From: Actinomycetes bacterium
Lineage (GTDB): Bacteria > Actinomycetota > Thermoleophilia > Gaiellales > Gaiellaceae
Direction: 5' to 3'
Length of the DNA stretch: 64,000 nucleotides
Assembly: GCA_026708005.1 (NCBI GenBank)
Contig: JAPOVR010000076.1
Span: 1 to 64,000, forward strand
Part shown: piece by piece, positions 1 to 64,000 of the stretch
How the letters are laid out: each line of letters starts with the position of its first letter
Numbering within the stretch: position 1 is the first letter of the stretch
Program-made: the position numbers and the translations under genes
Notes under the pieces: generated by a model
Database searches by the model: none
Told to the model about the DNA's origin: nothing
Seen by the model: only the letters and a program-made list of their open reading frames with translations

Positions 1-51
1 CCAACCCCTGAAACACCCCGCAAACCCCCCGAAAACGCAATGTGCCACTTT

Positions 52-155
52 CGTGACGCTTCTGTGACACACATGTGACAGATCGCGGGAAAGCCGTGTG
101 CAAATCTCGGCTACCCTCCCCCCGCGCGGTGGGGGCGGGCTGCCCTTTGTGGCGG
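52..155 (+). repeat. Dispersed intergenic element, copy A
   Basis: First of seven related copies in the window. It reads CGTGACGCTTCTGTGAC, then a short hairpin (AGCCG at 92-96 pairing with CGGCT at 108-112, 11-base loop), then CTACCC followed by a C-run/G-run inverted repeat (about 113-140) and CTGCCCTTTG. It lies just past the 3' end of the minus-strand glutamate dehydrogenase gene and points towards it, so here it is not a 5' leader. The family is unidentified. Confidence 0.75.
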
Positions 156-211
156 TTGGGCCGCCCTTCGCGGCAGCGGGACGGAGGCTGGTGGATAGAT
201 GACCCTGCGCG

Positions 212-3200
212 TCAGCTTACGATGCTGCGCGCCTGGCGCACCGCCACGGTGAGGCCTGCCAGCGACACGGCTTCTTGTTCCGTAAGCGACCGCACGAGAC
301 GCCCAAGCCGGGCCAAGGCCTCGGCGCGCCCACCGAGGTAGCCCTCAACCGCCTCTGCCGGCGCCGACCCCTCTGCTTCTGCGAGTGCCCGCTCAGCCAG
401 AGCTCGGCGAAGCGCAAGCAGATCATCGGCCATCGCCCGCGCAGCCCAGCGATCGAAGCGACTCTCGGTCTTCAGCAGTTCGAGCTGGTGCTCCAACCGG
501 TCCAGAGAGAGGCTCTCCCCGCCAAGCAGAAATGCGTCGAGCACCTCCTCGACCTCCCGACCAACGTCTTCGGCAACCCGCAGGACATCGGGGGCATAGA
601 TGAGCTCGCGCCCGAACACATTGGCACGCGAGAGCTCCTGGGCCACACCCGCTGCCTCGAACTCGCCGGCAGCCTCCTCTCGAGCCATGCGCCACGCTGC
701 CGAGCCGCCGCGCTGCAGCGCTCCATCGAGACGGCGGAAGACCGGCGTAGCCTTCGCGACGGCGTCTCCAATCGGCTGATTCGGCGCGTTCAGCACGTAC
801 CAGCGTGCGAGATCGGTCACGAGCGAGTCGACGCCAGACATCAGCCGAGCCTGGACAGCGGCGTCGATCCTCCCGTCGAGCGCCTCGACCGCGTCCCAGC
901 GGTCGGCAGCGCCGCTCGCATCGCGGGCGATTAGGTAGGCACGAACAACCGCCTCCGGCTCGGCGCCGAGCTCGAGGCTGAAGCGGGACACGAACGCGAT
1001 TCCAAGGGCGTTGACCACCTCGTTCGCCAAGAGCGTGGCGAGCAGATCGCGACGCAACGGATGCTCAGGGATCAGGTGGCCAAAGCGCTCGACGACCAGC
1101 GCCGGAAAGTACGCGCGGGCCCGGGCGCCAAGGTGAGGCTCGTCGAGGAGCGTGGATGTGCGAAGCGTTTCTTCAAGCTCCTGTTTCGCGTAGGCCAAAA
1201 GGACACAGAGCTCGGGGCGAGCCATCCGGGCCCCTGCGCGCAGCCGCTCTGCCATCTCGTCGGAGGAAGGCAGGCTCTCAAGCTCGCGGTCGAGCACGCC
1301 GGCGGTCTCAAGTCTGGCCATGAGATCCTCGTATGCCTCGAGACGATCGCCCGAGGCCTCGTCCTCCTGGGAGAGCACTTGCGCCTGCAGGTACGTGTCG
1401 TAGAGGACCAGGTCTGTGACCTCGCTCTCCACCTCGCGCAGCAGCTCATCGCGCTCCTCGGGGGCGAGCTCGCCCCGGGCGATGGCGAGGCTGAGCAGGA
1501 TCTTGAGGTTGACCTCATGGTCTGAGCAGTCAACACCCGCTGAGTTGTCGATCGCATCGATATTGATGCGACCTCCCGCTTGGGCGTACTCGATGCGTCC
1601 CTTCTGGGTGAAGCCGAGGTTTCCGCCCTCGGCGACGACCTTGATGCGAAGGTCGGCGCCGCTCGCACGGACGGCATCGTTCGCTCGATCACCCACGGCC
1701 TGGTTCCCCTCACAGGACGCCTTCACGAACGTCCCGATACCGCCGTTCCACATGAGGTCAGCCGGCGCACGAAGGATCGCGGCGATCACGCCAGCGGGCG
1801 TCAGCTCCGAGTCCTGGATCCCTAGCGAGGCCTGCACGGCCGGCGAGAGCACGATCGTCTTCTCGCGCCGGAACCAGACGCCGCCGCCGGGCGAGATCTT
1901 TGCCCGGTCGTAGTCATCCCAGGATGATCCGGGAAGCTCGAACAGACGACGCCGCTCGGCGAACGACACCTCAGGATCGGGATCTGGGTCGAGAAAGATG
2001 TTCCGATGGTCGAACGCGGCGAGCAGCTTGATTCGGTTGGACCGCAGCATCCCGTTCCCGAAGACATCTCCCGACATGTCCCCGATCCCGACCACCGTGA
2101 ACGGCTCGGTCTCGATGCCCTGACCGAGCTCACGGAAGTGCCTCTTGACAGTCTCCCACACCCCGCGCGCCGTGATGCCCAGCTTCTTGTGGTCGTAGCC
2201 CGCCGAGCCACCTGAGGCGAAGGCATCGCCCAGCCAGAACGAGTACTCGCTCGCGATCTCGTTCGCGATGTCCGAGAAGGTTCCGGTGCCCTTGTCGGCA
2301 GCCACGACGAAGTAGGGGTCTGCCTCGTCGAGTGTCCGGACACCCTCGAGCGACCGGGGCTGACCATCGACGAGGTTATCGGTGAGATCGAGCAGCCCAC
2401 GAATCAACGTGCGGTAGTGCTCCGCAATCTTGGCGTGCTGCGCTTGGGGGTCGGCCGGGGGCCGCTTGAGGACGAAACCGCCCTTCGACCCAACCGGGAC
2501 GATCACGGTGTTCTTGATCATCTGCGCCTTCATCAGACCAAGGATCTCGGTTCGATAGTCCTGCGGCCGATCCGAGTAGCGGATGCCCCCGCGCGCGACG
2601 CGGCCGCCCCGGAGATGGATTCCCTCCATCTCGGCGGAGTAGACGAAGATCTCGTAGAGCGGCGCCGGGCGAGGCATACCGGGCACGCGCTTAGACTCGA
2701 ACTTGAACGACACGTACTGCCGATTGGGCAGGAACCCGCCCGTCCGGACGGTGGCCTGGACGAGGCCGAGGTAGGCGCGCAGGATGCGGTCTGCCTCGAG
2801 ACTCGGCACGAGGTCGAGGTCAGCCTCGATCTCCGTCACGAGGGCCTCCTCAGCCTCCGGATCACGCGCGAGCGTCGGATCAAACCGGCACTCGAACAGC
2901 CTGGCGAGCCTCGCAGCGATATCAGGATTCGCTGCGAACGTGTCGCTCTCGTACTCGGGGGAGAATGTCACTCCTAGCCGCTGGCGATAGGCGCGGTAGG
3001 CACGCAGGATGGCGACTTGCTGCCACGTGAGGCCCGCCGAAACGACGAGGCGATTCAGCGAGTCAGATTCCGCCTCGCCGCGGAAGACGGCCTCGATGCA
3101 GTCGGCAACTCGCTCGCCGCAGAGGGAGAGATCCAGGGACGCACCAGCGGCGTCGCGCACGCCGAAGTCGTGGAGGTACGTCTCGCTGTCGTCATCATCT

Positions 3201-4999
3201 AGGCGCGTCGGAAACTCGGTGACGACCGTGAGGCCAAGGTGCTCCAGAATCGGCAGGAAGTCGGAGAGCGTTGCCTTCCCGCCCGTCTTGTAGAGCCCAA
3301 CGCGGGTGAGACGCTCGCCGAACTCGCGCTCGTTCTTGAGCCCGACGACGAACGGCGTGTCTGCACCGAGTCGCTCGAAGTGCTCGATGTCAACGACCGC
3401 AAGGTCGAGATCCGCCACGGACTTGTAGTAGTCGGGCAGCTTGCCCGAGTACTTCTCAGCAAGCGGGTGCCCCTCCTGAGGCCCGTGCAGGGCGACAAGA
3501 CGCTCGCGCAAGCGATCGTCCCAGGTCCGGGTGAGCTCCGCAATCGCGCGCTCGAGCACAACGACCGAGACCTCGGGGATTGGGCTCGCCGTGTAGACCC
3601 TGAAGTGCATCCGCGCATGATCCGACTCTCCGAGCGCAAGGTGGTAGTCGACCGCCGTGCCCTGGTAGCGCTCCAAGAGCAGCTGCTCGATGCGCTGACG
3701 GAGCGCGCCGCTGAACCGGTCGCGCGGAACGGCGACGAGGACGGACACGCGCCCCTCACCCGAGTCGGGATGGACGAACAGCCGGATGCGCTCCCGCTCC
3801 TGAAGCCGCAGGAGCCCGATCAGCGTGCCGCGGAGCTCGGCAGCACCCGCCGCGAACAGCTCGTCCTTCGGGAACGACTCGAACAGCTCGATGAGCACCT
3901 TGTAGTCGTGCGAGCCCGGCAGGAGATCTTCGGCAACCGCGATCTGTTGGAGCTTTCGGCTCAGGACCGGAATCTCGTCAGCTGCCGCAAGGTAGGCGCT
4001 CCGCGTGAACAGTCCGAGCAGCCGGAGCGCACCCTCCGTCTTGCCGTCCGGCCCGGCCCTCATCACCGTGATGTCGTCCATCTTCGCGCGTCGATGGACG
4101 GTCGACAGCCGGTTGGTCTTCGACACCACGAGAAGGCTCTCCCCGAGCAGGCGAGCACGCAGCGACGGGGCGATCGAGTCGAGCGCAACCGGCTCGGCGT
4201 AGCGGGACCCCGAGTCGTCGGCGAGGATGCCGAGGCCTCGCCCTATCACGGTCGTCACCTTGTCGTCGTCCATCGAGTACTCGCGGTAGCCGAGCAGGAC
4301 GAAGTTCTCGCCAAGGATCCACTCGAGGAACGTGACGGTCTCGGCGATCTCATCCTCGACGTAGCGTGCTCGGCTCGCCTGGGCCGCCTCGATCATCCGG
4401 CCGACACCGGCGCGCATCGCCTGGAAGTCGCGGACGGCCGCCCGCACATCGGCCAGCACCCTCCGGACTCGGTTGGCCGCGTGCTGAAGCTGGTCGAGCT
4501 GGAGCCGGCGGGTGAGCTCGTAGTGCATGATCGATTCACGTCTGGGGGCGTCCCTGGCGTGGAGCACGCGCCGGATGCAGCCTGACTCATCCCGATCGAT
4601 CCCCATGATCGGATGGTTGACCGTGCGGATCTTGTGACCCAGAGCCACGAGCTCATTCGAGACGGAGTCGACGAGAAACGGCGAGTCTACGCAGTTTGTC
4701 TCGATAACCGAGCCGACCGTTCGGTAGCCGTCGCTTGCAGGGCTCGGGCTGAGAGCCCGCACGGCGGTAGCCGCACCTCCGCGGAGATCGGCGAGCTCGA
4801 ACAGGCCCGAGATCTCCGCGAAGATCTCCTCGATCGCCCTTCCCGCAACCGTCTCCGCAGGCGCGCGGCGCAGGTAGGCGCGGACGAACTCGCTGATCGC
4901 CTCGGCCCGGCCGCCCGGCGCGTGCTCGGCCACGTAGCGCAGAAGCTCGCCGAGAACGTCTTCGGACGCCGCGTCAGCCGGTTCCGCACGCACACTCAT
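212..4999 (-). CDS. gdhB: NAD-specific glutamate dehydrogenase, large (about 180 kDa) type
   Basis: Oxidatively deaminates glutamate to 2-oxoglutarate and ammonium with NAD; a cytosolic catabolic enzyme. The 1595-residue length fits the large Bac_GDH family (PF05088) known from Streptomyces and Pseudomonas. Visible landmarks are a long regulatory N-terminal half, a catalytic core with KFESKRVPGM and the PVGSKGGF lysine motif near residue 838, and a nucleotide-binding stretch GIGDMSGDVFGNGM near residue 975, followed by a helical C-terminal region. The frame is open throughout. The ATG at 4999 is the first plausible start. The gene stands alone, with a dispersed repeat beyond its stop. It could feed glutamate and 2-oxoglutarate pools used by the N-methylglutamate genes at 49-64 kb, but that link is inference. 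Confidence 0.95.
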   Translation of the reverse strand: MSVRAEPADAASEDVLGELLRYVAEHAPGGRAEAISEFVRAYLRRAPAETVAGRAIEEIFAEISGLFELADLRGGAATAVRALSPSPASDGYRTVGSVIETNCVDSPFLVDSVSNELVALGHKIRTVNHPIMGIDRDESGCIRRVLHARDAPRRESIMHYELTRRLQLDQLQHAANRVRRVLADVRAAVRDFQAMRAGVGRMIEAAQASRARYVEDEIAETVTFLEWILGENFVLLGYREYSMDDDKVTTVIGRGLGILADDSGSRYAEPVALDSIAPSLRARLLGESLLVVSKTNRLSTVHRRAKMDDITVMRAGPDGKTEGALRLLGLFTRSAYLAAADEIPVLSRKLQQIAVAEDLLPGSHDYKVLIELFESFPKDELFAAGAAELRGTLIGLLRLQERERIRLFVHPDSGEGRVSVLVAVPRDRFSGALRQRIEQLLLERYQGTAVDYHLALGESDHARMHFRVYTASPIPEVSVVVLERAIAELTRTWDDRLRERLVALHGPQEGHPLAEKYSGKLPDYYKSVADLDLAVVDIEHFERLGADTPFVVGLKNEREFGERLTRVGLYKTGGKATLSDFLPILEHLGLTVVTEFPTRLDDDDSETYLHDFGVRDAAGASLDLSLCGERVADCIEAVFRGEAESDSLNRLVVSAGLTWQQVAILRAYRAYRQRLGVTFSPEYESDTFAANPDIAARLARLFECRFDPTLARDPEAEEALVTEIEADLDLVPSLEADRILRAYLGLVQATVRTGGFLPNRQYVSFKFESKRVPGMPRPAPLYEIFVYSAEMEGIHLRGGRVARGGIRYSDRPQDYRTEILGLMKAQMIKNTVIVPVGSKGGFVLKRPPADPQAQHAKIAEHYRTLIRGLLDLTDNLVDGQPRSLEGVRTLDEADPYFVVAADKGTGTFSDIANEIASEYSFWLGDAFASGGSAGYDHKKLGITARGVWETVKRHFRELGQGIETEPFTVVGIGDMSGDVFGNGMLRSNRIKLLAAFDHRNIFLDPDPDPEVSFAERRRLFELPGSSWDDYDRAKISPGGGVWFRREKTIVLSPAVQASLGIQDSELTPAGVIAAILRAPADLMWNGGIGTFVKASCEGNQAVGDRANDAVRASGADLRIKVVAEGGNLGFTQKGRIEYAQAGGRINIDAIDNSAGVDCSDHEVNLKILLSLAIARGELAPEERDELLREVESEVTDLVLYDTYLQAQVLSQEDEASGDRLEAYEDLMARLETAGVLDRELESLPSSDEMAERLRAGARMARPELCVLLAYAKQELEETLRTSTLLDEPHLGARARAYFPALVVERFGHLIPEHPLRRDLLATLLANEVVNALGIAFVSRFSLELGAEPEAVVRAYLIARDASGAADRWDAVEALDGRIDAAVQARLMSGVDSLVTDLARWYVLNAPNQPIGDAVAKATPVFRRLDGALQRGGSAAWRMAREEAAGEFEAAGVAQELSRANVFGRELIYAPDVLRVAEDVGREVEEVLDAFLLGGESLSLDRLEHQLELLKTESRFDRWAARAMADDLLALRRALAERALAEAEGSAPAEAVEGYLGGRAEALARLGRLVRSLTEQEAVSLAGLTVAVRQARSIVS

Positions 5000-5608
5000 C
5001 GCGGCCGACCGACGCTCCCGCGTGGGCGCCGGCCGCTGGGCATCATCGCCCAGGCTCCGATGTGTTGACGCTGGGCGTCCTCATCGCTCGATCGCCCATC
5101 GATCCGCACCCCTGCCGGGGCGAGCCCACACCCTGCGAGCCTACCCACCGCACGCGATGGGGCAGCCTCACCGCCGGCAGCACCAGGGAGCTCGACTCGC
5201 GCAGGAGCGCCTGAGCCACCCGGCCGCGCCGAGCGGATTGTCCATTCCACCACCGATGCACGAGGAGCCACCCCTTGCCTCCTCCCGCTACAAGCCTACT
5301 GAGGAATCTGTCACACGTGTGTGTCGATGTATGCCCATTCACGCACGCCTTTGCGTCAGCCTAACCCGATCTGCACGCTGGCCCACGTTGCCCCTAACGG
5401 CCCACGCCCGCTCACGTTGGCCGGACCGCCCTCCCACCTGATCCGCCCGCGCCCAGGCATGCGCGCCCACCCGAGCCACCCACCCCCGACTGCGCCCCGC
5501 GCCGGCTGCTCGGCCGCGCAGGCGGCTGCTATCGCTGTCGCGAGGCGCGGGCACCTGCGAGGCGACCGGCCGCGAGACCGCCAGAGACCGCCGGTGGCGC
5601 GAGCGCAC
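5000..5608. other. Gene-free stretch between divergent transcription units
   Basis: About 600 bases with no convincing coding frame or RNA gene. It should hold the promoter of the minus-strand glutamate dehydrogenase. The only motif noted is a perfect 10-base palindrome CACACGTGTG near 5310-5320, of unknown meaning. Confidence 0.5.
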
Positions 5609-5620
5609 TACGCTTCGCCC
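5609..5620 (+). promoter_or_regulatory. Leaderless-type promoter -10 (TACGCT, N6, ATG)
   Basis: TACGCT at 5609-5614 sits exactly six bases before the ATG at 5621. The same TAnnnT-N6-start arrangement precedes seven other genes in this window, which supports this short ORF being expressed. No -35 element is evident. Confidence 0.5.
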
Positions 5621-5908
5621 ATGGAGATCACCATCGAACCTGACCCTGGGCCCCAGGAGCACGAGGCGCTCGTGCGCGCATTGCGCCAGCCCCCTTCCAA
5701 TCGCGCTCGCGGTTCCTGGTGGCAGGCGGGGTTGCGGGAGCTTGGTATCGGCTTGGAACAGGATGGGCGCGGCTCCCGAGGCAGGGGCCGCTCACCGCCC
5801 GCTTGGGGTCGACCCGCGAGAGCTACGCCGGCGCGAGCTAGGCCGGCTGCTGGCGCCGAAACACGCTCGGCGCGGCTCGCACGTACTCCAGGCCCGAGAG
5901 CCACGTAA
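5621..5908 (+). CDS. Small protein, acyl-CoA carboxylase epsilon-like N-terminus
   Basis: A 95-residue reading frame starting MEITIEPDPGPQEHEALVRAL and containing a tryptophan pair (SWWQAGLRE) near residue 34. Short acidic proteins of this style (E-P-x-P followed by an ExxAL helix and a W-x-x-AGL motif) accompany biotin-dependent acyl-CoA carboxylases in actinobacteria, and a carboxylase alpha subunit starts 780 bases downstream; I infer a possible epsilon-like role. The start is supported by a TACGCT-N6-ATG leaderless promoter. The C-terminal 50 residues are low-complexity Arg/Ala/Pro and overlap the 3' end of pgsA on the other strand, so the true end may be earlier or the gene may be slightly damaged. 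Confidence 0.45.
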   Translation: MEITIEPDPGPQEHEALVRALRQPPSNRARGSWWQAGLRELGIGLEQDGRGSRGRGRSPPAWGRPARATPARARPAAGAETRSARLARTPGPRAT

Positions 5909-6377
5909 CCCCGAGCGCCACCACGAGCGCCCACCAGCCGATATCGCCGCCGACGGCTCCGCCCGCCGCGAGGCCGCCCAGGCCGCATGCGACCGCCTGA
6001 GCCCACGTCTTCAGCTTGGCGAGCTCGCGCGCCGAGACGACCACGCCTCGTTCGAGCGCCGCGAGCCGCAGGCCAGACACGAGCAGCTCGCGGGCAACGA
6101 TCGCCGCGACCATCCATCCGGGAAAGACAGGGCTGATCAGCACGATCATCGTTGCCAACACGAGGACCTTGTCCGCGACAGGATCGAGGATTTTCCCGAG
6201 ATCTGACTCGCTGTGGACACGCCGCGCGAGCCATCCGTCGACCTGGTCGGTCATCATCGCGAGGACGAAGACACCTGTCCCCCAGTACGCATGGTTCGGG
6301 AAGTCGACAGCGAAGAACAGGATGACAACCGGGACGGCCGCAATCCGCGTGACGGTCAACTGGTCAGCGAGGGTCAT
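5838..6377 (-). CDS. pgsA: CDP-alcohol phosphatidyltransferase, probable phosphatidylglycerophosphate synthase
   Basis: Transfers a phosphatidyl group from CDP-diacylglycerol to glycerol-3-phosphate, the committed step of phosphatidylglycerol and cardiolipin synthesis, in the inner membrane. The 179-residue protein has the family signature D-x2-D-G-x2-A-R-x8-G-x3-D-x3-D (from DQVDGWLARR to LDPVADK, near residues 43-68) and about four to five hydrophobic segments. The frame stays open far upstream, but the homology begins at MTLADQLTVTRI, so the ATG at 6377 is chosen. A TATTCT box lies eight bases before it. It is divergent from the carboxylase gene, with only 21 bases between the starts. The exact alcohol substrate cannot be proven from sequence. 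Confidence 0.85.
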   Translation of the reverse strand: MTLADQLTVTRIAAVPVVILFFAVDFPNHAYWGTGVFVLAMMTDQVDGWLARRVHSESDLGKILDPVADKVLVLATMIVLISPVFPGWMVAAIVARELLVSGLRLAALERGVVVSARELAKLKTWAQAVACGLGGLAAGGAVGGDIGWWALVVALGVTWLSGLEYVRAAPSVFRRQQPA

Positions 6378-6398
6378 CAACCTGGAGAATACGCCGGC

Positions 6399-8222
6399 AT
6401 GGCCGACTTCGAGACGATCCTGGTCGCGAACCGCGGAGAGATCGCCATTCGCGTCTTTCGGACGCTGCGCGAGCTTGGGATCGCGGCAGTCGCTATCTAC
6501 TCGGAAGCCGATCGAGGGTCGCTGCACGTGGAGCTCGCCGACGATGCGTTCCTCGTCGGCCCAAGCCCACCCGCCGAGAGTTACCTGGCCGAGGAGCGGA
6601 TCATCGACGCCGCGCTGCGCGCGGGGGCCGACGCCATCCACCCTGGCTACGGTTTCCTCGCCGAGAACGCCGGCTTCGCGCGCCGCTGTCAGGACGCGGG
6701 CATCGTCTGGATCGGGCCACCTCCCGAGGCGATCGAGGCGATGGGCTCTAAGCTCGCCGCACGCGAGCTGCTTGCGCGGGCCGGAATTCCAGTCGTCCCA
6801 GGCACGACCGAGCCGGCGATCCGCCCCGACGACGTTGTACGGGTAGGAGACGAGATCGGCTGGCCGATCGCGATCAAGGCATCCGCAGGCGGCGGCGGAA
6901 AGGGCCTCAAGGTCGTCGAGTCCGGAGATGCTGTCGAGCGAGCGCTCGCGTCGGCGATGAGGGAGGGCGAGGCGTACTTCTCCGACGCGACCGTGTACAT
7001 CGAGAAGTACATCGACGAGCCTCGCCACGTCGAGGTCCAGATTCTCGCCGACGCACACGGGGCCGTCGTGCACCTCGGTGAGAGGGACTGCACGATCCAG
7101 CGCCGTCACCAGAAGATCCTCGAGGAGACTCCCTCGCCCGCCGTCTCCGACGAGCTCAGGGAGCGCATCGGCCGAATCGCCACCGACACCGCAGGCGCGG
7201 TGGGCTACCGGAGTGCCGGCACAGTCGAGGGACTGCTCGATCAGGACGGCAACTACTACTTCCTCGAGATGAACACGAGAATCCAGGTCGAGCACCCGAT
7301 CACCGAGCTCGTGACCGGCGTCGATCTCGTGCGCGAGCAGATCCGGATCGCGGCCGGCGAGCCGCTCTCGATGAACCAGGACGACGTCCGCATCAGCGGG
7401 CATGCGATCGAGTGCCGCATCAACGCCGAGGATCCAACCAACGGCTTTCTCCCGACTCCCGGCAAGATCACGGGCTACAGGGAGCCAGCCGGGCCCGGCG
7501 TGCGCGTCGACTCGGGCGTGCGGCAAGGCTCTCAGGTCGCCGCGATCTACGACCCGCTGATCGCGAAGCTCTGCGTGTGGGACGTCGATCGGGAGCACGC
7601 TCGCCTGAGGATGGTGCGCGCGCTCGACGAGCTCCTAGTCGAAGGTGTCTCGACGCTCACAGAGCTTCACAAGGCGCTCCTTCGCGAGCCTCGCTTCATC
7701 GCGGGCGAGACCTGCAGCGGGCTCGTTGAGTCTGGCGAGCTCCTCGAGGCGGCTGCTGGCCCAACGAACGGACCGGACCTCCCGACGGCAACGCTCGACG
7801 GTAGACGGCGAGAGCGCGTCGTGGTTGCAGAGGTCGAGGGCCGTCGATACACCGTGCGGCTTCCCCATCCGGAACCGCCTCACGCACAGCTCGGCCGCCG
7901 TCGCCGCGAACGCGCCCGCGCGGCTGGCATTGGGTCCGACGGGCCGCACGACGCGGTCGTGAGTCCGATGCAGGGCACCGTGCTTGCACTTGAGGTGACC
8001 GAGGGCGACTCCGTCGCAGAGGGACAGGTGATCTGTGTCATCGAGGCCATGAAGATGGAGAACGAGCTGACAGCACACCGGGCCGGCGTCGTCGAGGAGC
8101 TCTCGGTCGGCCCCGGCGACTCTGTCGAGACGGGACAGGTGATCTGCATCGTCGATCAGCCGGCTGCGACGCGCCCGGAGTCGGAGCGAGGAGGACGATG
8201 CCGCCGGGACAAAACCATCTAG
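6399..8222 (+). CDS. accA3: Acyl-CoA (acetyl-/propionyl-CoA) carboxylase alpha subunit: biotin carboxylase fused to BCCP
   Basis: ATP-dependent carboxylation of biotin and carriage of carboxybiotin to a separate carboxyltransferase beta subunit, for malonyl- or methylmalonyl-CoA formation. Residues 1-450 form biotin carboxylase (start ILVANRGEIAIRV, ATP-grasp glycine loop KASAGGGGKG near 160, EMNTRIQVEHPITE). Residues about 530-595 form the biotinyl domain with IEAMKMEN, biotinylated Lys552. At 607 residues it matches actinobacterial alpha subunits. GGAG stands 12 bases before the ATG at 6399. The stop overlaps the -10 of the next gene (moaDE). No carboxyltransferase partner is in the window, so the substrate is undecided. 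Confidence 0.93.
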   Translation: MADFETILVANRGEIAIRVFRTLRELGIAAVAIYSEADRGSLHVELADDAFLVGPSPPAESYLAEERIIDAALRAGADAIHPGYGFLAENAGFARRCQDAGIVWIGPPPEAIEAMGSKLAARELLARAGIPVVPGTTEPAIRPDDVVRVGDEIGWPIAIKASAGGGGKGLKVVESGDAVERALASAMREGEAYFSDATVYIEKYIDEPRHVEVQILADAHGAVVHLGERDCTIQRRHQKILEETPSPAVSDELRERIGRIATDTAGAVGYRSAGTVEGLLDQDGNYYFLEMNTRIQVEHPITELVTGVDLVREQIRIAAGEPLSMNQDDVRISGHAIECRINAEDPTNGFLPTPGKITGYREPAGPGVRVDSGVRQGSQVAAIYDPLIAKLCVWDVDREHARLRMVRALDELLVEGVSTLTELHKALLREPRFIAGETCSGLVESGELLEAAAGPTNGPDLPTATLDGRRRERVVVAEVEGRRYTVRLPHPEPPHAQLGRRRRERARAAGIGSDGPHDAVVSPMQGTVLALEVTEGDSVAEGQVICVIEAMKMENELTAHRAGVVEELSVGPGDSVETGQVICIVDQPAATRPESERGGRCRRDKTI

Positions 8223-8231
8223 GCTGGCCGC
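8220..8231 (+). promoter_or_regulatory. Leaderless-type promoter -10 (TAGGCT, N6, GTG)
   Basis: TAGGCT at 8220-8225 overlaps the carboxylase stop codon and is followed after six bases by the GTG start of the MoaD-MoaE gene, matching the recurrent TAnnnT-N6-start pattern. Confidence 0.5.
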
Positions 8232-8873
8232 GTGCGGGTCCGCATCAGGTTCTTCGCCGGTGTGCGCGAGCAGGTCGGCGTCTCAGAGCGGCAGATCGAC
8301 GTGCCCGCTGGGACGACTGTCGCTGAGGCGGCGGCAGCGATCCCCGAGCTGGCCGACACGCAGAGCGGCCTTGCCTACGCCGTGAACTGCGAGTACGTCC
8401 CGCCCGAGCATGCGCTCGCGGAGGGCGATGAGGTGGCGCTCATCCCTCCGGTCTCAGGAGGCATCTGCCAGCTGACCGACGAGCCCATCGACCTGGCCGC
8501 GCTGGTCGCGGCGGTCGCCGATGAGCGAGCCGGCGCAATCGCGACGTTCACGGGCACGACGAGGGTCGAGTCGCGGGGCCGCACCGTCCTCCACCTCGAA
8601 TACGAGGCCTACCCGGGGATGGCCGAGCAGGAGCTCGACCGTATCGCCGCTGCGTTGCACAGCACCCACGACCTCTGCGGCGTGGCCATCACGCACCGGG
8701 TAGGGCGCGTTGAGATCGGCGAGACGAGCGTTGCGATCGCCGTCTCCGCACCGCACCGAGCCGACGCGTTCACAGCGTGCCGTGAGGCAATCGACACGCT
8801 GAAGCAGACCGTGCCGCTCTGGAAGAAAGAGGTCTACGAGGGGGGCGAGGAGTGGATCGGCCGCGGCTCTTGA
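8232..8873 (+). CDS. MoaD-MoaE fusion, molybdopterin synthase
   Basis: Both subunits of molybdopterin synthase in one 213-residue chain; it inserts the dithiolene sulfurs into precursor Z (cPMP). Residues 1-77 are MoaD (ubiquitin-like), ending in PPVSGG with Gly76-Gly77; residues about 80-213 are MoaE, with the conserved FTGTTR and PLWKKE motifs. The MoaD C-terminal glycine must be free to carry the thiocarboxylate, so the chain is expected to be cleaved after the GG, as reported for mycobacterial MoaX. The GTG at 8232 follows a TAGGCT-N6 leaderless promoter. It serves the molybdo- or tungsto-enzymes encoded at 32-39 kb. Confidence 0.92.
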   Translation: MRVRIRFFAGVREQVGVSERQIDVPAGTTVAEAAAAIPELADTQSGLAYAVNCEYVPPEHALAEGDEVALIPPVSGGICQLTDEPIDLAALVAAVADERAGAIATFTGTTRVESRGRTVLHLEYEAYPGMAEQELDRIAAALHSTHDLCGVAITHRVGRVEIGETSVAIAVSAPHRADAFTACREAIDTLKQTVPLWKKEVYEGGEEWIGRGS

Positions 8874-9073
8874 GCAGGCTTCGGCACGGGACGGCGCGGC
8901 AGAAAGCGACGAGGGAGAAGCACCCGGAGCGTGCACGCGCAACCTGCGCGGCGATCGACGGCAAGAGACCGGCGCTTGGCTGACCGATCAGGCAGGAGGC
9001 CTCTCGCGGCAGCCGCGTGCTTGGAACTCAGGTGCAAACACAGCCGCGACGGGAGCTGGACCTCACCCTTCAC

Positions 9074-9085
9074 TACCATCGAACT
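9074..9085 (+). promoter_or_regulatory. Leaderless-type promoter -10 (TACCAT, N6, GTG)
   Basis: TACCAT at 9074-9079 is followed by six bases and then the GTG at 9086, the chosen start of the M50 protease. It decides that start over the upstream in-frame GTG at 9017. Confidence 0.5.
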
Positions 9086-9937
9086 GTGAGCCAGTGGCCT
9101 GCTCAGCCTGAGCCTCGGTATCGGCCGCAGCCAGACCCCTCGACACGCGGCTACGAGCCGGTCAACCCGGAGGGACCGCTGCGCCAGCTCGTCCGCCGGC
9201 TCTGGGCACCAACCGCCGTCCTGATCGGGCTGCTCATCAAGTTCAAGGGCGTGGCCCTGGCCATCCTGAAGCTCAAGGTGTTCGCGACATCAGCGACCAT
9301 GCTGGTCTCGGTTGCCGCCTACGCCTGGATCTGGGGCTGGCGATTCGCAGTCGGCCTGGTGGCGATGCTGCTCGTGCACGAGCTGGGCCACGTGCTGGAG
9401 CTTCGGCGCCAGGGGATCCGCGCGAGCGCCCCGATCTTCATTCCATTCCTGGGTGCAGCCATCGGCATGAAGGAGCTGCCGAAGGATGCATGGCGCGAAG
9501 CTCAGGTCGCGCTGGCGGGGCCGATCGTGGGAGGGCTCGCCGCGCTGGGGGTGTGGCTGGCCGGCGCCGCGCTCGACTCCGACCTGCTCATCGCCATCGC
9601 GTTCGTCGGCTTCCTGCTGAACCTCTTCAACCTGTTGCCGATCGTTCCGCTCGACGGGGGTCGAGCCGTGGGCGCACTCCACCCGGCGCTCTGGGCAGTG
9701 GGGCTCGGTGGCTTGGTCGCCTTGACCGTGCTCCGCCCCAACCCGATCCTGCTCCTCATCCTCTTCGTCGGCGGCATGGAGCTCTGGCGCCGGTGGCGTG
9801 AGCGCGGCTCATCCGAAGCACGCACCTACTACGCCGTGCGCCCGTGGCAGCGGGCTGCGGTCGGGGTCACGTACATCTGCCTCGCCGCGCTCCTCGGGCT
9901 CGGTATGTCAGCAACTCACGTCGAGCGAAGCTTCTGA
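9086..9937 (+). CDS. Membrane zinc metalloprotease, site-2 protease (M50) family
   Basis: Integral-membrane protease of 283 residues. The zinc motif HELGH is at residues 98-102 inside a hydrophobic segment, and the second metal-ligand region NLLPIVPLDGGR lies about 85 residues later; both are hallmarks of the S2P/RseP/SpoIVFB family. There is a short polar Pro-rich N-terminus and about six membrane segments; no PDZ or CBS domain is visible. The natural substrate is unknown; family members release membrane-bound transcription or signalling factors. The start is the GTG at 9086, supported by a leaderless promoter; an in-frame GTG at 9017 would add 23 residues. Neighbours give no functional hint. 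Confidence 0.85.
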   Translation: MSQWPAQPEPRYRPQPDPSTRGYEPVNPEGPLRQLVRRLWAPTAVLIGLLIKFKGVALAILKLKVFATSATMLVSVAAYAWIWGWRFAVGLVAMLLVHELGHVLELRRQGIRASAPIFIPFLGAAIGMKELPKDAWREAQVALAGPIVGGLAALGVWLAGAALDSDLLIAIAFVGFLLNLFNLLPIVPLDGGRAVGALHPALWAVGLGGLVALTVLRPNPILLLILFVGGMELWRRWRERGSSEARTYYAVRPWQRAAVGVTYICLAALLGLGMSATHVERSF

Positions 9938-10023
9938 GGCACGACCCACGAACGAGCAAGGAACGGCCCCACGCGCTAGCAGACGGAGACGCACGGCCTA
10001 GCGCCCATCTCCAACGAGGCGGG

Positions 10024-10581
10024 ATGATCGCGACAAGCGGCGCGTTCCCGCCGGTAGACTCGCCGTTCCCCAGCGTACCGCTGAGGAACGCGCTCCAGCA
10101 GCACGTCGAGATCCCCCGTCCTCGTCTCTCTCCTCCGCCTCCCTCGCAATCGGCGGCCATTGAGGTTGGGTGTGGCGCTGGAATCGCGCTCCTGGCGCTC
10201 TCGAACCACCTGCAGCCGACGCGGCTTGCAGGCGTCGATATCGACCCAGATCGCATTCACGAAGCGAGGGCGCGCAGCAGCGTTGCTGGCCTCGACGTCG
10301 ACCTCACGCTCAGCGACGTGCGCAACCTCCCGTATCCGGATGGCGCAATCGATCTCGTCGTCGACTTCGGCACCTGCTACCACATTCCGCATCCCGAGCA
10401 GGCCCTCGCCTAGATCAGCCGCGTGCTCGACCCCGGCGGGCTCTTCGTCCACGAGACGTTCCCGAGCCAGCTCCTCGCCCACCCCTTCCGGTGCCGCCGT
10501 CGCAGCCTTCCGTGGAAGGCGGTCCGCAGCCTGAAGCGCCAGCGAACCGCGCTGCTTTGGTCGAAGCGAGTACGCCGGTAA
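10024..10581 (+). pseudogene. SAM-dependent methyltransferase, interrupted by an in-frame TAG
   Basis: Class I methyltransferase remnant. Motif I AIEVGCGAG (about residue 45), the GVDID acidic loop and the DVRNLPYPDGAIDLVVDFG motif are intact. The frame stops at TAG 10411-10413, exactly where relatives have Glu in the common EALAEISRVLxPGG segment. The same frame then continues ISRVLDPGGLFVHETFPSQ to a TAA at 10579-10581. A single G-to-T change (GAG to TAG) explains it. The product would lack the C-terminal beta strands, so it is probably non-functional unless the stop is a sequencing error. Substrate unknown. Confidence 0.75.
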
Positions 10582-11182
10582 CAGCTAGCTGTCTGTCGCA
10601 GACCCCTCAACACAGGCGCTCAGCACAGCATCGCATCCAGTTCGCCTTGCAGGTGGGCAGTGGAGACGCCACCTGAGACTCCGCGGCGGGCCCGCAGGAA
10701 GTCAAACTGCTCCGCAGAGGCAATAGGAGCGCGGGAACGGCGCCGAGGCAGGGCGCGCGCAGCGAGAGGCACAGCGATGCGCCGCTTGCGCACGGAGACG
10801 GCGGCGACGCCCACCTGCTCATGACGCGTCGTACCTGCACCGCTTGCACACCGGGACGGCCCGGGGGGTCTGCTCGAGGCAGCGCCACGGGATCGATTGG
10901 CCCGATGCCCAGTCTCCGGTCGGCCCGAGGGGTCGAGACAGGCTCGCCAGCGATTATGGCCGGCGGCCCTACGAGCGACTTCGAGCGAGTGCGCCCACTG
11001 CTTGGGGCACTGGGCGACGGCGCCGTTCGCACAGGTAGCGGCAAGCCCCCGTGCAGCCCGCAGGGCCCGCGCAGACCGACAGGCGCCGCCGGGAGAGCTT
11101 CACGCCCAATAGGCCCTCGTGCGGCCGGAGGGCCCGCGCAGACCGACAGGCCGCGCGGCGTCGTGGAGACTCGCGACGATGT
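10582..11182. other. Gene-free region with a 23-bp direct repeat
   Basis: No coding frame is convincing across about 600 bases. A 23-base segment centred on GGGCCCGCGCAGACCGAC occurs twice, at 11062-11084 and 11129-11151, in the same orientation, 67 bases apart, just before the dispersed element upstream of selA. Confidence 0.5.
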
Positions 11183-11292
11183 TGTAACGCTTCTGTGACA
11201 CACATGTGACAGATCGTGTGCAAGCCGTGCGCCTCTCTGGACTACCCTCCCCCCCGGGTGGCGGGTGGGGGCGGGCTGCCCTTTGCGGCGGC
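11183..11292 (+). repeat. Dispersed intergenic element, copy B
   Basis: It shares GCTTCTGTGACACACATGTG almost exactly with copy A, then GTGCAAGCCGTGCGC, ACTACCCTCCCCCC and the C-run/G-run hairpin and CTGCCCTTTGCGGCGG end. The small stem carries one mismatch here (AGCCG against GGACT). It ends about 28 bases before the selA -10 box. Confidence 0.75.
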
Positions 11293-11319
11293 AGGCACGG
11301 CCGAGCGGGGCCGCCGACC

Positions 11320-11331
11320 TATCATCAGGAT
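11320..11331 (+). promoter_or_regulatory. Leaderless-type promoter -10 (TATCAT, N6, GTG) of selA
   Basis: TATCAT at 11320-11325 is followed by six bases and the GTG at 11332. It fixes the selA start and implies selA-selB are transcribed with almost no 5' leader. Confidence 0.5.
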
Positions 11332-12657
11332 GTGGAGGAGACGCCGAACCGGCTTCGCGAGCTGCCGTCAGTCGATCGCGTCCTCGCTGATCCGCGAGTC
11401 GTAGCGCTCGCTCAGTCACACGGCCGCGAGCCCGCCGTCGACGCCGTTCGGCGCGCGCTTGCGTTTGCGCGACAGGACATCCAGGCCGGGGGTAAGCCCG
11501 GAGATCTCCTCACGCGTGTCGAGCAGGAGCTCGCCGCGATACTCGCGCCGCGTCTGCGCCGCGTGATCAACGCCACCGGCGTCGTCATCCACACCAACCT
11601 CGGGCGCGCCCCCCTGTCGGAGCCGGCGCGGGCGCGCATCGACGAGATCGCGCGAGGCTACTCGAACCTCGAGCTCGACCTCGACTCCGGCGTCCGTGGC
11701 TCGCGCCAGGACCACGTCGCAGAGCATCTCCGCGAGCTCACCGGCGCCGAATCGGCGCTCGTCGTGAACAATAACGCGGCCGCGCTGCTCATCGTCGCCG
11801 CCGCGCTGGCCAAGGGGCGTGAGGTGGTGGTCTCGCGAGGCGAGCTCGTCGAGATCGGCGACGGTTTCCGCATCCCCGATGTGCTTGCCCGCTCCGGAGC
11901 GCAGCTCGTCGAGGTGGGCACGACCAACCGCACACGGACAGGCGACTACGAGCAGGCGATCGGCGCGCAGACTGCGCTTCTGCTTCGCGTCCATCCCTCG
12001 AACTTCCGCATCATGGGGTTCACCGAGCGCCCGGCACTCAGCGAGCTCGCCCGGCTGGCGGAGCGCGCAGGCGTCTGGCTGGTCGACGATCTCGGCTCGG
12101 GCTCGTTCGTCCAGCTACCAGACGAGCCAACCGCGGCCGAGAGCGTGAGGGCAGGAAGCCACATCGTGACCTTCTCGGGCGACAAGCTCCTGGGAGGGCC
12201 ACAGGCCGGCATCATCTGCGGGCGGGCTGAGCTCCTCGATCAAGTTCGGCGGCACCCACTTCAGCGGGCGTTGCGAGCCGACAAGCTGACCGTGGCAGCC
12301 CTCGAGGGCACGCTGGCCCTGTACCGAAGCCCAGAGCGCGCCCGCAAGGAGGTTCCCGCTCTGCGCATGCTCGAGGAGCCTGCCGAGCTGGTACGGAAGC
12401 GCGCCGCCGAGCTCGCCCGGCTGACCGGAGGCAGCATCGAGCCGACGACGGCACGCGCGGGAGGCGGCGCCCTTCCCCTGTGGGACGTGCCGAGCTACGC
12501 CTGCGCACTCGATGCCACGCTCGCTCAGCCGCTGCGCTGCGCCCACGTGCCCGTGATCGGCATGGTGCGTGAGAATCAGCTCCTGCTTGACTGCCGGACG
12601 GTCGCCGACGGCGAGGTCGCTGAGATCGCCCGTGCTGTCGCCGACGCCCGCCCGTGA
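11332..12657 (+). CDS. selA: L-seryl-tRNA(Sec) selenium transferase
   Basis: PLP-dependent conversion of seryl-tRNA(Sec) to selenocysteinyl-tRNA(Sec) using selenophosphate; bacterial SelA is a cytosolic homodecamer. The 441-residue protein shows [18 protein letters not shown] near residue 80 and the PLP-lysine motif [13 protein letters not shown] with Lys285, both standard for SelA. The GTG start is chosen from the leaderless promoter and because the N-terminal ELPSVDRVL segment matches the family start. It overlaps selB by GTGA. With selB and selC it forms a compact selenocysteine locus. SelD is not in the window. Confidence 0.95.
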
Positions 12658-14402
12658 GACCTCTCGTCCTCGGCACCGCCGGCCACATCGACCACGGCAA
12701 GACATGGCTCGTGCGGGCGCTCACGGGCAAGGACACCGATCGGCTGCCGGAGGAGAAGGAACGGGCGATCTCGATCGACCTCGGCTACGCACCGCTCCGG
12801 CTTCCCAGCGGACAGCACATCTCGGTGATCGACGTGCCCGGCCACGAGCGGTTCGTGCGCAACATGGTGGCCGGGGCCACCGGCATTGACCTCTTCCTCC
12901 TCGTCATCGACGCGAACGAAGGAGCGAGACCGCAGACGCACGAGCACCTCGCGATCCTGAGGCTGCTCGGCATCGAGCACGGTGTGGTTGCGGTGACAAA
13001 GGTCGATGCGGTCGATGAGGAGCTGCTCGCGCTCGCCCTCGATGAGGCCCGCGAGCTCATGCCAGGGGCATCTGTGATCGCAACGAGCGCCAAGACCGGC
13101 GCCGGCCTCGACGACCTCCAAGCCGCTCTGGCACGGGTGGCGAGCCGCGTCGAGCGCCGGGCGCTGCTGCGCGCAACACGGCTCTTCGTCGACCGCTCTT
13201 TCACGATCGCAGGGATCGGAACCGTCATCACAGGCACGCTCTGGTCAGGCTCCATCGGCGAGGGAGATGAGCTGATCGCCGAGCCCCTCGGGCTTCCCGT
13301 GCGCGTTCGAAGTGTTCAGGTGCACGACGAGGCAGTCGAGCGCGCCGAGGCCGGACAGCGGGTGGCCGTGGCGCTCCCGGGAGTCGAGCGCGATCGGATC
13401 AGACGTGGCGCCGCCCTCGTGGCGCGCGACGTCTTCCCTGTCAGCTACCGGCTGGACATCACCATGGAGGCGCTCGAGCCGCTCGAGAGCGGCCGGAGGG
13501 TGCATGTCCACCATGGCAGCGCCAAGCACTTCGGCCGCCTCGTCCTGGTGAGCGACGACCACGCACAGCTGCGGCTGACAACGCCGGCCGTTGCCGCCCG
13601 CGGAGACCGAGTTGTGCTCCGTGACGGAACAACGATCGCTGGCGGGACCGTGCTCGACCCCGCCCCACCACGGCGTCTCGAGCTCGACCGGCTCGCGATG
13701 CTCGAGCAAGGCGATCCTGCATCGATCGTCCACGGGGCGCTCGCAGCCTCGCCCGAGCCGCTGACCAAAGCCGAGCTTGCTCGCAGAGGACTCCTCTCCG
13801 AGCAGGATCTCGAGTCAGGCCTGCAGGCTGCCGTCGAGGTGTGCGGCTACTTCCTCACTGAGGCACAGCTCGACGAGATCCGCGCGACCACAGCCAGAGC
13901 GCTCAGGCAGCGCGCCATAGATCACCCTCTCGATCCGGGTATCCCGCTCGCCGAGCTTCTGCCTCCCCGCCCATGGTCAAGCGCACTGCTCGAGCTCCTT
14001 CCGATGGAGCGACGGGGCCCAAAGGCCTACGCGCCCGGCGAGACTCCGCAGCTCGGAGACCGCGTGGCCTCGGCTAAGACCCTGCTGACGCAGCTTGCGC
14101 AAGCGGGCCTCAACCCGATCAAACCCGCCGACCGCGAGCTGGCGGTCTATCTCGAGAACAACGGCGATCTCGTCCACCTGGGTGATGGTTACGCGATCTC
14201 GACCGAGGCCTTCGAGCGGGCGAAGGCGCATCTGGTCGAGGAGTGCACGCGCGCGGGAGAAGTCACGCTTGCGCGCTTCCGCGACCTGATCGGCACAGGC
14301 CGCCGCACGGCGCAGCTGTTGCTCGAGCGGTTCGACTCTGATGGCCTCACACGCCGCGTGGGCGACACGAGAGTGCTGCGGCGGCGGGCACAGCACCAGT
14401 AG
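12654..14402 (+). CDS. selB: Selenocysteine-specific translation elongation factor SelB
   Basis: GTPase that delivers Sec-tRNA(Sec) to ribosomes paused at UGA before a SECIS hairpin. The N-terminal G domain has GHIDHGKT (residues 10-17), [12 protein letters not shown] and a TKVD-type motif; EF-Tu-like beta barrels follow, and from about residue 340 the winged-helix domains that bind SECIS RNA. The length of 582 residues is normal. It starts at the GTG overlapping the selA stop, so the two are translationally coupled. The tRNA(Sec) gene follows 107 bases after the stop. Confidence 0.95.
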
Positions 14403-14508
14403 GCAGGAGCCCGCCTTCGGCAGAAGCCCGCCGGTCGGTGGGCAGCCCACACCGCCTCAGGGCGAGGTCGGAACTTGCTCGCCCCTCTCCTGATGTTAGG
14501 GTCACCGT

Positions 14509-14601
14509 GGAGCGGCATGGGCCCGGTGGCCCAGCCGGTCTTCAAAACCGGTGAGGTGTGGAAGCCCCACGCTGGCTCGGTTCGACTCCGGGGCCGCTCC
14601 G
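14509..14601 (+). tRNA. selC: tRNA-Sec (anticodon TCA)
   Basis: Acceptor stem of eight pairs, GGAGCGGC (14509-14516) with GCCGCTCC (14593-14600), discriminator G. The anticodon stem has six pairs (14534-14539 with 14547-14552) and the loop CTTCAAA holds TCA at 14542-14544. There is a long variable arm and a GGTTCGACTCC T-arm. The long acceptor and anticodon stems and UCA anticodon identify tRNA(Sec). CCA is not encoded. Confidence 0.95.
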
Positions 14602-15031
14602 TCCAGCCGCGACAGCGTCACAGGCCAGCTCGCAGGCCATTGGGCCACCAGCCCTGCCAGGCTGTCTCTGGAGAAGCCTGATGCACCGGGAGCAGCCGTG
14701 AGCTCCCAAGCTCAGCTTGAGCAGACGCCTGCCTCCGGCTCCTGCCAGCGGGAGGAACGCGCCGCTCGTGTGGAAGGGCATCGCACGGGGAGCCCCGCAT
14801 AGCGGTTGGGGAGTTGCCGCAGGCTCCGCAGCCACCTTCCAGGGGCTCCCCGCGCACTCTGCCGTCGCGCCCGCGGCGCCCATCCTCGGGTGCGGCCCGT
14901 GCGCTAGCACGCACGGCTCCTGTACCGACGCACCACACCTCGACAGCAAAGACGCCTCTCGAGCGGACAACCCGGCGCGCCGAGCCGGGCGTTTACGCCC
15001 GCGCGAGGAAACTCAGGCCTGCGGCCGAGCG
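14602..15031. other. Gene-free region with a 10-bp inverted repeat
   Basis: No gene is seen. GGGGAGCCCC (14787-14796) and GGGGCTCCCC (14842-14851) form a perfect inverted pair 45 bases apart; either arm is also nearly self-complementary. It lies between the 3' ends of selC and the minus-strand tatA, so a role in transcript ends is possible. Confidence 0.4.
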
Positions 15032-15481
15032 CTATGGAGGGCCGCTCTTGGGCTGGTCGGCGGGCAGCGGGGGCTCTGCGGGGGGCGCCTCAGCAGGAGG
15101 CGCATCGGCGGGCGGCGCGGGCTCTGCGGAGGACGCCTCAGCAGAGAGCGCAACAGCGGGGGGCGCCTCAGCGGGCACGACGGGTCTGGCGGGCGGTGTG
15201 CCCGGCAGCGGGGCAACTTCGGTCGTGGCTTGCTGGGCCGGCATCTCCTCGGCGTCAGCCGGCTCGAGGCTGATCCTGCCCTGCAGCTCGGCAACCGGCT
15301 CAGCGATGCCCTCTCTGATCTCCCGCCCTGTGACGCCAATCGAGTCCTTGAACTCGCGCAGGCCTCGCCCTAGCGAGCGCCCCATTTGGGGAAGGCGACT
15401 CGTACCGAACAGCATCATCAGCACGACGAGCAGAATCAGAATCTCCCACACGCCAATGCTGCTAAAAAGGCCAAGTGCCAC
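15032..15481 (-). CDS. tatA: Twin-arginine translocase subunit TatA/E family
   Basis: Pore-forming or single-span component of the Tat export system for folded proteins such as Mo-enzymes. One N-terminal membrane helix (IGVWEILILLVVLMMLFG) is followed by the family FG-x-S/K-x-LP hinge (FGTSRLPQMGRSLGRGLREFK) and an amphipathic helix. The 70-residue C-terminal tail is Pro/Ala/Glu repetitive (PPAEA units) and longer than usual. The chosen GTG at 15481 gives MALGLFSSIGVWE and 149 residues; a TACCGT-N6 leaderless promoter precedes it. TatA and TatB cannot be separated with confidence. Confidence 0.85.
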   Translation of the reverse strand: MALGLFSSIGVWEILILLVVLMMLFGTSRLPQMGRSLGRGLREFKDSIGVTGREIREGIAEPVAELQGRISLEPADAEEMPAQQATTEVAPLPGTPPARPVVPAEAPPAVALSAEASSAEPAPPADAPPAEAPPAEPPLPADQPKSGPP

Positions 15482-15493
15482 ACTCCCACGGTA
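15482..15493 (-). promoter_or_regulatory. Leaderless-type promoter -10 (TACCGT, N6, GTG) of tatA
   Basis: On the minus strand TACCGT (15493-15488) is followed by six bases and the GTG at 15481, the same pattern as at seven other genes here. Confidence 0.45.
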
Positions 15494-15606
15494 CCACGTT
15501 CCGATCGTCGGCTCAGCCGATCTCGCAAGCTGGCAACGCACGTCGAGAGCGGCAGCCCAGAGCCTCCATGCGCCCAGCTAGACCAGCAGCCGGGCTCCGC
15601 ACGGCG

Positions 15607-15646
15607 GGTGAGTGGGTGAATGGGTGGGTCGGTGAATGGGTGGGCG
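15607..15646. repeat. Five tandem 8-bp units (GGTGRRTG-like)
   Basis: GGTGAGTG, GGTGAATG, GGTGGGTC, GGTGAATG and GGTGGGCG stand head to tail without spacing. This is a small minisatellite between the divergent tatA and R2-like genes. No function is evident. Confidence 0.7.
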
Positions 15647-15755
15647 GAGCCGGCTCATCGCACAGCCGCCCGTGCGGGCGCGCGCAGACCCCTAGTGCGC
15701 GCGAGAGAGCTCTCGTGGCAGCCACGCTCGACGTGGCTCTAGGATGCGCGCGGCG

Positions 15756-16622
15756 ATGCCTACACAGCAGAAACTCGAGGAGAGCTCGATTGAGGAGCAC
15801 GGCGGCCCGTTCAGGTCGCTCTATGAACACTGGGAAGCGAACCAATGGTCCCCGCTCGACCTCGACCTTTCCCAGGACGCCGCGAGCTTCGACAGCCTCG
15901 ATCCGGAGTCTCAGCGCGGCTTCATCTGGATCTTCGCGCACCGCTTCCACGCTGAGTTCAAGGTCGCCTCGCTGCTCGCACCGTTCCTCGAGCACGCACC
16001 GGATTGGGAGATGCAGCTTCTGATCGCGACCCAGATAGCCGACGAGCACCGCCACCTACAGAGCGTCCTGCGCGTCTACGAGGAGGTGTTCGGCGTGCGG
16101 GGCGGCGTCGGCCGTGTGCAGGAGCTTGCCGACAAAAACATGGACGTCATCGCATCCTCCTGCTACGAGCACCTCGACGTGTGGGTAGGCAAGCTTGCGG
16201 TGGGTGGCACGGAGCAGGACTACGCCATGGCCGTCCTCGCATATCACATAATCGCCGAAGGCGTCGTCGCGAGAGCCGCCCAGAACCTCGCAGCTGGGCA
16301 GTACAGCCGGTACGGAGAGTTTCCGGGGCTCACCGAAGGCCAACGCCACGTTGCCCGTGACGAAGCGCGGCACATCGGGATCGGCGTCTCCTACATCCGG
16401 CGCGCCCTTGCGCAGAATCCGGCTGCCCGTGGCTGGGTCGACTGGGGCCTCGAAGAGTTCGCCAGGATCGCCTCCGACCTGCTCGGGACGGCCTTGGCCT
16501 CCGACATGCACCAGCAGGTGGTGGACGGGTATGGCGTCGACCCGGTCGGTTTCTACGAGGAGGCGATCCGGCTGCTCCAGGTCCGCATGCGCTCGGTCGG
16601 ATACCTCAGCGACGAGACCTAG
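15756..16622 (+). CDS. R2-like diiron protein (ribonucleotide reductase beta / R2lox superfamily)
   Basis: Ferritin-like four-helix protein of 288 residues with diiron ligands spaced as in R2 proteins: Glu in HAEFKV (about residue 67), Glu/His in ADEHRH (about 97-100), Glu in IAEGV (about 168) and Glu/His in RDEARHIG. The N-terminal YEHWEANQWSPLDLDLS block resembles R2lox proteins. No ribonucleotide reductase alpha subunit is nearby, so an oxidase or ligand-binding role is as likely as radical generation. Two ATGs are in frame (15744 and 15756); the second is preferred because a TAGGAT -10 overlaps the first. Confidence 0.75.
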   Translation: MPTQQKLEESSIEEHGGPFRSLYEHWEANQWSPLDLDLSQDAASFDSLDPESQRGFIWIFAHRFHAEFKVASLLAPFLEHAPDWEMQLLIATQIADEHRHLQSVLRVYEEVFGVRGGVGRVQELADKNMDVIASSCYEHLDVWVGKLAVGGTEQDYAMAVLAYHIIAEGVVARAAQNLAAGQYSRYGEFPGLTEGQRHVARDEARHIGIGVSYIRRALAQNPAARGWVDWGLEEFARIASDLLGTALASDMHQQVVDGYGVDPVGFYEEAIRLLQVRMRSVGYLSDET

Positions 16623-17406
16623 CGAGAGACTCGAAGCACACTGTCGGAGCACACTGGCCCTTCGGTCAGCTCAGACCTCGGAGACCGAGGATGCCCAGAC
16701 CGCGGTTGAGGCCGGCGCCCATCATCACGCCCTGCGCGTGTGGGACTCCACAGCCGCGCAGCACCACAGCCGCGCAGAACCGGCGCAGTTGCCTGACGCT
16801 TCTGTGACAGTGCGCGCGAAAGCCGTGCGCCTTTCTCGGCTACCCTCCCCCGGGTGGTGAGTGGGGGCGGGTTGCTCTACCGGCCGGGCGAGACGCCAGG
16901 GCCCTTCACGGCTTGGCTGGGGCGGGCCACCGACAAGGCCCCCGTCATGGCGGCGCGGTGCCCAGCAGCTCTGCCCGCCACGGCGGTTTGGGGGCTTCGC
17001 CCTTGCAGCTTCTCCTCGCATCGCACCGCACACGCCGAGTCGCGGAAAGTGGTTGAGGCAGACGCATGGGTCCGATACGCGGATGCGCGATCGAGGGGCG
17101 AGGCCACCGCAGCAGGCCGCTCGTCCGATATGCGCACGCGCCGACGCGCCGAGTCGCGGACAGCCGGATTCGAGAGCAAACCGCCGCTAAGCGCCCCGGG
17201 CTGGCCCGTGCCTTGCGCTCCAGCCAACGGCATTGGCTGCAGCTGCCAACCCTCGCTACAGCGGCCAGCACGCCCAACCAGACAGCCTGCCGGATGCTCC
17301 GCCCAGGCACTCTCGATGACGAGCACCGCACAGGAGTCTCAGCAACCAGCCCCGTCGGATCCACCCGACGACAAGCGGAGCTCGGCCCTGAGGAGCCGCA
17401 CCGAGG
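16623..17406. other. Gene-free region containing dispersed element copy C
   Basis: About 780 bases without a credible gene. Besides the dispersed element, short segments recur, such as GCCGAGTCGCGGA (near 17035 and 17147) and GTCCGATAYGCG (near 17069 and 17125), giving a repetitive, non-coding texture. Confidence 0.5.
16772..16880 (+). repeat. Dispersed intergenic element, copy C
   Basis: It contains the 5' extension GCGCAGAACCGGCGCAG, then TGACGCTTCTGTGACAG, GCGCGAAAGCCGTGCGCC, a perfect AGCCG/CGGCT stem, TACCCTCCCCCGGGTGG and GTGGGGGCGGG. It is among the copies closest to the consensus. Confidence 0.75.
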
Positions 17407-17823
17407 CTAGTCGGACTGATCGTTCGGGCGCATTCGCTCGACCGCCTCTCGCGCGCGGTCATGCACCCGCTGTCGCTCGCCCTCGAGGGACGCAACACCG
17501 CTCGCGGTCACAGCGTCCCCCGACTCGCCCTCGCTTGGGGCAACCGGCTCCTTCACGGCACCTGCAGCCGGGCCGTGCGCCGCGCCTGCGGGCTCGTCCG
17601 ACCGGCTGGCGGAGTCAGCTTCCTGACGTGCCGTTGAGAGCTTGTCCCGCAGCTCGGAGACCGGATCGCCCTCTGGCTCGCCCGCCGCCCGCATCGAGGC
17701 AGCCCGCCGGCGTCGCAGGAAGCGAAACGCGAGCCAACCGGCGAGGACACCGGCGAGCAGTCCGAGCATTCGGCCCATCCCCGGCACCCTTCCATGACTC
17801 ATTCGAAAAGGCAAGCCATCCAC
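17407..17823 (-). CDS. Small single-span membrane protein of unknown function
   Basis: A 138-residue protein with one membrane helix (MLGLLAGVLAGWLAFRF, about residues 19-35), a basic RRRR cytoplasmic edge, then a charged, Ala/Glu-rich soluble tail with ELRDKLSTARQEAD and a C-terminal helix. The layout is YtxH-like, but I cannot assign a family. The GTG at 17823 is the far start; an internal ATG at 17778 with an upstream AAGGG would give 123 residues. It is divergent from rpsF with 106 bases between. Function is not inferred. Confidence 0.55.
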   Translation of the reverse strand: MDGLPFRMSHGRVPGMGRMLGLLAGVLAGWLAFRFLRRRRAASMRAAGEPEGDPVSELRDKLSTARQEADSASRSDEPAGAAHGPAAGAVKEPVAPSEGESGDAVTASGVASLEGERQRVHDRAREAVERMRPNDQSD

Positions 17824-17929
17824 GGTAGCTATACTGAGGAGCGACTTCCCGCCACGCCCAGCACGGCCCTTTCCCGGCCGCGCACCAACGGCGGGGCCGC
17901 CTAAGTCCGAGGGAAGGAGGACGGGAGTC

Positions 17930-18253
17930 GTGAGCCCCTATGAAGTGCTGGTGATGTTCGACGCCGAGCTTGACGAGGACGCACAGGTCGAGATCGTCTC
18001 CCGCGTCCAGGAGATCGTCACCGCCAACGGTGGGACGTGGCATGGCGCAGAAGCCTGGGGTCTTCGCAAGCTCGCGTACGAGATCGACCACAAGACCGAC
18101 GCCTCCTACCGGTTGCTCACGTTCGACTCGACACCTGGCGCGCTCGAGGAGCTCACCCGGATCCTCAAGATCAACGAGGGCGTCATCCGCCACATGGCGA
18201 CACGCCGCATCGAGCAGACTGTGCCAGCAACAAGCCCCGAGCCCGCGGCGTAG
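17930..18253 (+). CDS. rpsF: 30S ribosomal protein bS6
   Basis: Component of the central domain (platform) of the small ribosomal subunit, binding with bS18. The 107 residues begin SPYEVLVMFDAELDED and contain the family segments GGTWHGAEAWGLRKLAYEI and INEGVIRHM. A GGAAGGAGG ribosome binding site precedes the GTG at 17930. It heads the conserved run rpsF-ssb-rpsR-rplI. Confidence 0.97.
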   Translation: MSPYEVLVMFDAELDEDAQVEIVSRVQEIVTANGGTWHGAEAWGLRKLAYEIDHKTDASYRLLTFDSTPGALEELTRILKINEGVIRHMATRRIEQTVPATSPEPAA

Positions 18254-18277
18254 CGAAGCACCCAGAAGGAGGTCACG

Positions 18278-18718
18278 GTGGCAAACATCAACAGGGTCAT
18301 CCTTGTGGGCAACCTGACGAGAGATCCCGAGCTGCGACACACGCCAAGCGGAACAGCGGTCTGCAAGCTCCGCCTCGCAGTGAACTCGAGACAGAAGGAC
18401 TCGGCGACTGGCCAGTGGGGCGAGAAGCCGAACTACTTCGACATCACCGTCTGGGGCAACCAGGGTGAGAGCTGCGCTCAGTACCTCGCGCGCGGACGGC
18501 CGATCGGCGTCGATGGGCGCCTCGACTGGCGCGAGTGGGAGGCACAGGACGGCACGAAGCGACAGGCGATCGAAATCATCGCAGACACCGTGCAGTTCCT
18601 CGGCTCGCCCCGAAGCGAGTCGAGCGAAGGCGGCCAGTACGTTCCGACCGGGGCCGCTGCTGCGGCGAGCGGCTCAGGCAGCGACTTCACCGCGACCGAC
18701 GACGATATTCCCTTCTAG
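18278..18718 (+). CDS. ssb: Single-stranded DNA-binding protein
   Basis: Binds and protects single-stranded DNA in replication and repair. The N-terminal OB fold starts NINRVILVGNLTRDPELR with YFDITVWGNQ; a Gly/Ser/Ala-rich linker leads to the acidic tip DDDIPF, which recruits partner proteins. 146 residues. AGAAGGAGG lies before the GTG at 18278, 24 bases after rpsF. Confidence 0.97.
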   Translation: MANINRVILVGNLTRDPELRHTPSGTAVCKLRLAVNSRQKDSATGQWGEKPNYFDITVWGNQGESCAQYLARGRPIGVDGRLDWREWEAQDGTKRQAIEIIADTVQFLGSPRSESSEGGQYVPTGAAAAASGSGSDFTATDDDIPF

Positions 18719-18738
18719 CCTGCACGCGAGGACACCAC

Positions 18739-18999
18739 ATGCCGCCACCACAGAAAGGCAGACGCAAGGGAGGCCCCCAGGGAGCCCCGCAAGTCAGGCG
18801 GAGGGGTTGTTTTCTGTGCCGCGACAAGGTCGAGCAGATCGACTACAAGAACCTCCCGCTGCTGAAACGCTACGTCTCCGAGCGTGGGAAGATTCGGCCG
18901 CGCCGCGTCACAGGCAACTGCCGCCGCCACCAAGACCAGGTCGCGGTTGCCGTACGGCGGGCGCGCGAGATGGCACTCCTGCCCTACGTGACAGACTAG
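18739..18999 (+). CDS. rpsR: 30S ribosomal protein bS18
   Basis: Small-subunit protein partnering bS6. The 86-residue chain has a basic N-terminus and a C-F-L-C pair (GCFLCRDKVEQIDYKN) suggesting a zinc-type (C+) paralogue, then LLKRYVSERGKIRPRRVTGNC, diagnostic of bS18. It lies 20 bases after ssb and 10 before rplI. Confidence 0.96.
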   Translation: MPPPQKGRRKGGPQGAPQVRRRGCFLCRDKVEQIDYKNLPLLKRYVSERGKIRPRRVTGNCRRHQDQVAVAVRRAREMALLPYVTD

Positions 19000-19009
19000 G
19001 GCGTTCACC

Positions 19010-19648
19010 ATGGACGCGATGCTGCTTCACGATGTCGACAAGCTCGGCCTGCGGGGCGAGGTCGTCTCGGTGGCCCGTGGCTACCTGCGGAACTTCCTCG
19101 AGCCGCGCGGGCTGGCCACCCCCGTCACGCCGGCACTGATCGCGCAGATGCGCAAGCGCGACGAGCAGCGCAAGAGGTACGAGGCGCGCAGCCAGGAACA
19201 GGCGCAGAGCCTCGCCGAGGCGCTGACGAAGACCGTGCTGCGGTTCGAGGCGCAAGCGGGGCCCCGCGGAGTGCTGTTCGGATCAATCACACCGAGCGAC
19301 ATCGCAGACGAGCTCTGGCGCGCACGCAAAGTCCGCGTCGACCGGCGCAAGGTCAAGCTCTCCGAGCCCATCAAGCGCATCGGGCGCTACGACGTGCAGG
19401 TAGAGGTCTTCGGCGACGTTCAGGTCGAGGTGAAGACGCTGGTCGTACCTCCGGGCGGCAGCCTGCCCGACGAGGACGACATCCCCGCCGCCGAGCCTCC
19501 TCCTCTCGACCTCCCCGAGCAGGACTACACGCAGTACACCGACGAGACCGGTGAGGCCTTCGACGACTTCACCACCGCCGCCGCCGAGGACGACGACGAG
19601 TACGACTACGAGGACGACGACGAGCGCGGCTACAAGCGCAGCTACTAG
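19010..19648 (+). CDS. rplI: 50S ribosomal protein bL9 with an acidic C-terminal extension
   Basis: Large-subunit protein at the base of the L1 stalk. The N-terminal domain has LLHDVDKLGLRGEVVSVARGYLRNFL; the C-terminal domain ends near residue 148. A further 60 or so residues are strongly acidic and Tyr-rich (EDDDEYDYEDDDERGYKRSY at the end), so the protein is 212 residues against the usual 150. The start at 19010 aligns with the family Met. Extended tails occur in some actinobacteria; their role is unknown. Confidence 0.95.
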   Translation: MDAMLLHDVDKLGLRGEVVSVARGYLRNFLEPRGLATPVTPALIAQMRKRDEQRKRYEARSQEQAQSLAEALTKTVLRFEAQAGPRGVLFGSITPSDIADELWRARKVRVDRRKVKLSEPIKRIGRYDVQVEVFGDVQVEVKTLVVPPGGSLPDEDDIPAAEPPPLDLPEQDYTQYTDETGEAFDDFTTAAAEDDDEYDYEDDDERGYKRSY

Positions 19649-19812
19649 GGCCTTCGAGACAGCATCCGCGCTGGCACGACCACCCAGCTGCTCCAGCCCT
19701 ATCCCCGCCCTCCCTCGAGAGGCATCCACGCGCCCGGCCGTTCAGAAAGGCCACCGATCCTCCACAAACGCTGTGAGCGGCTGGAGGAACTCTCCGCTCT
19801 CTGCACTAAATC

Positions 19813-19844
19813 GGCTAACAGGCCATCCGGCCAAGCCGTTAGCC
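19813..19844 (+). terminator. Nested inverted repeat between rplI and dnaB
   Basis: GGCTAAC (19813-19819) pairs with GTTAGCC (19838-19844), and inside it GGCC-ATCC-GGCC forms a second stem. No T-tract follows. It may end the ribosomal operon transcript or act as an attenuator before dnaB. Confidence 0.4.
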
Positions 19845-19860
19845 TCTGGGCTAGCGTTCT

Positions 19861-19874
19861 CGAACGGGTGTTCG
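19861..19874 (+). promoter_or_regulatory. Probable LexA (SOS) box upstream of dnaB
   Basis: CGAACGGGTGTTCG is a perfect CGAAC-N4-GTTCG palindrome, the core consensus of LexA sites in Gram-positive and actinobacterial species. It begins four bases after a TAGCGT -10-like hexamer (19852-19857), covering the likely transcription start, and lies 110 bases before the dnaB ATG. Confidence 0.6.
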
Positions 19875-19983
19875 TTTGTCCCCACCACATGCGCCGAGCG
19901 CCCGTCGCAGGCGCTGCTCGGCTGTTAGCAACCCGCCCCCTGCACGATCCGCCAAGAACCGATTCACTACCCCCCTCCAAGGC

Positions 19984-21327
19984 ATGGCCGCGACCGTCGA
20001 CTCCGCACCGGTACCTCCCCAGAACCTCGAGGCGGAGGAGTCCGTTCTAGGCGCGCTCATGCTCGGCTCGGCGGGGCCCATCGCCGTCGTCTCGGAGATC
20101 GTGACGGCGTCCGATTTCTATCGGGCCAGCCACGGACGCATCTACGAGGCGGTCCTCGCGCTCTACTCGAAGGGTGAGCCGGTCGACGCGATCACGCTGA
20201 TCGACGATCTCGACCGGCGCGGCCAACTCGAGGAGATCGGCGGGCGCGCGCGCATCCACGAGCTCGCCAAGATCGTGCCGGCCTCCGCGAACGCCGGACA
20301 CTACGGGCGCATCGTGCACGAGGCCGCGACGTTGCGCGGCTTGATCAACGCGGGCGCCGACATCTCACGGCTCGGCTGGGAGCGTCCCGGCGAGACGAGC
20401 GAGCTTGTGAACCGCGCGGAGCAGATCGTGTTCGATCTCTCCCAAGAGCGCATAAGCGGCGACTTCGTCCACATCGAGGGGCTCCTGAAAGAGAGCTTCG
20501 AGCGCATCTCCGCCCTTAGCGACGCGGGCGCCGACATTACCGGTACACCGTCTGGCTACCGCGACCTCGACCGCAATACCTCCGGCTTCCAGGACGGAAA
20601 CCTCATCATCCTGGCCGCGCGCCCCAGCATGGGCAAGTCAGCGCTGGGCCTCGGCATGGCAGCGAACCTCGCAGTCCGCCACCAGCAGCCGGTGGCGCTG
20701 TTCACGCTTGAGATGTCGAGCACGGAGGTCACCCAGCGACTCATGTGCTCAGAAGCCCGCGTCGAGTCGCAGAAGCTGCGCACCGGCCGCCTTTCCCAAG
20801 ATGAGTGGCAGCGGCTCGTCACGGTCTGTGACCGACTCTCGAAGGCGCCGATCTTCGTCGACGACACCGGCTCGATCACGATGATGGAGATTCGCTCGAA
20901 GGCCCGGCGACTGAAGTCAAAGCACCCGGAGCTCGCGATGATCATCGTCGACTATCTCCAGCTGATGACCTCCGGCTCCACCGTCGAGAACCGCGTGCAG
21001 GAGGTCTCGCAGATCTCCCGCTCGCTCAAGCTCCTCGCCCGCGACCTCGACCTGCCCATCGTCGCGCTCTCCCAGCTCTCCCGCGCAGTTGAGCAGCGCC
21101 ACGACAAGCGGCCGATCCTCTCCGACCTGCGCGAGAGCGGATCGATCGAGCAGGACGCCGACCTGGTGATCTTCCTCTACCGGGACGAGTACTACACCGG
21201 CGAGGAGTCCGACCAGCAGGGCCTGGCAGAGCTCAACGTCGCAAAGCATCGCAACGGCCCAACCGACACCGTCAAGCTCACGTTCCTCAAGCGCTTCGCC
21301 AAGTTCTCCGACCTCGCCGACAGCTGA
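19984..21327 (+). CDS. dnaB: Replicative DNA helicase DnaB
   Basis: Hexameric 5'-3' helicase that unwinds DNA ahead of the replication fork. The N-terminal domain starts PPQNLEAEESVLGALM; the RecA-like ATPase domain has the Walker A ARPSMGKSA with Lys218, the LFTLEMSS motif, the Walker B IIVDYLQLM and an arginine finger region near SDLRESGSIEQDADL. No intein is seen; 447 residues is normal. The preceding 335-base gap contains a hairpin and a LexA-type box, suggesting its own damage-responsive promoter. The ribosome binding site is weak (CCAAGGC just before the ATG). Confidence 0.96.
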   Translation: MAATVDSAPVPPQNLEAEESVLGALMLGSAGPIAVVSEIVTASDFYRASHGRIYEAVLALYSKGEPVDAITLIDDLDRRGQLEEIGGRARIHELAKIVPASANAGHYGRIVHEAATLRGLINAGADISRLGWERPGETSELVNRAEQIVFDLSQERISGDFVHIEGLLKESFERISALSDAGADITGTPSGYRDLDRNTSGFQDGNLIILAARPSMGKSALGLGMAANLAVRHQQPVALFTLEMSSTEVTQRLMCSEARVESQKLRTGRLSQDEWQRLVTVCDRLSKAPIFVDDTGSITMMEIRSKARRLKSKHPELAMIIVDYLQLMTSGSTVENRVQEVSQISRSLKLLARDLDLPIVALSQLSRAVEQRHDKRPILSDLRESGSIEQDADLVIFLYRDEYYTGEESDQQGLAELNVAKHRNGPTDTVKLTFLKRFAKFSDLADS

Positions 21328-21385
21328 CGCCGGACACAGTCCCGCGGCGCCGCACAGGGAGGCCCGGGCGTGCGGGTGGCCCGTG

Positions 21386-21404
21386 CGCACAGGGGGCCTG
21401 TGCG
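21386..21404. terminator. Perfect 8-bp hairpin between convergent genes
   Basis: CGCACAGG-GGG-CCTGTGCG, an eight-pair stem with a three-base loop, lies 59 bases after the dnaB stop and before the 3' end of the minus-strand nitrilase gene. No U-tract follows. The position suits a bidirectional terminator. Confidence 0.45.
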
Positions 21405-21537
21405 GGCAGATCGCCGAGCGTGCAGGCGGCCCGTTCGGGCAGGGACTTGCGCATCCGCACCTGAGGGAGCGCTCTCGCGCTACCAGCCGCCGTGGCGGCG
21501 GCCCGACGCACCGAGGGCGGAGCAGCCCGCCCGGGCT

Positions 21538-22378
21538 CTACGGCGCGATATCCTCGCTCGCGGTCACGAGCGGGCCGTCGAGGTCTGGCCGCCGGTCGCG
21601 GAAAAACGGCTTGCGCCTGCGCACATCGACGAGCGCCTCGCGATTCAGCGTCGCGGAGATGATCTCGTCCTTCGCGTCGCCAGCCTCGGCGAGGATTTCC
21701 CCCTCCGGGTTGATGATCATGCTGATCCCGCCGAAGTCCCAGTCCCCTCGTGGCCAACCTTGTTGCACGGAGCGAAGTACACCGCGTTCTCCCAGGCGCG
21801 GGTGACCATCATCTCGCGCCAAGGCCCGATCTTGGGGGCGGCGAAGGGCATGATCAGGAGCTCGGCGCCGTTGACCGCCGAGCAGCGCGCATGCTCGGGA
21901 AAGAACGTGCCGTAGCAGATGACGATGCCCACCTTCCACTCACCCAGGCGGAAGACATTAAAGTACGAGCCGAACCGGAAGTACATGCGCTCGAGGCTCA
22001 GGTAAAGGCCCGGCATCACCTTCCGGTAACGACCTGCGATCTCCCCGGCGGGGTCGATGGCGAACGCGGTGTAGTAGTAGATGCCGGCGCTTGCCTCCTC
22101 GTACAGGGTCGCTACCAGATGGATGCCGTGCTCCCGAGCCTTCGCTCGCATCCGCGTGAGGCTCGGACCCGACTCCGGCTCGGCCAGCTCGAGGTACTTG
22201 TGGTCGCGCCGGTTGAAGATGTAGGAGTGGTTGAAGAACTCGGGGATGACGACGAGATCGGGTTCTGCTCATCGACGGCCCAGTCGATGTAACCGCTGGC
22301 GCGCTCGACGTTATCGTCGCGGTCGTCGGTGCTGTTCATCTGAACGAGCGAGAGTCGCATCTCGGTCGGCAACGTCAT
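21538..22378 (-). pseudogene. Nitrilase-superfamily amidohydrolase (N-carbamoyl/carbon-nitrogen hydrolase), two frameshifts
   Basis: Carbon-nitrogen hydrolase remnant, conceptually about 280 residues. It starts MTLPTEMRLSLVQMNSTDDRD at 22378. One base is missing near 22260 (ENP then DLVVIPEF in the shifted frame) and one in a C-run at 21744-21747 (NKVG then GDWDFGG). Between these, the catalytic Lys (YRKVMPG) and Cys (VICYGTFFPE) regions are readable. The ATG overlaps the stop of the enoyl-CoA hydratase gene, so it is third in the minus-strand operon. Either the operon is decaying or the assembly has base errors. Confidence 0.75.
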
Positions 22379-23141
22379 CAGCCGCTCTCCTCTCCACGGG
22401 CGAACGCCGCCATTCGCTCAATCGTCTCTGGATCGAGGAACGAGCGTACCGTCGCCTCGGTCTCCTCTTCAAGCGCGCACTCGATCCCGCCGAACGCGGC
22501 CTTCCCCATCACCCGCTTGAGATCGGTCACCGATCTCTTGGGCAGCTCGGCGACCCGCGCGGCGACCGTCTGTGCCTCGCTCATCAGCTCGGCATCGGCC
22601 ACGACCCGCCAGGCGACGCCGAGCTCCTCGAGCTCCCACGCCGTGTACTGCTCGCCAAACAGAATCATCTCCTTGGCGCCAGCCAGACCGACGAGGTTCG
22701 GCAGGATGGCGGTAACCGCCCCTGTCACGAACGCTCCGAAGCGCATCTCGGGGAAGAAGCCCTTCGCGGTCTCGGCCCAGATCGGCAGGTCACAGCAGAC
22801 GGCCCACTCGAAGCCCCCGCCCACCGCCCAGCCGTTGACAGCGCCGATGACGATGGTGTCGCCGAGCACGATCTCGCGCGTCGCGCGCTGGATCTCGCCG
22901 ACGAACCGCCGAGCCGAGGCGGCGTCTCCGTCGTGCTCGTGCTTAAGATCGTCGCCGGCGCAGAACGCCCGGCCAGCTCCGGTCAGGATGACTGCACGGG
23001 TCTCGGTGCGGCGTTTGCCTCTGCGAGCCGGTCGGCGAGGGCTCCGACGAGCTCGGGGTTCATTGCGTTGAGCCGCTCGGGGCGGTTGAGCGTGACTGTG
23101 CGAATGGGCCCCTCGCGCTCGCTGAGGGCGGCGTCGCTCAT
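22378..23141 (-). pseudogene. Enoyl-CoA hydratase/isomerase family protein, one frameshift
   Basis: Crotonase-fold protein of about 254 residues after correction. The start MSDAALSEREGPIRTVTLNRPERLNAM at 23141 overlaps the ligase stop (ATGA). One base is lost near 23005, after LADRLAEANA, from what was probably a CCC run. The other frame continues ETRAVILTGAGRAFCAGDDL and the oxyanion-hole region INAVNGWAVGGGFEWAVCCD-like segment to the stop at 22378. The family acts on acyl-CoA double bonds; the substrate is unknown here. It is the middle gene of a three-gene minus-strand operon. Confidence 0.8.
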
Positions 23142-24509
23142 CGCGCCGCGACGTCCGTGTACACCACGCGGCGTGTCTTGCCAGCGGTGCGCGGCAGCGC
23201 CCGCGGCGCGACGACACCGACGCGGGCCGAGACACCAAGGTGCCGCTTGACGGCCTGCGAGACGGCAGAGGCAAGACCGGCTCCAACCTCGGCGTTCCCT
23301 CGCAGCTCCACGACGAGGGGAAGCGCGTCGTAGGGCCCCGGCCCGCTCAGCTCGATGCGGTACTCGCCCGAGAGCGACTCGAACTCGTTGACCACCGCGG
23401 CGACCATGGTCGGAAAGACGCTGATGCCGCGTACGACGACGGCATCATCGGAGCGCCCGATCACCCGAAAGCGCGGCGTCGTGCGCCCGCAGACGCAGGG
23501 CTCGGTCGCCGTGATCCTCACGAGATCACCGGTACGAAACCGCACGAGCGGCTGGCACTCCTTGGCCAGATGGGTCAGCACGAGCTCCCCGGCCGCGCCA
23601 TCCTCCCATGGCTGGGGATCGCCGCTCCGTGGGTCGATGAGCTCTGGATAGAGGACGTCGAGCGCGAAGAAGTGGAGGTCGTTCTCGTGCTCGCACTGGC
23701 CGGCGATGTTGCACAGCACATCGGAGATGCCGTAGTTCGCGTTGCGAGCGGCGAAGCCCCACATCTCCTCGAGACGCGCCCGAAACGCCGTGTCGTCGAG
23801 GCCTGCCTCACCGCCGAAGAGCGCCAGCTCGAGGCCAAGGTCGCGCGGCTGGAAGTCGAAGCGCTCCTCGATCACCTGCTCGATGACGGCCGGGTAGGAC
23901 GGCGTGCATGAGATCGCGGTAACCCGGAGGTCTCGGATCGTCTCGACCAACCGCTCGGTCGAGCCGACGCCGAACGGCACGACGGCCGCCCCCCGTGCGC
24001 TCGAGGATGGCGTGATCGGTGTAGCCACCCGTCCACAGCTGGTAGTTGAGGCAGTGGACGACCCGATGGCCCAGGCCGAGTCCCGCGGCCCGACCCGGCC
24101 GCGCGCCGACGCACTCGGTCAGGGCGGCGTCGGCCCAGCTGAGGGCGAGGTTCATCGCGTGCCCGGTCGTCCCGCCGGTGCAGTGCACGCGGCAGACGAG
24201 AGCAGGATCCACAGCCAGGTAGCGGCCGAAGGGCGGATGCCCAGCCTGATCCTCTCGCAGCATCTCCTTGTCGCACAGCGGTAGCTCGGCCAGCGACTCC
24301 AGCCGATCGGGCAGACGGTGCGCAGCCCACAGCTCCTGGAAGAGGCTCGGGGCCGACGCCACGTAGGCGAGCCGCGGCCCGAGCCGCTCTTGCTGAAGGC
24401 GCTGCATCGCCTCGTGGGGGAGGAACTCTGCGCCGGCGATCGGCTCAGGAGCGTGCGAGACCCGCTCGCGCAAGCCCACGCGCGGCGTCGAGGCGGTGGC
24501 GTCTCCCAC
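23138..24509 (-). pseudogene. Phenylacetate-CoA ligase-like adenylate-forming enzyme, one frameshift
   Basis: Acyl-CoA ligase (PaaK type) of about 457 residues after correction. The N-terminal part holds the P-loop-like CTGGTTGHAMNL motif. The C-terminal part has FGGEAGLDD, the RFRTGDLVRI motif and a CxCG pair seen in PaaK relatives. A run of six Cs on the plus strand (23989-23994) has one base too many, splitting LERTG from AAVVPFGVG. The start is uncertain: GTG at 24509 or 24479. It heads the minus-strand operon and is divergent from hyuA. Confidence 0.8.
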
Positions 24510-24552
24510 AGCTGGCCGGTAGCGTACTCCACGTCTTGCGTACGAGCCTACG

Positions 24553-26625
24553 TTGCAGCTAGTTGGCATCGATGTCGGCGGCACCTTCACGGATCTCGTC
24601 TACACGGACACCCAGCGCGGTACGACGACCGTCCACAAGGTGCAGACGACCGCGCCCGACCCAGCCGTCGGCGTCATCGAGGGCCTGCGCCAGCTGACGG
24701 AGCGGTTCGGCATCGATGGATCAGGCGTCGGCCACGTTCTCCATGGGACGACCGTCGCGACGAACGCCGTGCTGGAGCACGAGGGCGCTGTCACAGGGGT
24801 GGTCACCACCCAGGGCTTCCGGGACGTGCTCCACATCGGCCGCCACTGGCACCCGGAGAACTACTCGATCCAGCTCGAGACCTGTGGCAGGACCGGCCCT
24901 TCGCGCTCCGGCGTCACCGGCTGACCGTGCCGGAGCGTATCGTGCCGCCGGCGGGTGACGTGCTCGTGCCACTCGACGAGGACGCTTTGCGAGCGGCCGC
25001 TGCCTCGCTGCGCGATGAGGGGGTCGGGTCGGTTGCCGTCTGCTTCCTCTTCTCGTACCTCAACTCCAGCCACGAGAACCGGGCCCGGGAGATCCTCCTG
25101 GAGGAGATGCCCGACGCGTTCGTCGTGACCTCAGCGGCGATCGCACCCCAGTTCCGCGCGTTCGAGCGATTCACGACCGCCGCGATGACCGCGTTCATCG
25201 CCCCGCACGTGCGACGCTACATAGAGGGCCTCGCCGCCGGGATCGCGGAGTCGGGCGTCGCGGGAGAGCTGCACATCACGGGCTCCCACCGCGGCGTCGC
25301 AACCGCGCAGGCGGCAGCCGAGCGGCCGATCATGAGGCTTATGTCCGGCCCGGCGCCAGGCGTTCTCGGCGGCGCCTGGGCAGGTGCGCTCTCTCAGCTC
25401 GACAGGCTGATCACATTCGATATGGGCGGTATGAGCGCCGACATCGGCATCGTCATTGACGGTGAGCAGCGCACGGCGCTCTCGCGCGACACGTGGATCG
25501 CAGGCTATCCGGTGCTCGTGCCGATGCTCGAGATCGCGACGATCGGAGGCGGAGGCGGCTCGATCGCCTCTGTCGACGAGGGCGGCTCCTTCAACGTCGG
25601 TCCGCGCAGTGCAGGCTCGACGCCCGGCCCGGCGGCGTACGCCAAGGGCGGGAGCAAGCCAACCGTGACCGATGCGAACCTCGTGCTCGGGAGACTCGAT
25701 CCGGCGAACTTCCTCGGCGGGGAGATGGCACTCGACCTGGCTGCCGCAGACCGCGTCATCGCGGAGCTCGCCGGCCAGCTCGACCTTGAGCCGATCGCGG
25801 CCGCCGAGGGCGTGCTGACCATCCCGAACGCGGATATGGCGAACGCGATCAGGGCGCGCACCGTGCAAAAGGGGCTCGATCCGCGCGACTTCGCGCTGGT
25901 TGCCTTCGGCGGGGCGGGCCCGCTCCACGGCGCTGAGGTCGCTGCCGTGTTCGATCTCCCGGGCGTGATCGTGCCCCCCGCACCCTGGAATCACGTCGGC
26001 AAGCGGCCTCCTGACGACAGACCTGCGCTACGAGGAGCTGCAGACGGAGTTCCAACTACAGGGATCGGTCGACCTGGATCGGCTCAACGCCGACTTTCAC
26101 CACTTGGAGCGCACGCTGCTCCAGCGGCACGAGGCCGGCGGATTCGCGGCCAGCGACATCACCCTGTCGCGCTCGGCAGACGTCCGCTACCTGGGACAGG
26201 GATACGAGCTGCGCGCCAGCGTCCCGGCCGGGACACTCGAGGCCAGCGTGATCGAGCAATTCTGGGCCGACTTCCACGAGGCGCACCAGCTCGAATACGG
26301 GCACTCGTTCCGCGAGCGTCCGATCGAGATCGCCAACATCCGGGTCGTGGGAGTCGCCCCGATGCCCATGATCGGCGCTCCCTCGGTCACGGGCGGCGAG
26401 TCGCTGGAGGCAGCACGGGTCCGCAGCGGCACGTGCCTGTTCCGTGTCGGCGGAGCGCTGCAGCCCTTCGATGTTCCCTACCTAATGCGCGATCGGCTTC
26501 CCCTCGACACGCCGATCGCCGGCCCGGCGATCCTGCTGCAGCGCGACACGACGACCGTCGTGCCGCCGGGGTGGACCGGCGTGCGGGAGTCGACGGGCAA
26601 CGTCGTCCTGACGAGAGAAGCCTGA
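24553..26625 (+). pseudogene. hyuA: Hydantoinase/oxoprolinase subunit A (HyuA-like), two compensating frameshifts
   Basis: ATP-dependent N-methylhydantoinase/acetophenone-carboxylase family large subunit, about 690 residues conceptually. It starts at TTG 24553 with the ATP-binding LVGIDVGGTFTDLVY and HGTTVATNAVLE. One base is missing near 24880 (after IQLE, before DLWQDRPF) and one extra T is near 25986 (after IVPPAP, before GITSASGLL), restoring the first frame. Domain order and length are otherwise normal (ITFDMGGMSADIG, ATIGGGGGSIA, VAFGGAGPLHG). It is followed by hyuB after two bases. Confidence 0.8.
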
Positions 26626-26627
26626 CC

Positions 26628-28463
26628 ATGCCGGAACCGCGAGGCGCGCCGATACGTATCGATCCGGTCACGGCTAGGGTCATCTGGGGTGCGCTCGAGA
26701 ACATCGCGGTCGAGATGGGGTTCAAGCTCATGCGGATGAGCCACTCGAGCCTCATCCGCGAGTCTGAGGACTTCGGCTGCGTCATCCTCGACGCCGAGGG
26801 GCAGCAGCTCGCCGAGACACCGCAGTTCATGCCGCTGCAATCGGGGCCGGCGCCCGGCTACATCCGGGGGATTCGCCGCTCTCTGGCAGCGCGCGGTGAG
26901 GAGATGCATCCCGGCGACGTCTACATGCACAACGACTTCTACGGAGGGGCCTCCCACGGGCCCGACGTTGGGTTCTGTGTCCCGTGTTCCTCGGCGAGAC
27001 GCTCGTCGGCTTCAGCATGAGCGCCGCTCACCACGTCAACATCGGCTCCCACACCCCAGGAAGCGCCGGCATCGTCGACGCGGTCGATGCCTACGCGGAG
27101 GGACTCCAGTTCAGAGGCCTCAAGGTGGTGGAGCGCGGCGAGCGCAACGACGCCCTCTGGGCAATGGTGCGCGACAACATTCGCGCGTCTGATCTCGTCG
27201 TCGGCGACATGGAGGCGCAGATCGCCGCGTGCAGGATCGGCGCCGATGCCTTCCTGGAGCTGATCGACCAGCACGGGCTCGAGCTCGTTCAGGCAGCATC
27301 CGCTGAGCTCATGAGCTACTCCGAGCGGATGATGCACTCCGCGATCGAGAGGCTCCCGGACAGCGAGTACCGGGCGAGGGGGGCGATCGACGGGTACCTC
27401 GATCTGGACGACCCCGCATACTGCGAGCTCCCGATTGAGGTGACGCTCCGAGTCGAGGGCAGCGATCTGACCGTCGACTTCACGGGGACCGCCCCGCAGG
27501 CCGACGACCGCCCGATCAACATGCCGCTGCACGGAACCGTCGACTGCGCGGTCATGATGACCCTGCGCTCGGATCTTGCTCGCCTCCGCCGTGCACGGTC
27601 CGATCCCGCAGAACAGCGGGCTCGTCCGCCCGATCCACATCGTGGCGCCAGAGGGCACGCTCGTGAACCCGGCGTTCCCAGCTCCCACGATCAGCCGGGC
27701 GTGTCCCGGCGTCGAGTGCTGCAACACGATCATGAGGGCGCTGGCGCACGCCGTCCCCGACCAGGTCTGCGCAGGCGTCGGCAACCTCAACGTCATCACC
27801 TCCAGCGGCCTGCGCAGCGAGGACCACTGGGTGCACATGGAGATCTACGAGGGCGCCTACGGCGGCAGGCCGCAGCGAGACGGCATGGACACGATCGACA
27901 TCCTCTTCACCAACACGCGCAATAACCCGATCGAGGACCTCGAGTCTCACCTGCCTCTCCGCGTGCACTGGTACGAGCTGCGTGACTTCTCATGCGTGCC
28001 CGGCCGATCCCGCGGCGGCATCGGCGCCGTCCGCGAAACCGAGTGGCTCGAGGACGGCGGCTTCTCGATCAAGGGGCAGGGGCAGCGATTCCCGACCTGG
28101 GACTTCGACGGAGGCTCGGACGGCTTGACGAACGAGATCATCCTCGAGCGTGCCACCGGAGAGCGCGCGCCGCTCCCGTCGAAGGTGCCCTACATGCCGG
28201 CCAGCGCCGGCGATCGGACAGTCGTGATTGGGGCTTGTGGGGGCGGCTACGGAGATCCGTTCGAGCGCGACCCCGACCGTGTGTTGGCAGACGTTCGCGA
28301 TGGGTATCTCACCGTCGAGGCAGCCGACCGCGGCTTCGGCGTTGTGATCACCGGCGGACGGTCGATCGACGTGGCTGCCACGCGACAGCGTCGATCGGCC
28401 ACCAGGAGCGGGCGCTCGGCACCCACGGCCCAGCCGCTACGACAACCAGGGCCTCTAAGCTAG
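26628..28463 (+). pseudogene. hyuB: Hydantoinase subunit B (HyuB-like), two compensating frameshifts
   Basis: Partner of HyuA, about 610 residues after correction. MPEPRGAPIRIDPVTARVIWGALENIAVEMG starts at 26628. A G is missing near 26984 (GFCVP then VFLGETLVGFS) and an extra G is near 27571 (MMTLRS then ILLASAVHGPIPQNSG). Signature segments HNDFYGGASHGPDV and SRGGIGAVRETEWL are intact. The HyuAB family opens hydantoin rings or carboxylates ketones; the two cannot be told apart here. Its 3' end contains the purA -10 region. Confidence 0.8.
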
Positions 28464-28471
28464 CGCCGGCC

Positions 28472-29773
28472 ATGCCGGCAACCGTCATCGTTGGCGCCCA
28501 GTGGGGCGACGAGGGAAAGGGCAAGATCGTCGACGCCCTGTCGGAGCACTCGGACGTCGTCTGCCGCTACCAGGGCGGCCCGAACGCCGGCCACACGATC
28601 GTGCGCGGCGGCGAGACGTTCGCGCTGCACCACATTCCGTCAGGAATCATCTCGGGCGCAACCTGCGTCATCGGCGCGGGCTGCGTCGTCAACCCCGAGC
28701 AGCTTGTCGCGGAGATCGACATGCTCGAGTCACGCGGCATCCCGACGAGCGCCCTGTACCTGTCGGGGAACGCCCACCTGATCATGCCGTGGCACCTCGC
28801 CATCGACCGCGCCTCGGAGCGCGCGCTCGGGAAGCTGCAGATCGGGACGACGCGGCGCGGCATTGGGCCCGCCTACGCGGACAAGGCTGCGCGCATCGGA
28901 ATCCGTGCGCAGGATCTCCTCGACCCGACGATCCTGCGCGAGAAGATCGAGACGGCCCTCGCCGAGAAGAACCGGCAGATGGAGCTGGTCTTCGGCCTCC
29001 AGCCGATCGACCCCCAGGGACTGCAGGCGAGGATGGACGAGCACGCGGCACAGCTTGCTCTCCACGTAACCGACACGTCTCTGCTCGTCGACCGGGCGCT
29101 TGACGCGGGGCAGCGGGTCCTGCTCGAAGGGGCACAGGGCACGCTGCTCGACCTCGACCATGGCACCTACCCGTTCGTCACCTCGTCGAACCCGACCGCC
29201 GGAGCGGCCGCTACAGGAGTCGGCATCGGGCCGACGCGAATCGACGGTGTGCTCGGCATCGCGAAGGCCTACGTGACCCGCGTCGGCGCGGGCCCGTTCC
29301 CAACCGAGATCGAGGGCCCCGACCAGGAACGCGTGCGCACGCTTGGCCACGAGTTTGGAACCACAACCGGCCGGGAGCGACGCTGCGGCTGGCTCGACCT
29401 CGTCGCGCTGCGCTTCGCGGTGAGGGTGAACGGGCTCACCTCGCTCGCGATCACGAAGCTCGACGTCCTGTCGGGGTTCCTCGAGCTGCCCGTGTGCACG
29501 GCGTATCGGCTCCCCGACGGCTCCGAGACGAGCGAGTTCCCAGAGCACCAGAGCGACTTCCACCATGCGCGGCCGGTCTACCGCAGCCTGCCGGGCTGGA
29601 CCGAGCCTGTCCAGGAAGCGACGACGCTCGCTGCGCTCCCGGCGAGCGCCCGCGACTACCTCGGCGTCGTCGAGGAGGAGCTGGGCATCGACGTGGCGAT
29701 TGTCGGCACCGGTGCCGAGCGCGAGCGCATCCTCACGAGGTGCGGCCTCGACGAGCTGCTCGCTCGCGGCTAG
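28472..29773 (+). CDS. purA: Adenylosuccinate synthetase
   Basis: GTP-dependent condensation of IMP and aspartate, the first committed step to AMP. 433 residues with the N-terminal QWGDEGKGK loop (residues 10-18), GGPNAGHT, QGTLLDLDHGTYPFVTSSN and the GPFPTE motif, all standard. The ATG at 28472 lies 8 bases after the hyuB end; a TAAGCT box at 28456-28461 suggests its own near-leaderless promoter. Unlike the genes to its left it is fully intact. Confidence 0.97.
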   Translation: MPATVIVGAQWGDEGKGKIVDALSEHSDVVCRYQGGPNAGHTIVRGGETFALHHIPSGIISGATCVIGAGCVVNPEQLVAEIDMLESRGIPTSALYLSGNAHLIMPWHLAIDRASERALGKLQIGTTRRGIGPAYADKAARIGIRAQDLLDPTILREKIETALAEKNRQMELVFGLQPIDPQGLQARMDEHAAQLALHVTDTSLLVDRALDAGQRVLLEGAQGTLLDLDHGTYPFVTSSNPTAGAAATGVGIGPTRIDGVLGIAKAYVTRVGAGPFPTEIEGPDQERVRTLGHEFGTTTGRERRCGWLDLVALRFAVRVNGLTSLAITKLDVLSGFLELPVCTAYRLPDGSETSEFPEHQSDFHHARPVYRSLPGWTEPVQEATTLAALPASARDYLGVVEEELGIDVAIVGTGAERERILTRCGLDELLARG

Positions 29774-29834
29774 CGCCGCCCCCAGCCCGGGCACCGTCAC
29801 CAGCTCTCCGCTGCGCACGGCGCTCGCCGTCGTC

Positions 29835-30425
29835 ATGCTCCTCGCCGTGCTCGCGGCTGGCTGCGGCAGCTCGAGCACCCCCGCAGAGGATCGCGCCGCG
29901 ACCGCGGCGCGGGCAGACGATGAGGCACCGCCCGCGGAGACCGCCGGGCCCGAGCCGGCACAGTCGCCCGCGGCCGCCGAGGACGGCGGAGAATGACAGC
30001 CGAAGCGAGCCAGAAGACACTCGCGAGGCCGCGCCGAACCCGACCGAGCTCGAGCGCATCGTCGGCGCCTGGAGCGAGGCGCTGAACACAGAGACAACGA
30101 GGCGGCGGCAGGCCTGTTTGCGCCGAATGCTCTCATCGTGCAGGGTGGCATCGGGATCCTCCTCAACGGTCGAGCCGGCGCCGTCCGCTTCAACTCATCG
30201 CTTCCGTGCTCCGGCCTCATCGTTCAGCTCGAGGCCAAGCTCAACAGCGTCATCGCCGTCTTCGAGCTCAGCGATCGGCCGTCGAGCGCATGCGATGCAC
30301 CGCCTGGAACGCTCGCGGCCGCTCGCTTCGTGATCGAGGACGGGCTGATCACAGTCTGGCAACAGCTGCCCGTACCCGGGCAAGGTCCTCGCGGTGATCC
30401 GCCGCCAGGCGACGCGCTCACCTAA
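29835..30425 (+). pseudogene. Lipoprotein with an NTF2/SnoaL-like domain, two frameshifts
   Basis: The first segment encodes a signal peptide with lipobox (LAVLAAGCGSSS) and an Ala/Pro/Glu linker ending at TGA 29994-29996. The next segment, NPTELERIVGAWSEALNTE, is in another frame, and NEAAAGLFAPNALIVQGGIGILLNGR to the stop at 30425 is back in the first frame. Read together they form a coherent secreted lipoprotein with an NTF2-like domain of unknown role. The start is unclear; ATG 29835 leaves only a short signal peptide. Breakpoints are near 29990 and 30095. Confidence 0.55.
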
Positions 30426-30442
30426 CCGGCGAACGCTGGACA

Positions 30443-30468
30443 ACCCGGCCGAGCTCTGCGGGCCGGGT
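30443..30468 (+). terminator. 8-bp hairpin after the purA/lipoprotein region
   Basis: ACCCGGCC (30443-30450) pairs perfectly with GGCCGGGT (30461-30468) around a ten-base loop, 18 bases after the last plus-strand stop. No T-tract. Candidate terminator. Confidence 0.4.
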
Positions 30469-31080
30469 CCCGCCTGGAGGCTGAGGAGACCAGAGTGATC
30501 CGGTGCAGGGCCTCCGGTGGAAGGCAGCTCGGTGGGCCGCTCGGGACGTGGAACGAGGACTGCGTGTCGGGTGTGGGCGGAGTTCGGGATCACTCGCGGA
30601 GCAGCCCTGCGAGGCCGCTTTCCCGGGTCGTCAGTGGGTGTGGAGCGTTGTGACTCCGAGACGCCGAACTCGCCCTGATTGAGCGGGTTGCGGTCAGCCT
30701 TGGAGCGTTGTAGGCGCAGAGGCGCCCCCACGGTGCGCTTCGACGCCGACGGCAATGAGCTTAGCGCCTTGTACGCGCAGAGTCGCCCCTTCGAAGGAGC
30801 GCGCGCCACGGGCTGCCGAACGCCCTCAACTGTGCACGCCGCCACAATTGCCCGCGCCACGGTCTCGCCGCCCCGTTCCCGAGCCACCCTTGTGCCCCAG
30901 TCGCCGCCTCTCTCATGCGCCCGGGATGTGGGAACGGCTGGGGACATTGGGCTTCTTCGCTGGTTGCCGGGGGAGTTTGATGCGCCCAGTTGCACGCACC
31001 CGCCGACGGCCGTGTGGTGTCATCCGAGCGCTTCGCCGCACGCACCCGCGCGCGGAGTACTCGGTGCGCAGAGTTCCGGT
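30469..31080. other. Gene-free region
   Basis: About 610 bases with no recognisable gene. Degenerate short repeats occur, such as TGGAGCGTTGT (near 30640 and 30701) and TTGTACGCGCAGAGTCGCCCC, which resembles the GCGCAGARNCGCC segments nearby. Confidence 0.45.
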
Positions 31081-31180
31081 GCGCAGAATTGGCACAGCTT
31101 CGTGACGGTTTTGTGACAGATTGCGCGAAAGCTGTGCGCGCTCCTCGGCTACCCCCGGGTGGGGGGTGGGTCCACCGCTC
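31081..31180 (+). repeat. Dispersed intergenic element, copy D
   Basis: GCGCAGAATTGGCACAG, CGTGACGGTTTTGTGACAG, GCGCGAAAGCTGTGCGC, then a stem AGCTG/CGGCT (a G-U pair replaces C-G, pairing kept), TACCCCCGGGTGGGGGGTGGG. It lies about 460 bases upstream of mobA, same strand. The remaining stretch to 31627 shows no gene. Confidence 0.75.
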
Positions 31181-31627
31181 CCGCGGCTCGGCGCGGCGGC
31201 TCGGCACCGCGGCTTGGCCTCAAAACTCGGCCTCGCAGCGACTCAGCGGAGCCCCGCACAGCGGCCCGGCGACCCGTCAAAGCCGCCGACAAGTCCGCCT
31301 GGCAGGGCGCTCGAGCAAGGACCGCGGAGCGGGCTACTGGCCGGCTTGGCCTCCATGACCAGGACGGCCGCACCGCACCGCCGGCCGCCTACTGCCGCAG
31401 CCCGATCGTCGAAGTCTGCACCCCAGTCCTTGGCCCACCGAACACAGCCCCACCGGCCGCCCACCACCGCAGCGGCGACGAGCAACACCCAGACCGAACA
31501 ACGCAGACCGACGCCCCCCAGCCCAACCAGGCTCGCCAACCAGACGCGGCTGCGTCGATCGGCCTCGACGCACCGGTCTGGTCGTGGTCAGCACGGCCGG
31601 CCGGTGGCCGCTGCTCTAGCGCCGGAG

Positions 31628-31639
31628 TACCATGACCCC
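31628..31639 (+). promoter_or_regulatory. Leaderless-type promoter -10 (TACCAT, N6, ATG) of the mobA operon
   Basis: TACCAT at 31628-31633 is followed by six bases and the ATG at 31640. It selects this ATG over the out-of-frame ATG at 31632. Confidence 0.5.
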
Positions 31640-32485
31640 ATGGGCCCCTGCGCCGCAATCGTACTGGCCGGCGGTCGCTCATCACGCATGGGAACGCCGA
31701 AGGCCTCGCTTGCCTGGCACGGCCTGCCGCTGCTCGGCCGGATCGCGCGACTGCTTGCCCGTAGCGTGTCTGGACCCGTCGTGGTCGTCCGCGCACTGGA
31801 CCAGGCGCTGCCCGCGCTGCCCCGCGACGTTGCTGTCGTGGAGGACGCGCGAGAGGATCGGGGTCCGCTCGAGGGGATCGCAGCCGGCCTGCGCGCGCTG
31901 CCAGCCGGCACCCGGCTTGCCTACGTCTCCTCGACCGACGTGCCGTTCCTGCATCCGGCGTTCGTCCGCCGTGTGATCGCGGGCGCCGCTCCGGGCATCG
32001 ATGTGGCCGTGGCGCGCACGAACGGCCGAACGCATCCCTTGGCTGCGGCCTACTGCACATCGGTGCTGCCAACGATCGAGGAGCAGCTCGCGGCCGACCT
32101 GCTGCGCCCGGCGGCGTTGTTCGAGCGCGTCGCGACCCGGTTCCTCGACGAGGACGATCTGCTCGCCGACCCGGAGGTCGGCCTTCACGACCCGCGGCTG
32201 GACTCGGTTCGCAACCTCAACCGGGCTAGCGAGTACGCCTCGGCGGTCGCCGAACCGTCGCCGCCGGTGACGGTCGAAGTGTTCGGAGCCCTGCGAGCCG
32301 CCGGGGCATCGAGCCCGGTCGCCGTCCGCGCCGCCACCCTGGGCGCGGCCGCCGCGGCAAGCGGCCTCGCGCTCGACGAGCACGTCGTCGCCGCGCTCAA
32401 CGGTGACCAGATCTCTCGCGACCCAGCGGTCCCGCTCGTTGCCGGTGACCGCGTGAGCTTCATGAGCGCGGACGCAGGCGGCTGA
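31640..32485 (+). CDS. mobA: MobA-like molybdenum cofactor guanylyltransferase fused to a MoaD/ThiS-like carrier
   Basis: 281 residues. Residues 1-200 are MobA: AIVLAGGRSSRMGTPK (the GTP-binding loop), SSTDVPFLHP, RTNGRTHPLAAAY; it joins GMP to molybdopterin. Residues about 205-281 form a ubiquitin-like domain (VTVEVFGALRAA to LVAGDRVSFMSADAGG) ending in the C-terminal Gly-Gly expected of a sulfur carrier. The fused pair heads an operon with an AOR-family enzyme and formate dehydrogenase; AOR genes often travel with their own MoaD-like protein. Its stop overlaps the next ATG (TGATG). Whether the carrier serves Mo or W cofactor is inference. Confidence 0.85.
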   Translation: MGPCAAIVLAGGRSSRMGTPKASLAWHGLPLLGRIARLLARSVSGPVVVVRALDQALPALPRDVAVVEDAREDRGPLEGIAAGLRALPAGTRLAYVSSTDVPFLHPAFVRRVIAGAAPGIDVAVARTNGRTHPLAAAYCTSVLPTIEEQLAADLLRPAALFERVATRFLDEDDLLADPEVGLHDPRLDSVRNLNRASEYASAVAEPSPPVTVEVFGALRAAGASSPVAVRAATLGAAAAASGLALDEHVVAALNGDQISRDPAVPLVAGDRVSFMSADAGG

Positions 32486-34443
32486 TGGCCGCTCCTCCCG
32501 GCTACTTCGGACGCGCGCTCGCGGTCGACCTGAGCGAGGGCGAGAGCGAGCCCCTGCACCTGCCGGAGACGATGCTGCGCCACTTTCTCGGCGGCTGCGG
32601 TCTCGGGACCGAGCTGCTGCGGCAACAGGCGCCCGCGGGCGTCGACCCGCTCGCGCCGGAGGCGCCGCTGGCGTTCGTCTTCTCGCCGCTCGTCGGCACG
32701 CCGCTCACGACCAGCGCGAAGTTCGCGGTCGTGGCGAAATCGCCGCTCTCGTCGCTCCTCAACGACGCCCTGTGCTCGAGCCACTTCGCTATTGCGGGCA
32801 AGCTCACTGGCAACGACGCGATCATCATCCGTGGAAGCTGCCAGCGCCCGTCGATCGTCGTGATCGACCCCGACGGCGTCAGGATCGAGAGCGCAGAGCA
32901 GCTCTGGGGCCTCCCGGCAACCCAGGCTGAGCAGCGCCTGAGAGCGCGCCTGGGCAAGTCGTACCGCGTGTGTGCGATCGGCCCCGCCGGTGAGCGCCTC
33001 GTGCGCTACGCGACGCTCTCGCACGACGGTCGGCACGCTGGCCGCGGAGGCCACGGCGCCGTGCTGGGCGCCAAGAACCTCAAGGCGATCGCCGTGGCCG
33101 CACACAAGAAGGTCGCCACGGCCGATCCCACGGCCGTGCTGGCGTCGGCGCACGAGCTTCGTCAGCGGTCGTTCGGTCCCGCGACCGAGAAGTATCGAGA
33201 GCTCGGGACGCTGGCGAACCTGCTCGCGTTCAACGCGATCTCCACGCTCCCGACCCGGAACTTCCAGTCGGCGACATTCGACGAGGCACGCAGGCTCGCG
33301 GCTGAGGAGATCTCCGAGCTGCGCGCGGTCACGCGCAACTCCTGCGCCTCCTGCTCGATCGGCTGCGAGCATATCTACGCCGTGCACAGCGGCGAGTCGG
33401 CCCAGACAGCTCGCGTCGAGTACGAGAACGTCTTCGCGCTCGGCCCGCTGTGCGGCGTCTCCGAAGCGGACGCCGTCCTCGAGGCGAGCCGCCGCTGTGA
33501 TGATCTCGGTCTCGACACCATCTCGACCGGAGGCACGGTCGCGTTTGCGATGGAGTGCGTCGAGCGAGGCCTGCTCGCCGAAGGCTGGCTCAGGTTCGGC
33601 GATCGAGACGCGCTGTTGCGGGCGATCGACGAGATCGGAAGCCGCACTGGCCTTGGAGAGCTCCTTGCCGAGGGCTCTCGACGCGCCGCCATCGAGATCG
33701 GACAGGGCTCGATCGCCTTTGCCCCGCAGGTCAAGGGTCTCGAGCTGCCGGGCTACGAGCCGCGGGCGCTCCAGGCCATGGCCCTCGGACTCGCCGTCAA
33801 CCCGCGCGGGGCCGACCACAACCGCTCGGGCGCCTACGAGGCTGACCTCTCGGGCGAGCACGACCGGCTCGTGGGCGGACGCGAGCACGTGCGGGCGGCC
33901 ATCCGGACCGAGGACCGCGCCGCGGTCATGGACTCGCTCATCCTCTGCAAGTTTCTCCGCGGCGTGTTCGCAGACCCCTATGCGGAGTGGGCCGGCCTGC
34001 TTGGACACGTGACGGGATGGGATGTCGACGCAGACGAGCTCGAGCAGACAGCCCGGCGTATCGTCCTCGCCAAGCGGCTCTACAACGAGCGTGAGGGCTG
34101 GACGCGAGCCGACGACTGGCTGCCCGAGCGCTTTCTCAGCGACGAGCTCGAGGTCGCGTCGGGCCGAGCGGCCTCCTTACCGGAGGGGCGGCTGCGAGCG
34201 ATGATCGACGAGTACTACGCCCTACGGGGGCTCGATGAGCGTGGGCTACCGAGCCCGGGCACGCTCACGGCGGTCGGTCTCGACACAGCCTCGGGCTTCG
34301 GCGAGGGCATCCGGGTCGCGCACGACAGGGCCGCCCGTCTGGACAACGAGGCTCCCCGTCCTGAGCCGCATCCTGAGACGGTCGGGATACGATCTCAGCG
34401 ATGGCCGTCCCCCTCGCAAGGCAAACGCAAGCCGTCACGCTGA
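32485..34443 (+). CDS. Aldehyde:ferredoxin oxidoreductase (AOR) family tungsten/molybdenum enzyme
   Basis: 652 residues of the AOR family (tungsto-bispterin plus [4Fe-4S]); oxidises aldehydes or reduces acids. The N-terminal domain has ALAVDLSEGE and FLGGCGLGTELL; cluster ligands are C287-x2-C290-x3-C294 (NSCASCSIGC) and C488 (LILCKF). The bis-pterin regions LGAKNLKAIAV and NPRGADHNRSG are present. Aliphatic AOR, benzoyl-type AOR and GAPOR branches cannot be separated here. The 3' end overlaps fdhA by 43 bases, so tight co-expression with the formate dehydrogenase is likely; fdhB could serve as the NAD-linked electron acceptor (inference). Confidence 0.88.
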   Translation: MAAPPGYFGRALAVDLSEGESEPLHLPETMLRHFLGGCGLGTELLRQQAPAGVDPLAPEAPLAFVFSPLVGTPLTTSAKFAVVAKSPLSSLLNDALCSSHFAIAGKLTGNDAIIIRGSCQRPSIVVIDPDGVRIESAEQLWGLPATQAEQRLRARLGKSYRVCAIGPAGERLVRYATLSHDGRHAGRGGHGAVLGAKNLKAIAVAAHKKVATADPTAVLASAHELRQRSFGPATEKYRELGTLANLLAFNAISTLPTRNFQSATFDEARRLAAEEISELRAVTRNSCASCSIGCEHIYAVHSGESAQTARVEYENVFALGPLCGVSEADAVLEASRRCDDLGLDTISTGGTVAFAMECVERGLLAEGWLRFGDRDALLRAIDEIGSRTGLGELLAEGSRRAAIEIGQGSIAFAPQVKGLELPGYEPRALQAMALGLAVNPRGADHNRSGAYEADLSGEHDRLVGGREHVRAAIRTEDRAAVMDSLILCKFLRGVFADPYAEWAGLLGHVTGWDVDADELEQTARRIVLAKRLYNEREGWTRADDWLPERFLSDELEVASGRAASLPEGRLRAMIDEYYALRGLDERGLPSPGTLTAVGLDTASGFGEGIRVAHDRAARLDNEAPRPEPHPETVGIRSQRWPSPSQGKRKPSR

Positions 34444-37244
34444 CGATCGACGGTCGCGAGATCGAAGCGGTCGAGGGCGCCACGATCTACGAGGCGGCAA
34501 GCAGCGCCGGGATCGACATACCGGTCCTCTGTCATGACCCTCGCTACGACCCGGTTGGGGTGTGCCGGGTCTGCGTGGTCGACATCGGACAGCGCGTGCT
34601 CGCGGCAGCCTGCGTCCGCACGGTTGAGGACGGGATGGAGGTGTGCACCGACAGCCTGCGCCTCGAGACACAGCGCAGGACGCTCGTGGAGCTCCTGATG
34701 GCCGACGCGCCTGCACCCGAGACAGACCCCAAGGAGAGCACGACCGCAGACAACGAGCTGCTCGCCCTGGCACGGCGCTATGGCGTCGACACCGAGATCA
34801 CGCTGCCGCCGGGGCACGGGCGGCCACACGACTCCTCGAGCCCCGTGATCGACGTGCACCACGGCGCCTGCATCCTGTGCGATCGGTGCGTCCGAGCCTG
34901 CGACGACATCCAGGGAAACGACGTCATCGGCCGAACCGGCAAGGGCGACGGAGCCCGGATCGCATTCGACCTCGACGATCCGATGGGAGAGTCGACGTGC
35001 GTGTCGTGCGGCGAGTGCGTTGCCGCCTGTCCCACGGGCGCGCTCGCCAACAAGCCGATCACCGTACCGCTGCGGCCGCGGGATCAGCTCAAGCAGGTCG
35101 AGACGGTGTGCCCCTACTGCGGCGTCGGCTGCGCGCTCACCTACCACGTCGACGAGGATGCGGGCGCGATTGTCTTCGCGGAGGGGCGCGACCAGCCTGG
35201 CTCCCAGCAGCGGCTCTGCGTGAAGGGCCGGTACGGCTGGGACTACGCGCACAGCCCACAGCGCCTGACCGCTCCGCTCATCCGGCGCGCCGAGCACTAC
35301 CCGAAAGGCCCCCTCTCGACGGACGTCAGGGGTGAAGGACGGGGGCGGCGCAAGCCGGGGGGGCTCGTCGACTACGACGAGGTCATGCCCGCGTTCCGGG
35401 AAGCGAGCTGGGACGAGGCGCTCGAGCTCGTCGCCTCACGCCTCGCCGCCATCAAGCAGGAACACGGCTCTGAGGCGCTCGCCGGGTTCGGGTCGGCGAA
35501 GTGCTCGAACGAGGAAGCCTACCTGTTCCAGAAGCTGTTCCGAGCTGGGTTCGGAACGAACAACGTCGACCACTGCACACGCCTCTGTCACGCCTCCAGC
35601 GTGGCTGCACTGATGGAAGGCATCGGCACGGGCGCGGTGACGACAACCTATGGCGACATCGTGAACGCGGACGCGGCGATCCTCGCCGGCACGAACACGA
35701 CGGCGAACCACCCAGTTGCCTCGTCGTTCTTCAAGCAGGCGCGACGACGGGGAACGACCCTCATCGTCGTCGATCCGCGCCGCGAGCGCATTGCCGACCA
35801 CGCCGACGTCTACTGCCAGCTGAAGCCCGGCACGGACGTCGCCTTCTACAACGCCGTGCTGCACGAGGTGATCAGGCGCGGCCATGTCGATCGCGAGTAC
35901 GTCCGCGACTTCACCAACGGGTTCGAGGAGGTCGCACGCGTCGTCAGGGAGTACCCGCCCGAGCGAGCCGCGCAGATCTGCGACCTTCCGGCCGAGCGGA
36001 TCCGCGAGGTCGCAGAGCTCTGGGGCACCGCAAGCGCCGGGGTCATCTACTGGGGCATGGGGATGTCGCAGCACACCACCGGCACTGATAACTGCCGCTG
36101 CCTGATCGCGCTGTGCGCCATCACGGGGAACGTCGGCCGGCCTGGAACGGGTCTCCATCCCCTGCGCGGTCAGAACAACGTCCAGGGGGCGTCGGACTCG
36201 GGGCTCATCCCGATGATGTACCCGGACTACCAACCGGTCGATGACGCCGCTACCCAGGCGAAGTTCGAGCACGCCTGGGGCGTGAAGCTCTCCCCCACGC
36301 CCGGGCTCACCGTCACGGAGATCATGGGCAGTGCGCTGACCGGCCAGATCAGGGGCATGTACATGCTCGGCGAGAACCCGTTCCTCTCCGATCCGAACAT
36401 CAACAAGGTCCGCAAGGCGCTCGGGAGCCTGGAGTTCCTCGCTGTGCAGGACATCTTCCTCACAGAGACGGCTGAGTTCGCCGATGTGGTCCTGCCCGCA
36501 TCCTCCTACATGGAGAAGACCGGCACGTACACGAACACCGACCGGCGGGTCCAGGTCGGCGGGACGGTGCTCGAGCCGCCAGGGCAGGCTCGCCTCGACC
36601 TCGAGCTGATCCAGGATATCGCGTGCCGCATTGGGCTCGAGATGTCGTACTCATCCCCGGAGGAGGTCTTCGACGAGCTGGTCTCTCTCGGAACATCGAT
36701 GCGGGGCCTCCGCTATGACAACCTCGGCCCGGCTGGCAAGCTCTACCCAAACCCCGACCCGGAGAGCGAAGATGGAACTGCCGTCCTGTTCGGTGACGGC
36801 TTCCCCACCTCCGACGGTAGAGCCCAGCTGGTCGCGGCCGAGTGGCTGCCTGCGAAGGAGCTTCCCGACGAGGAGTTCCCGTTCGTCCTCAACACCGGGC
36901 GTCTGCTCGAGCACTGGCACACCGGCTCGATGACCAGACGCTCCTACGCCCTCGACGCGCTCCAGCCCGAGGCCCACGTCTGGATCAGCCCAGGCGACGC
37001 AGCCCACCTCAGGGTCTCCGATGGGGACTTCGTTCGCGTGAGTTCGCGACGCGGAGAGGTTGAGATCCAGGTGAGGGTCTCGCACCGAGAGAGCATGGGC
37101 AACGTCTTCATGCCGTTCCACTTCCGGGAAGCGGCGGCCAACGTGCTGACGATCGACGAGATCGACCCGCACGGCAAGATCCCGGAGTTCAAGTTCTGCG
37201 CGGTGCGGATCGATCCGATATCACAGACGACGGATTCAGCGTGA
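34401..37244 (+). CDS. fdhA: NAD-dependent formate dehydrogenase, catalytic alpha subunit (cysteine form)
   Basis: Oxidises formate to CO2. 947 residues: an N-terminal NuoG-like [2Fe-2S] domain (CHDPRY, CRVC), two [4Fe-4S] ferredoxin motifs (CILCDRCVRAC, CVSCGECVAAC), then the molybdopterin domain with CPYCGVGC and the active-site segment HCTRLCHASSV. The residue that is selenocysteine in many relatives is Cys396, codon TGT at 35586-35588. C-terminal molydopterin dinucleotide-binding domain follows from about residue 820. It starts inside the AOR gene end and overlaps fdhB by GTGA. Cytoplasmic; no Tat signal. Confidence 0.93.
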   Translation: MAVPLARQTQAVTLTIDGREIEAVEGATIYEAASSAGIDIPVLCHDPRYDPVGVCRVCVVDIGQRVLAAACVRTVEDGMEVCTDSLRLETQRRTLVELLMADAPAPETDPKESTTADNELLALARRYGVDTEITLPPGHGRPHDSSSPVIDVHHGACILCDRCVRACDDIQGNDVIGRTGKGDGARIAFDLDDPMGESTCVSCGECVAACPTGALANKPITVPLRPRDQLKQVETVCPYCGVGCALTYHVDEDAGAIVFAEGRDQPGSQQRLCVKGRYGWDYAHSPQRLTAPLIRRAEHYPKGPLSTDVRGEGRGRRKPGGLVDYDEVMPAFREASWDEALELVASRLAAIKQEHGSEALAGFGSAKCSNEEAYLFQKLFRAGFGTNNVDHCTRLCHASSVAALMEGIGTGAVTTTYGDIVNADAAILAGTNTTANHPVASSFFKQARRRGTTLIVVDPRRERIADHADVYCQLKPGTDVAFYNAVLHEVIRRGHVDREYVRDFTNGFEEVARVVREYPPERAAQICDLPAERIREVAELWGTASAGVIYWGMGMSQHTTGTDNCRCLIALCAITGNVGRPGTGLHPLRGQNNVQGASDSGLIPMMYPDYQPVDDAATQAKFEHAWGVKLSPTPGLTVTEIMGSALTGQIRGMYMLGENPFLSDPNINKVRKALGSLEFLAVQDIFLTETAEFADVVLPASSYMEKTGTYTNTDRRVQVGGTVLEPPGQARLDLELIQDIACRIGLEMSYSSPEEVFDELVSLGTSMRGLRYDNLGPAGKLYPNPDPESEDGTAVLFGDGFPTSDGRAQLVAAEWLPAKELPDEEFPFVLNTGRLLEHWHTGSMTRRSYALDALQPEAHVWISPGDAAHLRVSDGDFVRVSSRRGEVEIQVRVSHRESMGNVFMPFHFREAAANVLTIDEIDPHGKIPEFKFCAVRIDPISQTTDSA

Positions 37245-38917
37245 GCCTGCCGGACGATGCGGACCCGCGGGCAAGCCGGGAGGCCCGGGCCGGCCGCTTC
37301 AGTGGCCCGAGCCTGATTCCCACCCTGAACGAGATCCAGGCGCGGCGGGGCTGGCTGCCACGGGAGGAGCTTGTCAGCCTCGCCCGCGAGACGCGACGTC
37401 CACTCTACGAGCTGCAAGGACTCTGCTCGTTCTACCCTCACTTCCGCACGAGCGGACCGCCCGACCTCGTCGAGATCGCCGTCTGCCGGGATCTTGCGTG
37501 CTGGCTGCAACACGGCGAGCAGCACCTCGCCGAGGTGCGCGCCCGCTACTGCGAGGACCCTGACGTCTCGATTCGGCCGGTCTCGTGCCTCGGGCGGTGC
37601 GACAGAGCGCCAGCCGCCGCCGTCAACGAGTATCCGACGACCGTCGACGCGTTCGACGAGCTCGTCGAGAAGGCTCGAGCTGGCGATCTCGGCTCCGCAG
37701 CTGCGTTGAGGCCCGAGCGCCGCTGGCCAACCGACCCATATGCACCCGGCGAGGAGCGCTACCGGGTCCTGCGCGCTGCGCTGGCGGGCAAGCCACCCCC
37801 CGAGATGCTGGTCGAGGTGATCAAGGACTCGAAGCTACGCGGGATGGGCGGGGCCGGCTTCCCGACCGGACTGAAGTGGGAGCTCGTCCGCGGCGAGCCT
37901 CGGTCACCCAGATACGTGATCTGCAACGCCGACGAGTCGGAGCCTGGCACGTTCAAAGACCGCCAAATTCTCGCGGAGCTCCCGCACCTCGTCATCGAGG
38001 GCATGCTGCTCGGGATGCTCGTGGTGGGCGCCGAGCAGGGCTGGATCTTCATCCGGCACGAGTACGGTCCTGAAGAGCACATCGTGCGCGAGGAGCTCGA
38101 ACAGGTGGGAGCGCTCGGCCTCATCGGCAGCGACGTCCTCGGACACGGCACCACGCTGAACGTCGAGGTGTTCGTCTCCCCGGGCGGCTACATCCTCGGC
38201 GAGGAGACAGCCTTGATCGAGTGCATGGAAGGTCACCGTGGCGAGCCGCGCAACAAGCCGCCGTTTCCGGGGTCACACGGCCTCTGGGGACAGCCGACGC
38301 TGATGAACTCTGTCGAGACGTTCGCCGACATCCCGATCATCGTCGACCAAGGCGCCGAGGCGTGGCGCAGCCGGGGTGTTGGCGATGCCGACGGGCTGAA
38401 GTACCTCTCGGTGTCGGGCCATGTTGAGTCGCCCGGCGTCTACTGCGTTCCGCTCGGAACGCCCACCGGCGAGCTGCTCGAGCAGGCGGGCGGTGTCAGC
38501 GGCGGCAGAGAGCTCGCAGCGGTGCAGCCAGGCGGAGCCTCGTCGAACTTCCTCGGGCCAGACAGCCTCGCAGTGCCGCTCGACTTCGGTGCACTCGCAG
38601 ACGCCGGCTCGATGCTCGGCTCTGGAGCGCTCGTGGTCATGGCTGACGGAACCGACCTGCTCGCCGCGGCAACGAACGTGCTGGGCTTCTTCAAGAACGA
38701 GAGCTGCGGCAAGTGCGTGCCCTGCAGAGCCGGGAGCCAGAAAGCGGAGACGATCCTCGTTGAGCTTCTGGCTGCAGGCGGCGGCCCCAGCAACGTTGAC
38801 GAGCGCATACCGCAACTGGAAGAGACCATGCGGCTAACCTCGATCTGCGGCCTCGGGCAGGTCGCGCTTGGCCCCGTTCTCAGCGTGCTGCGCCTCGCGG
38901 CAGACGGCCGGGCCTAG
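37241..38917 (+). CDS. fdhB: NAD-dependent formate dehydrogenase beta subunit (NuoE-NuoF fusion)
   Basis: Passes electrons from FdhA to NAD. 558 residues: the NuoE-like thioredoxin-fold part (residues 1-150, with C at CRDLAC and CLGRC binding [2Fe-2S]) is fused to NuoF (MGGAGFPTGLKW for FMN/NAD binding, GEETALIECMEG, and the [4Fe-4S] motif ESCGKCVPCRAG). The start is the GTG at 37241 overlapping the fdhA stop. Last gene of the mobA-AOR-fdhA-fdhB operon. It might also accept electrons from the AOR enzyme (inference). Confidence 0.93.
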   Translation: MSLPDDADPRASREARAGRFSGPSLIPTLNEIQARRGWLPREELVSLARETRRPLYELQGLCSFYPHFRTSGPPDLVEIAVCRDLACWLQHGEQHLAEVRARYCEDPDVSIRPVSCLGRCDRAPAAAVNEYPTTVDAFDELVEKARAGDLGSAAALRPERRWPTDPYAPGEERYRVLRAALAGKPPPEMLVEVIKDSKLRGMGGAGFPTGLKWELVRGEPRSPRYVICNADESEPGTFKDRQILAELPHLVIEGMLLGMLVVGAEQGWIFIRHEYGPEEHIVREELEQVGALGLIGSDVLGHGTTLNVEVFVSPGGYILGEETALIECMEGHRGEPRNKPPFPGSHGLWGQPTLMNSVETFADIPIIVDQGAEAWRSRGVGDADGLKYLSVSGHVESPGVYCVPLGTPTGELLEQAGGVSGGRELAAVQPGGASSNFLGPDSLAVPLDFGALADAGSMLGSGALVVMADGTDLLAAATNVLGFFKNESCGKCVPCRAGSQKAETILVELLAAGGGPSNVDERIPQLEETMRLTSICGLGQVALGPVLSVLRLAADGRA

Positions 38918-39360
38918 CCGTCGACGTAAGGCACGTCGTTCCACCCGGGTTCCGTGGGGCCTAGGAGGTCGCAGATAGCTTCGTGGGTGTGGGCTCTCGG
39001 ATGGGCGAACGGTCGCGGTAGCCCGAGGCCGCGCGGCCTGGTGCACGTAGCCGCAGCCGCGTCCTGCCGCGGGCACAGCAGCCCCTGTGGCGGCTCTCGA
39101 CAGTCGAGGGCGGTTGGTCGCACGTCCTTTCCACCCGGCGTGGTCCTCGCCGAAGGGCAACCCGCGAGGTCGGCCCCGCACGGGGTTGGCTCCGGACCCT
39201 GCGCACATGAGCTGGCCCGACCCTGCATCCACCCTGCACCTGCAGCTGAGCCGGGCGGGAGCGAGAGCAGCGTTGGCTCGCCCTCAGCGTCTGCGGCCCG
39301 GCTAGGTGGCACGCTTGGAAGAACTCGGCGTCAGCGCGGCCAGGCGGGCCGGCTGAGTAG
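38918..39360. other. Gene-free region after fdhB
   Basis: No convincing gene. On the minus strand a frame ending at 38917 reads AHTHEAICDLLGPTEPGWNDVPYVDG, protein-like in composition, but lacks a credible start and recognisable domain; it may be the 3' remnant of a lost gene. Confidence 0.35.
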
Positions 39361-39470
39361 CAATGGCGCAGGCCCGTGACAGAGTTGTGACAGCCCGTGC
39401 ACAAGCTGCGCGCATATCTCGGCTACCCTCCTCTGGGTGGTACGTGGGGGGCAGGCTGCCCTTCGCGGCG
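39361..39470 (+). repeat. Dispersed intergenic element, copy E
   Basis: CAATGGCGCAG, CGTGACAGAGTTGTGACAG, then a stem AGCTG/CGGCT with the G-U replacement, TACCCTCCTCTGGGTGG and a G-run, ending CTGCCCTTCGCGGCGG. It lies 350 bases upstream of moeA, same strand. Confidence 0.7.
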
Positions 39471-39815
39471 GCTTGCTCAAGCAGCCGCCCACACCACTCG
39501 TCAAGGAGTAGCGGGCAAGGAAAGCCGCCTCGCGTCCGCCGGCCGACTCGACCCACGATACACGACCCCCCATACGCCCGAGGACACCGATAGCCTCCAC
39601 GGCGTCCACCAGAGCAACCGGCCGGACAAGCCAGAGAGGCTCTTCCCCTCGAACGAGGCATGTGCGAGGGCAACAGGCGTGGCCTCGGCGTGGGTGAGGC
39701 GCACCGGCGATCGTCTTCCACATCGGCGACCGGCTTACCGCTTAGGAACGAGCTCGCTCCAGCACGGCTGAGCGTCGAAGGGCGCCTCTGCGGGGTGCAA
39801 CGTCCGCATGAGGCT

Positions 39816-39827
39816 TACACTGGCGAG
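39816..39827 (+). promoter_or_regulatory. Leaderless-type promoter -10 (TACACT, N6, GTG) of moeA
   Basis: TACACT at 39816-39821 precedes the GTG at 39828 by six bases, supporting that start for the first moeA gene. Confidence 0.5.
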
Positions 39828-41051
39828 GTGTCCGGCGAATTCTTTCGCGTCCGGCGGGTCTCAGAGGCGCTTCAGGCCTTCACGCCGACAAGACGCGCAG
39901 GGACCGAGGAGATCGAGCTTGGATCGGCGCTCGGCCGGGTGACGGCAGCCGATCTCCACGCCCGAGCCCCACTGCCGGGCTTTGCCAGGGCAACGGTCGA
40001 CGGCTACGCGCTCCGGGCCCGTGACACGTACGGAGCATCCGACAGTCTCCCCGCCTACATCACGGTCGTAGCCAGGGCGGCAGTCGACGCGCCCCCTGCC
40101 GCACGGCCCGAGTCAGGCCAGGCCGTTGCGGTTCCGACCGGCGGCGCCGTCCCGCCAGGCGCAGACGCGGTCGTCATGGTCGAGCACACGTCGGAGACGA
40201 CAGCCGGCACGATCGAGGTGACACGGCCGGCCGCGCCGGGAGACGGGTTGGTCGGCCCCGACGAGGACGTGCGGCACGGCCAGCGCCTGGTACAGGCGGG
40301 TCGTCGGCTACGAGCCCAGGACCTCGGCCTGCTGGCGGCCGCAGGCCTCACGCGGGTCGCCGTCCGCAGAAGACCGGTCGTCGGCATCGTCTCCACAGGC
40401 GATGAGCTGGTCCCGCCGGACACCCACTCGCTCCGGCCGGGGCAGGTCCGCGACGCCACCGCCTCGGCGGTCGCTGCGATCGCCATCGAGTCAGGCGCCG
40501 AGGCCGCCTATCTCGGGATCGCGCGCGACGAGCCAGCTGCACTGCGTGAAATCATGGCCAAGGGCCTAGAGCGCTCAGACCTCCTCGTCGTCTCGGCCGG
40601 CTCGTCGGTGGGTGCACGTGACATCACCGCCGAGGCGGTGGCCTCACTTGGCAAGCCAGGAATCTGGTGCCACGGTCTGGCGATCAAGCCAGGGAAGCCC
40701 ACGCTCTTGGCGGAGTGCGGAGACGTTCCGCTCATCGGCCTGCCAGGAAACCCGCTGTCGGCGCTCGTGGTGTTCAGACTCGTCGGCGCTCCCCTCATCG
40801 ACGCCGTCGCCGGGAGCACCCACTACGCGAGGCGGCCGATCCGCAGTGCCCACCTCTCGCGCGACGTTCCCTCCGCTGCTGGGCGCCTCGACATCGTCCA
40901 GGTCACGCTTACTGGGGACTCTGCTACTCCGCTCTTTGGCAAGTCGGCGCTCCTCTCGACGCTGGCACTCGCCGATGGCCAGATCGCGGTTCCCGAGGAA
41001 GCAAGCGGTCTCGTGGCCGGCACAGCAGTGGAGGTCGAGCTTCATGGCTAG
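39828..41051 (+). CDS. moeA: Molybdopterin molybdenumtransferase MoeA
   Basis: Inserts molybdate (or tungstate) into adenylylated molybdopterin. 407 residues with the canonical segments LPGFARATVDGYALRA, VPTGGAVPPGADAVVMVE, STGDELV, SAGSSVGARD and GLPGNPLSALVVF. The frame is open 170 bases upstream, but the leaderless promoter and homology both support the GTG at 39828. Overlaps the second moeA gene by eight bases. Supports the FDH and AOR enzymes encoded just upstream. Confidence 0.93.
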   Translation: MSGEFFRVRRVSEALQAFTPTRRAGTEEIELGSALGRVTAADLHARAPLPGFARATVDGYALRARDTYGASDSLPAYITVVARAAVDAPPAARPESGQAVAVPTGGAVPPGADAVVMVEHTSETTAGTIEVTRPAAPGDGLVGPDEDVRHGQRLVQAGRRLRAQDLGLLAAAGLTRVAVRRRPVVGIVSTGDELVPPDTHSLRPGQVRDATASAVAAIAIESGAEAAYLGIARDEPAALREIMAKGLERSDLLVVSAGSSVGARDITAEAVASLGKPGIWCHGLAIKPGKPTLLAECGDVPLIGLPGNPLSALVVFRLVGAPLIDAVAGSTHYARRPIRSAHLSRDVPSAAGRLDIVQVTLTGDSATPLFGKSALLSTLALADGQIAVPEEASGLVAGTAVEVELHG

Positions 41052-42969
41052 CTCGCAGCGCGCCGGCACGTACTTTCGTGCCAACGTCTCGCTCGAGGAG
41101 GCCCTCGAGCGCTGGCAAGCCGATCGGAAGGCGGCAGGCTGCGACATCCGCGTCGACGCAGAGACCGTCCCCCTCGACCAGGCGGCCGGACGCGTCAGCA
41201 CGGAGGCAATCTGGGCAAGCCGCTCGTCGCCCGCGGCCGATGTCGTGGCGATGGACGGAATCGCCGTGCGCTCCTCGCAGACGGTCGGCGCGACAGAGAC
41301 CAGGCCGAAACTTCTCCTGCAAGACGACCACGTCACCGTCGATACGGGCGAGCCACTGCCAGACGGATTCGACGCGGTCGTGATGCGCGAGCACGTGCAC
41401 TTCGAGGGGACCACCGCTGAGCTGCGCGCTGCCGCCGCCCCGTACCAGCACGTAAGATCGCTCGGTGAGGACGTGACGCAGACCGAGCTGCTTCTGCCCC
41501 CGTGCCAGCGGTTGAGCCCGGTCGACGTGGCCGCGATTGCCGCCGCGGGAGCACAGGTGGTCAGCGTTCGCAGGCGCCCACGCATCGCGATCGTGCCGAC
41601 GGGAGATGAGGTACGGCCGGTGGGATCCGAGCTACAAGCAGGGGAGGTCCTCGACACCAACTCGCTGATGCTGGCAGGCCAGGCAGAGCAGGCAGGCTCG
41701 GCACCGTCGGTGCTCCCGATCCAGCCGGATGATCCCAGCGAGCTCGAGCAGACACTGCGCCAGGCCTGCGTGGAAGCCGACTTGGTCGCCATCATCGCGG
41801 GGTCGTCAGCCGGTCGGGACGACTACACCGCCACCGTCATCGAGCGCGCGGGGCTGCTATCGGTGCACGGGATCGCTGTCAAGCCCGGCCACCCCGTCGT
41901 GCTCGGCGTCGTCGAGAGAACACCCGTGATCGGAATCCCCGGCTACCCGGTCTCGGCGGCCCTGACCTTTGAGCTTGTCGTTGCGCCGCTGCTCGCCGAG
42001 CTCGAGGGCACCGCCGCCCCGGGGAGACCGCGAGCGACCGCTCGTCTCGCCCGGAAGCTCCCATCCACCATGGGCATGGATGACTGGGTTCGCATCCGGC
42101 TTGGCCACGTGAGGGGCGAGCTCGTCGCCACCCCGCTGGCGCGCGGCGCCGGAGTGCTGACATCGCTCGTCCGCGCCGACGGCCTGCTGTGCGTTCCCGA
42201 GTCGGTCGAGGGGTGCGAGGCCGGCGCCGAGGTCACCGTCGAGCTGCTGCGACCACTCAGCGACATCGAGCGGACGGTGATCTGCACGGGCTCCCACGAC
42301 CTCGTGCTCGATGTGGTCGCCTCGACGCTGGGTACGCGCGATCCGGGCTGGACGCTGGCGACAACGAACGTCGGGTCGCTCGGCGGCCTCGTGGCTCTGC
42401 GTGACGGCCTGTGTCACCTCGCCGGCTCGCACCTGCTCGAGCCGTCGAGTGGCCGGTACACGATCCCGTTCGTCGAGGACATCCTCTCGGGCCGAAGGGT
42501 CGCGATCGTGCGGCTCGTCGGCCGCGAGCAGGGGCTGATCGTGGCGCCCGGCAACCCGCTCGGTCTCTCGGGAATCGAAGACCTCACCCGTCCGAGCCTC
42601 CGTTACGTGAACCGGCAGCGTGGAGCGGGCACGCGCGCCCTCCTCGATTACGAGCTGGCCCGGCGCTCGATGGAGACGGCCGCCGTGCGCGGCTACGAGC
42701 GAGAGGAGTTCACCCACCTGGCCGTCGCGGCAGCCGTAGCGAACGACCGCGCTGACTGCGGACTCGGCATTCGCGCAGCCGCACGCGCCTTCGAGCTCGA
42801 CTTCCTGCCGGTCGCGACCGAGCCGTACGACCTCGTCATGTTCGAGGAAACCCTCGACGATCCGCTCGTCGCGCGACTCCTCGGTCTGCTCGACGATGCC
42901 AGCTTCCGCGCGGAGGTCGAGGGTCTGGGCGGCTATGACACAGCCGAGATGGGCATGCGGGTCCGCTGA
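41044..42969 (+). CDS. MoeA-like protein fused to a periplasmic-binding-protein-like domain
   Basis: 641 residues. Residues 1-410 are a second MoeA (VVAMDGIAV, LPDGFDAVVMREH, PTGDEVRPVG, GSSAGRDDYTA, GIPGYPVSAAL). Residues about 425-641 are a PBP-like domain (PF12727 type): TVICTGSHDLVLDVVASTLG, REQGLIVAPGNPLGLSGIEDL, RQRGAGTRALLDYEL. The fusion is known from archaea and some bacteria; it may sense or hold molybdate/tungstate or a pterin, and a division of labour between Mo and W for the two MoeA proteins is plausible but unproven. Starts within the end of moeA. Confidence 0.9.
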   Translation: MASSQRAGTYFRANVSLEEALERWQADRKAAGCDIRVDAETVPLDQAAGRVSTEAIWASRSSPAADVVAMDGIAVRSSQTVGATETRPKLLLQDDHVTVDTGEPLPDGFDAVVMREHVHFEGTTAELRAAAAPYQHVRSLGEDVTQTELLLPPCQRLSPVDVAAIAAAGAQVVSVRRRPRIAIVPTGDEVRPVGSELQAGEVLDTNSLMLAGQAEQAGSAPSVLPIQPDDPSELEQTLRQACVEADLVAIIAGSSAGRDDYTATVIERAGLLSVHGIAVKPGHPVVLGVVERTPVIGIPGYPVSAALTFELVVAPLLAELEGTAAPGRPRATARLARKLPSTMGMDDWVRIRLGHVRGELVATPLARGAGVLTSLVRADGLLCVPESVEGCEAGAEVTVELLRPLSDIERTVICTGSHDLVLDVVASTLGTRDPGWTLATTNVGSLGGLVALRDGLCHLAGSHLLEPSSGRYTIPFVEDILSGRRVAIVRLVGREQGLIVAPGNPLGLSGIEDLTRPSLRYVNRQRGAGTRALLDYELARRSMETAAVRGYEREEFTHLAVAAAVANDRADCGLGIRAAARAFELDFLPVATEPYDLVMFEETLDDPLVARLLGLLDDASFRAEVEGLGGYDTAEMGMRVR

Positions 42970-43472
42970 GGTACCCTGCGCGCCTCTCCTGACAGCTCCG
43001 GCGCACAGCCGTTGCACCTCGGCGCTGACGCAACCCAAGACCGGCGCTAGACTCAAGAGTGGGTGGTGGCTCGGAGTGGCCCCAGATCAGGCCGAGGGAC
43101 ATGGCTTGAACGGCCACTGTGTGAGCCCGCGGCGCGCGTCCCGCGGAACCCTCGGCGGAGCCGCTCCCGCGCGCCGTCCTAGCCCGCATGCAGGGGCTTC
43201 TCGACCGCCCGTCGCAGGTCCCCCCGCCTGCCCGCAGAGTCCCCCCTCCCCCCAGTGCGCGCATGCCCGTCGAGGCACGGCCGAGCCAGCTCGGAAGCGG
43301 CTAAGCCATGGGCCCAGCGGATGCATCAGCGCCGCCCCCGAGACCGCAACCATGCCCTTCTGCCCCATGCACGCGCCCGTCCTCGCATCCTCTGCACTTC
43401 CGCCACTGCAGGCGGACGCTCGCTACGACAAGATTGCGGAGACTCCTGTCAACCCAACGCCCGAGGTGACCA
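42970..43472. other. Gene-free region
   Basis: About 500 bases between the second moeA and the SDR gene. No coding frame, tRNA or clear hairpin was recognised; the SDR promoter should lie in its right half. Confidence 0.45.
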
Positions 43473-44390
43473 ATGGGATCGCTTCAAGGAAAAGTTGCGC
43501 TGATCACGGGCGGCGCGCGCGGCCAGGGGCGCGCAATTGCAGCACGCCTGGCCCGCGACGGAGCCGACATCGTCATCGCCGACATCTCGCGTGACATCCC
43601 AGACCTGGAGTACTCACTCGCATCCGACGCCGACGCGCTCGAGACGACGCGCCTCGTCGAGAGCGCAGGCCAACGGTGCCTCAGCGTGAGGACCGACGTG
43701 CGGGATCAGGCTGCGCTCGACCGGGCCGTGGCCGAAGGGATCGAGGCCTTTGGCAGTATCGACGTACTCGTCTCCAACGCCGGCATCGTCGACTACAAGC
43801 CGCTCTGGGAGATTACGGAGGAGGACTGGAGCACGATGCTCGACGTCAACCTCACCGGCGGGTGGCGCGCGCTCAAGGCCGTCGCCGGGAACTTTCGGGA
43901 GCGCCTGAGCGGCGCGATCGTCTTCAACTCGTCGATCAACGGCGTTGAGGCCGGCTGGAACTACGCGCACTACGTCTCGGCAAAGCACGGTCTGCTCGGG
44001 CTCATGAAGGCCGCGGCCCTCGAGCTAGCGCCCTACGGTGTTCGCTCGAACGCCGTCCTGCCGACCGTGATGGACGCGCCGAACAACCTCCATGCCGCGA
44101 GCTTCGATCGGGTAGCCGGCAAGCGGGGGGCAACGCGCGAGGAGTGGTTTGAGGCCACGCGCTCCTGGCATGCCCTCCGAGGCCGTGGGGCCCTGCCGAC
44201 AACCGCAGTCGCGGATGCCGTGGCGTGGCTCGCCTCCGACAACGCCCATCACATCACGGGCGTGGCGATCCCGGTGGACGCCGGTCACACGATCCTGCCC
44301 GGCGTGAACCCTGTCCCGATCGGCGGCGAGGGACCTGAGCATGAGACCCTCGACCCATGGCCGGCTTGCCTACCCGGCGAGATCGCATGA
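43473..44390 (+). CDS. Short-chain dehydrogenase, mycofactocin-coupled type
   Basis: NAD(P)-type oxidoreductase of 305 residues. Rossmann motif TGGARGQGRA (residues 12-21), NAG at about 105, catalytic Ser (FNSSINGVEAG) and Y-x3-K (YVSAKHG). The insert SRDIPDLEYSLASDADALETTRLVESAGQRC after strand two and the C-terminal LASDNAHHITGVAIPVDAGHTILPG are typical of SDRs whose nicotinamide is tightly held and reoxidised via mycofactocin (TIGR03971 type). Substrate unknown. GAGGTGACC lies before the ATG; the stop overlaps the next gene (ATGA). Confidence 0.85.
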   Translation: MGSLQGKVALITGGARGQGRAIAARLARDGADIVIADISRDIPDLEYSLASDADALETTRLVESAGQRCLSVRTDVRDQAALDRAVAEGIEAFGSIDVLVSNAGIVDYKPLWEITEEDWSTMLDVNLTGGWRALKAVAGNFRERLSGAIVFNSSINGVEAGWNYAHYVSAKHGLLGLMKAAALELAPYGVRSNAVLPTVMDAPNNLHAASFDRVAGKRGATREEWFEATRSWHALRGRGALPTTAVADAVAWLASDNAHHITGVAIPVDAGHTILPGVNPVPIGGEGPEHETLDPWPACLPGEIA

Positions 44391-45757
44391 GCCTCACCCG
44401 GGCGCTCGCGACGTTCGCGTCCGAGACGAGCTTCGATGATCTGCCCGACGATGCCGTCGAGGTCGCGAAGCTGGCGACGCTGAACATCGTCGGCTGCTGT
44501 CTCGGCGGCTATCAGACCCGGATTGGGCGACTCCACGTCGAGATCGCGAAGGACTACGGAGCGGGCCTTCCACAGGCGACGATCCTCGGGGACGGCGCGA
44601 AGGTGTCGCTGCCCTTCGCCGCGTACGCCAACGGGAATCTCGGCTTCGCCCTCGACTACGAGGACATGGTGTTTGCGGTCGTGCATCCTGGCTTCGCCAC
44701 CGTCGCTGCCGGGCTGGGAGTCGGCGAGCATGACGGCCTGTCGGGCCGCCAGCTCCTCACGGCAATCGTGATCGGCTATGAGGTCTCGACCCGGATTGCG
44801 CTGTCGATGCAGCCGTCGCCCGCACGTGCGCGCCGGGTCTGGGGGCAGCAGTTCCACCCGTTCGCCTCAGCCGCGGCCGCTGGGCGTCTCTTCGAGTTGA
44901 CGTCCGAGGGGATGAACGTCGCGTTCGGGATCGCGGCGACGTACGCAACTGTCCCATCGGTCTACAAGTACTTCGGTCCAGTTCGCGACACGCGTCCGAT
45001 CCGAGAGGCAAAGCAGGGTTGGGGTTGGGTCTGCATGGCTGGGCTCATGGCCGCTGACTCCGCACGACGCGGCTTCAGAGGAGGCCTCGATGCCCTGGAC
45101 GGTGATTTCGGCTTCTGGAGCATGGCCTCGTCCGACCGGTTCGAGCCCGCGCGTGCACTCGCTGGCCTCGGTGACGACTGGCTGATCCGCGAGATCGAGT
45201 ACAAGATTCACCCATCGATTGGCATCAACCACCCGGCCTACTGGGCGACGAGACAGCTGGTGGAGGAGCATGACGTCCGCCCCAATCTGGTCGACACGCT
45301 CACCGTCACGACGCCCTGGGGTAACCTGCTCGACGACCGCGCCCCGGCCGGCCCGGTCGACGCGCAGTTCTCGCTGCCCTTCACCGTCGCCTCAACTGTT
45401 CTGCGCCGTCCGCTCTCGCCGGCGCTCTACACCGATGCAGCCAGAGATGACTGTGCGCTCCAAGCCCTGCTCGGTCGAACGCGGGTGATCCACGACGCCG
45501 AGGCAGACCGTGCGTTCTACGACGAGCAACGCATCATCCAGACCGTGGTGATCGCACTCAGAGACGGCCGCTCGCTCGAGAGGTCGATCGAGTTCCCACG
45601 AGACCGACCGCCGTATGGACGTGCTGAGCTCGAAGCGAAGTTCCATGTGCTCGCAGAAGGGGTCATCGATGAGACGAGGCGAGCCGACATCATCGACGCG
45701 ATCGGCTCGCTCGAGACCCTCAGCGATCTCGGCGAACTTGCCGCCCAGCTGCACTGA
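44387..45757 (+). CDS. MmgE/PrpD family protein
   Basis: 456-residue member of the 2-methylcitrate dehydratase-like superfamily, which also includes cis-aconitate decarboxylase and iminodisuccinate epimerase. Characteristic segments: GNLGFALDYEDMVFAVVHPG near residue 85, LLTAIVIGYEVSTRIAL, and a C-terminal VASTVLRRPLSPALYTD. The ATG at 44387 overlaps the SDR stop, so the two form an operon. Without other propionate genes a methylcitrate role is unproven; an unknown catabolic dehydratase or isomerase is as likely. Confidence 0.82.
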   Translation: MSLTRALATFASETSFDDLPDDAVEVAKLATLNIVGCCLGGYQTRIGRLHVEIAKDYGAGLPQATILGDGAKVSLPFAAYANGNLGFALDYEDMVFAVVHPGFATVAAGLGVGEHDGLSGRQLLTAIVIGYEVSTRIALSMQPSPARARRVWGQQFHPFASAAAAGRLFELTSEGMNVAFGIAATYATVPSVYKYFGPVRDTRPIREAKQGWGWVCMAGLMAADSARRGFRGGLDALDGDFGFWSMASSDRFEPARALAGLGDDWLIREIEYKIHPSIGINHPAYWATRQLVEEHDVRPNLVDTLTVTTPWGNLLDDRAPAGPVDAQFSLPFTVASTVLRRPLSPALYTDAARDDCALQALLGRTRVIHDAEADRAFYDEQRIIQTVVIALRDGRSLERSIEFPRDRPPYGRAELEAKFHVLAEGVIDETRRADIIDAIGSLETLSDLGELAAQLH

Positions 45758-45906
45758 CCGGCCGACAGACACTCATGCCGACCAGCTTGCCGGCGCAGAT
45801 GCACCGCGCACCAACCTGCGCGGGTTGCGCGCTGCGCTCACGAGCTGACAGGGCATGACAGCCGCTGTGGCACGGCGGCTGGTGGTCGGGCAGGCGGCGG
45901 CGCCGA

Positions 45907-46016
45907 GCCAACGCAAGGGGCAGCCAGCCCCCCACCCACGGGGGAGGGTAGCCCAGAAAGGCGCACGGCTTCGATGCAATATGTCACGAAAGCGTCATGA
46001 GACTGCGGCAATTCTG
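45907..46016 (-). repeat. Dispersed intergenic element, copy F (inverted)
   Basis: The only copy on the minus strand. Read on that strand: GCAGAATTGCCGCAG, CATGACGCTTTCGTGACA, CGAAGCCGTGCGCCTTTCT, GGGCTACCCTCCCCC, GTGGGTGGGGGG, CTGCCCCTTGCG. The small stem has one G-G mismatch. It points into the 3' end of the MmgE/PrpD gene. Confidence 0.75.
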
Positions 46017-46197
46017 CGAGCCTGGGCTCCCGGTCGGGTTACCGAAACAGATGGAGCGCTCGTCGCTGTTCCCAAGCGCTGTCCTCGACCAGGGCCGTGT
46101 CCGCGATACCGTGCAGTCTCATCCGAGCCCTCCTTCGAGCCAAGGTCTTTGCACAGACCCACAGCCTCGAAGAAAGGCCCGGCGTATCCCCCCAACC

Positions 46198-46241
46198 GTT
46201 CACAACGTCCGTAGGTTGTTCACAACGTCCGTAGGTCCTAC
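46198..46241 (+). promoter_or_regulatory. Tandem 20-bp operator-like repeat upstream of the amidohydrolase
   Basis: GTTCACAACGTCCGTAGGT occurs at 46198-46216 and again at 46218-46236, period 20 bases (about two helical turns). The second copy runs into GTAGGTCCTAC (46231-46241), an inverted repeat. It ends 62 bases before the amidohydrolase ATG. Probably binding sites for a cooperatively bound regulator. Confidence 0.5.
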
Positions 46242-46303
46242 ACCCAGCTGCCACGGAGACCCGGATGAGCAACATGCGTAGGACTTCCAGCAGGAGGCAC
46301 TCG

Positions 46304-47137
46304 ATGCCCACATACATCGCAGACGATCTCAGCGTGCTCCCGTTCACCCACGAGGTCAAGGCCGGCCCGTACGTCGCGCCCGCAGGCGAGAAGGTCGAAG
46401 ACTCGCTCACCAAGCTCGGCTTGTGGGACCGATCGTTCTCGGCAGCACAGCTGCTCGAGTGGATGGACGCTGCGGGGATCGAGAAGGCCCTGATCCCTGC
46501 GCAGGTCGCGGGGACCTGGGAGGTCGCCTACGAGACGGTGGCTGATCTCTGCGCCGAGGCGCCTCATCGCCTCTACGGCATGGCCGGCCTCGATCCGCTC
46601 GACATCATGAGTGGCGTGCGCAAGCTCGAGCGGGGCGTACGCGAGCTGGGCTTCGTCGGAGCACATAGCTATCCGCACTGGCTCCAGACACCAATCGACG
46701 ACAGGGCCTTCTACCCACTGTACGCGAAGTGCGTCGAGCTCGACGTGCCCTTGCAGGTCCAGGTCGGGCTCGCCTTCCAGCACACACGCACGACCGTCGG
46801 GTTCCCGGTGGCTATCGACACGGTCGCCGTCGATTTCCCCGAGCTCAAGCTCGTCTGCATCCACCTCGGGTACCCCTGGGAACGCGAGCTGGTCGCGGTC
46901 GCCTGGAAGAATGCGAACGTCTACATCGGCTGTGATACGCACCCGCCGAAGACGTGGGCGCCAGAGATCCTCGACTTCCTGCAAGGCGACGGACGGGAGA
47001 AGTGCATGTTCGGCACGAACTACCCCTGCCTCGACTTCACAGAAGCCCTGACCCAGATCGACGCACTCGGCCTCGATGGTGAGACGAAGGAGCTCTTGCT
47101 CTCGAAGAACCTGCGCCGGCTGTACAGGCTGACGTGA
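46304..47137 (+). CDS. Amidohydrolase family 2 (ACMSD-like TIM-barrel) protein
   Basis: 277-residue metal-dependent hydrolase or decarboxylase. It has MDAAGIEKALIPAQVAGTWE, AEAPHRLYGMAGLDP, VGAHSYPHW (metal His), LVCIHLGYPWERE (metal His) and a C-terminal CMFGTNYPCLDF, where family members have the catalytic Asp (here FGTNYP...D). The N-terminal metal HxH motif is not evident, so the metal site may be altered. AGGAGG is nine bases before the ATG at 46304. It lies downstream of a tandem operator and before the GAF regulator. Substrate unknown. Confidence 0.8.
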   Translation: MPTYIADDLSVLPFTHEVKAGPYVAPAGEKVEDSLTKLGLWDRSFSAAQLLEWMDAAGIEKALIPAQVAGTWEVAYETVADLCAEAPHRLYGMAGLDPLDIMSGVRKLERGVRELGFVGAHSYPHWLQTPIDDRAFYPLYAKCVELDVPLQVQVGLAFQHTRTTVGFPVAIDTVAVDFPELKLVCIHLGYPWERELVAVAWKNANVYIGCDTHPPKTWAPEILDFLQGDGREKCMFGTNYPCLDFTEALTQIDALGLDGETKELLLSKNLRRLYRLT

Positions 47138-47224
47138 GAGCGGGCCGACCGCGAGGTGGAATGCGAACAGCCGGCACGCCCCCGCGGCCGAGAGCATCGC
47201 TTCCCGTTCACCGATCCGGCCGTC

Positions 47225-47236
47225 TAAGCTGGAATC
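47225..47236 (+). promoter_or_regulatory. Leaderless-type promoter -10 (TAAGCT, N6) of the regulator gene
   Basis: TAAGCT at 47225-47230 and six bases lead exactly to ATC at 47237, which is in frame with the regulator. At the other genes with this pattern the next codon is ATG or GTG. Confidence 0.4.
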
Positions 47237-48955
47237 ATCGGGACCAGGCACGATGCACAGACCGACACGCGCGTTCTCGCGGAGATAATCTCGACGGTCG
47301 CCTCGACGCTCGAGCTCGACCGGGTGTTGGCCGCGATCGTCTGCCTCCTGTCGGAGGCGAGCGCGGTTCACGCGTGCTTCGTCTACCTCCTCGATGAACG
47401 CGGCGAGCAGCTCGTGCTGCGCGCTGCCTCCGATCCGTTTGGCCGGCTCGTCGAGGAGATCTCGCTCGCTCGGGGCGAGGGGCTCGCCTGGTGGGCGGTC
47501 GAGCGCCAAGAGCCGGCCTTCATCAAGGATAGGGCGCTTGAGGACCCGCGCTTCAAGTACGTGCCAGAGCTCGGCGAGGAGGACTTCCAGTCGCTGGTCT
47601 CCGTGCCGATCCTTAGCCGAAGTGGCGAGTCGATCGGCGCCATCTCGCTCCACACCGAGGCACCTCGGGAGTTCACTGCCACCGAGGTCGATTTCCTCGC
47701 CTCAAGCTCCTCGCTCGTTGCCGGCGCAATCGAGAACGCGCGGCTCTATGAGGAGACCCGGCTGCGCGTCCACCAGCTCGAGCGGCTGAACGCGCTCGGC
47801 GAAGCCGTGGCGCGAGCCACCACCCGTGCCGAGCTCCTTCCTGCGATCTCAGCGGGAATCCGAGAGCTGCTTCAAGCCGAAGCCTGTCATCTGTACACGC
47901 TCGCGGCGACCGGTGATCGACTGACGCTCGAGGTGTCGACGCCGAGCGACTCGGCGGCGCCAAGCGGGCTGCCGCTGGCGGATGTCGGCGCGGAGCTGGT
48001 CCGGGGAGGGGCTTGCAGCCCCGAATCGCTGCTCGTCCCGCTGCCGGTCCATGGTGAGCTCCGTGGCGTGATCTCGCTGCGCGCCATTGAGGGTCGAGGC
48101 TTTCGCAATGAGGACGGCGAGCTCGCCCGCACGGCTGCAAACCAGGCTGCGCTGGCGATCGAGCGCCTCGAGCTCGTCGACCGTCTGCGCGAGGAGAACC
48201 TGATCGGCGACTTTCTCGACGACCTTGCAGCCGGCGCCCGTACCGAGGACCTCACGACCCGCGCGAAGCGTCTCGGTGTGGACCTCGCGGCCCCCTACCT
48301 CGTCCTGAGCGCCCACCCGACGCCACGCACAATCACCGACGCGTGGGTCGATCAGCTCGAGACCGAAGTGCTCCGGCTGGCGCCGGGCGCTCTCGTCGAG
48401 CGTCGTGGCGACCAGCTGCGGGGGCTGTTGCGAGCGCGCGACCCCGAGCAGGCAACGGTCGCGCTGGAGGAACTCCAATCGGATCTCGACCTGCCCGCCG
48501 TCATCGGTCTCTCGGGCCCGTGCACGGGAGCCGAGGCGCTCGAGGCCGGGTTCGATGAGGCGCAACAGGCAGCGCTCGCCGCATCGCTGTTGACGGACGG
48601 ACCGCCCGTGCGCGCCTTTCCGCAGCTGGGCCCGTATCGATACCTGCTGCAGCTGGAGCCCGGGGCGGCAGACCGCGATCCGCTCGTCGGCGCCGTGCGA
48701 GCGATCGCCGACTACGACCGCGCCCGCTCGGCATCCCTGCTCAAGACGCTTGCCACCTACCTACGGCTTCGTGGCAGCGTACGAGCGACAGCCGAGGCGC
48801 TCTATGTCCATCCCAACACGCTGCGCCAGCGCCTTGGCCGCATCGGCGAGCTCACCGGCATCGACCTGGCCGGTGACGATCTCCTCGCGCTCGAGATCGC
48901 GGTCAGGCTGGTCAGCATGGAGGTGGCTCGGAGTGACTCGGCATCTCCCAGCTGA
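47237..48955 (+). CDS. GAF-domain transcriptional regulator with PucR-type helix-turn-helix
   Basis: About 572 residues if started at 47237, 543 from the first GTG (47324). The GAF domain spans roughly residues 20-180 (LDRVLAAIVCLL, CFVYLLDERGEQLVLRA, FQSLVSVPIL); a second GAF-like region follows at about 190-310. The C-terminal HTH_30 reads SLLKTLATYLRLRGSVRATAEALYVHPNTLRQRL in pieces typical of PucR/CdaR activators. The helix RVLAEIISTVASTLELDRVL typical of the family begins before the GTG, so the real start is upstream although no ATG/GTG exists there. Divergence and distance favour control of gmaS, 59 bases downstream (inference). Confidence 0.85.
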   Translation: MGTRHDAQTDTRVLAEIISTVASTLELDRVLAAIVCLLSEASAVHACFVYLLDERGEQLVLRAASDPFGRLVEEISLARGEGLAWWAVERQEPAFIKDRALEDPRFKYVPELGEEDFQSLVSVPILSRSGESIGAISLHTEAPREFTATEVDFLASSSSLVAGAIENARLYEETRLRVHQLERLNALGEAVARATTRAELLPAISAGIRELLQAEACHLYTLAATGDRLTLEVSTPSDSAAPSGLPLADVGAELVRGGACSPESLLVPLPVHGELRGVISLRAIEGRGFRNEDGELARTAANQAALAIERLELVDRLREENLIGDFLDDLAAGARTEDLTTRAKRLGVDLAAPYLVLSAHPTPRTITDAWVDQLETEVLRLAPGALVERRGDQLRGLLRARDPEQATVALEELQSDLDLPAVIGLSGPCTGAEALEAGFDEAQQAALAASLLTDGPPVRAFPQLGPYRYLLQLEPGAADRDPLVGAVRAIADYDRARSASLLKTLATYLRLRGSVRATAEALYVHPNTLRQRLGRIGELTGIDLAGDDLLALEIAVRLVSMEVARSDSASPS

Positions 48956-49014
48956 CGTGCCGGCCGCCTCGCGTTCGTTAGGGTCCTGCCGACCACGGCG
49001 ACGAGGAGGAACGA

Positions 49015-50370
49015 ATGGCGCATGGTGCCACGACGGTCGAGGACGTTCGCAGAATCAGCAACGAGCGCGGGATCGAGTTCTACTTCGCTCAGTTCGTCGA
49101 CCTCTACGCAAGACCAAGTGCGAAGCTGATCCCGGCCGCCAACCTCGACGACCTGCTCACCGAAGGCGCTGGCTTCGCGGGGTTCGCCGCTGGCGAGCTC
49201 GGCCAGACCCCGGACGATCCCGACATCGCTGCCATGCCAGACCCGGCAAGCTTCACACCGGTCCCGTGGCAGCAGAACCTCGGGCGGTTCGCGTGCGACG
49301 TCACGGTTGAGGGCGAGGCATGGCCCTACGACCCGCGGACGATCCTCAAGAGAGTGCTCGCGACAGCCAAGGAGAAGGGCCTCGACTTCAAGATGGGCCT
49401 CGAGCTTGAGTACTTCCTCCTTCAGCGTAACGAGGACGGCTCTCTCCGCGTTGCGGACGAATTCGATACGCTCGAGAAGCCCTGCTACGACCTCAGGGGG
49501 CTCACCCGCAACTACGAGCTGCTCACCACGGTATCCCGATATGTGAACGAGCTCGGCTGGGGCAACTACGCGAACGATCACGAGGATGCAAACGGCCAGT
49601 TCGAGCAGAACTTCACGTATGCCGACGCGCTGACCAGCTGCGACCGAGCGATCTTCTTCCGCTACATGATCCATACGCTCGCACATGAGCGAGGGCTGCT
49701 GGCGACCTTCATGCCGAAGCCCTTCAGCCACCTGACCGGCAACGGCTGCCACTTCCACATGTCGCTCTGGGACGGCGAGACGAACGCGTTCCTCGAAGAG
49801 AGCGACCCGCTTGGACTGTCCGAGATGGCCTACCACTTCATCGGCGGCCTCAAGAAGTATGCGCGCGCCTATAGCGCGCTCACGGCTCCGACCGTCAACT
49901 CATACAAGCGCCTCAAGGTCGGGACGACGGCAAGCGGCGCGACCTGGTCTCCGGTGTGGATCAGCTACGGCTACAACAACCGGACTCAGATGCTCCGAGT
50001 CCCTGCCCCAGGGCGAGTCGAGGAGCGCACGGTCGACGGCGCGTGTAACCCGTACCTCGCCGCGGCCGCGCTCCTGGCCGCAGGACTCGACGGAATCGAG
50101 AACGAGATAGACGCGGGCGAGCCGAACTCCGAGAACCTCTTCGATACGCCGTACGACGAGCTGGTCAGCAGGGGGATGAGGACGCTGCCAGGAACGCTGA
50201 TTGAAGCAACGCACGAGCTCGAGCGCTGCCAGGTGATGCGCGAGGCGCTCGGCCGAGGCCGAGACGAGGACATCGTCGACTGGTACGTCGGCATCAAGCG
50301 CAGGGAGTGGAACCGCTACCACGAGCAGGTCTCGCCCTGGGAGGTCAACGAGTATCTCAGCCTGATGTAG
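49015..50370 (+). CDS. gmaS: Type III glutamine synthetase-like ligase, probable gamma-glutamylmethylamide synthetase
   Basis: ATP-dependent ligation of an amine to glutamate. 451 residues of the glutamine synthetase superfamily: FKMGLELEYFLL (metal Glu), NDHEDANGQFEQNF, the ATP-site NGCHFHMSLWD and a C-terminal RVPAPGRVEERTVDGACNPYLAAAALLAAG. The C-terminal EWNRYHEQVSPWEVNEYL end is characteristic of the GlnT/GMAS group (TIGR03105), which uses methylamine in methylotrophs. GAGGAGGAAC precedes the ATG. With Mgs- and Mgd-like genes 3-13 kb downstream, a methylamine role is favoured over plain ammonia assimilation; this remains inference until assayed. Confidence 0.85.
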   Translation: MAHGATTVEDVRRISNERGIEFYFAQFVDLYARPSAKLIPAANLDDLLTEGAGFAGFAAGELGQTPDDPDIAAMPDPASFTPVPWQQNLGRFACDVTVEGEAWPYDPRTILKRVLATAKEKGLDFKMGLELEYFLLQRNEDGSLRVADEFDTLEKPCYDLRGLTRNYELLTTVSRYVNELGWGNYANDHEDANGQFEQNFTYADALTSCDRAIFFRYMIHTLAHERGLLATFMPKPFSHLTGNGCHFHMSLWDGETNAFLEESDPLGLSEMAYHFIGGLKKYARAYSALTAPTVNSYKRLKVGTTASGATWSPVWISYGYNNRTQMLRVPAPGRVEERTVDGACNPYLAAAALLAAGLDGIENEIDAGEPNSENLFDTPYDELVSRGMRTLPGTLIEATHELERCQVMREALGRGRDEDIVDWYVGIKRREWNRYHEQVSPWEVNEYLSLM

Positions 50371-50513
50371 CCCCGCCCATACCGCTGTCAGTGGGAGAGG
50401 CCTGCGGGCGTAGCAGATCCGCGCGCTGCTATCGCGCTCACGCCGGCTCGAGCAGGACCGTGGGGGAAGCGGGCCGTGGCGCAAACGGGCTGCGGCGGAA
50501 CAGCAACGCCCAT

Positions 50514-50590
50514 GCGCCGGCCGAGCGGCAGACAAGGCCCGTTGGGAGAACAAGCTGCTCCAGGCAACGCGCGCGCCGGCCGAGCGGCAG
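50514..50590. repeat. 18-bp direct repeat (GCGCCGGCCGAGCGGCAG)
   Basis: The same 18 bases occur at 50514-50531 and 50573-50590, in direct orientation, immediately before dispersed element copy G. The rest of 50371-50597 is non-coding. Confidence 0.6.
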
Positions 50591-50597
50591 GACAGGT

Positions 50598-50705
50598 GAG
50601 AATCGGCACCGTCTCGTGACGCTTCTGCGACACATCGTGCGGAAGCTGTTCGCGTTTCTCGGCTACCCTCCCCTGGTTGGGTGGGGGCGCGCTGCCCTTT
50701 GCGAC
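50598..50705 (+). repeat. Dispersed intergenic element, copy G
   Basis: GAGAATCGGCACCG, CGTGACGCTTCTGCGACAC, GGAAGCTGTTCGCG, stem AGCTG/CGGCT with the G-U pair, TACCCTCCCCTGG, GTGGGGGCGCGCTGCCCTTTGCG. It lies between the 3' ends of gmaS and the minus-strand icd and points into icd. Confidence 0.75.
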
Positions 50706-50728
50706 GGCCGACCGGCCCGGTTTTCCAG

Positions 50729-53260
<2,532 letters not shown>

Positions 53261-53276
53261 TCAAGGGAGGCTGCCG

Positions 53277-53318
53277 ATGCTGAGCATGGGCGCCCCGCCG
53301 TGTACGAGCTGGACATGA
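53277..53318 (+). CDS. Possible 13-codon leader peptide upstream of mgsA
   Basis: ATG-CTG-AGC to TGA (MLSMGAPPCTSWT) is preceded by a strong AAGGGAGG at the correct distance and ends nine bases before the mgsA ATG. The mgsA start itself has only a weak GAGGTAG. Translation of this short ORF could couple to or regulate mgsA. Whether it is translated is unknown. Confidence 0.3.
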   Translation: MLSMGAPPCTSWT

Positions 53319-53327
53319 GGTAGCGCC

Positions 53328-54257
53328 ATGTGCGGAATCGCAGGAATCCTCTACAAGGACGGCGCCGAGCCTGCGAGAGCAGACGGGCTCGGGCTCGGCC
53401 ACGACCTGATCACCATGCTCGACGGCTGCCAGCACCGTGGGCCAGACTCGACCGGCTTCGCCCTCTACCACGAGCCCTCGGCCGACGACCAGCTGCGCCT
53501 GCGCTTCTTCGTCGGCGAGGGCGAGCAGGCGGCGGAGACCGTGGCTCACATCAAGGCGAAGCTCGCCGAGCTCGATGCGGAGGTCACCGAGGAGGAGGCC
53601 ATCGGCAGCACGCACCGCCTGACCGTCAGCTTCCGCGGCGACATCCAGCAGTTCGCCTATGCGATGGAGCACGTGGCACCGGTGGTGTCGATCGGGCAGA
53701 GCCTCGACATCATCAAGGACATCGGCGGAGCGCACGACGTCGATGCCGCCTACGGGATCGCCGACTTCGACGGTACGCACGGCATCGGCCACGTTCGACT
53801 CGCCACCGAGTCAGACGTCACGCCCGACGCCTCGCACCCGTTCTGGGCGACTGGGTTCGCCGACATCGCCATCGTCCACAACGGGCAGATCACGAACTAC
53901 TGGAAGATGCGGCGCCGGCTCGAGAAGCGCGGGTTCGAGTTTAACACCGACAACGACTCGGAGCTGATCGCCGTCTACCTCGCAGACAAGCTCGCGCAGA
54001 AAAAGACGCTGAGCGAGGCGCTCGAGTCCTCGATCGGCGACCTCGATGGCACGTTCTCGTTCCTCGTCTCGACCAAGGACGAAATCGGGTACGCGAAGGA
54101 CCGCCTCGCCGCCAAGCCCATGGTCATGTACGAGGACGACGACCTCGTTGCGATCGCCTCCGAGGAGGTCTCGCTCAACAAGCTCTTCCCAGGCCGCTCG
54201 CTGGCGACCATGGAGCCGGCCCCGGGCACCTTCCGCACATGGCGACGCTCGACCTAG
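53328..54257 (+). CDS. mgsA: Class II glutamine amidotransferase, probable N-methylglutamate synthase subunit A
   Basis: 309-residue Ntn-type amidotransferase. Cys2 (MCGIAGIL) becomes the N-terminal nucleophile after Met removal; CQHRGPDSTGFAL, HVRLATES, HNGQITNYWKMRR and NTDNDSELIA match GltB/GlxB-type glutaminase domains. In the N-methylglutamate route MgsA would release methylamine from gamma-glutamylmethylamide for channelling to the synthase barrel. Overlaps the next gene by 19 bases. Homologous proteins occur beside glutamate synthase-like genes in rhizobial glx operons, so the precise substrate is inferred from the cluster. Confidence 0.85.
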   Translation: MCGIAGILYKDGAEPARADGLGLGHDLITMLDGCQHRGPDSTGFALYHEPSADDQLRLRFFVGEGEQAAETVAHIKAKLAELDAEVTEEEAIGSTHRLTVSFRGDIQQFAYAMEHVAPVVSIGQSLDIIKDIGGAHDVDAAYGIADFDGTHGIGHVRLATESDVTPDASHPFWATGFADIAIVHNGQITNYWKMRRRLEKRGFEFNTDNDSELIAVYLADKLAQKKTLSEALESSIGDLDGTFSFLVSTKDEIGYAKDRLAAKPMVMYEDDDLVAIASEEVSLNKLFPGRSLATMEPAPGTFRTWRRST

Positions 54258-56203
54258 CCGAGCTCTCGGTTCGCGAGGCGAACGAGCGGCTGCGCGAGTA
54301 CGGCGCGGCCGGCGAGGATGTCGAGGTCGTCAACCCCGACGCGCGCCACCACATCGGGGTTGGGCTCGTTCACCCGATCACCGTGCACATCAAGGGGTCG
54401 GCCGGCTACTTCTGCGCCGGCCTCACCGACGGGCCGCGCTTCGAAGTCGACGCGAACGTCGGCTGGGGCCTCGCCGACAACATGCTCGGCGGCTCCGTCG
54501 TTGTGCGAGGCAACGCCAGCGCGATCCCCGGCGTCGCGGTCCGAGGAGCCGAGGTCGTCGTGCAGGGCAACATCGGCTCGCGCGCCGCACAGGTGATGAA
54601 GGAAGGCACGCTCTGCGCCGGCGGCAACGCGAACTTCATGGCCGGCTACATGATGTACGGCGGCCGGCTGATCATCTGCGGCGACTCCGGCGAGCATCTC
54701 GGCCAGGACATGACCGGCGGCACGATCTACGTCGGCGGCCGGGTGCAGTCGCTCGGAACCGACGCCGAACCCGTCGATTTACCCCTGGAGGAGCTCGACG
54801 AGGTCATGAGCTTCCTGGAGCGCTACGAGGTCCCGTTCAACGGCGGGACATTCACGAAGGTGGTCAATGCCGGCAAGCACCTCCGCTATCCGAGGCTGGA
54901 GCGCCGCGTGCGGGTTGTCCCCTTCTTCGTCGCGTCCGAGCCCACCGACTACTGGAACGAGAAGGTGCAGGAAGACATCTCGGTCAAGGCGCAGATCGGC
55001 CGCTACCGGATCCGCGGGTACGGCGCCGGCCGGCCGCTCCCCCACCTCTCCGATGTCGTGTTCAAGCGAGACCTCCACACGATTCCCCCGGATCCTGAGG
55101 TTGTGTCGAAGATCAGCCTCGCCACCGAGCTCGGCGGCCGCTTCGGCGCCAAGCCGCTCGACCTCTCGATGCCGGTGATGATCGCGCCCATGAGCTTCGG
55201 CGCGCTCAGCAAGTCGACGAAGATCGCGCTTGCCAAGGCGTCCGCGCTCTCCGACATCGCCGACGGCACCGGCGAGGGCGGCCTAATCCCGGAGGTGCGG
55301 GAGGCCGCGAAGCGCATCGTCGTCCAGTGCCTCGGCGGACGTCTGGGCTGGAACATCCACGACATGCAGCGAGCCGACGGGATCGAGATCTACATCTCCC
55401 AGGGGGCCAAGCCAGGCCTCGGCGGACAGCTGATGGCCAAGAAGGTCACCAAGGAGATCGCCACCATCCGCGGTATCCCCGCCGGTATCGACCTGCGCTC
55501 GCCCTCGCGGCACCCCGACGTGCTCGGCGCCGACGATCTCGTGATCAAGGTCGAGGAGTTCCGTGAGGCAACAGGCTGGCGGAAGCCCGTCTCGGTCAAG
55601 CTCGGCGCAGGGCGCGTGCCCGACGACATCAAGATTGCCTACAAGGACGGCTTCGACTACGTCTGCCTCGACGGCGTCCAGGGATCGACCGGCGCGGCCA
55701 GCAGCGAGGTGCTCGAGTTCGTGGGCATTCCCACGCTGTCGGCGATCATCGAGGCCATCGATGCGCTCGAATCGATCGGGGCAGTCTGCATGCCGCTCGT
55801 GCTCATGGGGGGCATCAAGGACGGAATCGACACCGCCAAGGCGATCGCGCTGGGCGCGCACGGGGTCGCGCTCGGCACGAGCGCGATCATCGCCGGCGGG
55901 TGCATCGCGTGCCTCCAGTGCCACGTCGGATCGTGCGTCGTCGGCATCGCCACACAGGATCCGGAGCACGAGAAGCGCTACAATATCGACGTCGAGAGCT
56001 GGAACATCCACCGCTACCTCGAATCGGTCCGCTGGCAGCTCGCGTCGATCGTGCACGCACACGGCTACGAGCGCGTGCACGAGCTCTCGCGCGACGATCT
56101 CGTCGCGCTCACGCCAGAGGCGGCCGAGATCACCCGCCTCGAGTATGCGCCAGAGCTGCGCGACGAGCGCGGCCAGCCGCTGCAGCTGGCCGCGGCCTCG
56201 TGA
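54239..56203 (+). CDS. GXGXG domain fused to FMN glutamate-synthase domain, probable MgsB-MgsC fusion
   Basis: 654 residues. Residues 1-165 form the right-handed GXGXG helix (VVVRGNASAIPGVAVRGAEV, GGRLIICGDSGEHLGQDMTGG). Residues about 240-600 are the FMN TIM barrel of glutamate synthase (MPVMIAPMSFGALS, GTGEGGLIPE, QGAKPGLGGQL, GLDGVQGSTGAASSEV-like) with the [3Fe-4S] motif CLQCHVGSCVVG. Usually these are two proteins, MgsB/GlxC and MgsC/GlxD. Expected reaction: 2-oxoglutarate plus methylamine equivalents and reductant to N-methylglutamate. Lies between mgsA and the GltD-like reductase with one-base spacing. Confidence 0.87.
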   Translation: MATLDLAELSVREANERLREYGAAGEDVEVVNPDARHHIGVGLVHPITVHIKGSAGYFCAGLTDGPRFEVDANVGWGLADNMLGGSVVVRGNASAIPGVAVRGAEVVVQGNIGSRAAQVMKEGTLCAGGNANFMAGYMMYGGRLIICGDSGEHLGQDMTGGTIYVGGRVQSLGTDAEPVDLPLEELDEVMSFLERYEVPFNGGTFTKVVNAGKHLRYPRLERRVRVVPFFVASEPTDYWNEKVQEDISVKAQIGRYRIRGYGAGRPLPHLSDVVFKRDLHTIPPDPEVVSKISLATELGGRFGAKPLDLSMPVMIAPMSFGALSKSTKIALAKASALSDIADGTGEGGLIPEVREAAKRIVVQCLGGRLGWNIHDMQRADGIEIYISQGAKPGLGGQLMAKKVTKEIATIRGIPAGIDLRSPSRHPDVLGADDLVIKVEEFREATGWRKPVSVKLGAGRVPDDIKIAYKDGFDYVCLDGVQGSTGAASSEVLEFVGIPTLSAIIEAIDALESIGAVCMPLVLMGGIKDGIDTAKAIALGAHGVALGTSAIIAGGCIACLQCHVGSCVVGIATQDPEHEKRYNIDVESWNIHRYLESVRWQLASIVHAHGYERVHELSRDDLVALTPEAAEITRLEYAPELRDERGQPLQLAAAS

Positions 56204-56204
56204 G

Positions 56205-58775
56205 ATGAGCGAGCGCAACACCCCCGCGTTCAGCGAGCCGCCGGAGCTGGACGTCTACGGCCGCGAGCGAGTCGACCCGCCGCCCGTCCCACCCGAGTTC
56301 GCGGCGGAGGACGACGTCAACGACCAGAACTACGTCCCGGCACCCTGCCAGGTTGCCTGCCCGATCGGCACCGACGCTCCCTCGTACATCGCCTACATCT
56401 GGGAGGGGAAGATCGAGGAGGCCTTCGAGGCGATCACCGCGACGAACCCGTTCAGCTCGGTCTGCGGCCGGGTGTGCGACGCGCCGTGCGAGCCAGCCTG
56501 CCGGCGGACGGAGTCCGATGGGCCGATCGCGATTCGCAACCTCAAGCGCTTCGTCATGGACCGGCTCGGCAAGGACCACCGCCTACCGCCCGTGCCCGTC
56601 ACGAAGGAGCAGACTGTCGGCATCGTCGGCGGCGGCCCTGCCGGGCTCACCGCAGCGCAGGGTCTCGCTGAGGCCGGCTACGCCGTCGACGTCTACGAGC
56701 TAACCGAGATGCTCGGCGGCTACATGACCTGGGGGATCCCGGCCTTCCGCTGCCCGCCGGAGATCTTCAAGGAAGACATCGACCGCATGCTGGCCCGCTG
56801 CCCCGGCATCACCATCAACCTGAACACCGGCCTTGGCCGGGACATCACGCTGGAGAAGCTCAAAGAGCGGCACGACGCGGTGCTGCTGACGATCGGCGCC
56901 TGGTGGGGCAAGGGGCTCGAGCTCGCCAACGCCGGCTACGACGACCGGGTCATCGATGGAGTGACGTTCCTGCGCCACGTCAACGGCGGCACGCGGCCAG
57001 AGCTCCCGCAGAAGGTCATCGTCGTGGGCGCCGGCGACGTCGCGATGGACGCATGCCGCGTCGCCAAGCGCCTGCCGGGCTGCGAGGACGTCAAGGTCCT
57101 GTACCGGCGAGGCCCAAACGAGATCCCCGCGCGGCGCGACGAGCTCGAGGGAGCGCTCGAGGAGGGTGTCGAGCTGATCTACAACGTGCAGCCGGTCGCC
57201 GTGGTCGGCACCAATGGCAGCAATGGGTCGTTCGCGCTCCGGTGCGTCACGACCGAGCTGACCAAGCCAGGCGACGACGGGCGGCGGTGGCCCGCGAGCA
57301 TTGCGGGCTCCGAGCACGACTACGACTGCGGCATGGTCATCCTAGCCACAGGCCAGCGATCCGAATGCGAGGAGCTCGACAGCCTCGGGATGCTCGCGAA
57401 CGACAAGGTCCACACCGACTGGGACTCGATGCGGACAACCGATCCAAAGGTCTTCTCGGCCGGCGATGCGGCGTTCGGACCGTCCACCATCGTGATGGCC
57501 ATGCAGCACGGCCATCGCGCCGCCTACTACATCAAGGCCTTTCTTGAAGGGGTCGAGGGCCCTCTCCCGTACCGCGTGCCGTTCAAGACCCGGCGCGTGC
57601 CCATCGCCGACGACCCCGACTGGGAGATCTTTCCGCGGGAGCACCAGGATTTCCGCGGGCTGGGCGAGCAGCCGGTCGAGTTCCCGGAGATCGAGACGAC
57701 CTACGACGAGGACGCCGCACGGCGTGAGGCGGCACGGTGCTACCGCTGCGACGCCGAGACCGGTGCGGCCGACTACAACGTCCACACCCGCGAGGACATC
57801 TTCGTGATGGCGCGGACGAAGCCCGAGAACGCCACGAAGCAGCGCGCGATCTTCACGAAGCGGCTCGCGCTGCGAGGTGATCCGTTCGCCGAGAAGCCAG
57901 CCACCCTCGAGGACCTCGTCTTCCTCCCCGCCAACCTCTCGCGGCTTGTGATCGATCCATACCGAGACGCATGTAACGTCACGACGAGCCTGGGCAGCCG
58001 CCTCGAGCTCGGCTCGCCCTTCATGGCAGCGGGCTTCGATAGCACGCCCAGCGAGGTGCGCGAAGCCGTTGCCCACGCCCTGCGCACCCAAAACCTCGGC
58101 TACCTCGGGCACCGTAGCATCGGAGACGGCGTGCACTGGCTCCAGGTCATCGTGCCCGGCGAGGGCGAGCCCTCCCCGGATGCTGCCGCGGTCATCGCCA
58201 CGGCTCCAACCGGCCTCGAACGGGCGCATGCCGACCAGCTGCTCGGGCTGACGGCCCGGAGCGACCAGCTGCGGGAGAGGATCCCGCTGGCGCTGCAGGC
58301 GGAGCTCGACCTCATGGTGCTCGAAGGAAGCTCCCAGGTCATCGACCCGTGGCCCGAGCTCGCCGGCCCACCGGATCTCACCGTCCTGCGCGACGCGATC
58401 GCGCTCTTGCGCGAGCTGAACCACGAGGAGGACCTCCAGCTCGTGTACTTCGGCGGTGTTCGATCAGGCACGGACGGTGCCAAGCTGATCGGCTTGGGCG
58501 CCAACACGGTCGTGGCCAGCATGGCGATCGCGCTTGCGATCGGCGGGACGATCGAGAACGGCGGCGTGCGCTTCTACGGCAACATCGAGGCCGCCGAGCG
58601 AGACGAAGCTGCCGAGCTCTTCCTCAAGGCGCTTGCCTACGAGGCATCGATCATGCCCCGCTGCACGGGCAAGACCGACATCCACAACATCGAGCCCGAG
58701 GACCTCCGCTCGATCACCGTCGCGACAGCCGAGGCAACCGGCCTGCCGCTCGCGGGTGCACGGGCGAGCCGATGA
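56205..58775 (+). CDS. GltD-like NAD(P)H oxidoreductase fused to a second FMN-type TIM-barrel domain
   Basis: 856 residues. The N-terminal 590 resemble the glutamate synthase small subunit: Cys-rich domain (PCQVACPIGTDAPSYI, CGRVCDAPCEPAC), FAD loop GIVGGGPAGLTAA, NADPH loop VVGAGDVAMDACRVA and GDAAFGPSTIVMAMQHGHRAA. Residues about 640-850 are a shortened glutamate-synthase-like barrel (LELGSPFMAAGFDSTP, LVYFGGVRSGTDGAKLIGLGANTV) ending in a Cys-containing MPRCTGKTDIHNIEPEDL. It probably feeds electrons to the synthase encoded upstream. A GltD-barrel fusion is uncommon; the role of the second barrel is unknown. Confidence 0.8.
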   Translation: MSERNTPAFSEPPELDVYGRERVDPPPVPPEFAAEDDVNDQNYVPAPCQVACPIGTDAPSYIAYIWEGKIEEAFEAITATNPFSSVCGRVCDAPCEPACRRTESDGPIAIRNLKRFVMDRLGKDHRLPPVPVTKEQTVGIVGGGPAGLTAAQGLAEAGYAVDVYELTEMLGGYMTWGIPAFRCPPEIFKEDIDRMLARCPGITINLNTGLGRDITLEKLKERHDAVLLTIGAWWGKGLELANAGYDDRVIDGVTFLRHVNGGTRPELPQKVIVVGAGDVAMDACRVAKRLPGCEDVKVLYRRGPNEIPARRDELEGALEEGVELIYNVQPVAVVGTNGSNGSFALRCVTTELTKPGDDGRRWPASIAGSEHDYDCGMVILATGQRSECEELDSLGMLANDKVHTDWDSMRTTDPKVFSAGDAAFGPSTIVMAMQHGHRAAYYIKAFLEGVEGPLPYRVPFKTRRVPIADDPDWEIFPREHQDFRGLGEQPVEFPEIETTYDEDAARREAARCYRCDAETGAADYNVHTREDIFVMARTKPENATKQRAIFTKRLALRGDPFAEKPATLEDLVFLPANLSRLVIDPYRDACNVTTSLGSRLELGSPFMAAGFDSTPSEVREAVAHALRTQNLGYLGHRSIGDGVHWLQVIVPGEGEPSPDAAAVIATAPTGLERAHADQLLGLTARSDQLRERIPLALQAELDLMVLEGSSQVIDPWPELAGPPDLTVLRDAIALLRELNHEEDLQLVYFGGVRSGTDGAKLIGLGANTVVASMAIALAIGGTIENGGVRFYGNIEAAERDEAAELFLKALAYEASIMPRCTGKTDIHNIEPEDLRSITVATAEATGLPLAGARASR

Positions 58776-58794
58776 GAGCGCGAGACCCGAGACC

Positions 58795-59067
58795 GTGACC
58801 TTCCTCTTACTCTGTCCCAACTGCGGGCCGCGTGCTGTCGAGGAGTTCATCACGACCGGCGAGGTCACCGTACGGCCGACGGCGGCGCCCAGTCGCCGTG
58901 AGCTTTCGCGGTACATCTACTTCAGGACCAACGCCGCTGGCAGCCAGCGCGAGTGGTGGTACCACCGCCATGGCTGCGAGCTCTGGTTCCTGGCAGAACG
59001 CGACACGCGCACGAACGAGGTGTTGGGGACGGAGCTACCGCCGGCGACCCGCCCGGAGGCAGGATGA
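58795..59067 (+). CDS. Sarcosine oxidase delta-like subunit, probable N-methylglutamate dehydrogenase subunit (MgdB-like)
   Basis: 90-residue zinc-binding SoxD-family protein. It starts LLLCPNCGPRAVEEF (CxxC zinc pair), with REWWYHRHGCELWFLAERDT towards the C-terminus, where the family carries the remaining ligands. The GTG at 58795 is the first start after the GltD-like gene. Overlaps the alpha subunit gene (ATGA). Small structural subunit of heterotetrameric sarcosine oxidase-type enzymes. Confidence 0.85.
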   Translation: MTFLLLCPNCGPRAVEEFITTGEVTVRPTAAPSRRELSRYIYFRTNAAGSQREWWYHRHGCELWFLAERDTRTNEVLGTELPPATRPEAG

Positions 59068-61727
59068 CGCGGCTCCCACCACGGGCAACCGAGCGGCTCG
59101 ACCGCTCCCAGACGGTCGCGTTCACGTTCGAGGGCCGCACCGTGCAAGGCTACGCGGGCGACACGATCGGATCAGCGCTGTACGCAGCTGGGCAGCGAAT
59201 CTTCTCGCGGAGCTTCAAGTACCACCGCCCCCGCGGCCTCCTCTGCTGCAGCGGACATTGCCCGAACTGCATGATGACCGTCGATGACGTGCCGAACGTG
59301 CGCGTGTGCGCCGAGCCCCTGCGTGAGGGCGCAGCGGTCAGGGCGCAGAACGTGATCGGATCGCTCGAGCGCGATCTCTTGAGCGTCGTCGACAGGGTCG
59401 CAGGCCCTTTCATGCCGCCGGGGTTCTATTACAAGACGTTCATTCGCCCGAGACGGTTCTGGCCGCTCTACGAGAAGCTCTTGCGCGGGGCCGCCGGCCT
59501 GGGCCGAGTCGATCCGCACGCGGAACGGACCGGCCGATTCGATACCGAGGATCGCCGCGTGGACACGCTGGTCGTCGGCGGAGGCAGAGACGGCCTCAAG
59601 GCGTCGATCGCGGCAGCCTCGGGCGGCGAGAGCGTCGCGCTCGTCGATGAGAACCCCGAGGTCGGTGGCAGCCTGCTGCTGAGCGAGACGGGCGTCTCCC
59701 AGGCGCGCAAGCTCTGTGAGCAGGCACGCCGGGCCGGCGTCGACGTCCTCGCGTCGGCTCGAGCGATCGGGCTGTACGAGGGGAAGCTCGTGCCCGTCGA
59801 CTGCGGCGAGCTCCTGATCCGGTTTCGTGCAGAGCGCGTCATCGTGGTCGCAGGGACCGCTGAGCAGCCGCTCGTGTTCCCCGGGAACGACCTCGTCGGA
59901 GTCGTGCTCCCGCAGGCGGCACGACGGCTCGTGAACCACTGGGCAGTTCGGCCCGCCGAGAGCGCCGTCGTCATCACGGCGGACGACACCGGGCTCGAGG
60001 CCGTCGAGGATCTGCAGGCGGCTGGCACGAAGATCGTCGCTGTCGTGGATCTCCGGCAGCGGGAGCCGCGAGCGATCGCCGCCCGCGGCAGGCGTGGAGC
60101 CGTCACCGCCGTCGAGATCGACGGTCAGCGCCTGGCCTGCGACCTCGTCGTCGCCTCGGGCAGCCCACAGCCAAACTACGCGCTGCTCGCCCATGCCGGC
60201 GCGAAAGTCGAGCACGACCCCGCCCGAGGCGTGTTCATCCCGACGGAGCTGCCGGCCGGCGTTGAGTCAGTCGGCGCAGCGGCCGGCCTGATCGGCGCGC
60301 CCGCCGTTCCCGCGGCAAGCTACGAGCCCGCCCGCAGGCGGCCGGGCAAGAGCTTCGTGTGCCTCTGCGAGGACCAGACGACGAAGGATCTCAAGCTCGC
60401 GATCAACGAGGGCTTCGACTCGATCGAGCTCTCCAAGCGCTACACCACCGTGACCATGGGCCCGTGCCAGGGCCGGCTGTGCCACCTCAACTCGATCCGC
60501 ACGTACGCGGCGGAGACCGCCAGCAGCGAGGCATCGATCGGCACGACAACCGCCAGGCCGCCCTGGGCGCCGGTGTCGCTCCAGCTGCTGGCCGGGCGCG
60601 CGCACGAGCCCGCCCGCCGGACGGCACTGCACCACCGCCACAGGGAGCACGGGGCCGAGATGATCTGGACCGGCGAGTGGCGGCGCCCGTATTCCTACGG
60701 CGATCCCGCCGGCGAGGCCGCGGTGGTGCACGACGCGGTCGGCCTGATCGACGTGTCGACGCTCGGCAAGATCCTCGTTGCCGGCCCGGAGGCCGCAGCC
60801 TTCCTCGAGCGCATCTACCCGAACCGCTTCGGGAACATGGAGGAGGGCCGCATCCGCTACGGCGTGCTCACGTCCGATGCCGGCCGAATCATGGACGACG
60901 GCACGCTCGCGCGGCTCTCGCCGAACGAGTACTACGTCACGACGACATCGACCGGCGCGGAAGGCGTCATCGAGTGGTTCGAATGGTGGAACGCCACCTG
61001 GCAGCACGACGTCGAGATCATCAACGTCACGAGCGCCCTCGCAGCGGTCAACATCGCCGGCCCGTCGTCCCGCGAGCTGCTCGGACGGCTTACCGACCTC
61101 GACGTCACGGCTGAGGGGTTCAGATACCTCGATGCGAAGAGGGCGTACGTCGCGGGCATCCCGAGCCTCCTGCTGCGCATCGGCTTCGTCGGCGAGCTCG
61201 GCTACGAGGTTCACTTCCCGAGCCCGTATGCAGTCGACTTCTGGAACACGGTGCTCGAGCGCGGCGCCGACCTCGGGGTCGACGTCTTCGGGCTCGAGGC
61301 GCAGCGAATCCTCCGCCTCGAGAAGGCCCATATCATCATCGGGCAGGACACCGACTCGGAGTCGAACCTCCTAGAAGCGTCGATGCCCTGGATTCTCAAG
61401 CTCGACAAAGACGACTTCGTCGGTCGCTGGTCGACTGAGCATGTCGATCGGCGGGGGCTGATGACGAGGCTCGTGGGGTTCGAGATGGACGCGGCGCAGC
61501 TGCCGCTCGAGGGGGGCCAGATCGTCGAGAACGGTCGAATCGTCGGACGGGTGACCAGCGTGAGGCGCAGCGAGGCGGTCGGCCGCACCATCGGCCTCGC
61601 CTGGGTGCCCGCTGAGAGCGCCCAGGAGGGAGCCGAGATCGACATCCAAGTCGACGGGCGCCCTGCTCCCGCCACCGTGACGCTGAAGCCGTTCTACGAC
61701 GCCGAAGGGGAGCGGCTGCGCGCGTGA
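59064..61727 (+). CDS. Sarcosine oxidase alpha-like subunit with two Fe-S motifs, probable MgdC
   Basis: 887 residues. The N-terminal ferredoxin-like domain has C-C-x2-H-C-x2-C and a further Cys (SGHCPNCMMTVDDVPNVRVC), a [2Fe-2S] pattern. A FAD/NAD-binding domain follows from about residue 165 (TLVVGGGRDGLKAS, with RD in place of the usual PA). A BFD-type CxC...CxxxxC region lies near 430-475 (VCLCEDQTTKDLK, GPCQGRLC). The C-terminal half is a T-protein/GcvT-like tetrahydrofolate-binding domain from about 530. It would bind the folate that accepts the N-methyl carbon as methylene-THF. The extra Fe-S sites suggest a dehydrogenase rather than an O2-using oxidase. Confidence 0.87.
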   Translation: MTRLPPRATERLDRSQTVAFTFEGRTVQGYAGDTIGSALYAAGQRIFSRSFKYHRPRGLLCCSGHCPNCMMTVDDVPNVRVCAEPLREGAAVRAQNVIGSLERDLLSVVDRVAGPFMPPGFYYKTFIRPRRFWPLYEKLLRGAAGLGRVDPHAERTGRFDTEDRRVDTLVVGGGRDGLKASIAAASGGESVALVDENPEVGGSLLLSETGVSQARKLCEQARRAGVDVLASARAIGLYEGKLVPVDCGELLIRFRAERVIVVAGTAEQPLVFPGNDLVGVVLPQAARRLVNHWAVRPAESAVVITADDTGLEAVEDLQAAGTKIVAVVDLRQREPRAIAARGRRGAVTAVEIDGQRLACDLVVASGSPQPNYALLAHAGAKVEHDPARGVFIPTELPAGVESVGAAAGLIGAPAVPAASYEPARRRPGKSFVCLCEDQTTKDLKLAINEGFDSIELSKRYTTVTMGPCQGRLCHLNSIRTYAAETASSEASIGTTTARPPWAPVSLQLLAGRAHEPARRTALHHRHREHGAEMIWTGEWRRPYSYGDPAGEAAVVHDAVGLIDVSTLGKILVAGPEAAAFLERIYPNRFGNMEEGRIRYGVLTSDAGRIMDDGTLARLSPNEYYVTTTSTGAEGVIEWFEWWNATWQHDVEIINVTSALAAVNIAGPSSRELLGRLTDLDVTAEGFRYLDAKRAYVAGIPSLLLRIGFVGELGYEVHFPSPYAVDFWNTVLERGADLGVDVFGLEAQRILRLEKAHIIIGQDTDSESNLLEASMPWILKLDKDDFVGRWSTEHVDRRGLMTRLVGFEMDAAQLPLEGGQIVENGRIVGRVTSVRRSEAVGRTIGLAWVPAESAQEGAEIDIQVDGRPAPATVTLKPFYDAEGERLRA

Positions 61728-62353
61728 CCGTCGGCGGACTCGACTTCCTCAGTGTCGAGCGCGCAGAGGCCGCCGGCGAGTTTCGCCTGCTCGCCCGCTC
61801 GTCGATGGAGCAACGGCAGCGAGACGCCGAAGCGGTGTTCGCCGAGCGCGACGGCTGGCTCACGGCGGTGTCGTTTCCCGAGGAGACGGCGCACCTTGCC
61901 AGCGTCGGAATCGCCGACCTCAGCCACCTCGGCAAGCTCGAGATACGGGGTGCCAGCCAGCCGCCGCTCGACCCCGACGTCGTCTGGTACCAGGTGCATC
62001 CCGAGCGCGCCCTGTGCATCTTCCCGCCAGGCCGAGCCGCCGCCCTTCAGCAGGGGCTCGTGCGCGGCGGCGCGCACGTCATCGACCAGTCGGCCGGTCT
62101 CGCGATCCTCGCACTCGTCGGCCCCCATGCCCGCGCCCTCCTGCGACGGCTGACCGACCTCGACGAGCTGCCGGCGAGCGGCCACGCCGCACGTGTCCGC
62201 GCCGATGTGCTCGACCGCGGCAGCGGCGTCTGGATCGTCTTCGGGCAGGATTACGGCCACTACCTCTGGGAGGTCGCCGTCGACGCGGCTGCGCCCTTTG
62301 GCGGCGGTCCAATCGGCCTCGACGTCCTCGAGCAGGAGGAGAGCGCCCGGTGA
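61724..62353 (+). CDS. Sarcosine oxidase gamma-like subunit, probable MgdD
   Basis: 209 residues, SoxG/GcvT-like fold: FRLLARSSMEQRQRDAEAVFA, VGIADLSHLGKLEIRG, SAGLAILALVGPHARALLRRLTDLD. Starts at a GTG overlapping the alpha subunit stop and ends overlapping the beta-like gene (GTGA). Small folate-domain subunit of the heterotetramer. Sequence conservation in this family is low; the assignment rests on both motif and position. Confidence 0.8.
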   Translation: MTVGGLDFLSVERAEAAGEFRLLARSSMEQRQRDAEAVFAERDGWLTAVSFPEETAHLASVGIADLSHLGKLEIRGASQPPLDPDVVWYQVHPERALCIFPPGRAAALQQGLVRGGAHVIDQSAGLAILALVGPHARALLRRLTDLDELPASGHAARVRADVLDRGSGVWIVFGQDYGHYLWEVAVDAAAPFGGGPIGLDVLEQEESAR

Positions 62354-63564
62354 GAGACATCTTTCTGCGACGGCGCATGTGGCGCCGCCGGCCCGAGCTG
62401 CAAAGGAACTACGACGCGGTCATCATCGGCGGCGGCTCCCACGGTCTCGCGACCGCGTACTACCTGGCGAAGAACCACGGCCTGACAGACGTGTGCGTGC
62501 TCGAGAAGAGCTACATCGGCTCGGGAGCCGCCGGGCGGAACACGACCATCATCCGCTCGAACTACCGCACCCCCGAGGGCGCGGAGTTCTACCAGCGGAG
62601 CGTCGAGCTCTACGAGCGCCTCTCGGCGGAGCTCGGCTACAACCTCATGTTCTCGCAGATTGGCCACCTGACCCTGGCGCACACCGAGCGGGCGATGGTA
62701 ACGATGGCGGAGCGCGCGGAGGTGAACCAGCTGCTCGGCATCAGAAGCCGGGTCGTCGATGCCTCAGGCGTCAAGGAGCTATGCCCGGAGATCGAGATCG
62801 GAGACACCGTGACGTGGCCGATCATGGGCGCCCTCTACCACGAGCCCGGCGGGATCATCCGCCACGATGCCGTCGTCTGGGGCTACGCGCGCGGCGCTGA
62901 TCGGCTCGGGGTCGAGATCCACAACGCCACCGAGGTGACGGGCATCGAGCGCTCGAACGGGAAGGTCACGGGCGTTCAGACAACCCGCGGTCCGATCGCC
63001 TGCGACACGGTTGTCAGCTGCACGGCCGGCTGGTCGACGCTGCTCGCGAACATGGTCGGGGTCGAGCTGCCGATCTGGACCAGCATTCTCCAAGCCTTCG
63101 TGACCGAGCCTGTCAAGCCGTTCCTCGATGTCGTGATCGTGTCCTCCCAGATGCACGTCTACATCTCCCAGACCGACCGCGGCGAGTTCCTGATCGGCGC
63201 CGAGGTCGAGCCGTACTCGACGTACTCCACCCGCGCGACGTTCCCGTTTCTCGAGTACTCGGCGCGGCACGTGCTCGAGCTCTTCCCTCAGCTCGGCGGG
63301 CTCAAGGTGCTTCGCCAGTGGGCCGGGATCTGTGACATGAGTCCCGACTACAGCCCGATCATGGGCGTCACCGAGGTCGACGGCTTCATCGTCGACTGCG
63401 GCTGGGGTACGTACGGCTTCAAGGCCGCGCCGATCGTCGGCACGACGCTCGCAGAGCTCGTCGCGGCCGGCACGACGCCCGCGCTGATCGAGCCGTTTGC
63501 GCTCGAGCGCTTCTACGACGACCTCCCTGTCTCCGAGCTTGCCGCCGCAGCCGTGAGCCACTGA
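62350..63564 (+). CDS. Sarcosine oxidase beta-like FAD subunit, probable N-methylglutamate dehydrogenase catalytic subunit (MgdA-like)
   Basis: 404-residue DAO-family flavoprotein that oxidises the N-methyl amino acid. Dinucleotide loop DAVIIGGGSHGLATAYYLAK (residues about 22-41), EKSYIGSGAAGRNTTIIRSNYRTPEG (flavin contact region), and C-terminal QWAGICDMSPDYSPIMG and DCGWGTYGFKAAP, as in SoxB. The GTG at 62350 overlaps the gamma-like stop. Gene order here is D-A-G-B, whereas most operons are B-D-A-G. Sarcosine, dimethylglycine and N-methylglutamate substrates cannot be told apart by sequence alone; the neighbouring mgs-like genes favour N-methylglutamate. Confidence 0.87.
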   Translation: MRDIFLRRRMWRRRPELQRNYDAVIIGGGSHGLATAYYLAKNHGLTDVCVLEKSYIGSGAAGRNTTIIRSNYRTPEGAEFYQRSVELYERLSAELGYNLMFSQIGHLTLAHTERAMVTMAERAEVNQLLGIRSRVVDASGVKELCPEIEIGDTVTWPIMGALYHEPGGIIRHDAVVWGYARGADRLGVEIHNATEVTGIERSNGKVTGVQTTRGPIACDTVVSCTAGWSTLLANMVGVELPIWTSILQAFVTEPVKPFLDVVIVSSQMHVYISQTDRGEFLIGAEVEPYSTYSTRATFPFLEYSARHVLELFPQLGGLKVLRQWAGICDMSPDYSPIMGVTEVDGFIVDCGWGTYGFKAAPIVGTTLAELVAAGTTPALIEPFALERFYDDLPVSELAAAAVSH

Positions 63565-63647
63565 GCCGAGCGGTGTGCTCGCCGAGACCCTCCCCGACCG
63601 CAACGCGCCATCCCCAGTCCAGCGACAGCCACGAGCAGCGGAGTGAC

Positions 63648-64000
63648 ATGACCAGCAGCGTTCCCAGCAACCTGGAGATCGCCCAGGACCACGAGCTTGA
63701 GTCAATCGCCGATCTCGCCGGCCGATACGGCCTCATACCGACCGACTACGACACGTACGGCCGCTTCAAAGCGAAGGTCGACCTCGGCGTGCTCGAGCGC
63801 CTGGCCGATCGGCCCGACGGCAAGCTCGTGTGCGTCACCGCGATCACCCCGACCAAGGCGGGCGAGGGCAAGACGACGACATCGGTGTCGCTCACCCAGG
63901 GGCTTGGCAAGCTCGGACGCCAGCCGATGCTCTGCCTGCGCGAGCCTTCGCTTGGGCCGGTGTTCGGGATCAAGGGCGGTGCCGCCGGGGGCGGCTACGC
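63648..64000 (+). CDS. fhs: Formate-tetrahydrofolate ligase (N-terminal part, cut by the window edge)
   Basis: ATP-dependent, reversible ligation of formate to tetrahydrofolate. The 117 visible residues include the P-loop TPTKAGEGKTTTSVSLTQGL and CLREPSLGPVFGIKGGAAGGG, diagnostic of FTHFS. The ATG at 63648 lies 83 bases after the beta-like subunit, preceded by a GGAG. In context it would release formate and ATP from formyl-THF derived from the methylene-THF made by the upstream dehydrogenase, feeding the formate dehydrogenase at 34-39 kb. The frame continues beyond the window. Confidence 0.95.
   Translation, partial: MTSSVPSNLEIAQDHELESIADLAGRYGLIPTDYDTYGRFKAKVDLGVLERLADRPDGKLVCVTAITPTKAGEGKTTTSVSLTQGLGKLGRQPMLCLREPSLGPVFGIKGGAAGGGY

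Follow-up and report, generated by a model that had tools for sequence, protein, structure and literature searches.

The window analyzed here, a stretch of 64,000 nucleotides, carries a three-gene operon (hereafter the trio) whose last gene encodes a GltD-type reductase fused to a degenerate copy of the FMN subunit MgsC, and this fusion protein appears to be the built-in NAD(P)H reductase powering a previously undescribed version of N-methylglutamate synthase (NMGS). We consider it likely that the trio (positions 53328–58775) is a variant NMGS with its own NAD(P)H reductase, in which the fusion would be the dedicated reductase subunit and its catalytically dead barrel would serve as a docking or assembly domain.

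Architecture of the fusion protein

The fusion gene (table 1) is an uninterrupted open reading frame from an ATG at 56205 to a stop codon at 58773–58775, and its 856 residues are laid out as a reductase (~45–515), a linker (516–565), and a barrel (~566–856). An earlier note on this DNA had described a GltD followed by an extra FMN-type barrel; this architecture holds, but the boundaries that it placed around residues 590 and 600 have to be moved, the reductase ending at ~515 and the barrel starting at 566. Residues 45–515 match GltD-type models (Fer4_20, Pyr_redox_2, and, as best match, NCBIfam PRK12771 at 389 bits) and display the N-terminal Fe–S, FAD, and NADPH domains of a GltD-type beta subunit of glutamate synthase (GOGAT). 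Aligned with 14 homologs of identical architecture (hence 15 family members), the window fusion shares with all of them the N-terminal cysteines 48, 52, 87, 91, 95, and 99, and these 14 further sequences rule out a chimeric assembly artifact as its origin.

The solved structures nearest the reductase half are molybdopterin oxidoreductase subunits, NfnA, a dihydropyrimidine dehydrogenase subunit, and GltD. Its closest relatives are the PRK12771/NfnA-type GltD-like reductases (PDB 9n5u, 8oh5), with homology reaching residue ~509–515; unlike the fusion, these have no MgsC-like barrel, and the fusion itself falls below the PRK12771 cut-off (389 vs. 516 bits). The GltD-type half of dihydropyrimidine dehydrogenase (PDB 1h7x, 1gt8) also matches. 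That enzyme carries a C-terminal FMN TIM barrel on its reductase chain, which is catalytic and of the dihydroorotate-dehydrogenase type, whereas the fusion barrel derives from MgsC and no longer has an active site. No model in the profile library searched covers the fusion as a whole, and no report of such a fusion was found in the literature (open-licence papers).

Searched alone, the C-terminal part stays below Pfam gathering scores (Glu_synthase 16.4 bits, FMN_dh 17), and family-wide these two models match the barrel in 11 and 12 of the 15 members, respectively. This part is nonetheless unambiguously homologous to MgsC: a blastp comparison with an MgsC-type protein gives 87–103 bits, and hhalign against the MgsC of Rhizobium etli gives 99.6% (E 4.7e-25, 287 columns). 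An AlphaFold2 model of the barrel, built from fusion sequences alone, without MgsC sequences, has a confident core that FMN alpha-hydroxyacid-oxidase barrels match at Z ~18 over ~217 residues; because such oxidases fill the Foldseek/VIA match lists, the absence of GltB from them is uninformative. The hhalign, blastp, and fold matches together rule out an unrelated domain at this end of the protein, which the earlier note had named as a finding that would speak against its reading. The model of the full-length fusion reaches a pTM of 0.48, at which relative domain positions are unreliable.

By homology and TIM-barrel fold, the barrel belongs to the MgsC/Glu_synthase FMN domain, but not as a catalytic member, its substrate/FMN loops and Cys cluster being absent. 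When it is aligned with MgsC, GlxD, and GltB, the MSFGALS, QGxKPGxGG, and GGTGA-type (GGTxA-type) loops are missing and none of the [3Fe–4S] cysteines is left, so that the earlier remark that the full Cys cluster is missing was right and even understated. It retains an FLPxxLxRxVIxxYRxxC segment, a C-terminal HNIEPEDL segment, and a phosphate-type loop, GGVRSGTDxAKLIGLGA (conserved form GGxRSGTDxAKxIGLGA). In a tree, the fusion barrels group in a single clade whose branch is very long (2.55 changes per column), and dN/dS in close pairs is 0.13–0.20 for six pairs and 0.43 for one, against 0.09–0.11 (one pair 0.32) for the reductase half. Taken together, the lost loops and cysteines, the segments kept, and the low dN/dS argue that the barrel is a pseudo-enzyme domain under purifying selection rather than debris. 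In or near the C-terminal half, Cys512, Cys515, Cys590, and Cys820 are invariant in 15 of 15 members, and they might form an extra metal or Fe–S site.

Table 1. Features of the window discussed in the text
Feature	Position	Strand	Evidence or remark
GAF/PucR-type regulator	47324–48955	+	Conserved beside gmaS or the trio in relatives
GmaS-type gamma-glutamylmethylamide synthetase	49015–50370	+	DHEDANGQFE and SGATWSP motifs; best PDB match 9qur
Monomeric NADP-isocitrate dehydrogenase (icd)	50729–53254	-	Divergent from mgsA
MgsA-like class II amidotransferase subunit	53328–54257	+	Starts MCGIAG; catalytic Cys2
Fused MgsB (GXGXG) and MgsC (FMN) synthase subunit (MgsBC)	54239–56203	+	Overlaps mgsA
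Intact [3Fe–4S] motif C-x5-C-x4-C of MgsBC (Cys555, 561, 566)	55901–55936	+	Aligned with GltB
Fusion gene, GltD-type reductase and degenerate MgsC-like barrel (856 aa)	56205–58775	+	Open reading frame, profile matches, alignment, hhalign
GltD-type half, residues 45–515	56337–57749	+	Six invariant N-terminal Cys; FAD and NAD(P)H Rossmann domains; terminal RCYRCD
Degenerate FMN TIM barrel of MgsC/GlxD origin, residues 566–856	57900–58772	+	No [3Fe–4S] Cys; catalytic loops lost
Retained FMN-phosphate-type loop GGVRSGTDGAKLIGLGA in the barrel, residues 750–766	58452–58502	+	Alignment
SoxD/MgdB-like subunit	58792–59067	+	
SoxA/MgdC-like subunit, start inferred	59064–61727	+	
SoxG/MgdD-like subunit	61724–62353	+	
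SoxB/MgdA-like subunit, start inferred	62377–63564	+	41–43% to MgdA of Paracoccus and R. etli
fhs, formate–tetrahydrofolate ligase, cut by the window end	63645–64000	+	

A conserved trio that replaces mgsABC in several genomes

The fusion start codon lies 1 nt downstream of the MgsBC stop, and wherever the flanks can be read the genes follow one order: MgsA-like amidotransferase, fused MgsB–MgsC, fusion. The trio comprises the three modules of an NMGS, as seen from Pfam matches (GATase, GXGXG, and Glu_synthase) and blastp to the canonical subunits. Its C-x5-C-x4-C motif is kept by MgsBC in 13 of the 13 sequences aligned and lines up with that of GltB in solved NADPH-glutamate synthases. In the tree, GltB rows stand apart (support 100/100) and MgsBC falls within the MgsC/GlxD group rather than with GltB; it forms a clade of its own with no sister group fixed, outside any clade with methylamine-locus MgsC, and for this reason we file the trio as an NMGS-like variant and not as an orthologue. 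No fusion was seen in an ordinary GOGAT locus in the genomes searched, every flanked copy lying within a trio; a copy in such a locus was what the earlier note had said would refute its reading. Its proposal of a dedicated electron donor is well supported by this absence, by the strict linkage of the fusion to one synthase, and by the [3Fe–4S] cysteines which that synthase has kept.

The fusion occurs in 18 genomes, from the window's class and Hyphomicrobiales, with full-length or partial copies in 5 of 299 genomes of that class and in 13 of 347 genomes from the order to which the Hyphomicrobiales MAG L013 belongs. A draw of 398 genomes from the phylum of L013 added none, no other full copy was present among the 296 genomes sampled from the window's phylum (the weak matches examined being MgsC-type proteins), and a search of plasmids returned only MgsC-type partial matches. 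A GmaS-type enzyme is present in 17 of the 18 fusion genomes. Among 249 Hyphomicrobiales, GmaS is found in all 11 fusion genomes versus 90 of 249 overall (Fisher P = 9e-6), and the fusion in 5 of the 7 GmaS genomes without canonical MgsC versus 6 of the 83 with it (P = 2e-4); both P values ignore relatedness and overstate independence because the genomes are related by descent and include drafts. Many genomes are indeed drafts or MAGs, so some absences may be gaps.

Locus comparisons provide stronger evidence for a methylamine link than these genome counts, and they show the trio standing in for missing mgsABC in several genomes. In G111, from the window's family, the order is PucR–gmaS–mgsA–mgsB–mgsC, where the window has PucR–gmaS, icd on the opposite strand, the trio, soxDAGB (mgd), and fhs. 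G637 carries regulator–mgsABC–gmaS–mgd; in its close relative G875, regulator, a ribonuclease T2 gene, gmaS, and mgd follow on a 172-kb contig with no N in the stretch, the trio is present in the genome, and no trace of mgsABC was found between regulator and gmaS or elsewhere in that genome. In G437 and G443, gmaS–soxDAGB–fhs form one block, the trio lies elsewhere, and there is no canonical MgsC (G437 additionally has GlxD types). The linkage to both gmaS and mgd that marks an NMGS is seen in the window and in G596, in which trio, gmaS, purU, regulators, and mgd share one locus within 17 kb (trio–gmaS–purU–mgd). Neither gmaS nor mgd is found in every trio locus. In locus L080, a ribonuclease T2 family gene (7760–8512, minus strand) takes the place between regulator and gmaS that mgsABC occupies in the close relative L126.

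With regard to the neighborhood in the window itself, whose genome is 92.7% complete, the GmaS-type gene at 49015 was compared with published GmaS diagnostic motifs (PMC7948447): the flap Glu of ammonia-type glutamine synthetase is replaced by Trp, the catalytic Asp/Glu of DHEDANGQFE are kept, and its best PDB match is a glutamate–methylamine ligase. The Sox complex shares 33–43% identity with known Mgd subunits and falls below the curated SoxA/SoxB cut-offs. The icd product would supply both 2-oxoglutarate and NADPH, which makes it an attractive part of the system, but relatives' trio loci gave no Icd match and it was ruled out. Farther upstream lie a SelB gene followed by tRNA-Sec, that is, selenocysteine machinery (12654–14601), and, at 31121–41051, an aldehyde:ferredoxin oxidoreductase-type gene, a formate-dehydrogenase-like molybdopterin oxidoreductase, a NuoE/F-like partner, MobA-like, and MoeA genes; these could form a module for formate oxidation on the upstream side of the methylamine genes.

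Proposed reaction and its alternatives

In GOGAT, electrons pass from NAD(P)H to FAD, on through Fe–S clusters, and to [3Fe–4S] and FMN. On this basis, the variant NMGS would work as follows: GmaS would make gamma-glutamylmethylamide, the MgsA-like subunit would free methylamine from it, and the fused MgsB–MgsC would condense methylamine with 2-oxoglutarate, FMNH2 reducing the imine. By analogy with GOGAT, NAD(P)H would feed electrons into the FAD and Fe–S clusters of the GltD half, from which they would reach the [3Fe–4S] cluster and FMN of MgsBC. The dead MgsC paralogue would, most simply, take an MgsC-like position in place of one MgsC-type partner in the assembly and so anchor the reductase to the catalytic barrel. 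N-methylglutamate would then be oxidized by the Sox-type complex to methylene-tetrahydrofolate and glutamate. What has been observed is the domain make-up, the loss of catalytic loops, the conserved operon, the cysteines kept by MgsBC, and the replacement of mgsABC in several genomes; the reaction, electron path, NAD(P)H preference, cofactor, and docking are predicted.

The trio might instead be an ordinary split NADPH glutamate synthase, turning glutamine and 2-oxoglutarate into two glutamates, that happens to lie near methylamine genes, with the fusion as its GltD. It has every GOGAT catalytic feature, gmaS or mgd does not always adjoin it, and in G000, G437, G443, and G530 the fusion is the only GltD homolog, so that in these genomes it could be used for general glutamate synthesis; yet a full-size GltB is encoded in G000, GltD homologs of ordinary size accompany the fusion in most of its Hyphomicrobiales genomes, the synthase lies within the MgsC/GlxD group, and both the co-occurrence with GmaS and the replacement of mgsABC point to methylamine, which makes this reading rather improbable. 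We regard as more improbable still that the trio makes an N-alkylglutamate from some other amine (dimethylamine, ethylamine, or a polyamine) through a GmaS-like ligase, beside a canonical NMGS. Six Hyphomicrobiales do have both mgsABC and the trio, which may therefore do something additional there, GmaS-like enzymes are diverse, and the trio loci of G704 and G775 adjoin MttB-type and OYE/TMADH-type genes. Against this, no amine-specific partner is conserved with the trio, and in G875, G596, G904, and the window's relatives, GmaS and Mgd/Sox are the only other pathway parts found, which fits methylamine. In two related genomes the trio has MttB-family and OYE/TMADH-type genes as neighbors (L060, 3–2650; L064, 17406–19999), hinting at upstream methylamine chemistry.

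As for the barrel, docking to the synthase is our preferred and plausible reading. That it still binds FMN and acts as another site of redox chemistry or of regulation by ligand sensing, rather than as a pure scaffold, seems unlikely, if less so than either alternative above: the phosphate-binding loop is conserved, and several invariant residues, among them Cys590 and Cys820, are located in the C-terminal segment, with Cys512/515 just before the barrel, but the isoalloxazine, substrate, and Fe–S cluster loops of MgsC/GltB are deleted or replaced, and the length of the branch leading to the barrel clade also speaks against it.

The preferred variant NMGS differs from each of the closest known systems compared. 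Like MgsABC (EC 2.1.1.21), the trio has an MgsA amidotransferase, an MgsB GXGXG domain, and an MgsC FMN domain and is linked, in several genomes, to gmaS and a Sox-type dehydrogenase; in MgsABC, however, MgsB and MgsC are separate, most methylamine-locus MgsC lack the [3Fe–4S] cysteines, and there is no GltD-type subunit, and MgsBC is only ~40% identical to the canonical catalytic subunit. With NADPH glutamate synthase GltBD (PDB 2vdc, 6s6s, 7mfm), it shares the domain set, the C-x5-C-x4-C motif, and a GltD-type reductase, but its synthase is split into amidotransferase and GXGXG–FMN proteins with GXGXG before FMN, its reductase bears the extra dead barrel, and its genomic setting is one of methylamine use. 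The GlxBCD/MgsABC-type synthases with cysteines (glnT–glxBCD loci) have a cluster-Cys FMN subunit beside a type III glutamine synthetase; unlike the trio, they keep MgsB and MgsC separate, and the 12 canonical loci examined contain no GltD-like gene.

Cysteine loss in canonical enzymes and implications

In Paracoccus alcaliphilus, R. etli, and S. meliloti, the methylamine loci have mgsABC–gmaS with Sox-type genes and folD or purU nearby (and, in P. alcaliphilus and R. etli, dimethylamine monooxygenase genes near the mgs locus). Their MgsC read GDN...YDDWHEGKDPAG at the cluster-cysteine positions of GlxD/GltB. Nearly all of 20 further Hyphomicrobiales MgsC (>=74% to R. etli MgsC; one frameshifted and only partly readable) have zero or one cysteine there; a loss common to all canonical MgsC is rejected by two that keep four, G608 (79% to R. 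etli MgsC) and G578 (74%), and in the 51–57% identity class 17 of 17 sampled sequences keep four. By locus, the MgsC genes of L070, L072, L073, and L089–L107 mostly have zero or one [3Fe–4S] cysteine, with L102 and L108 as four-cysteine exceptions. No GltD-like gene was found in the 12 canonical loci examined.

The earlier note had held that canonical mgs operons need a reductant source that is poorly defined. The redox cofactor of NMGS is indeed called unknown in the literature, where the overall reaction proposed is the same as here (PMC6237917), but with the [3Fe–4S] ligands mostly lost and no GltD-like gene at hand, many canonical MgsABC may run without external reductant, and the reported formation of N-methylglutamate by mgsABC without GmaS (PMC6237917) leaves room for a reductant-free glutamate/methylamine exchange in the Cys-less enzymes. 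It follows that the fusion would belong to a distinct synthase variant rather than being the missing part of the canonical enzyme. Tentatively, and at somewhat less than even confidence, we suggest that NMGS exists in two mechanistic forms that have replaced each other in evolution, a common one that has shed its Fe–S cluster and is reductant-free, and a reductive one in which the reductase is joined to a catalytically dead MgsC copy and this pseudo-enzyme barrel assembles the electron chain.

The N-methylglutamate pathway is widespread among methylamine-using bacteria, and it may look incomplete in a genome when mgsABC is the only synthase searched for. The fusion also documents a pseudo-enzyme that arose when an enzyme's own catalytic subunit, present as a decayed copy, was joined to a partner protein. 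Overall, a variant with a covalently defined reductase, set against mostly Cys-less canonical enzymes, would open the redox question of NMGS to direct assay.
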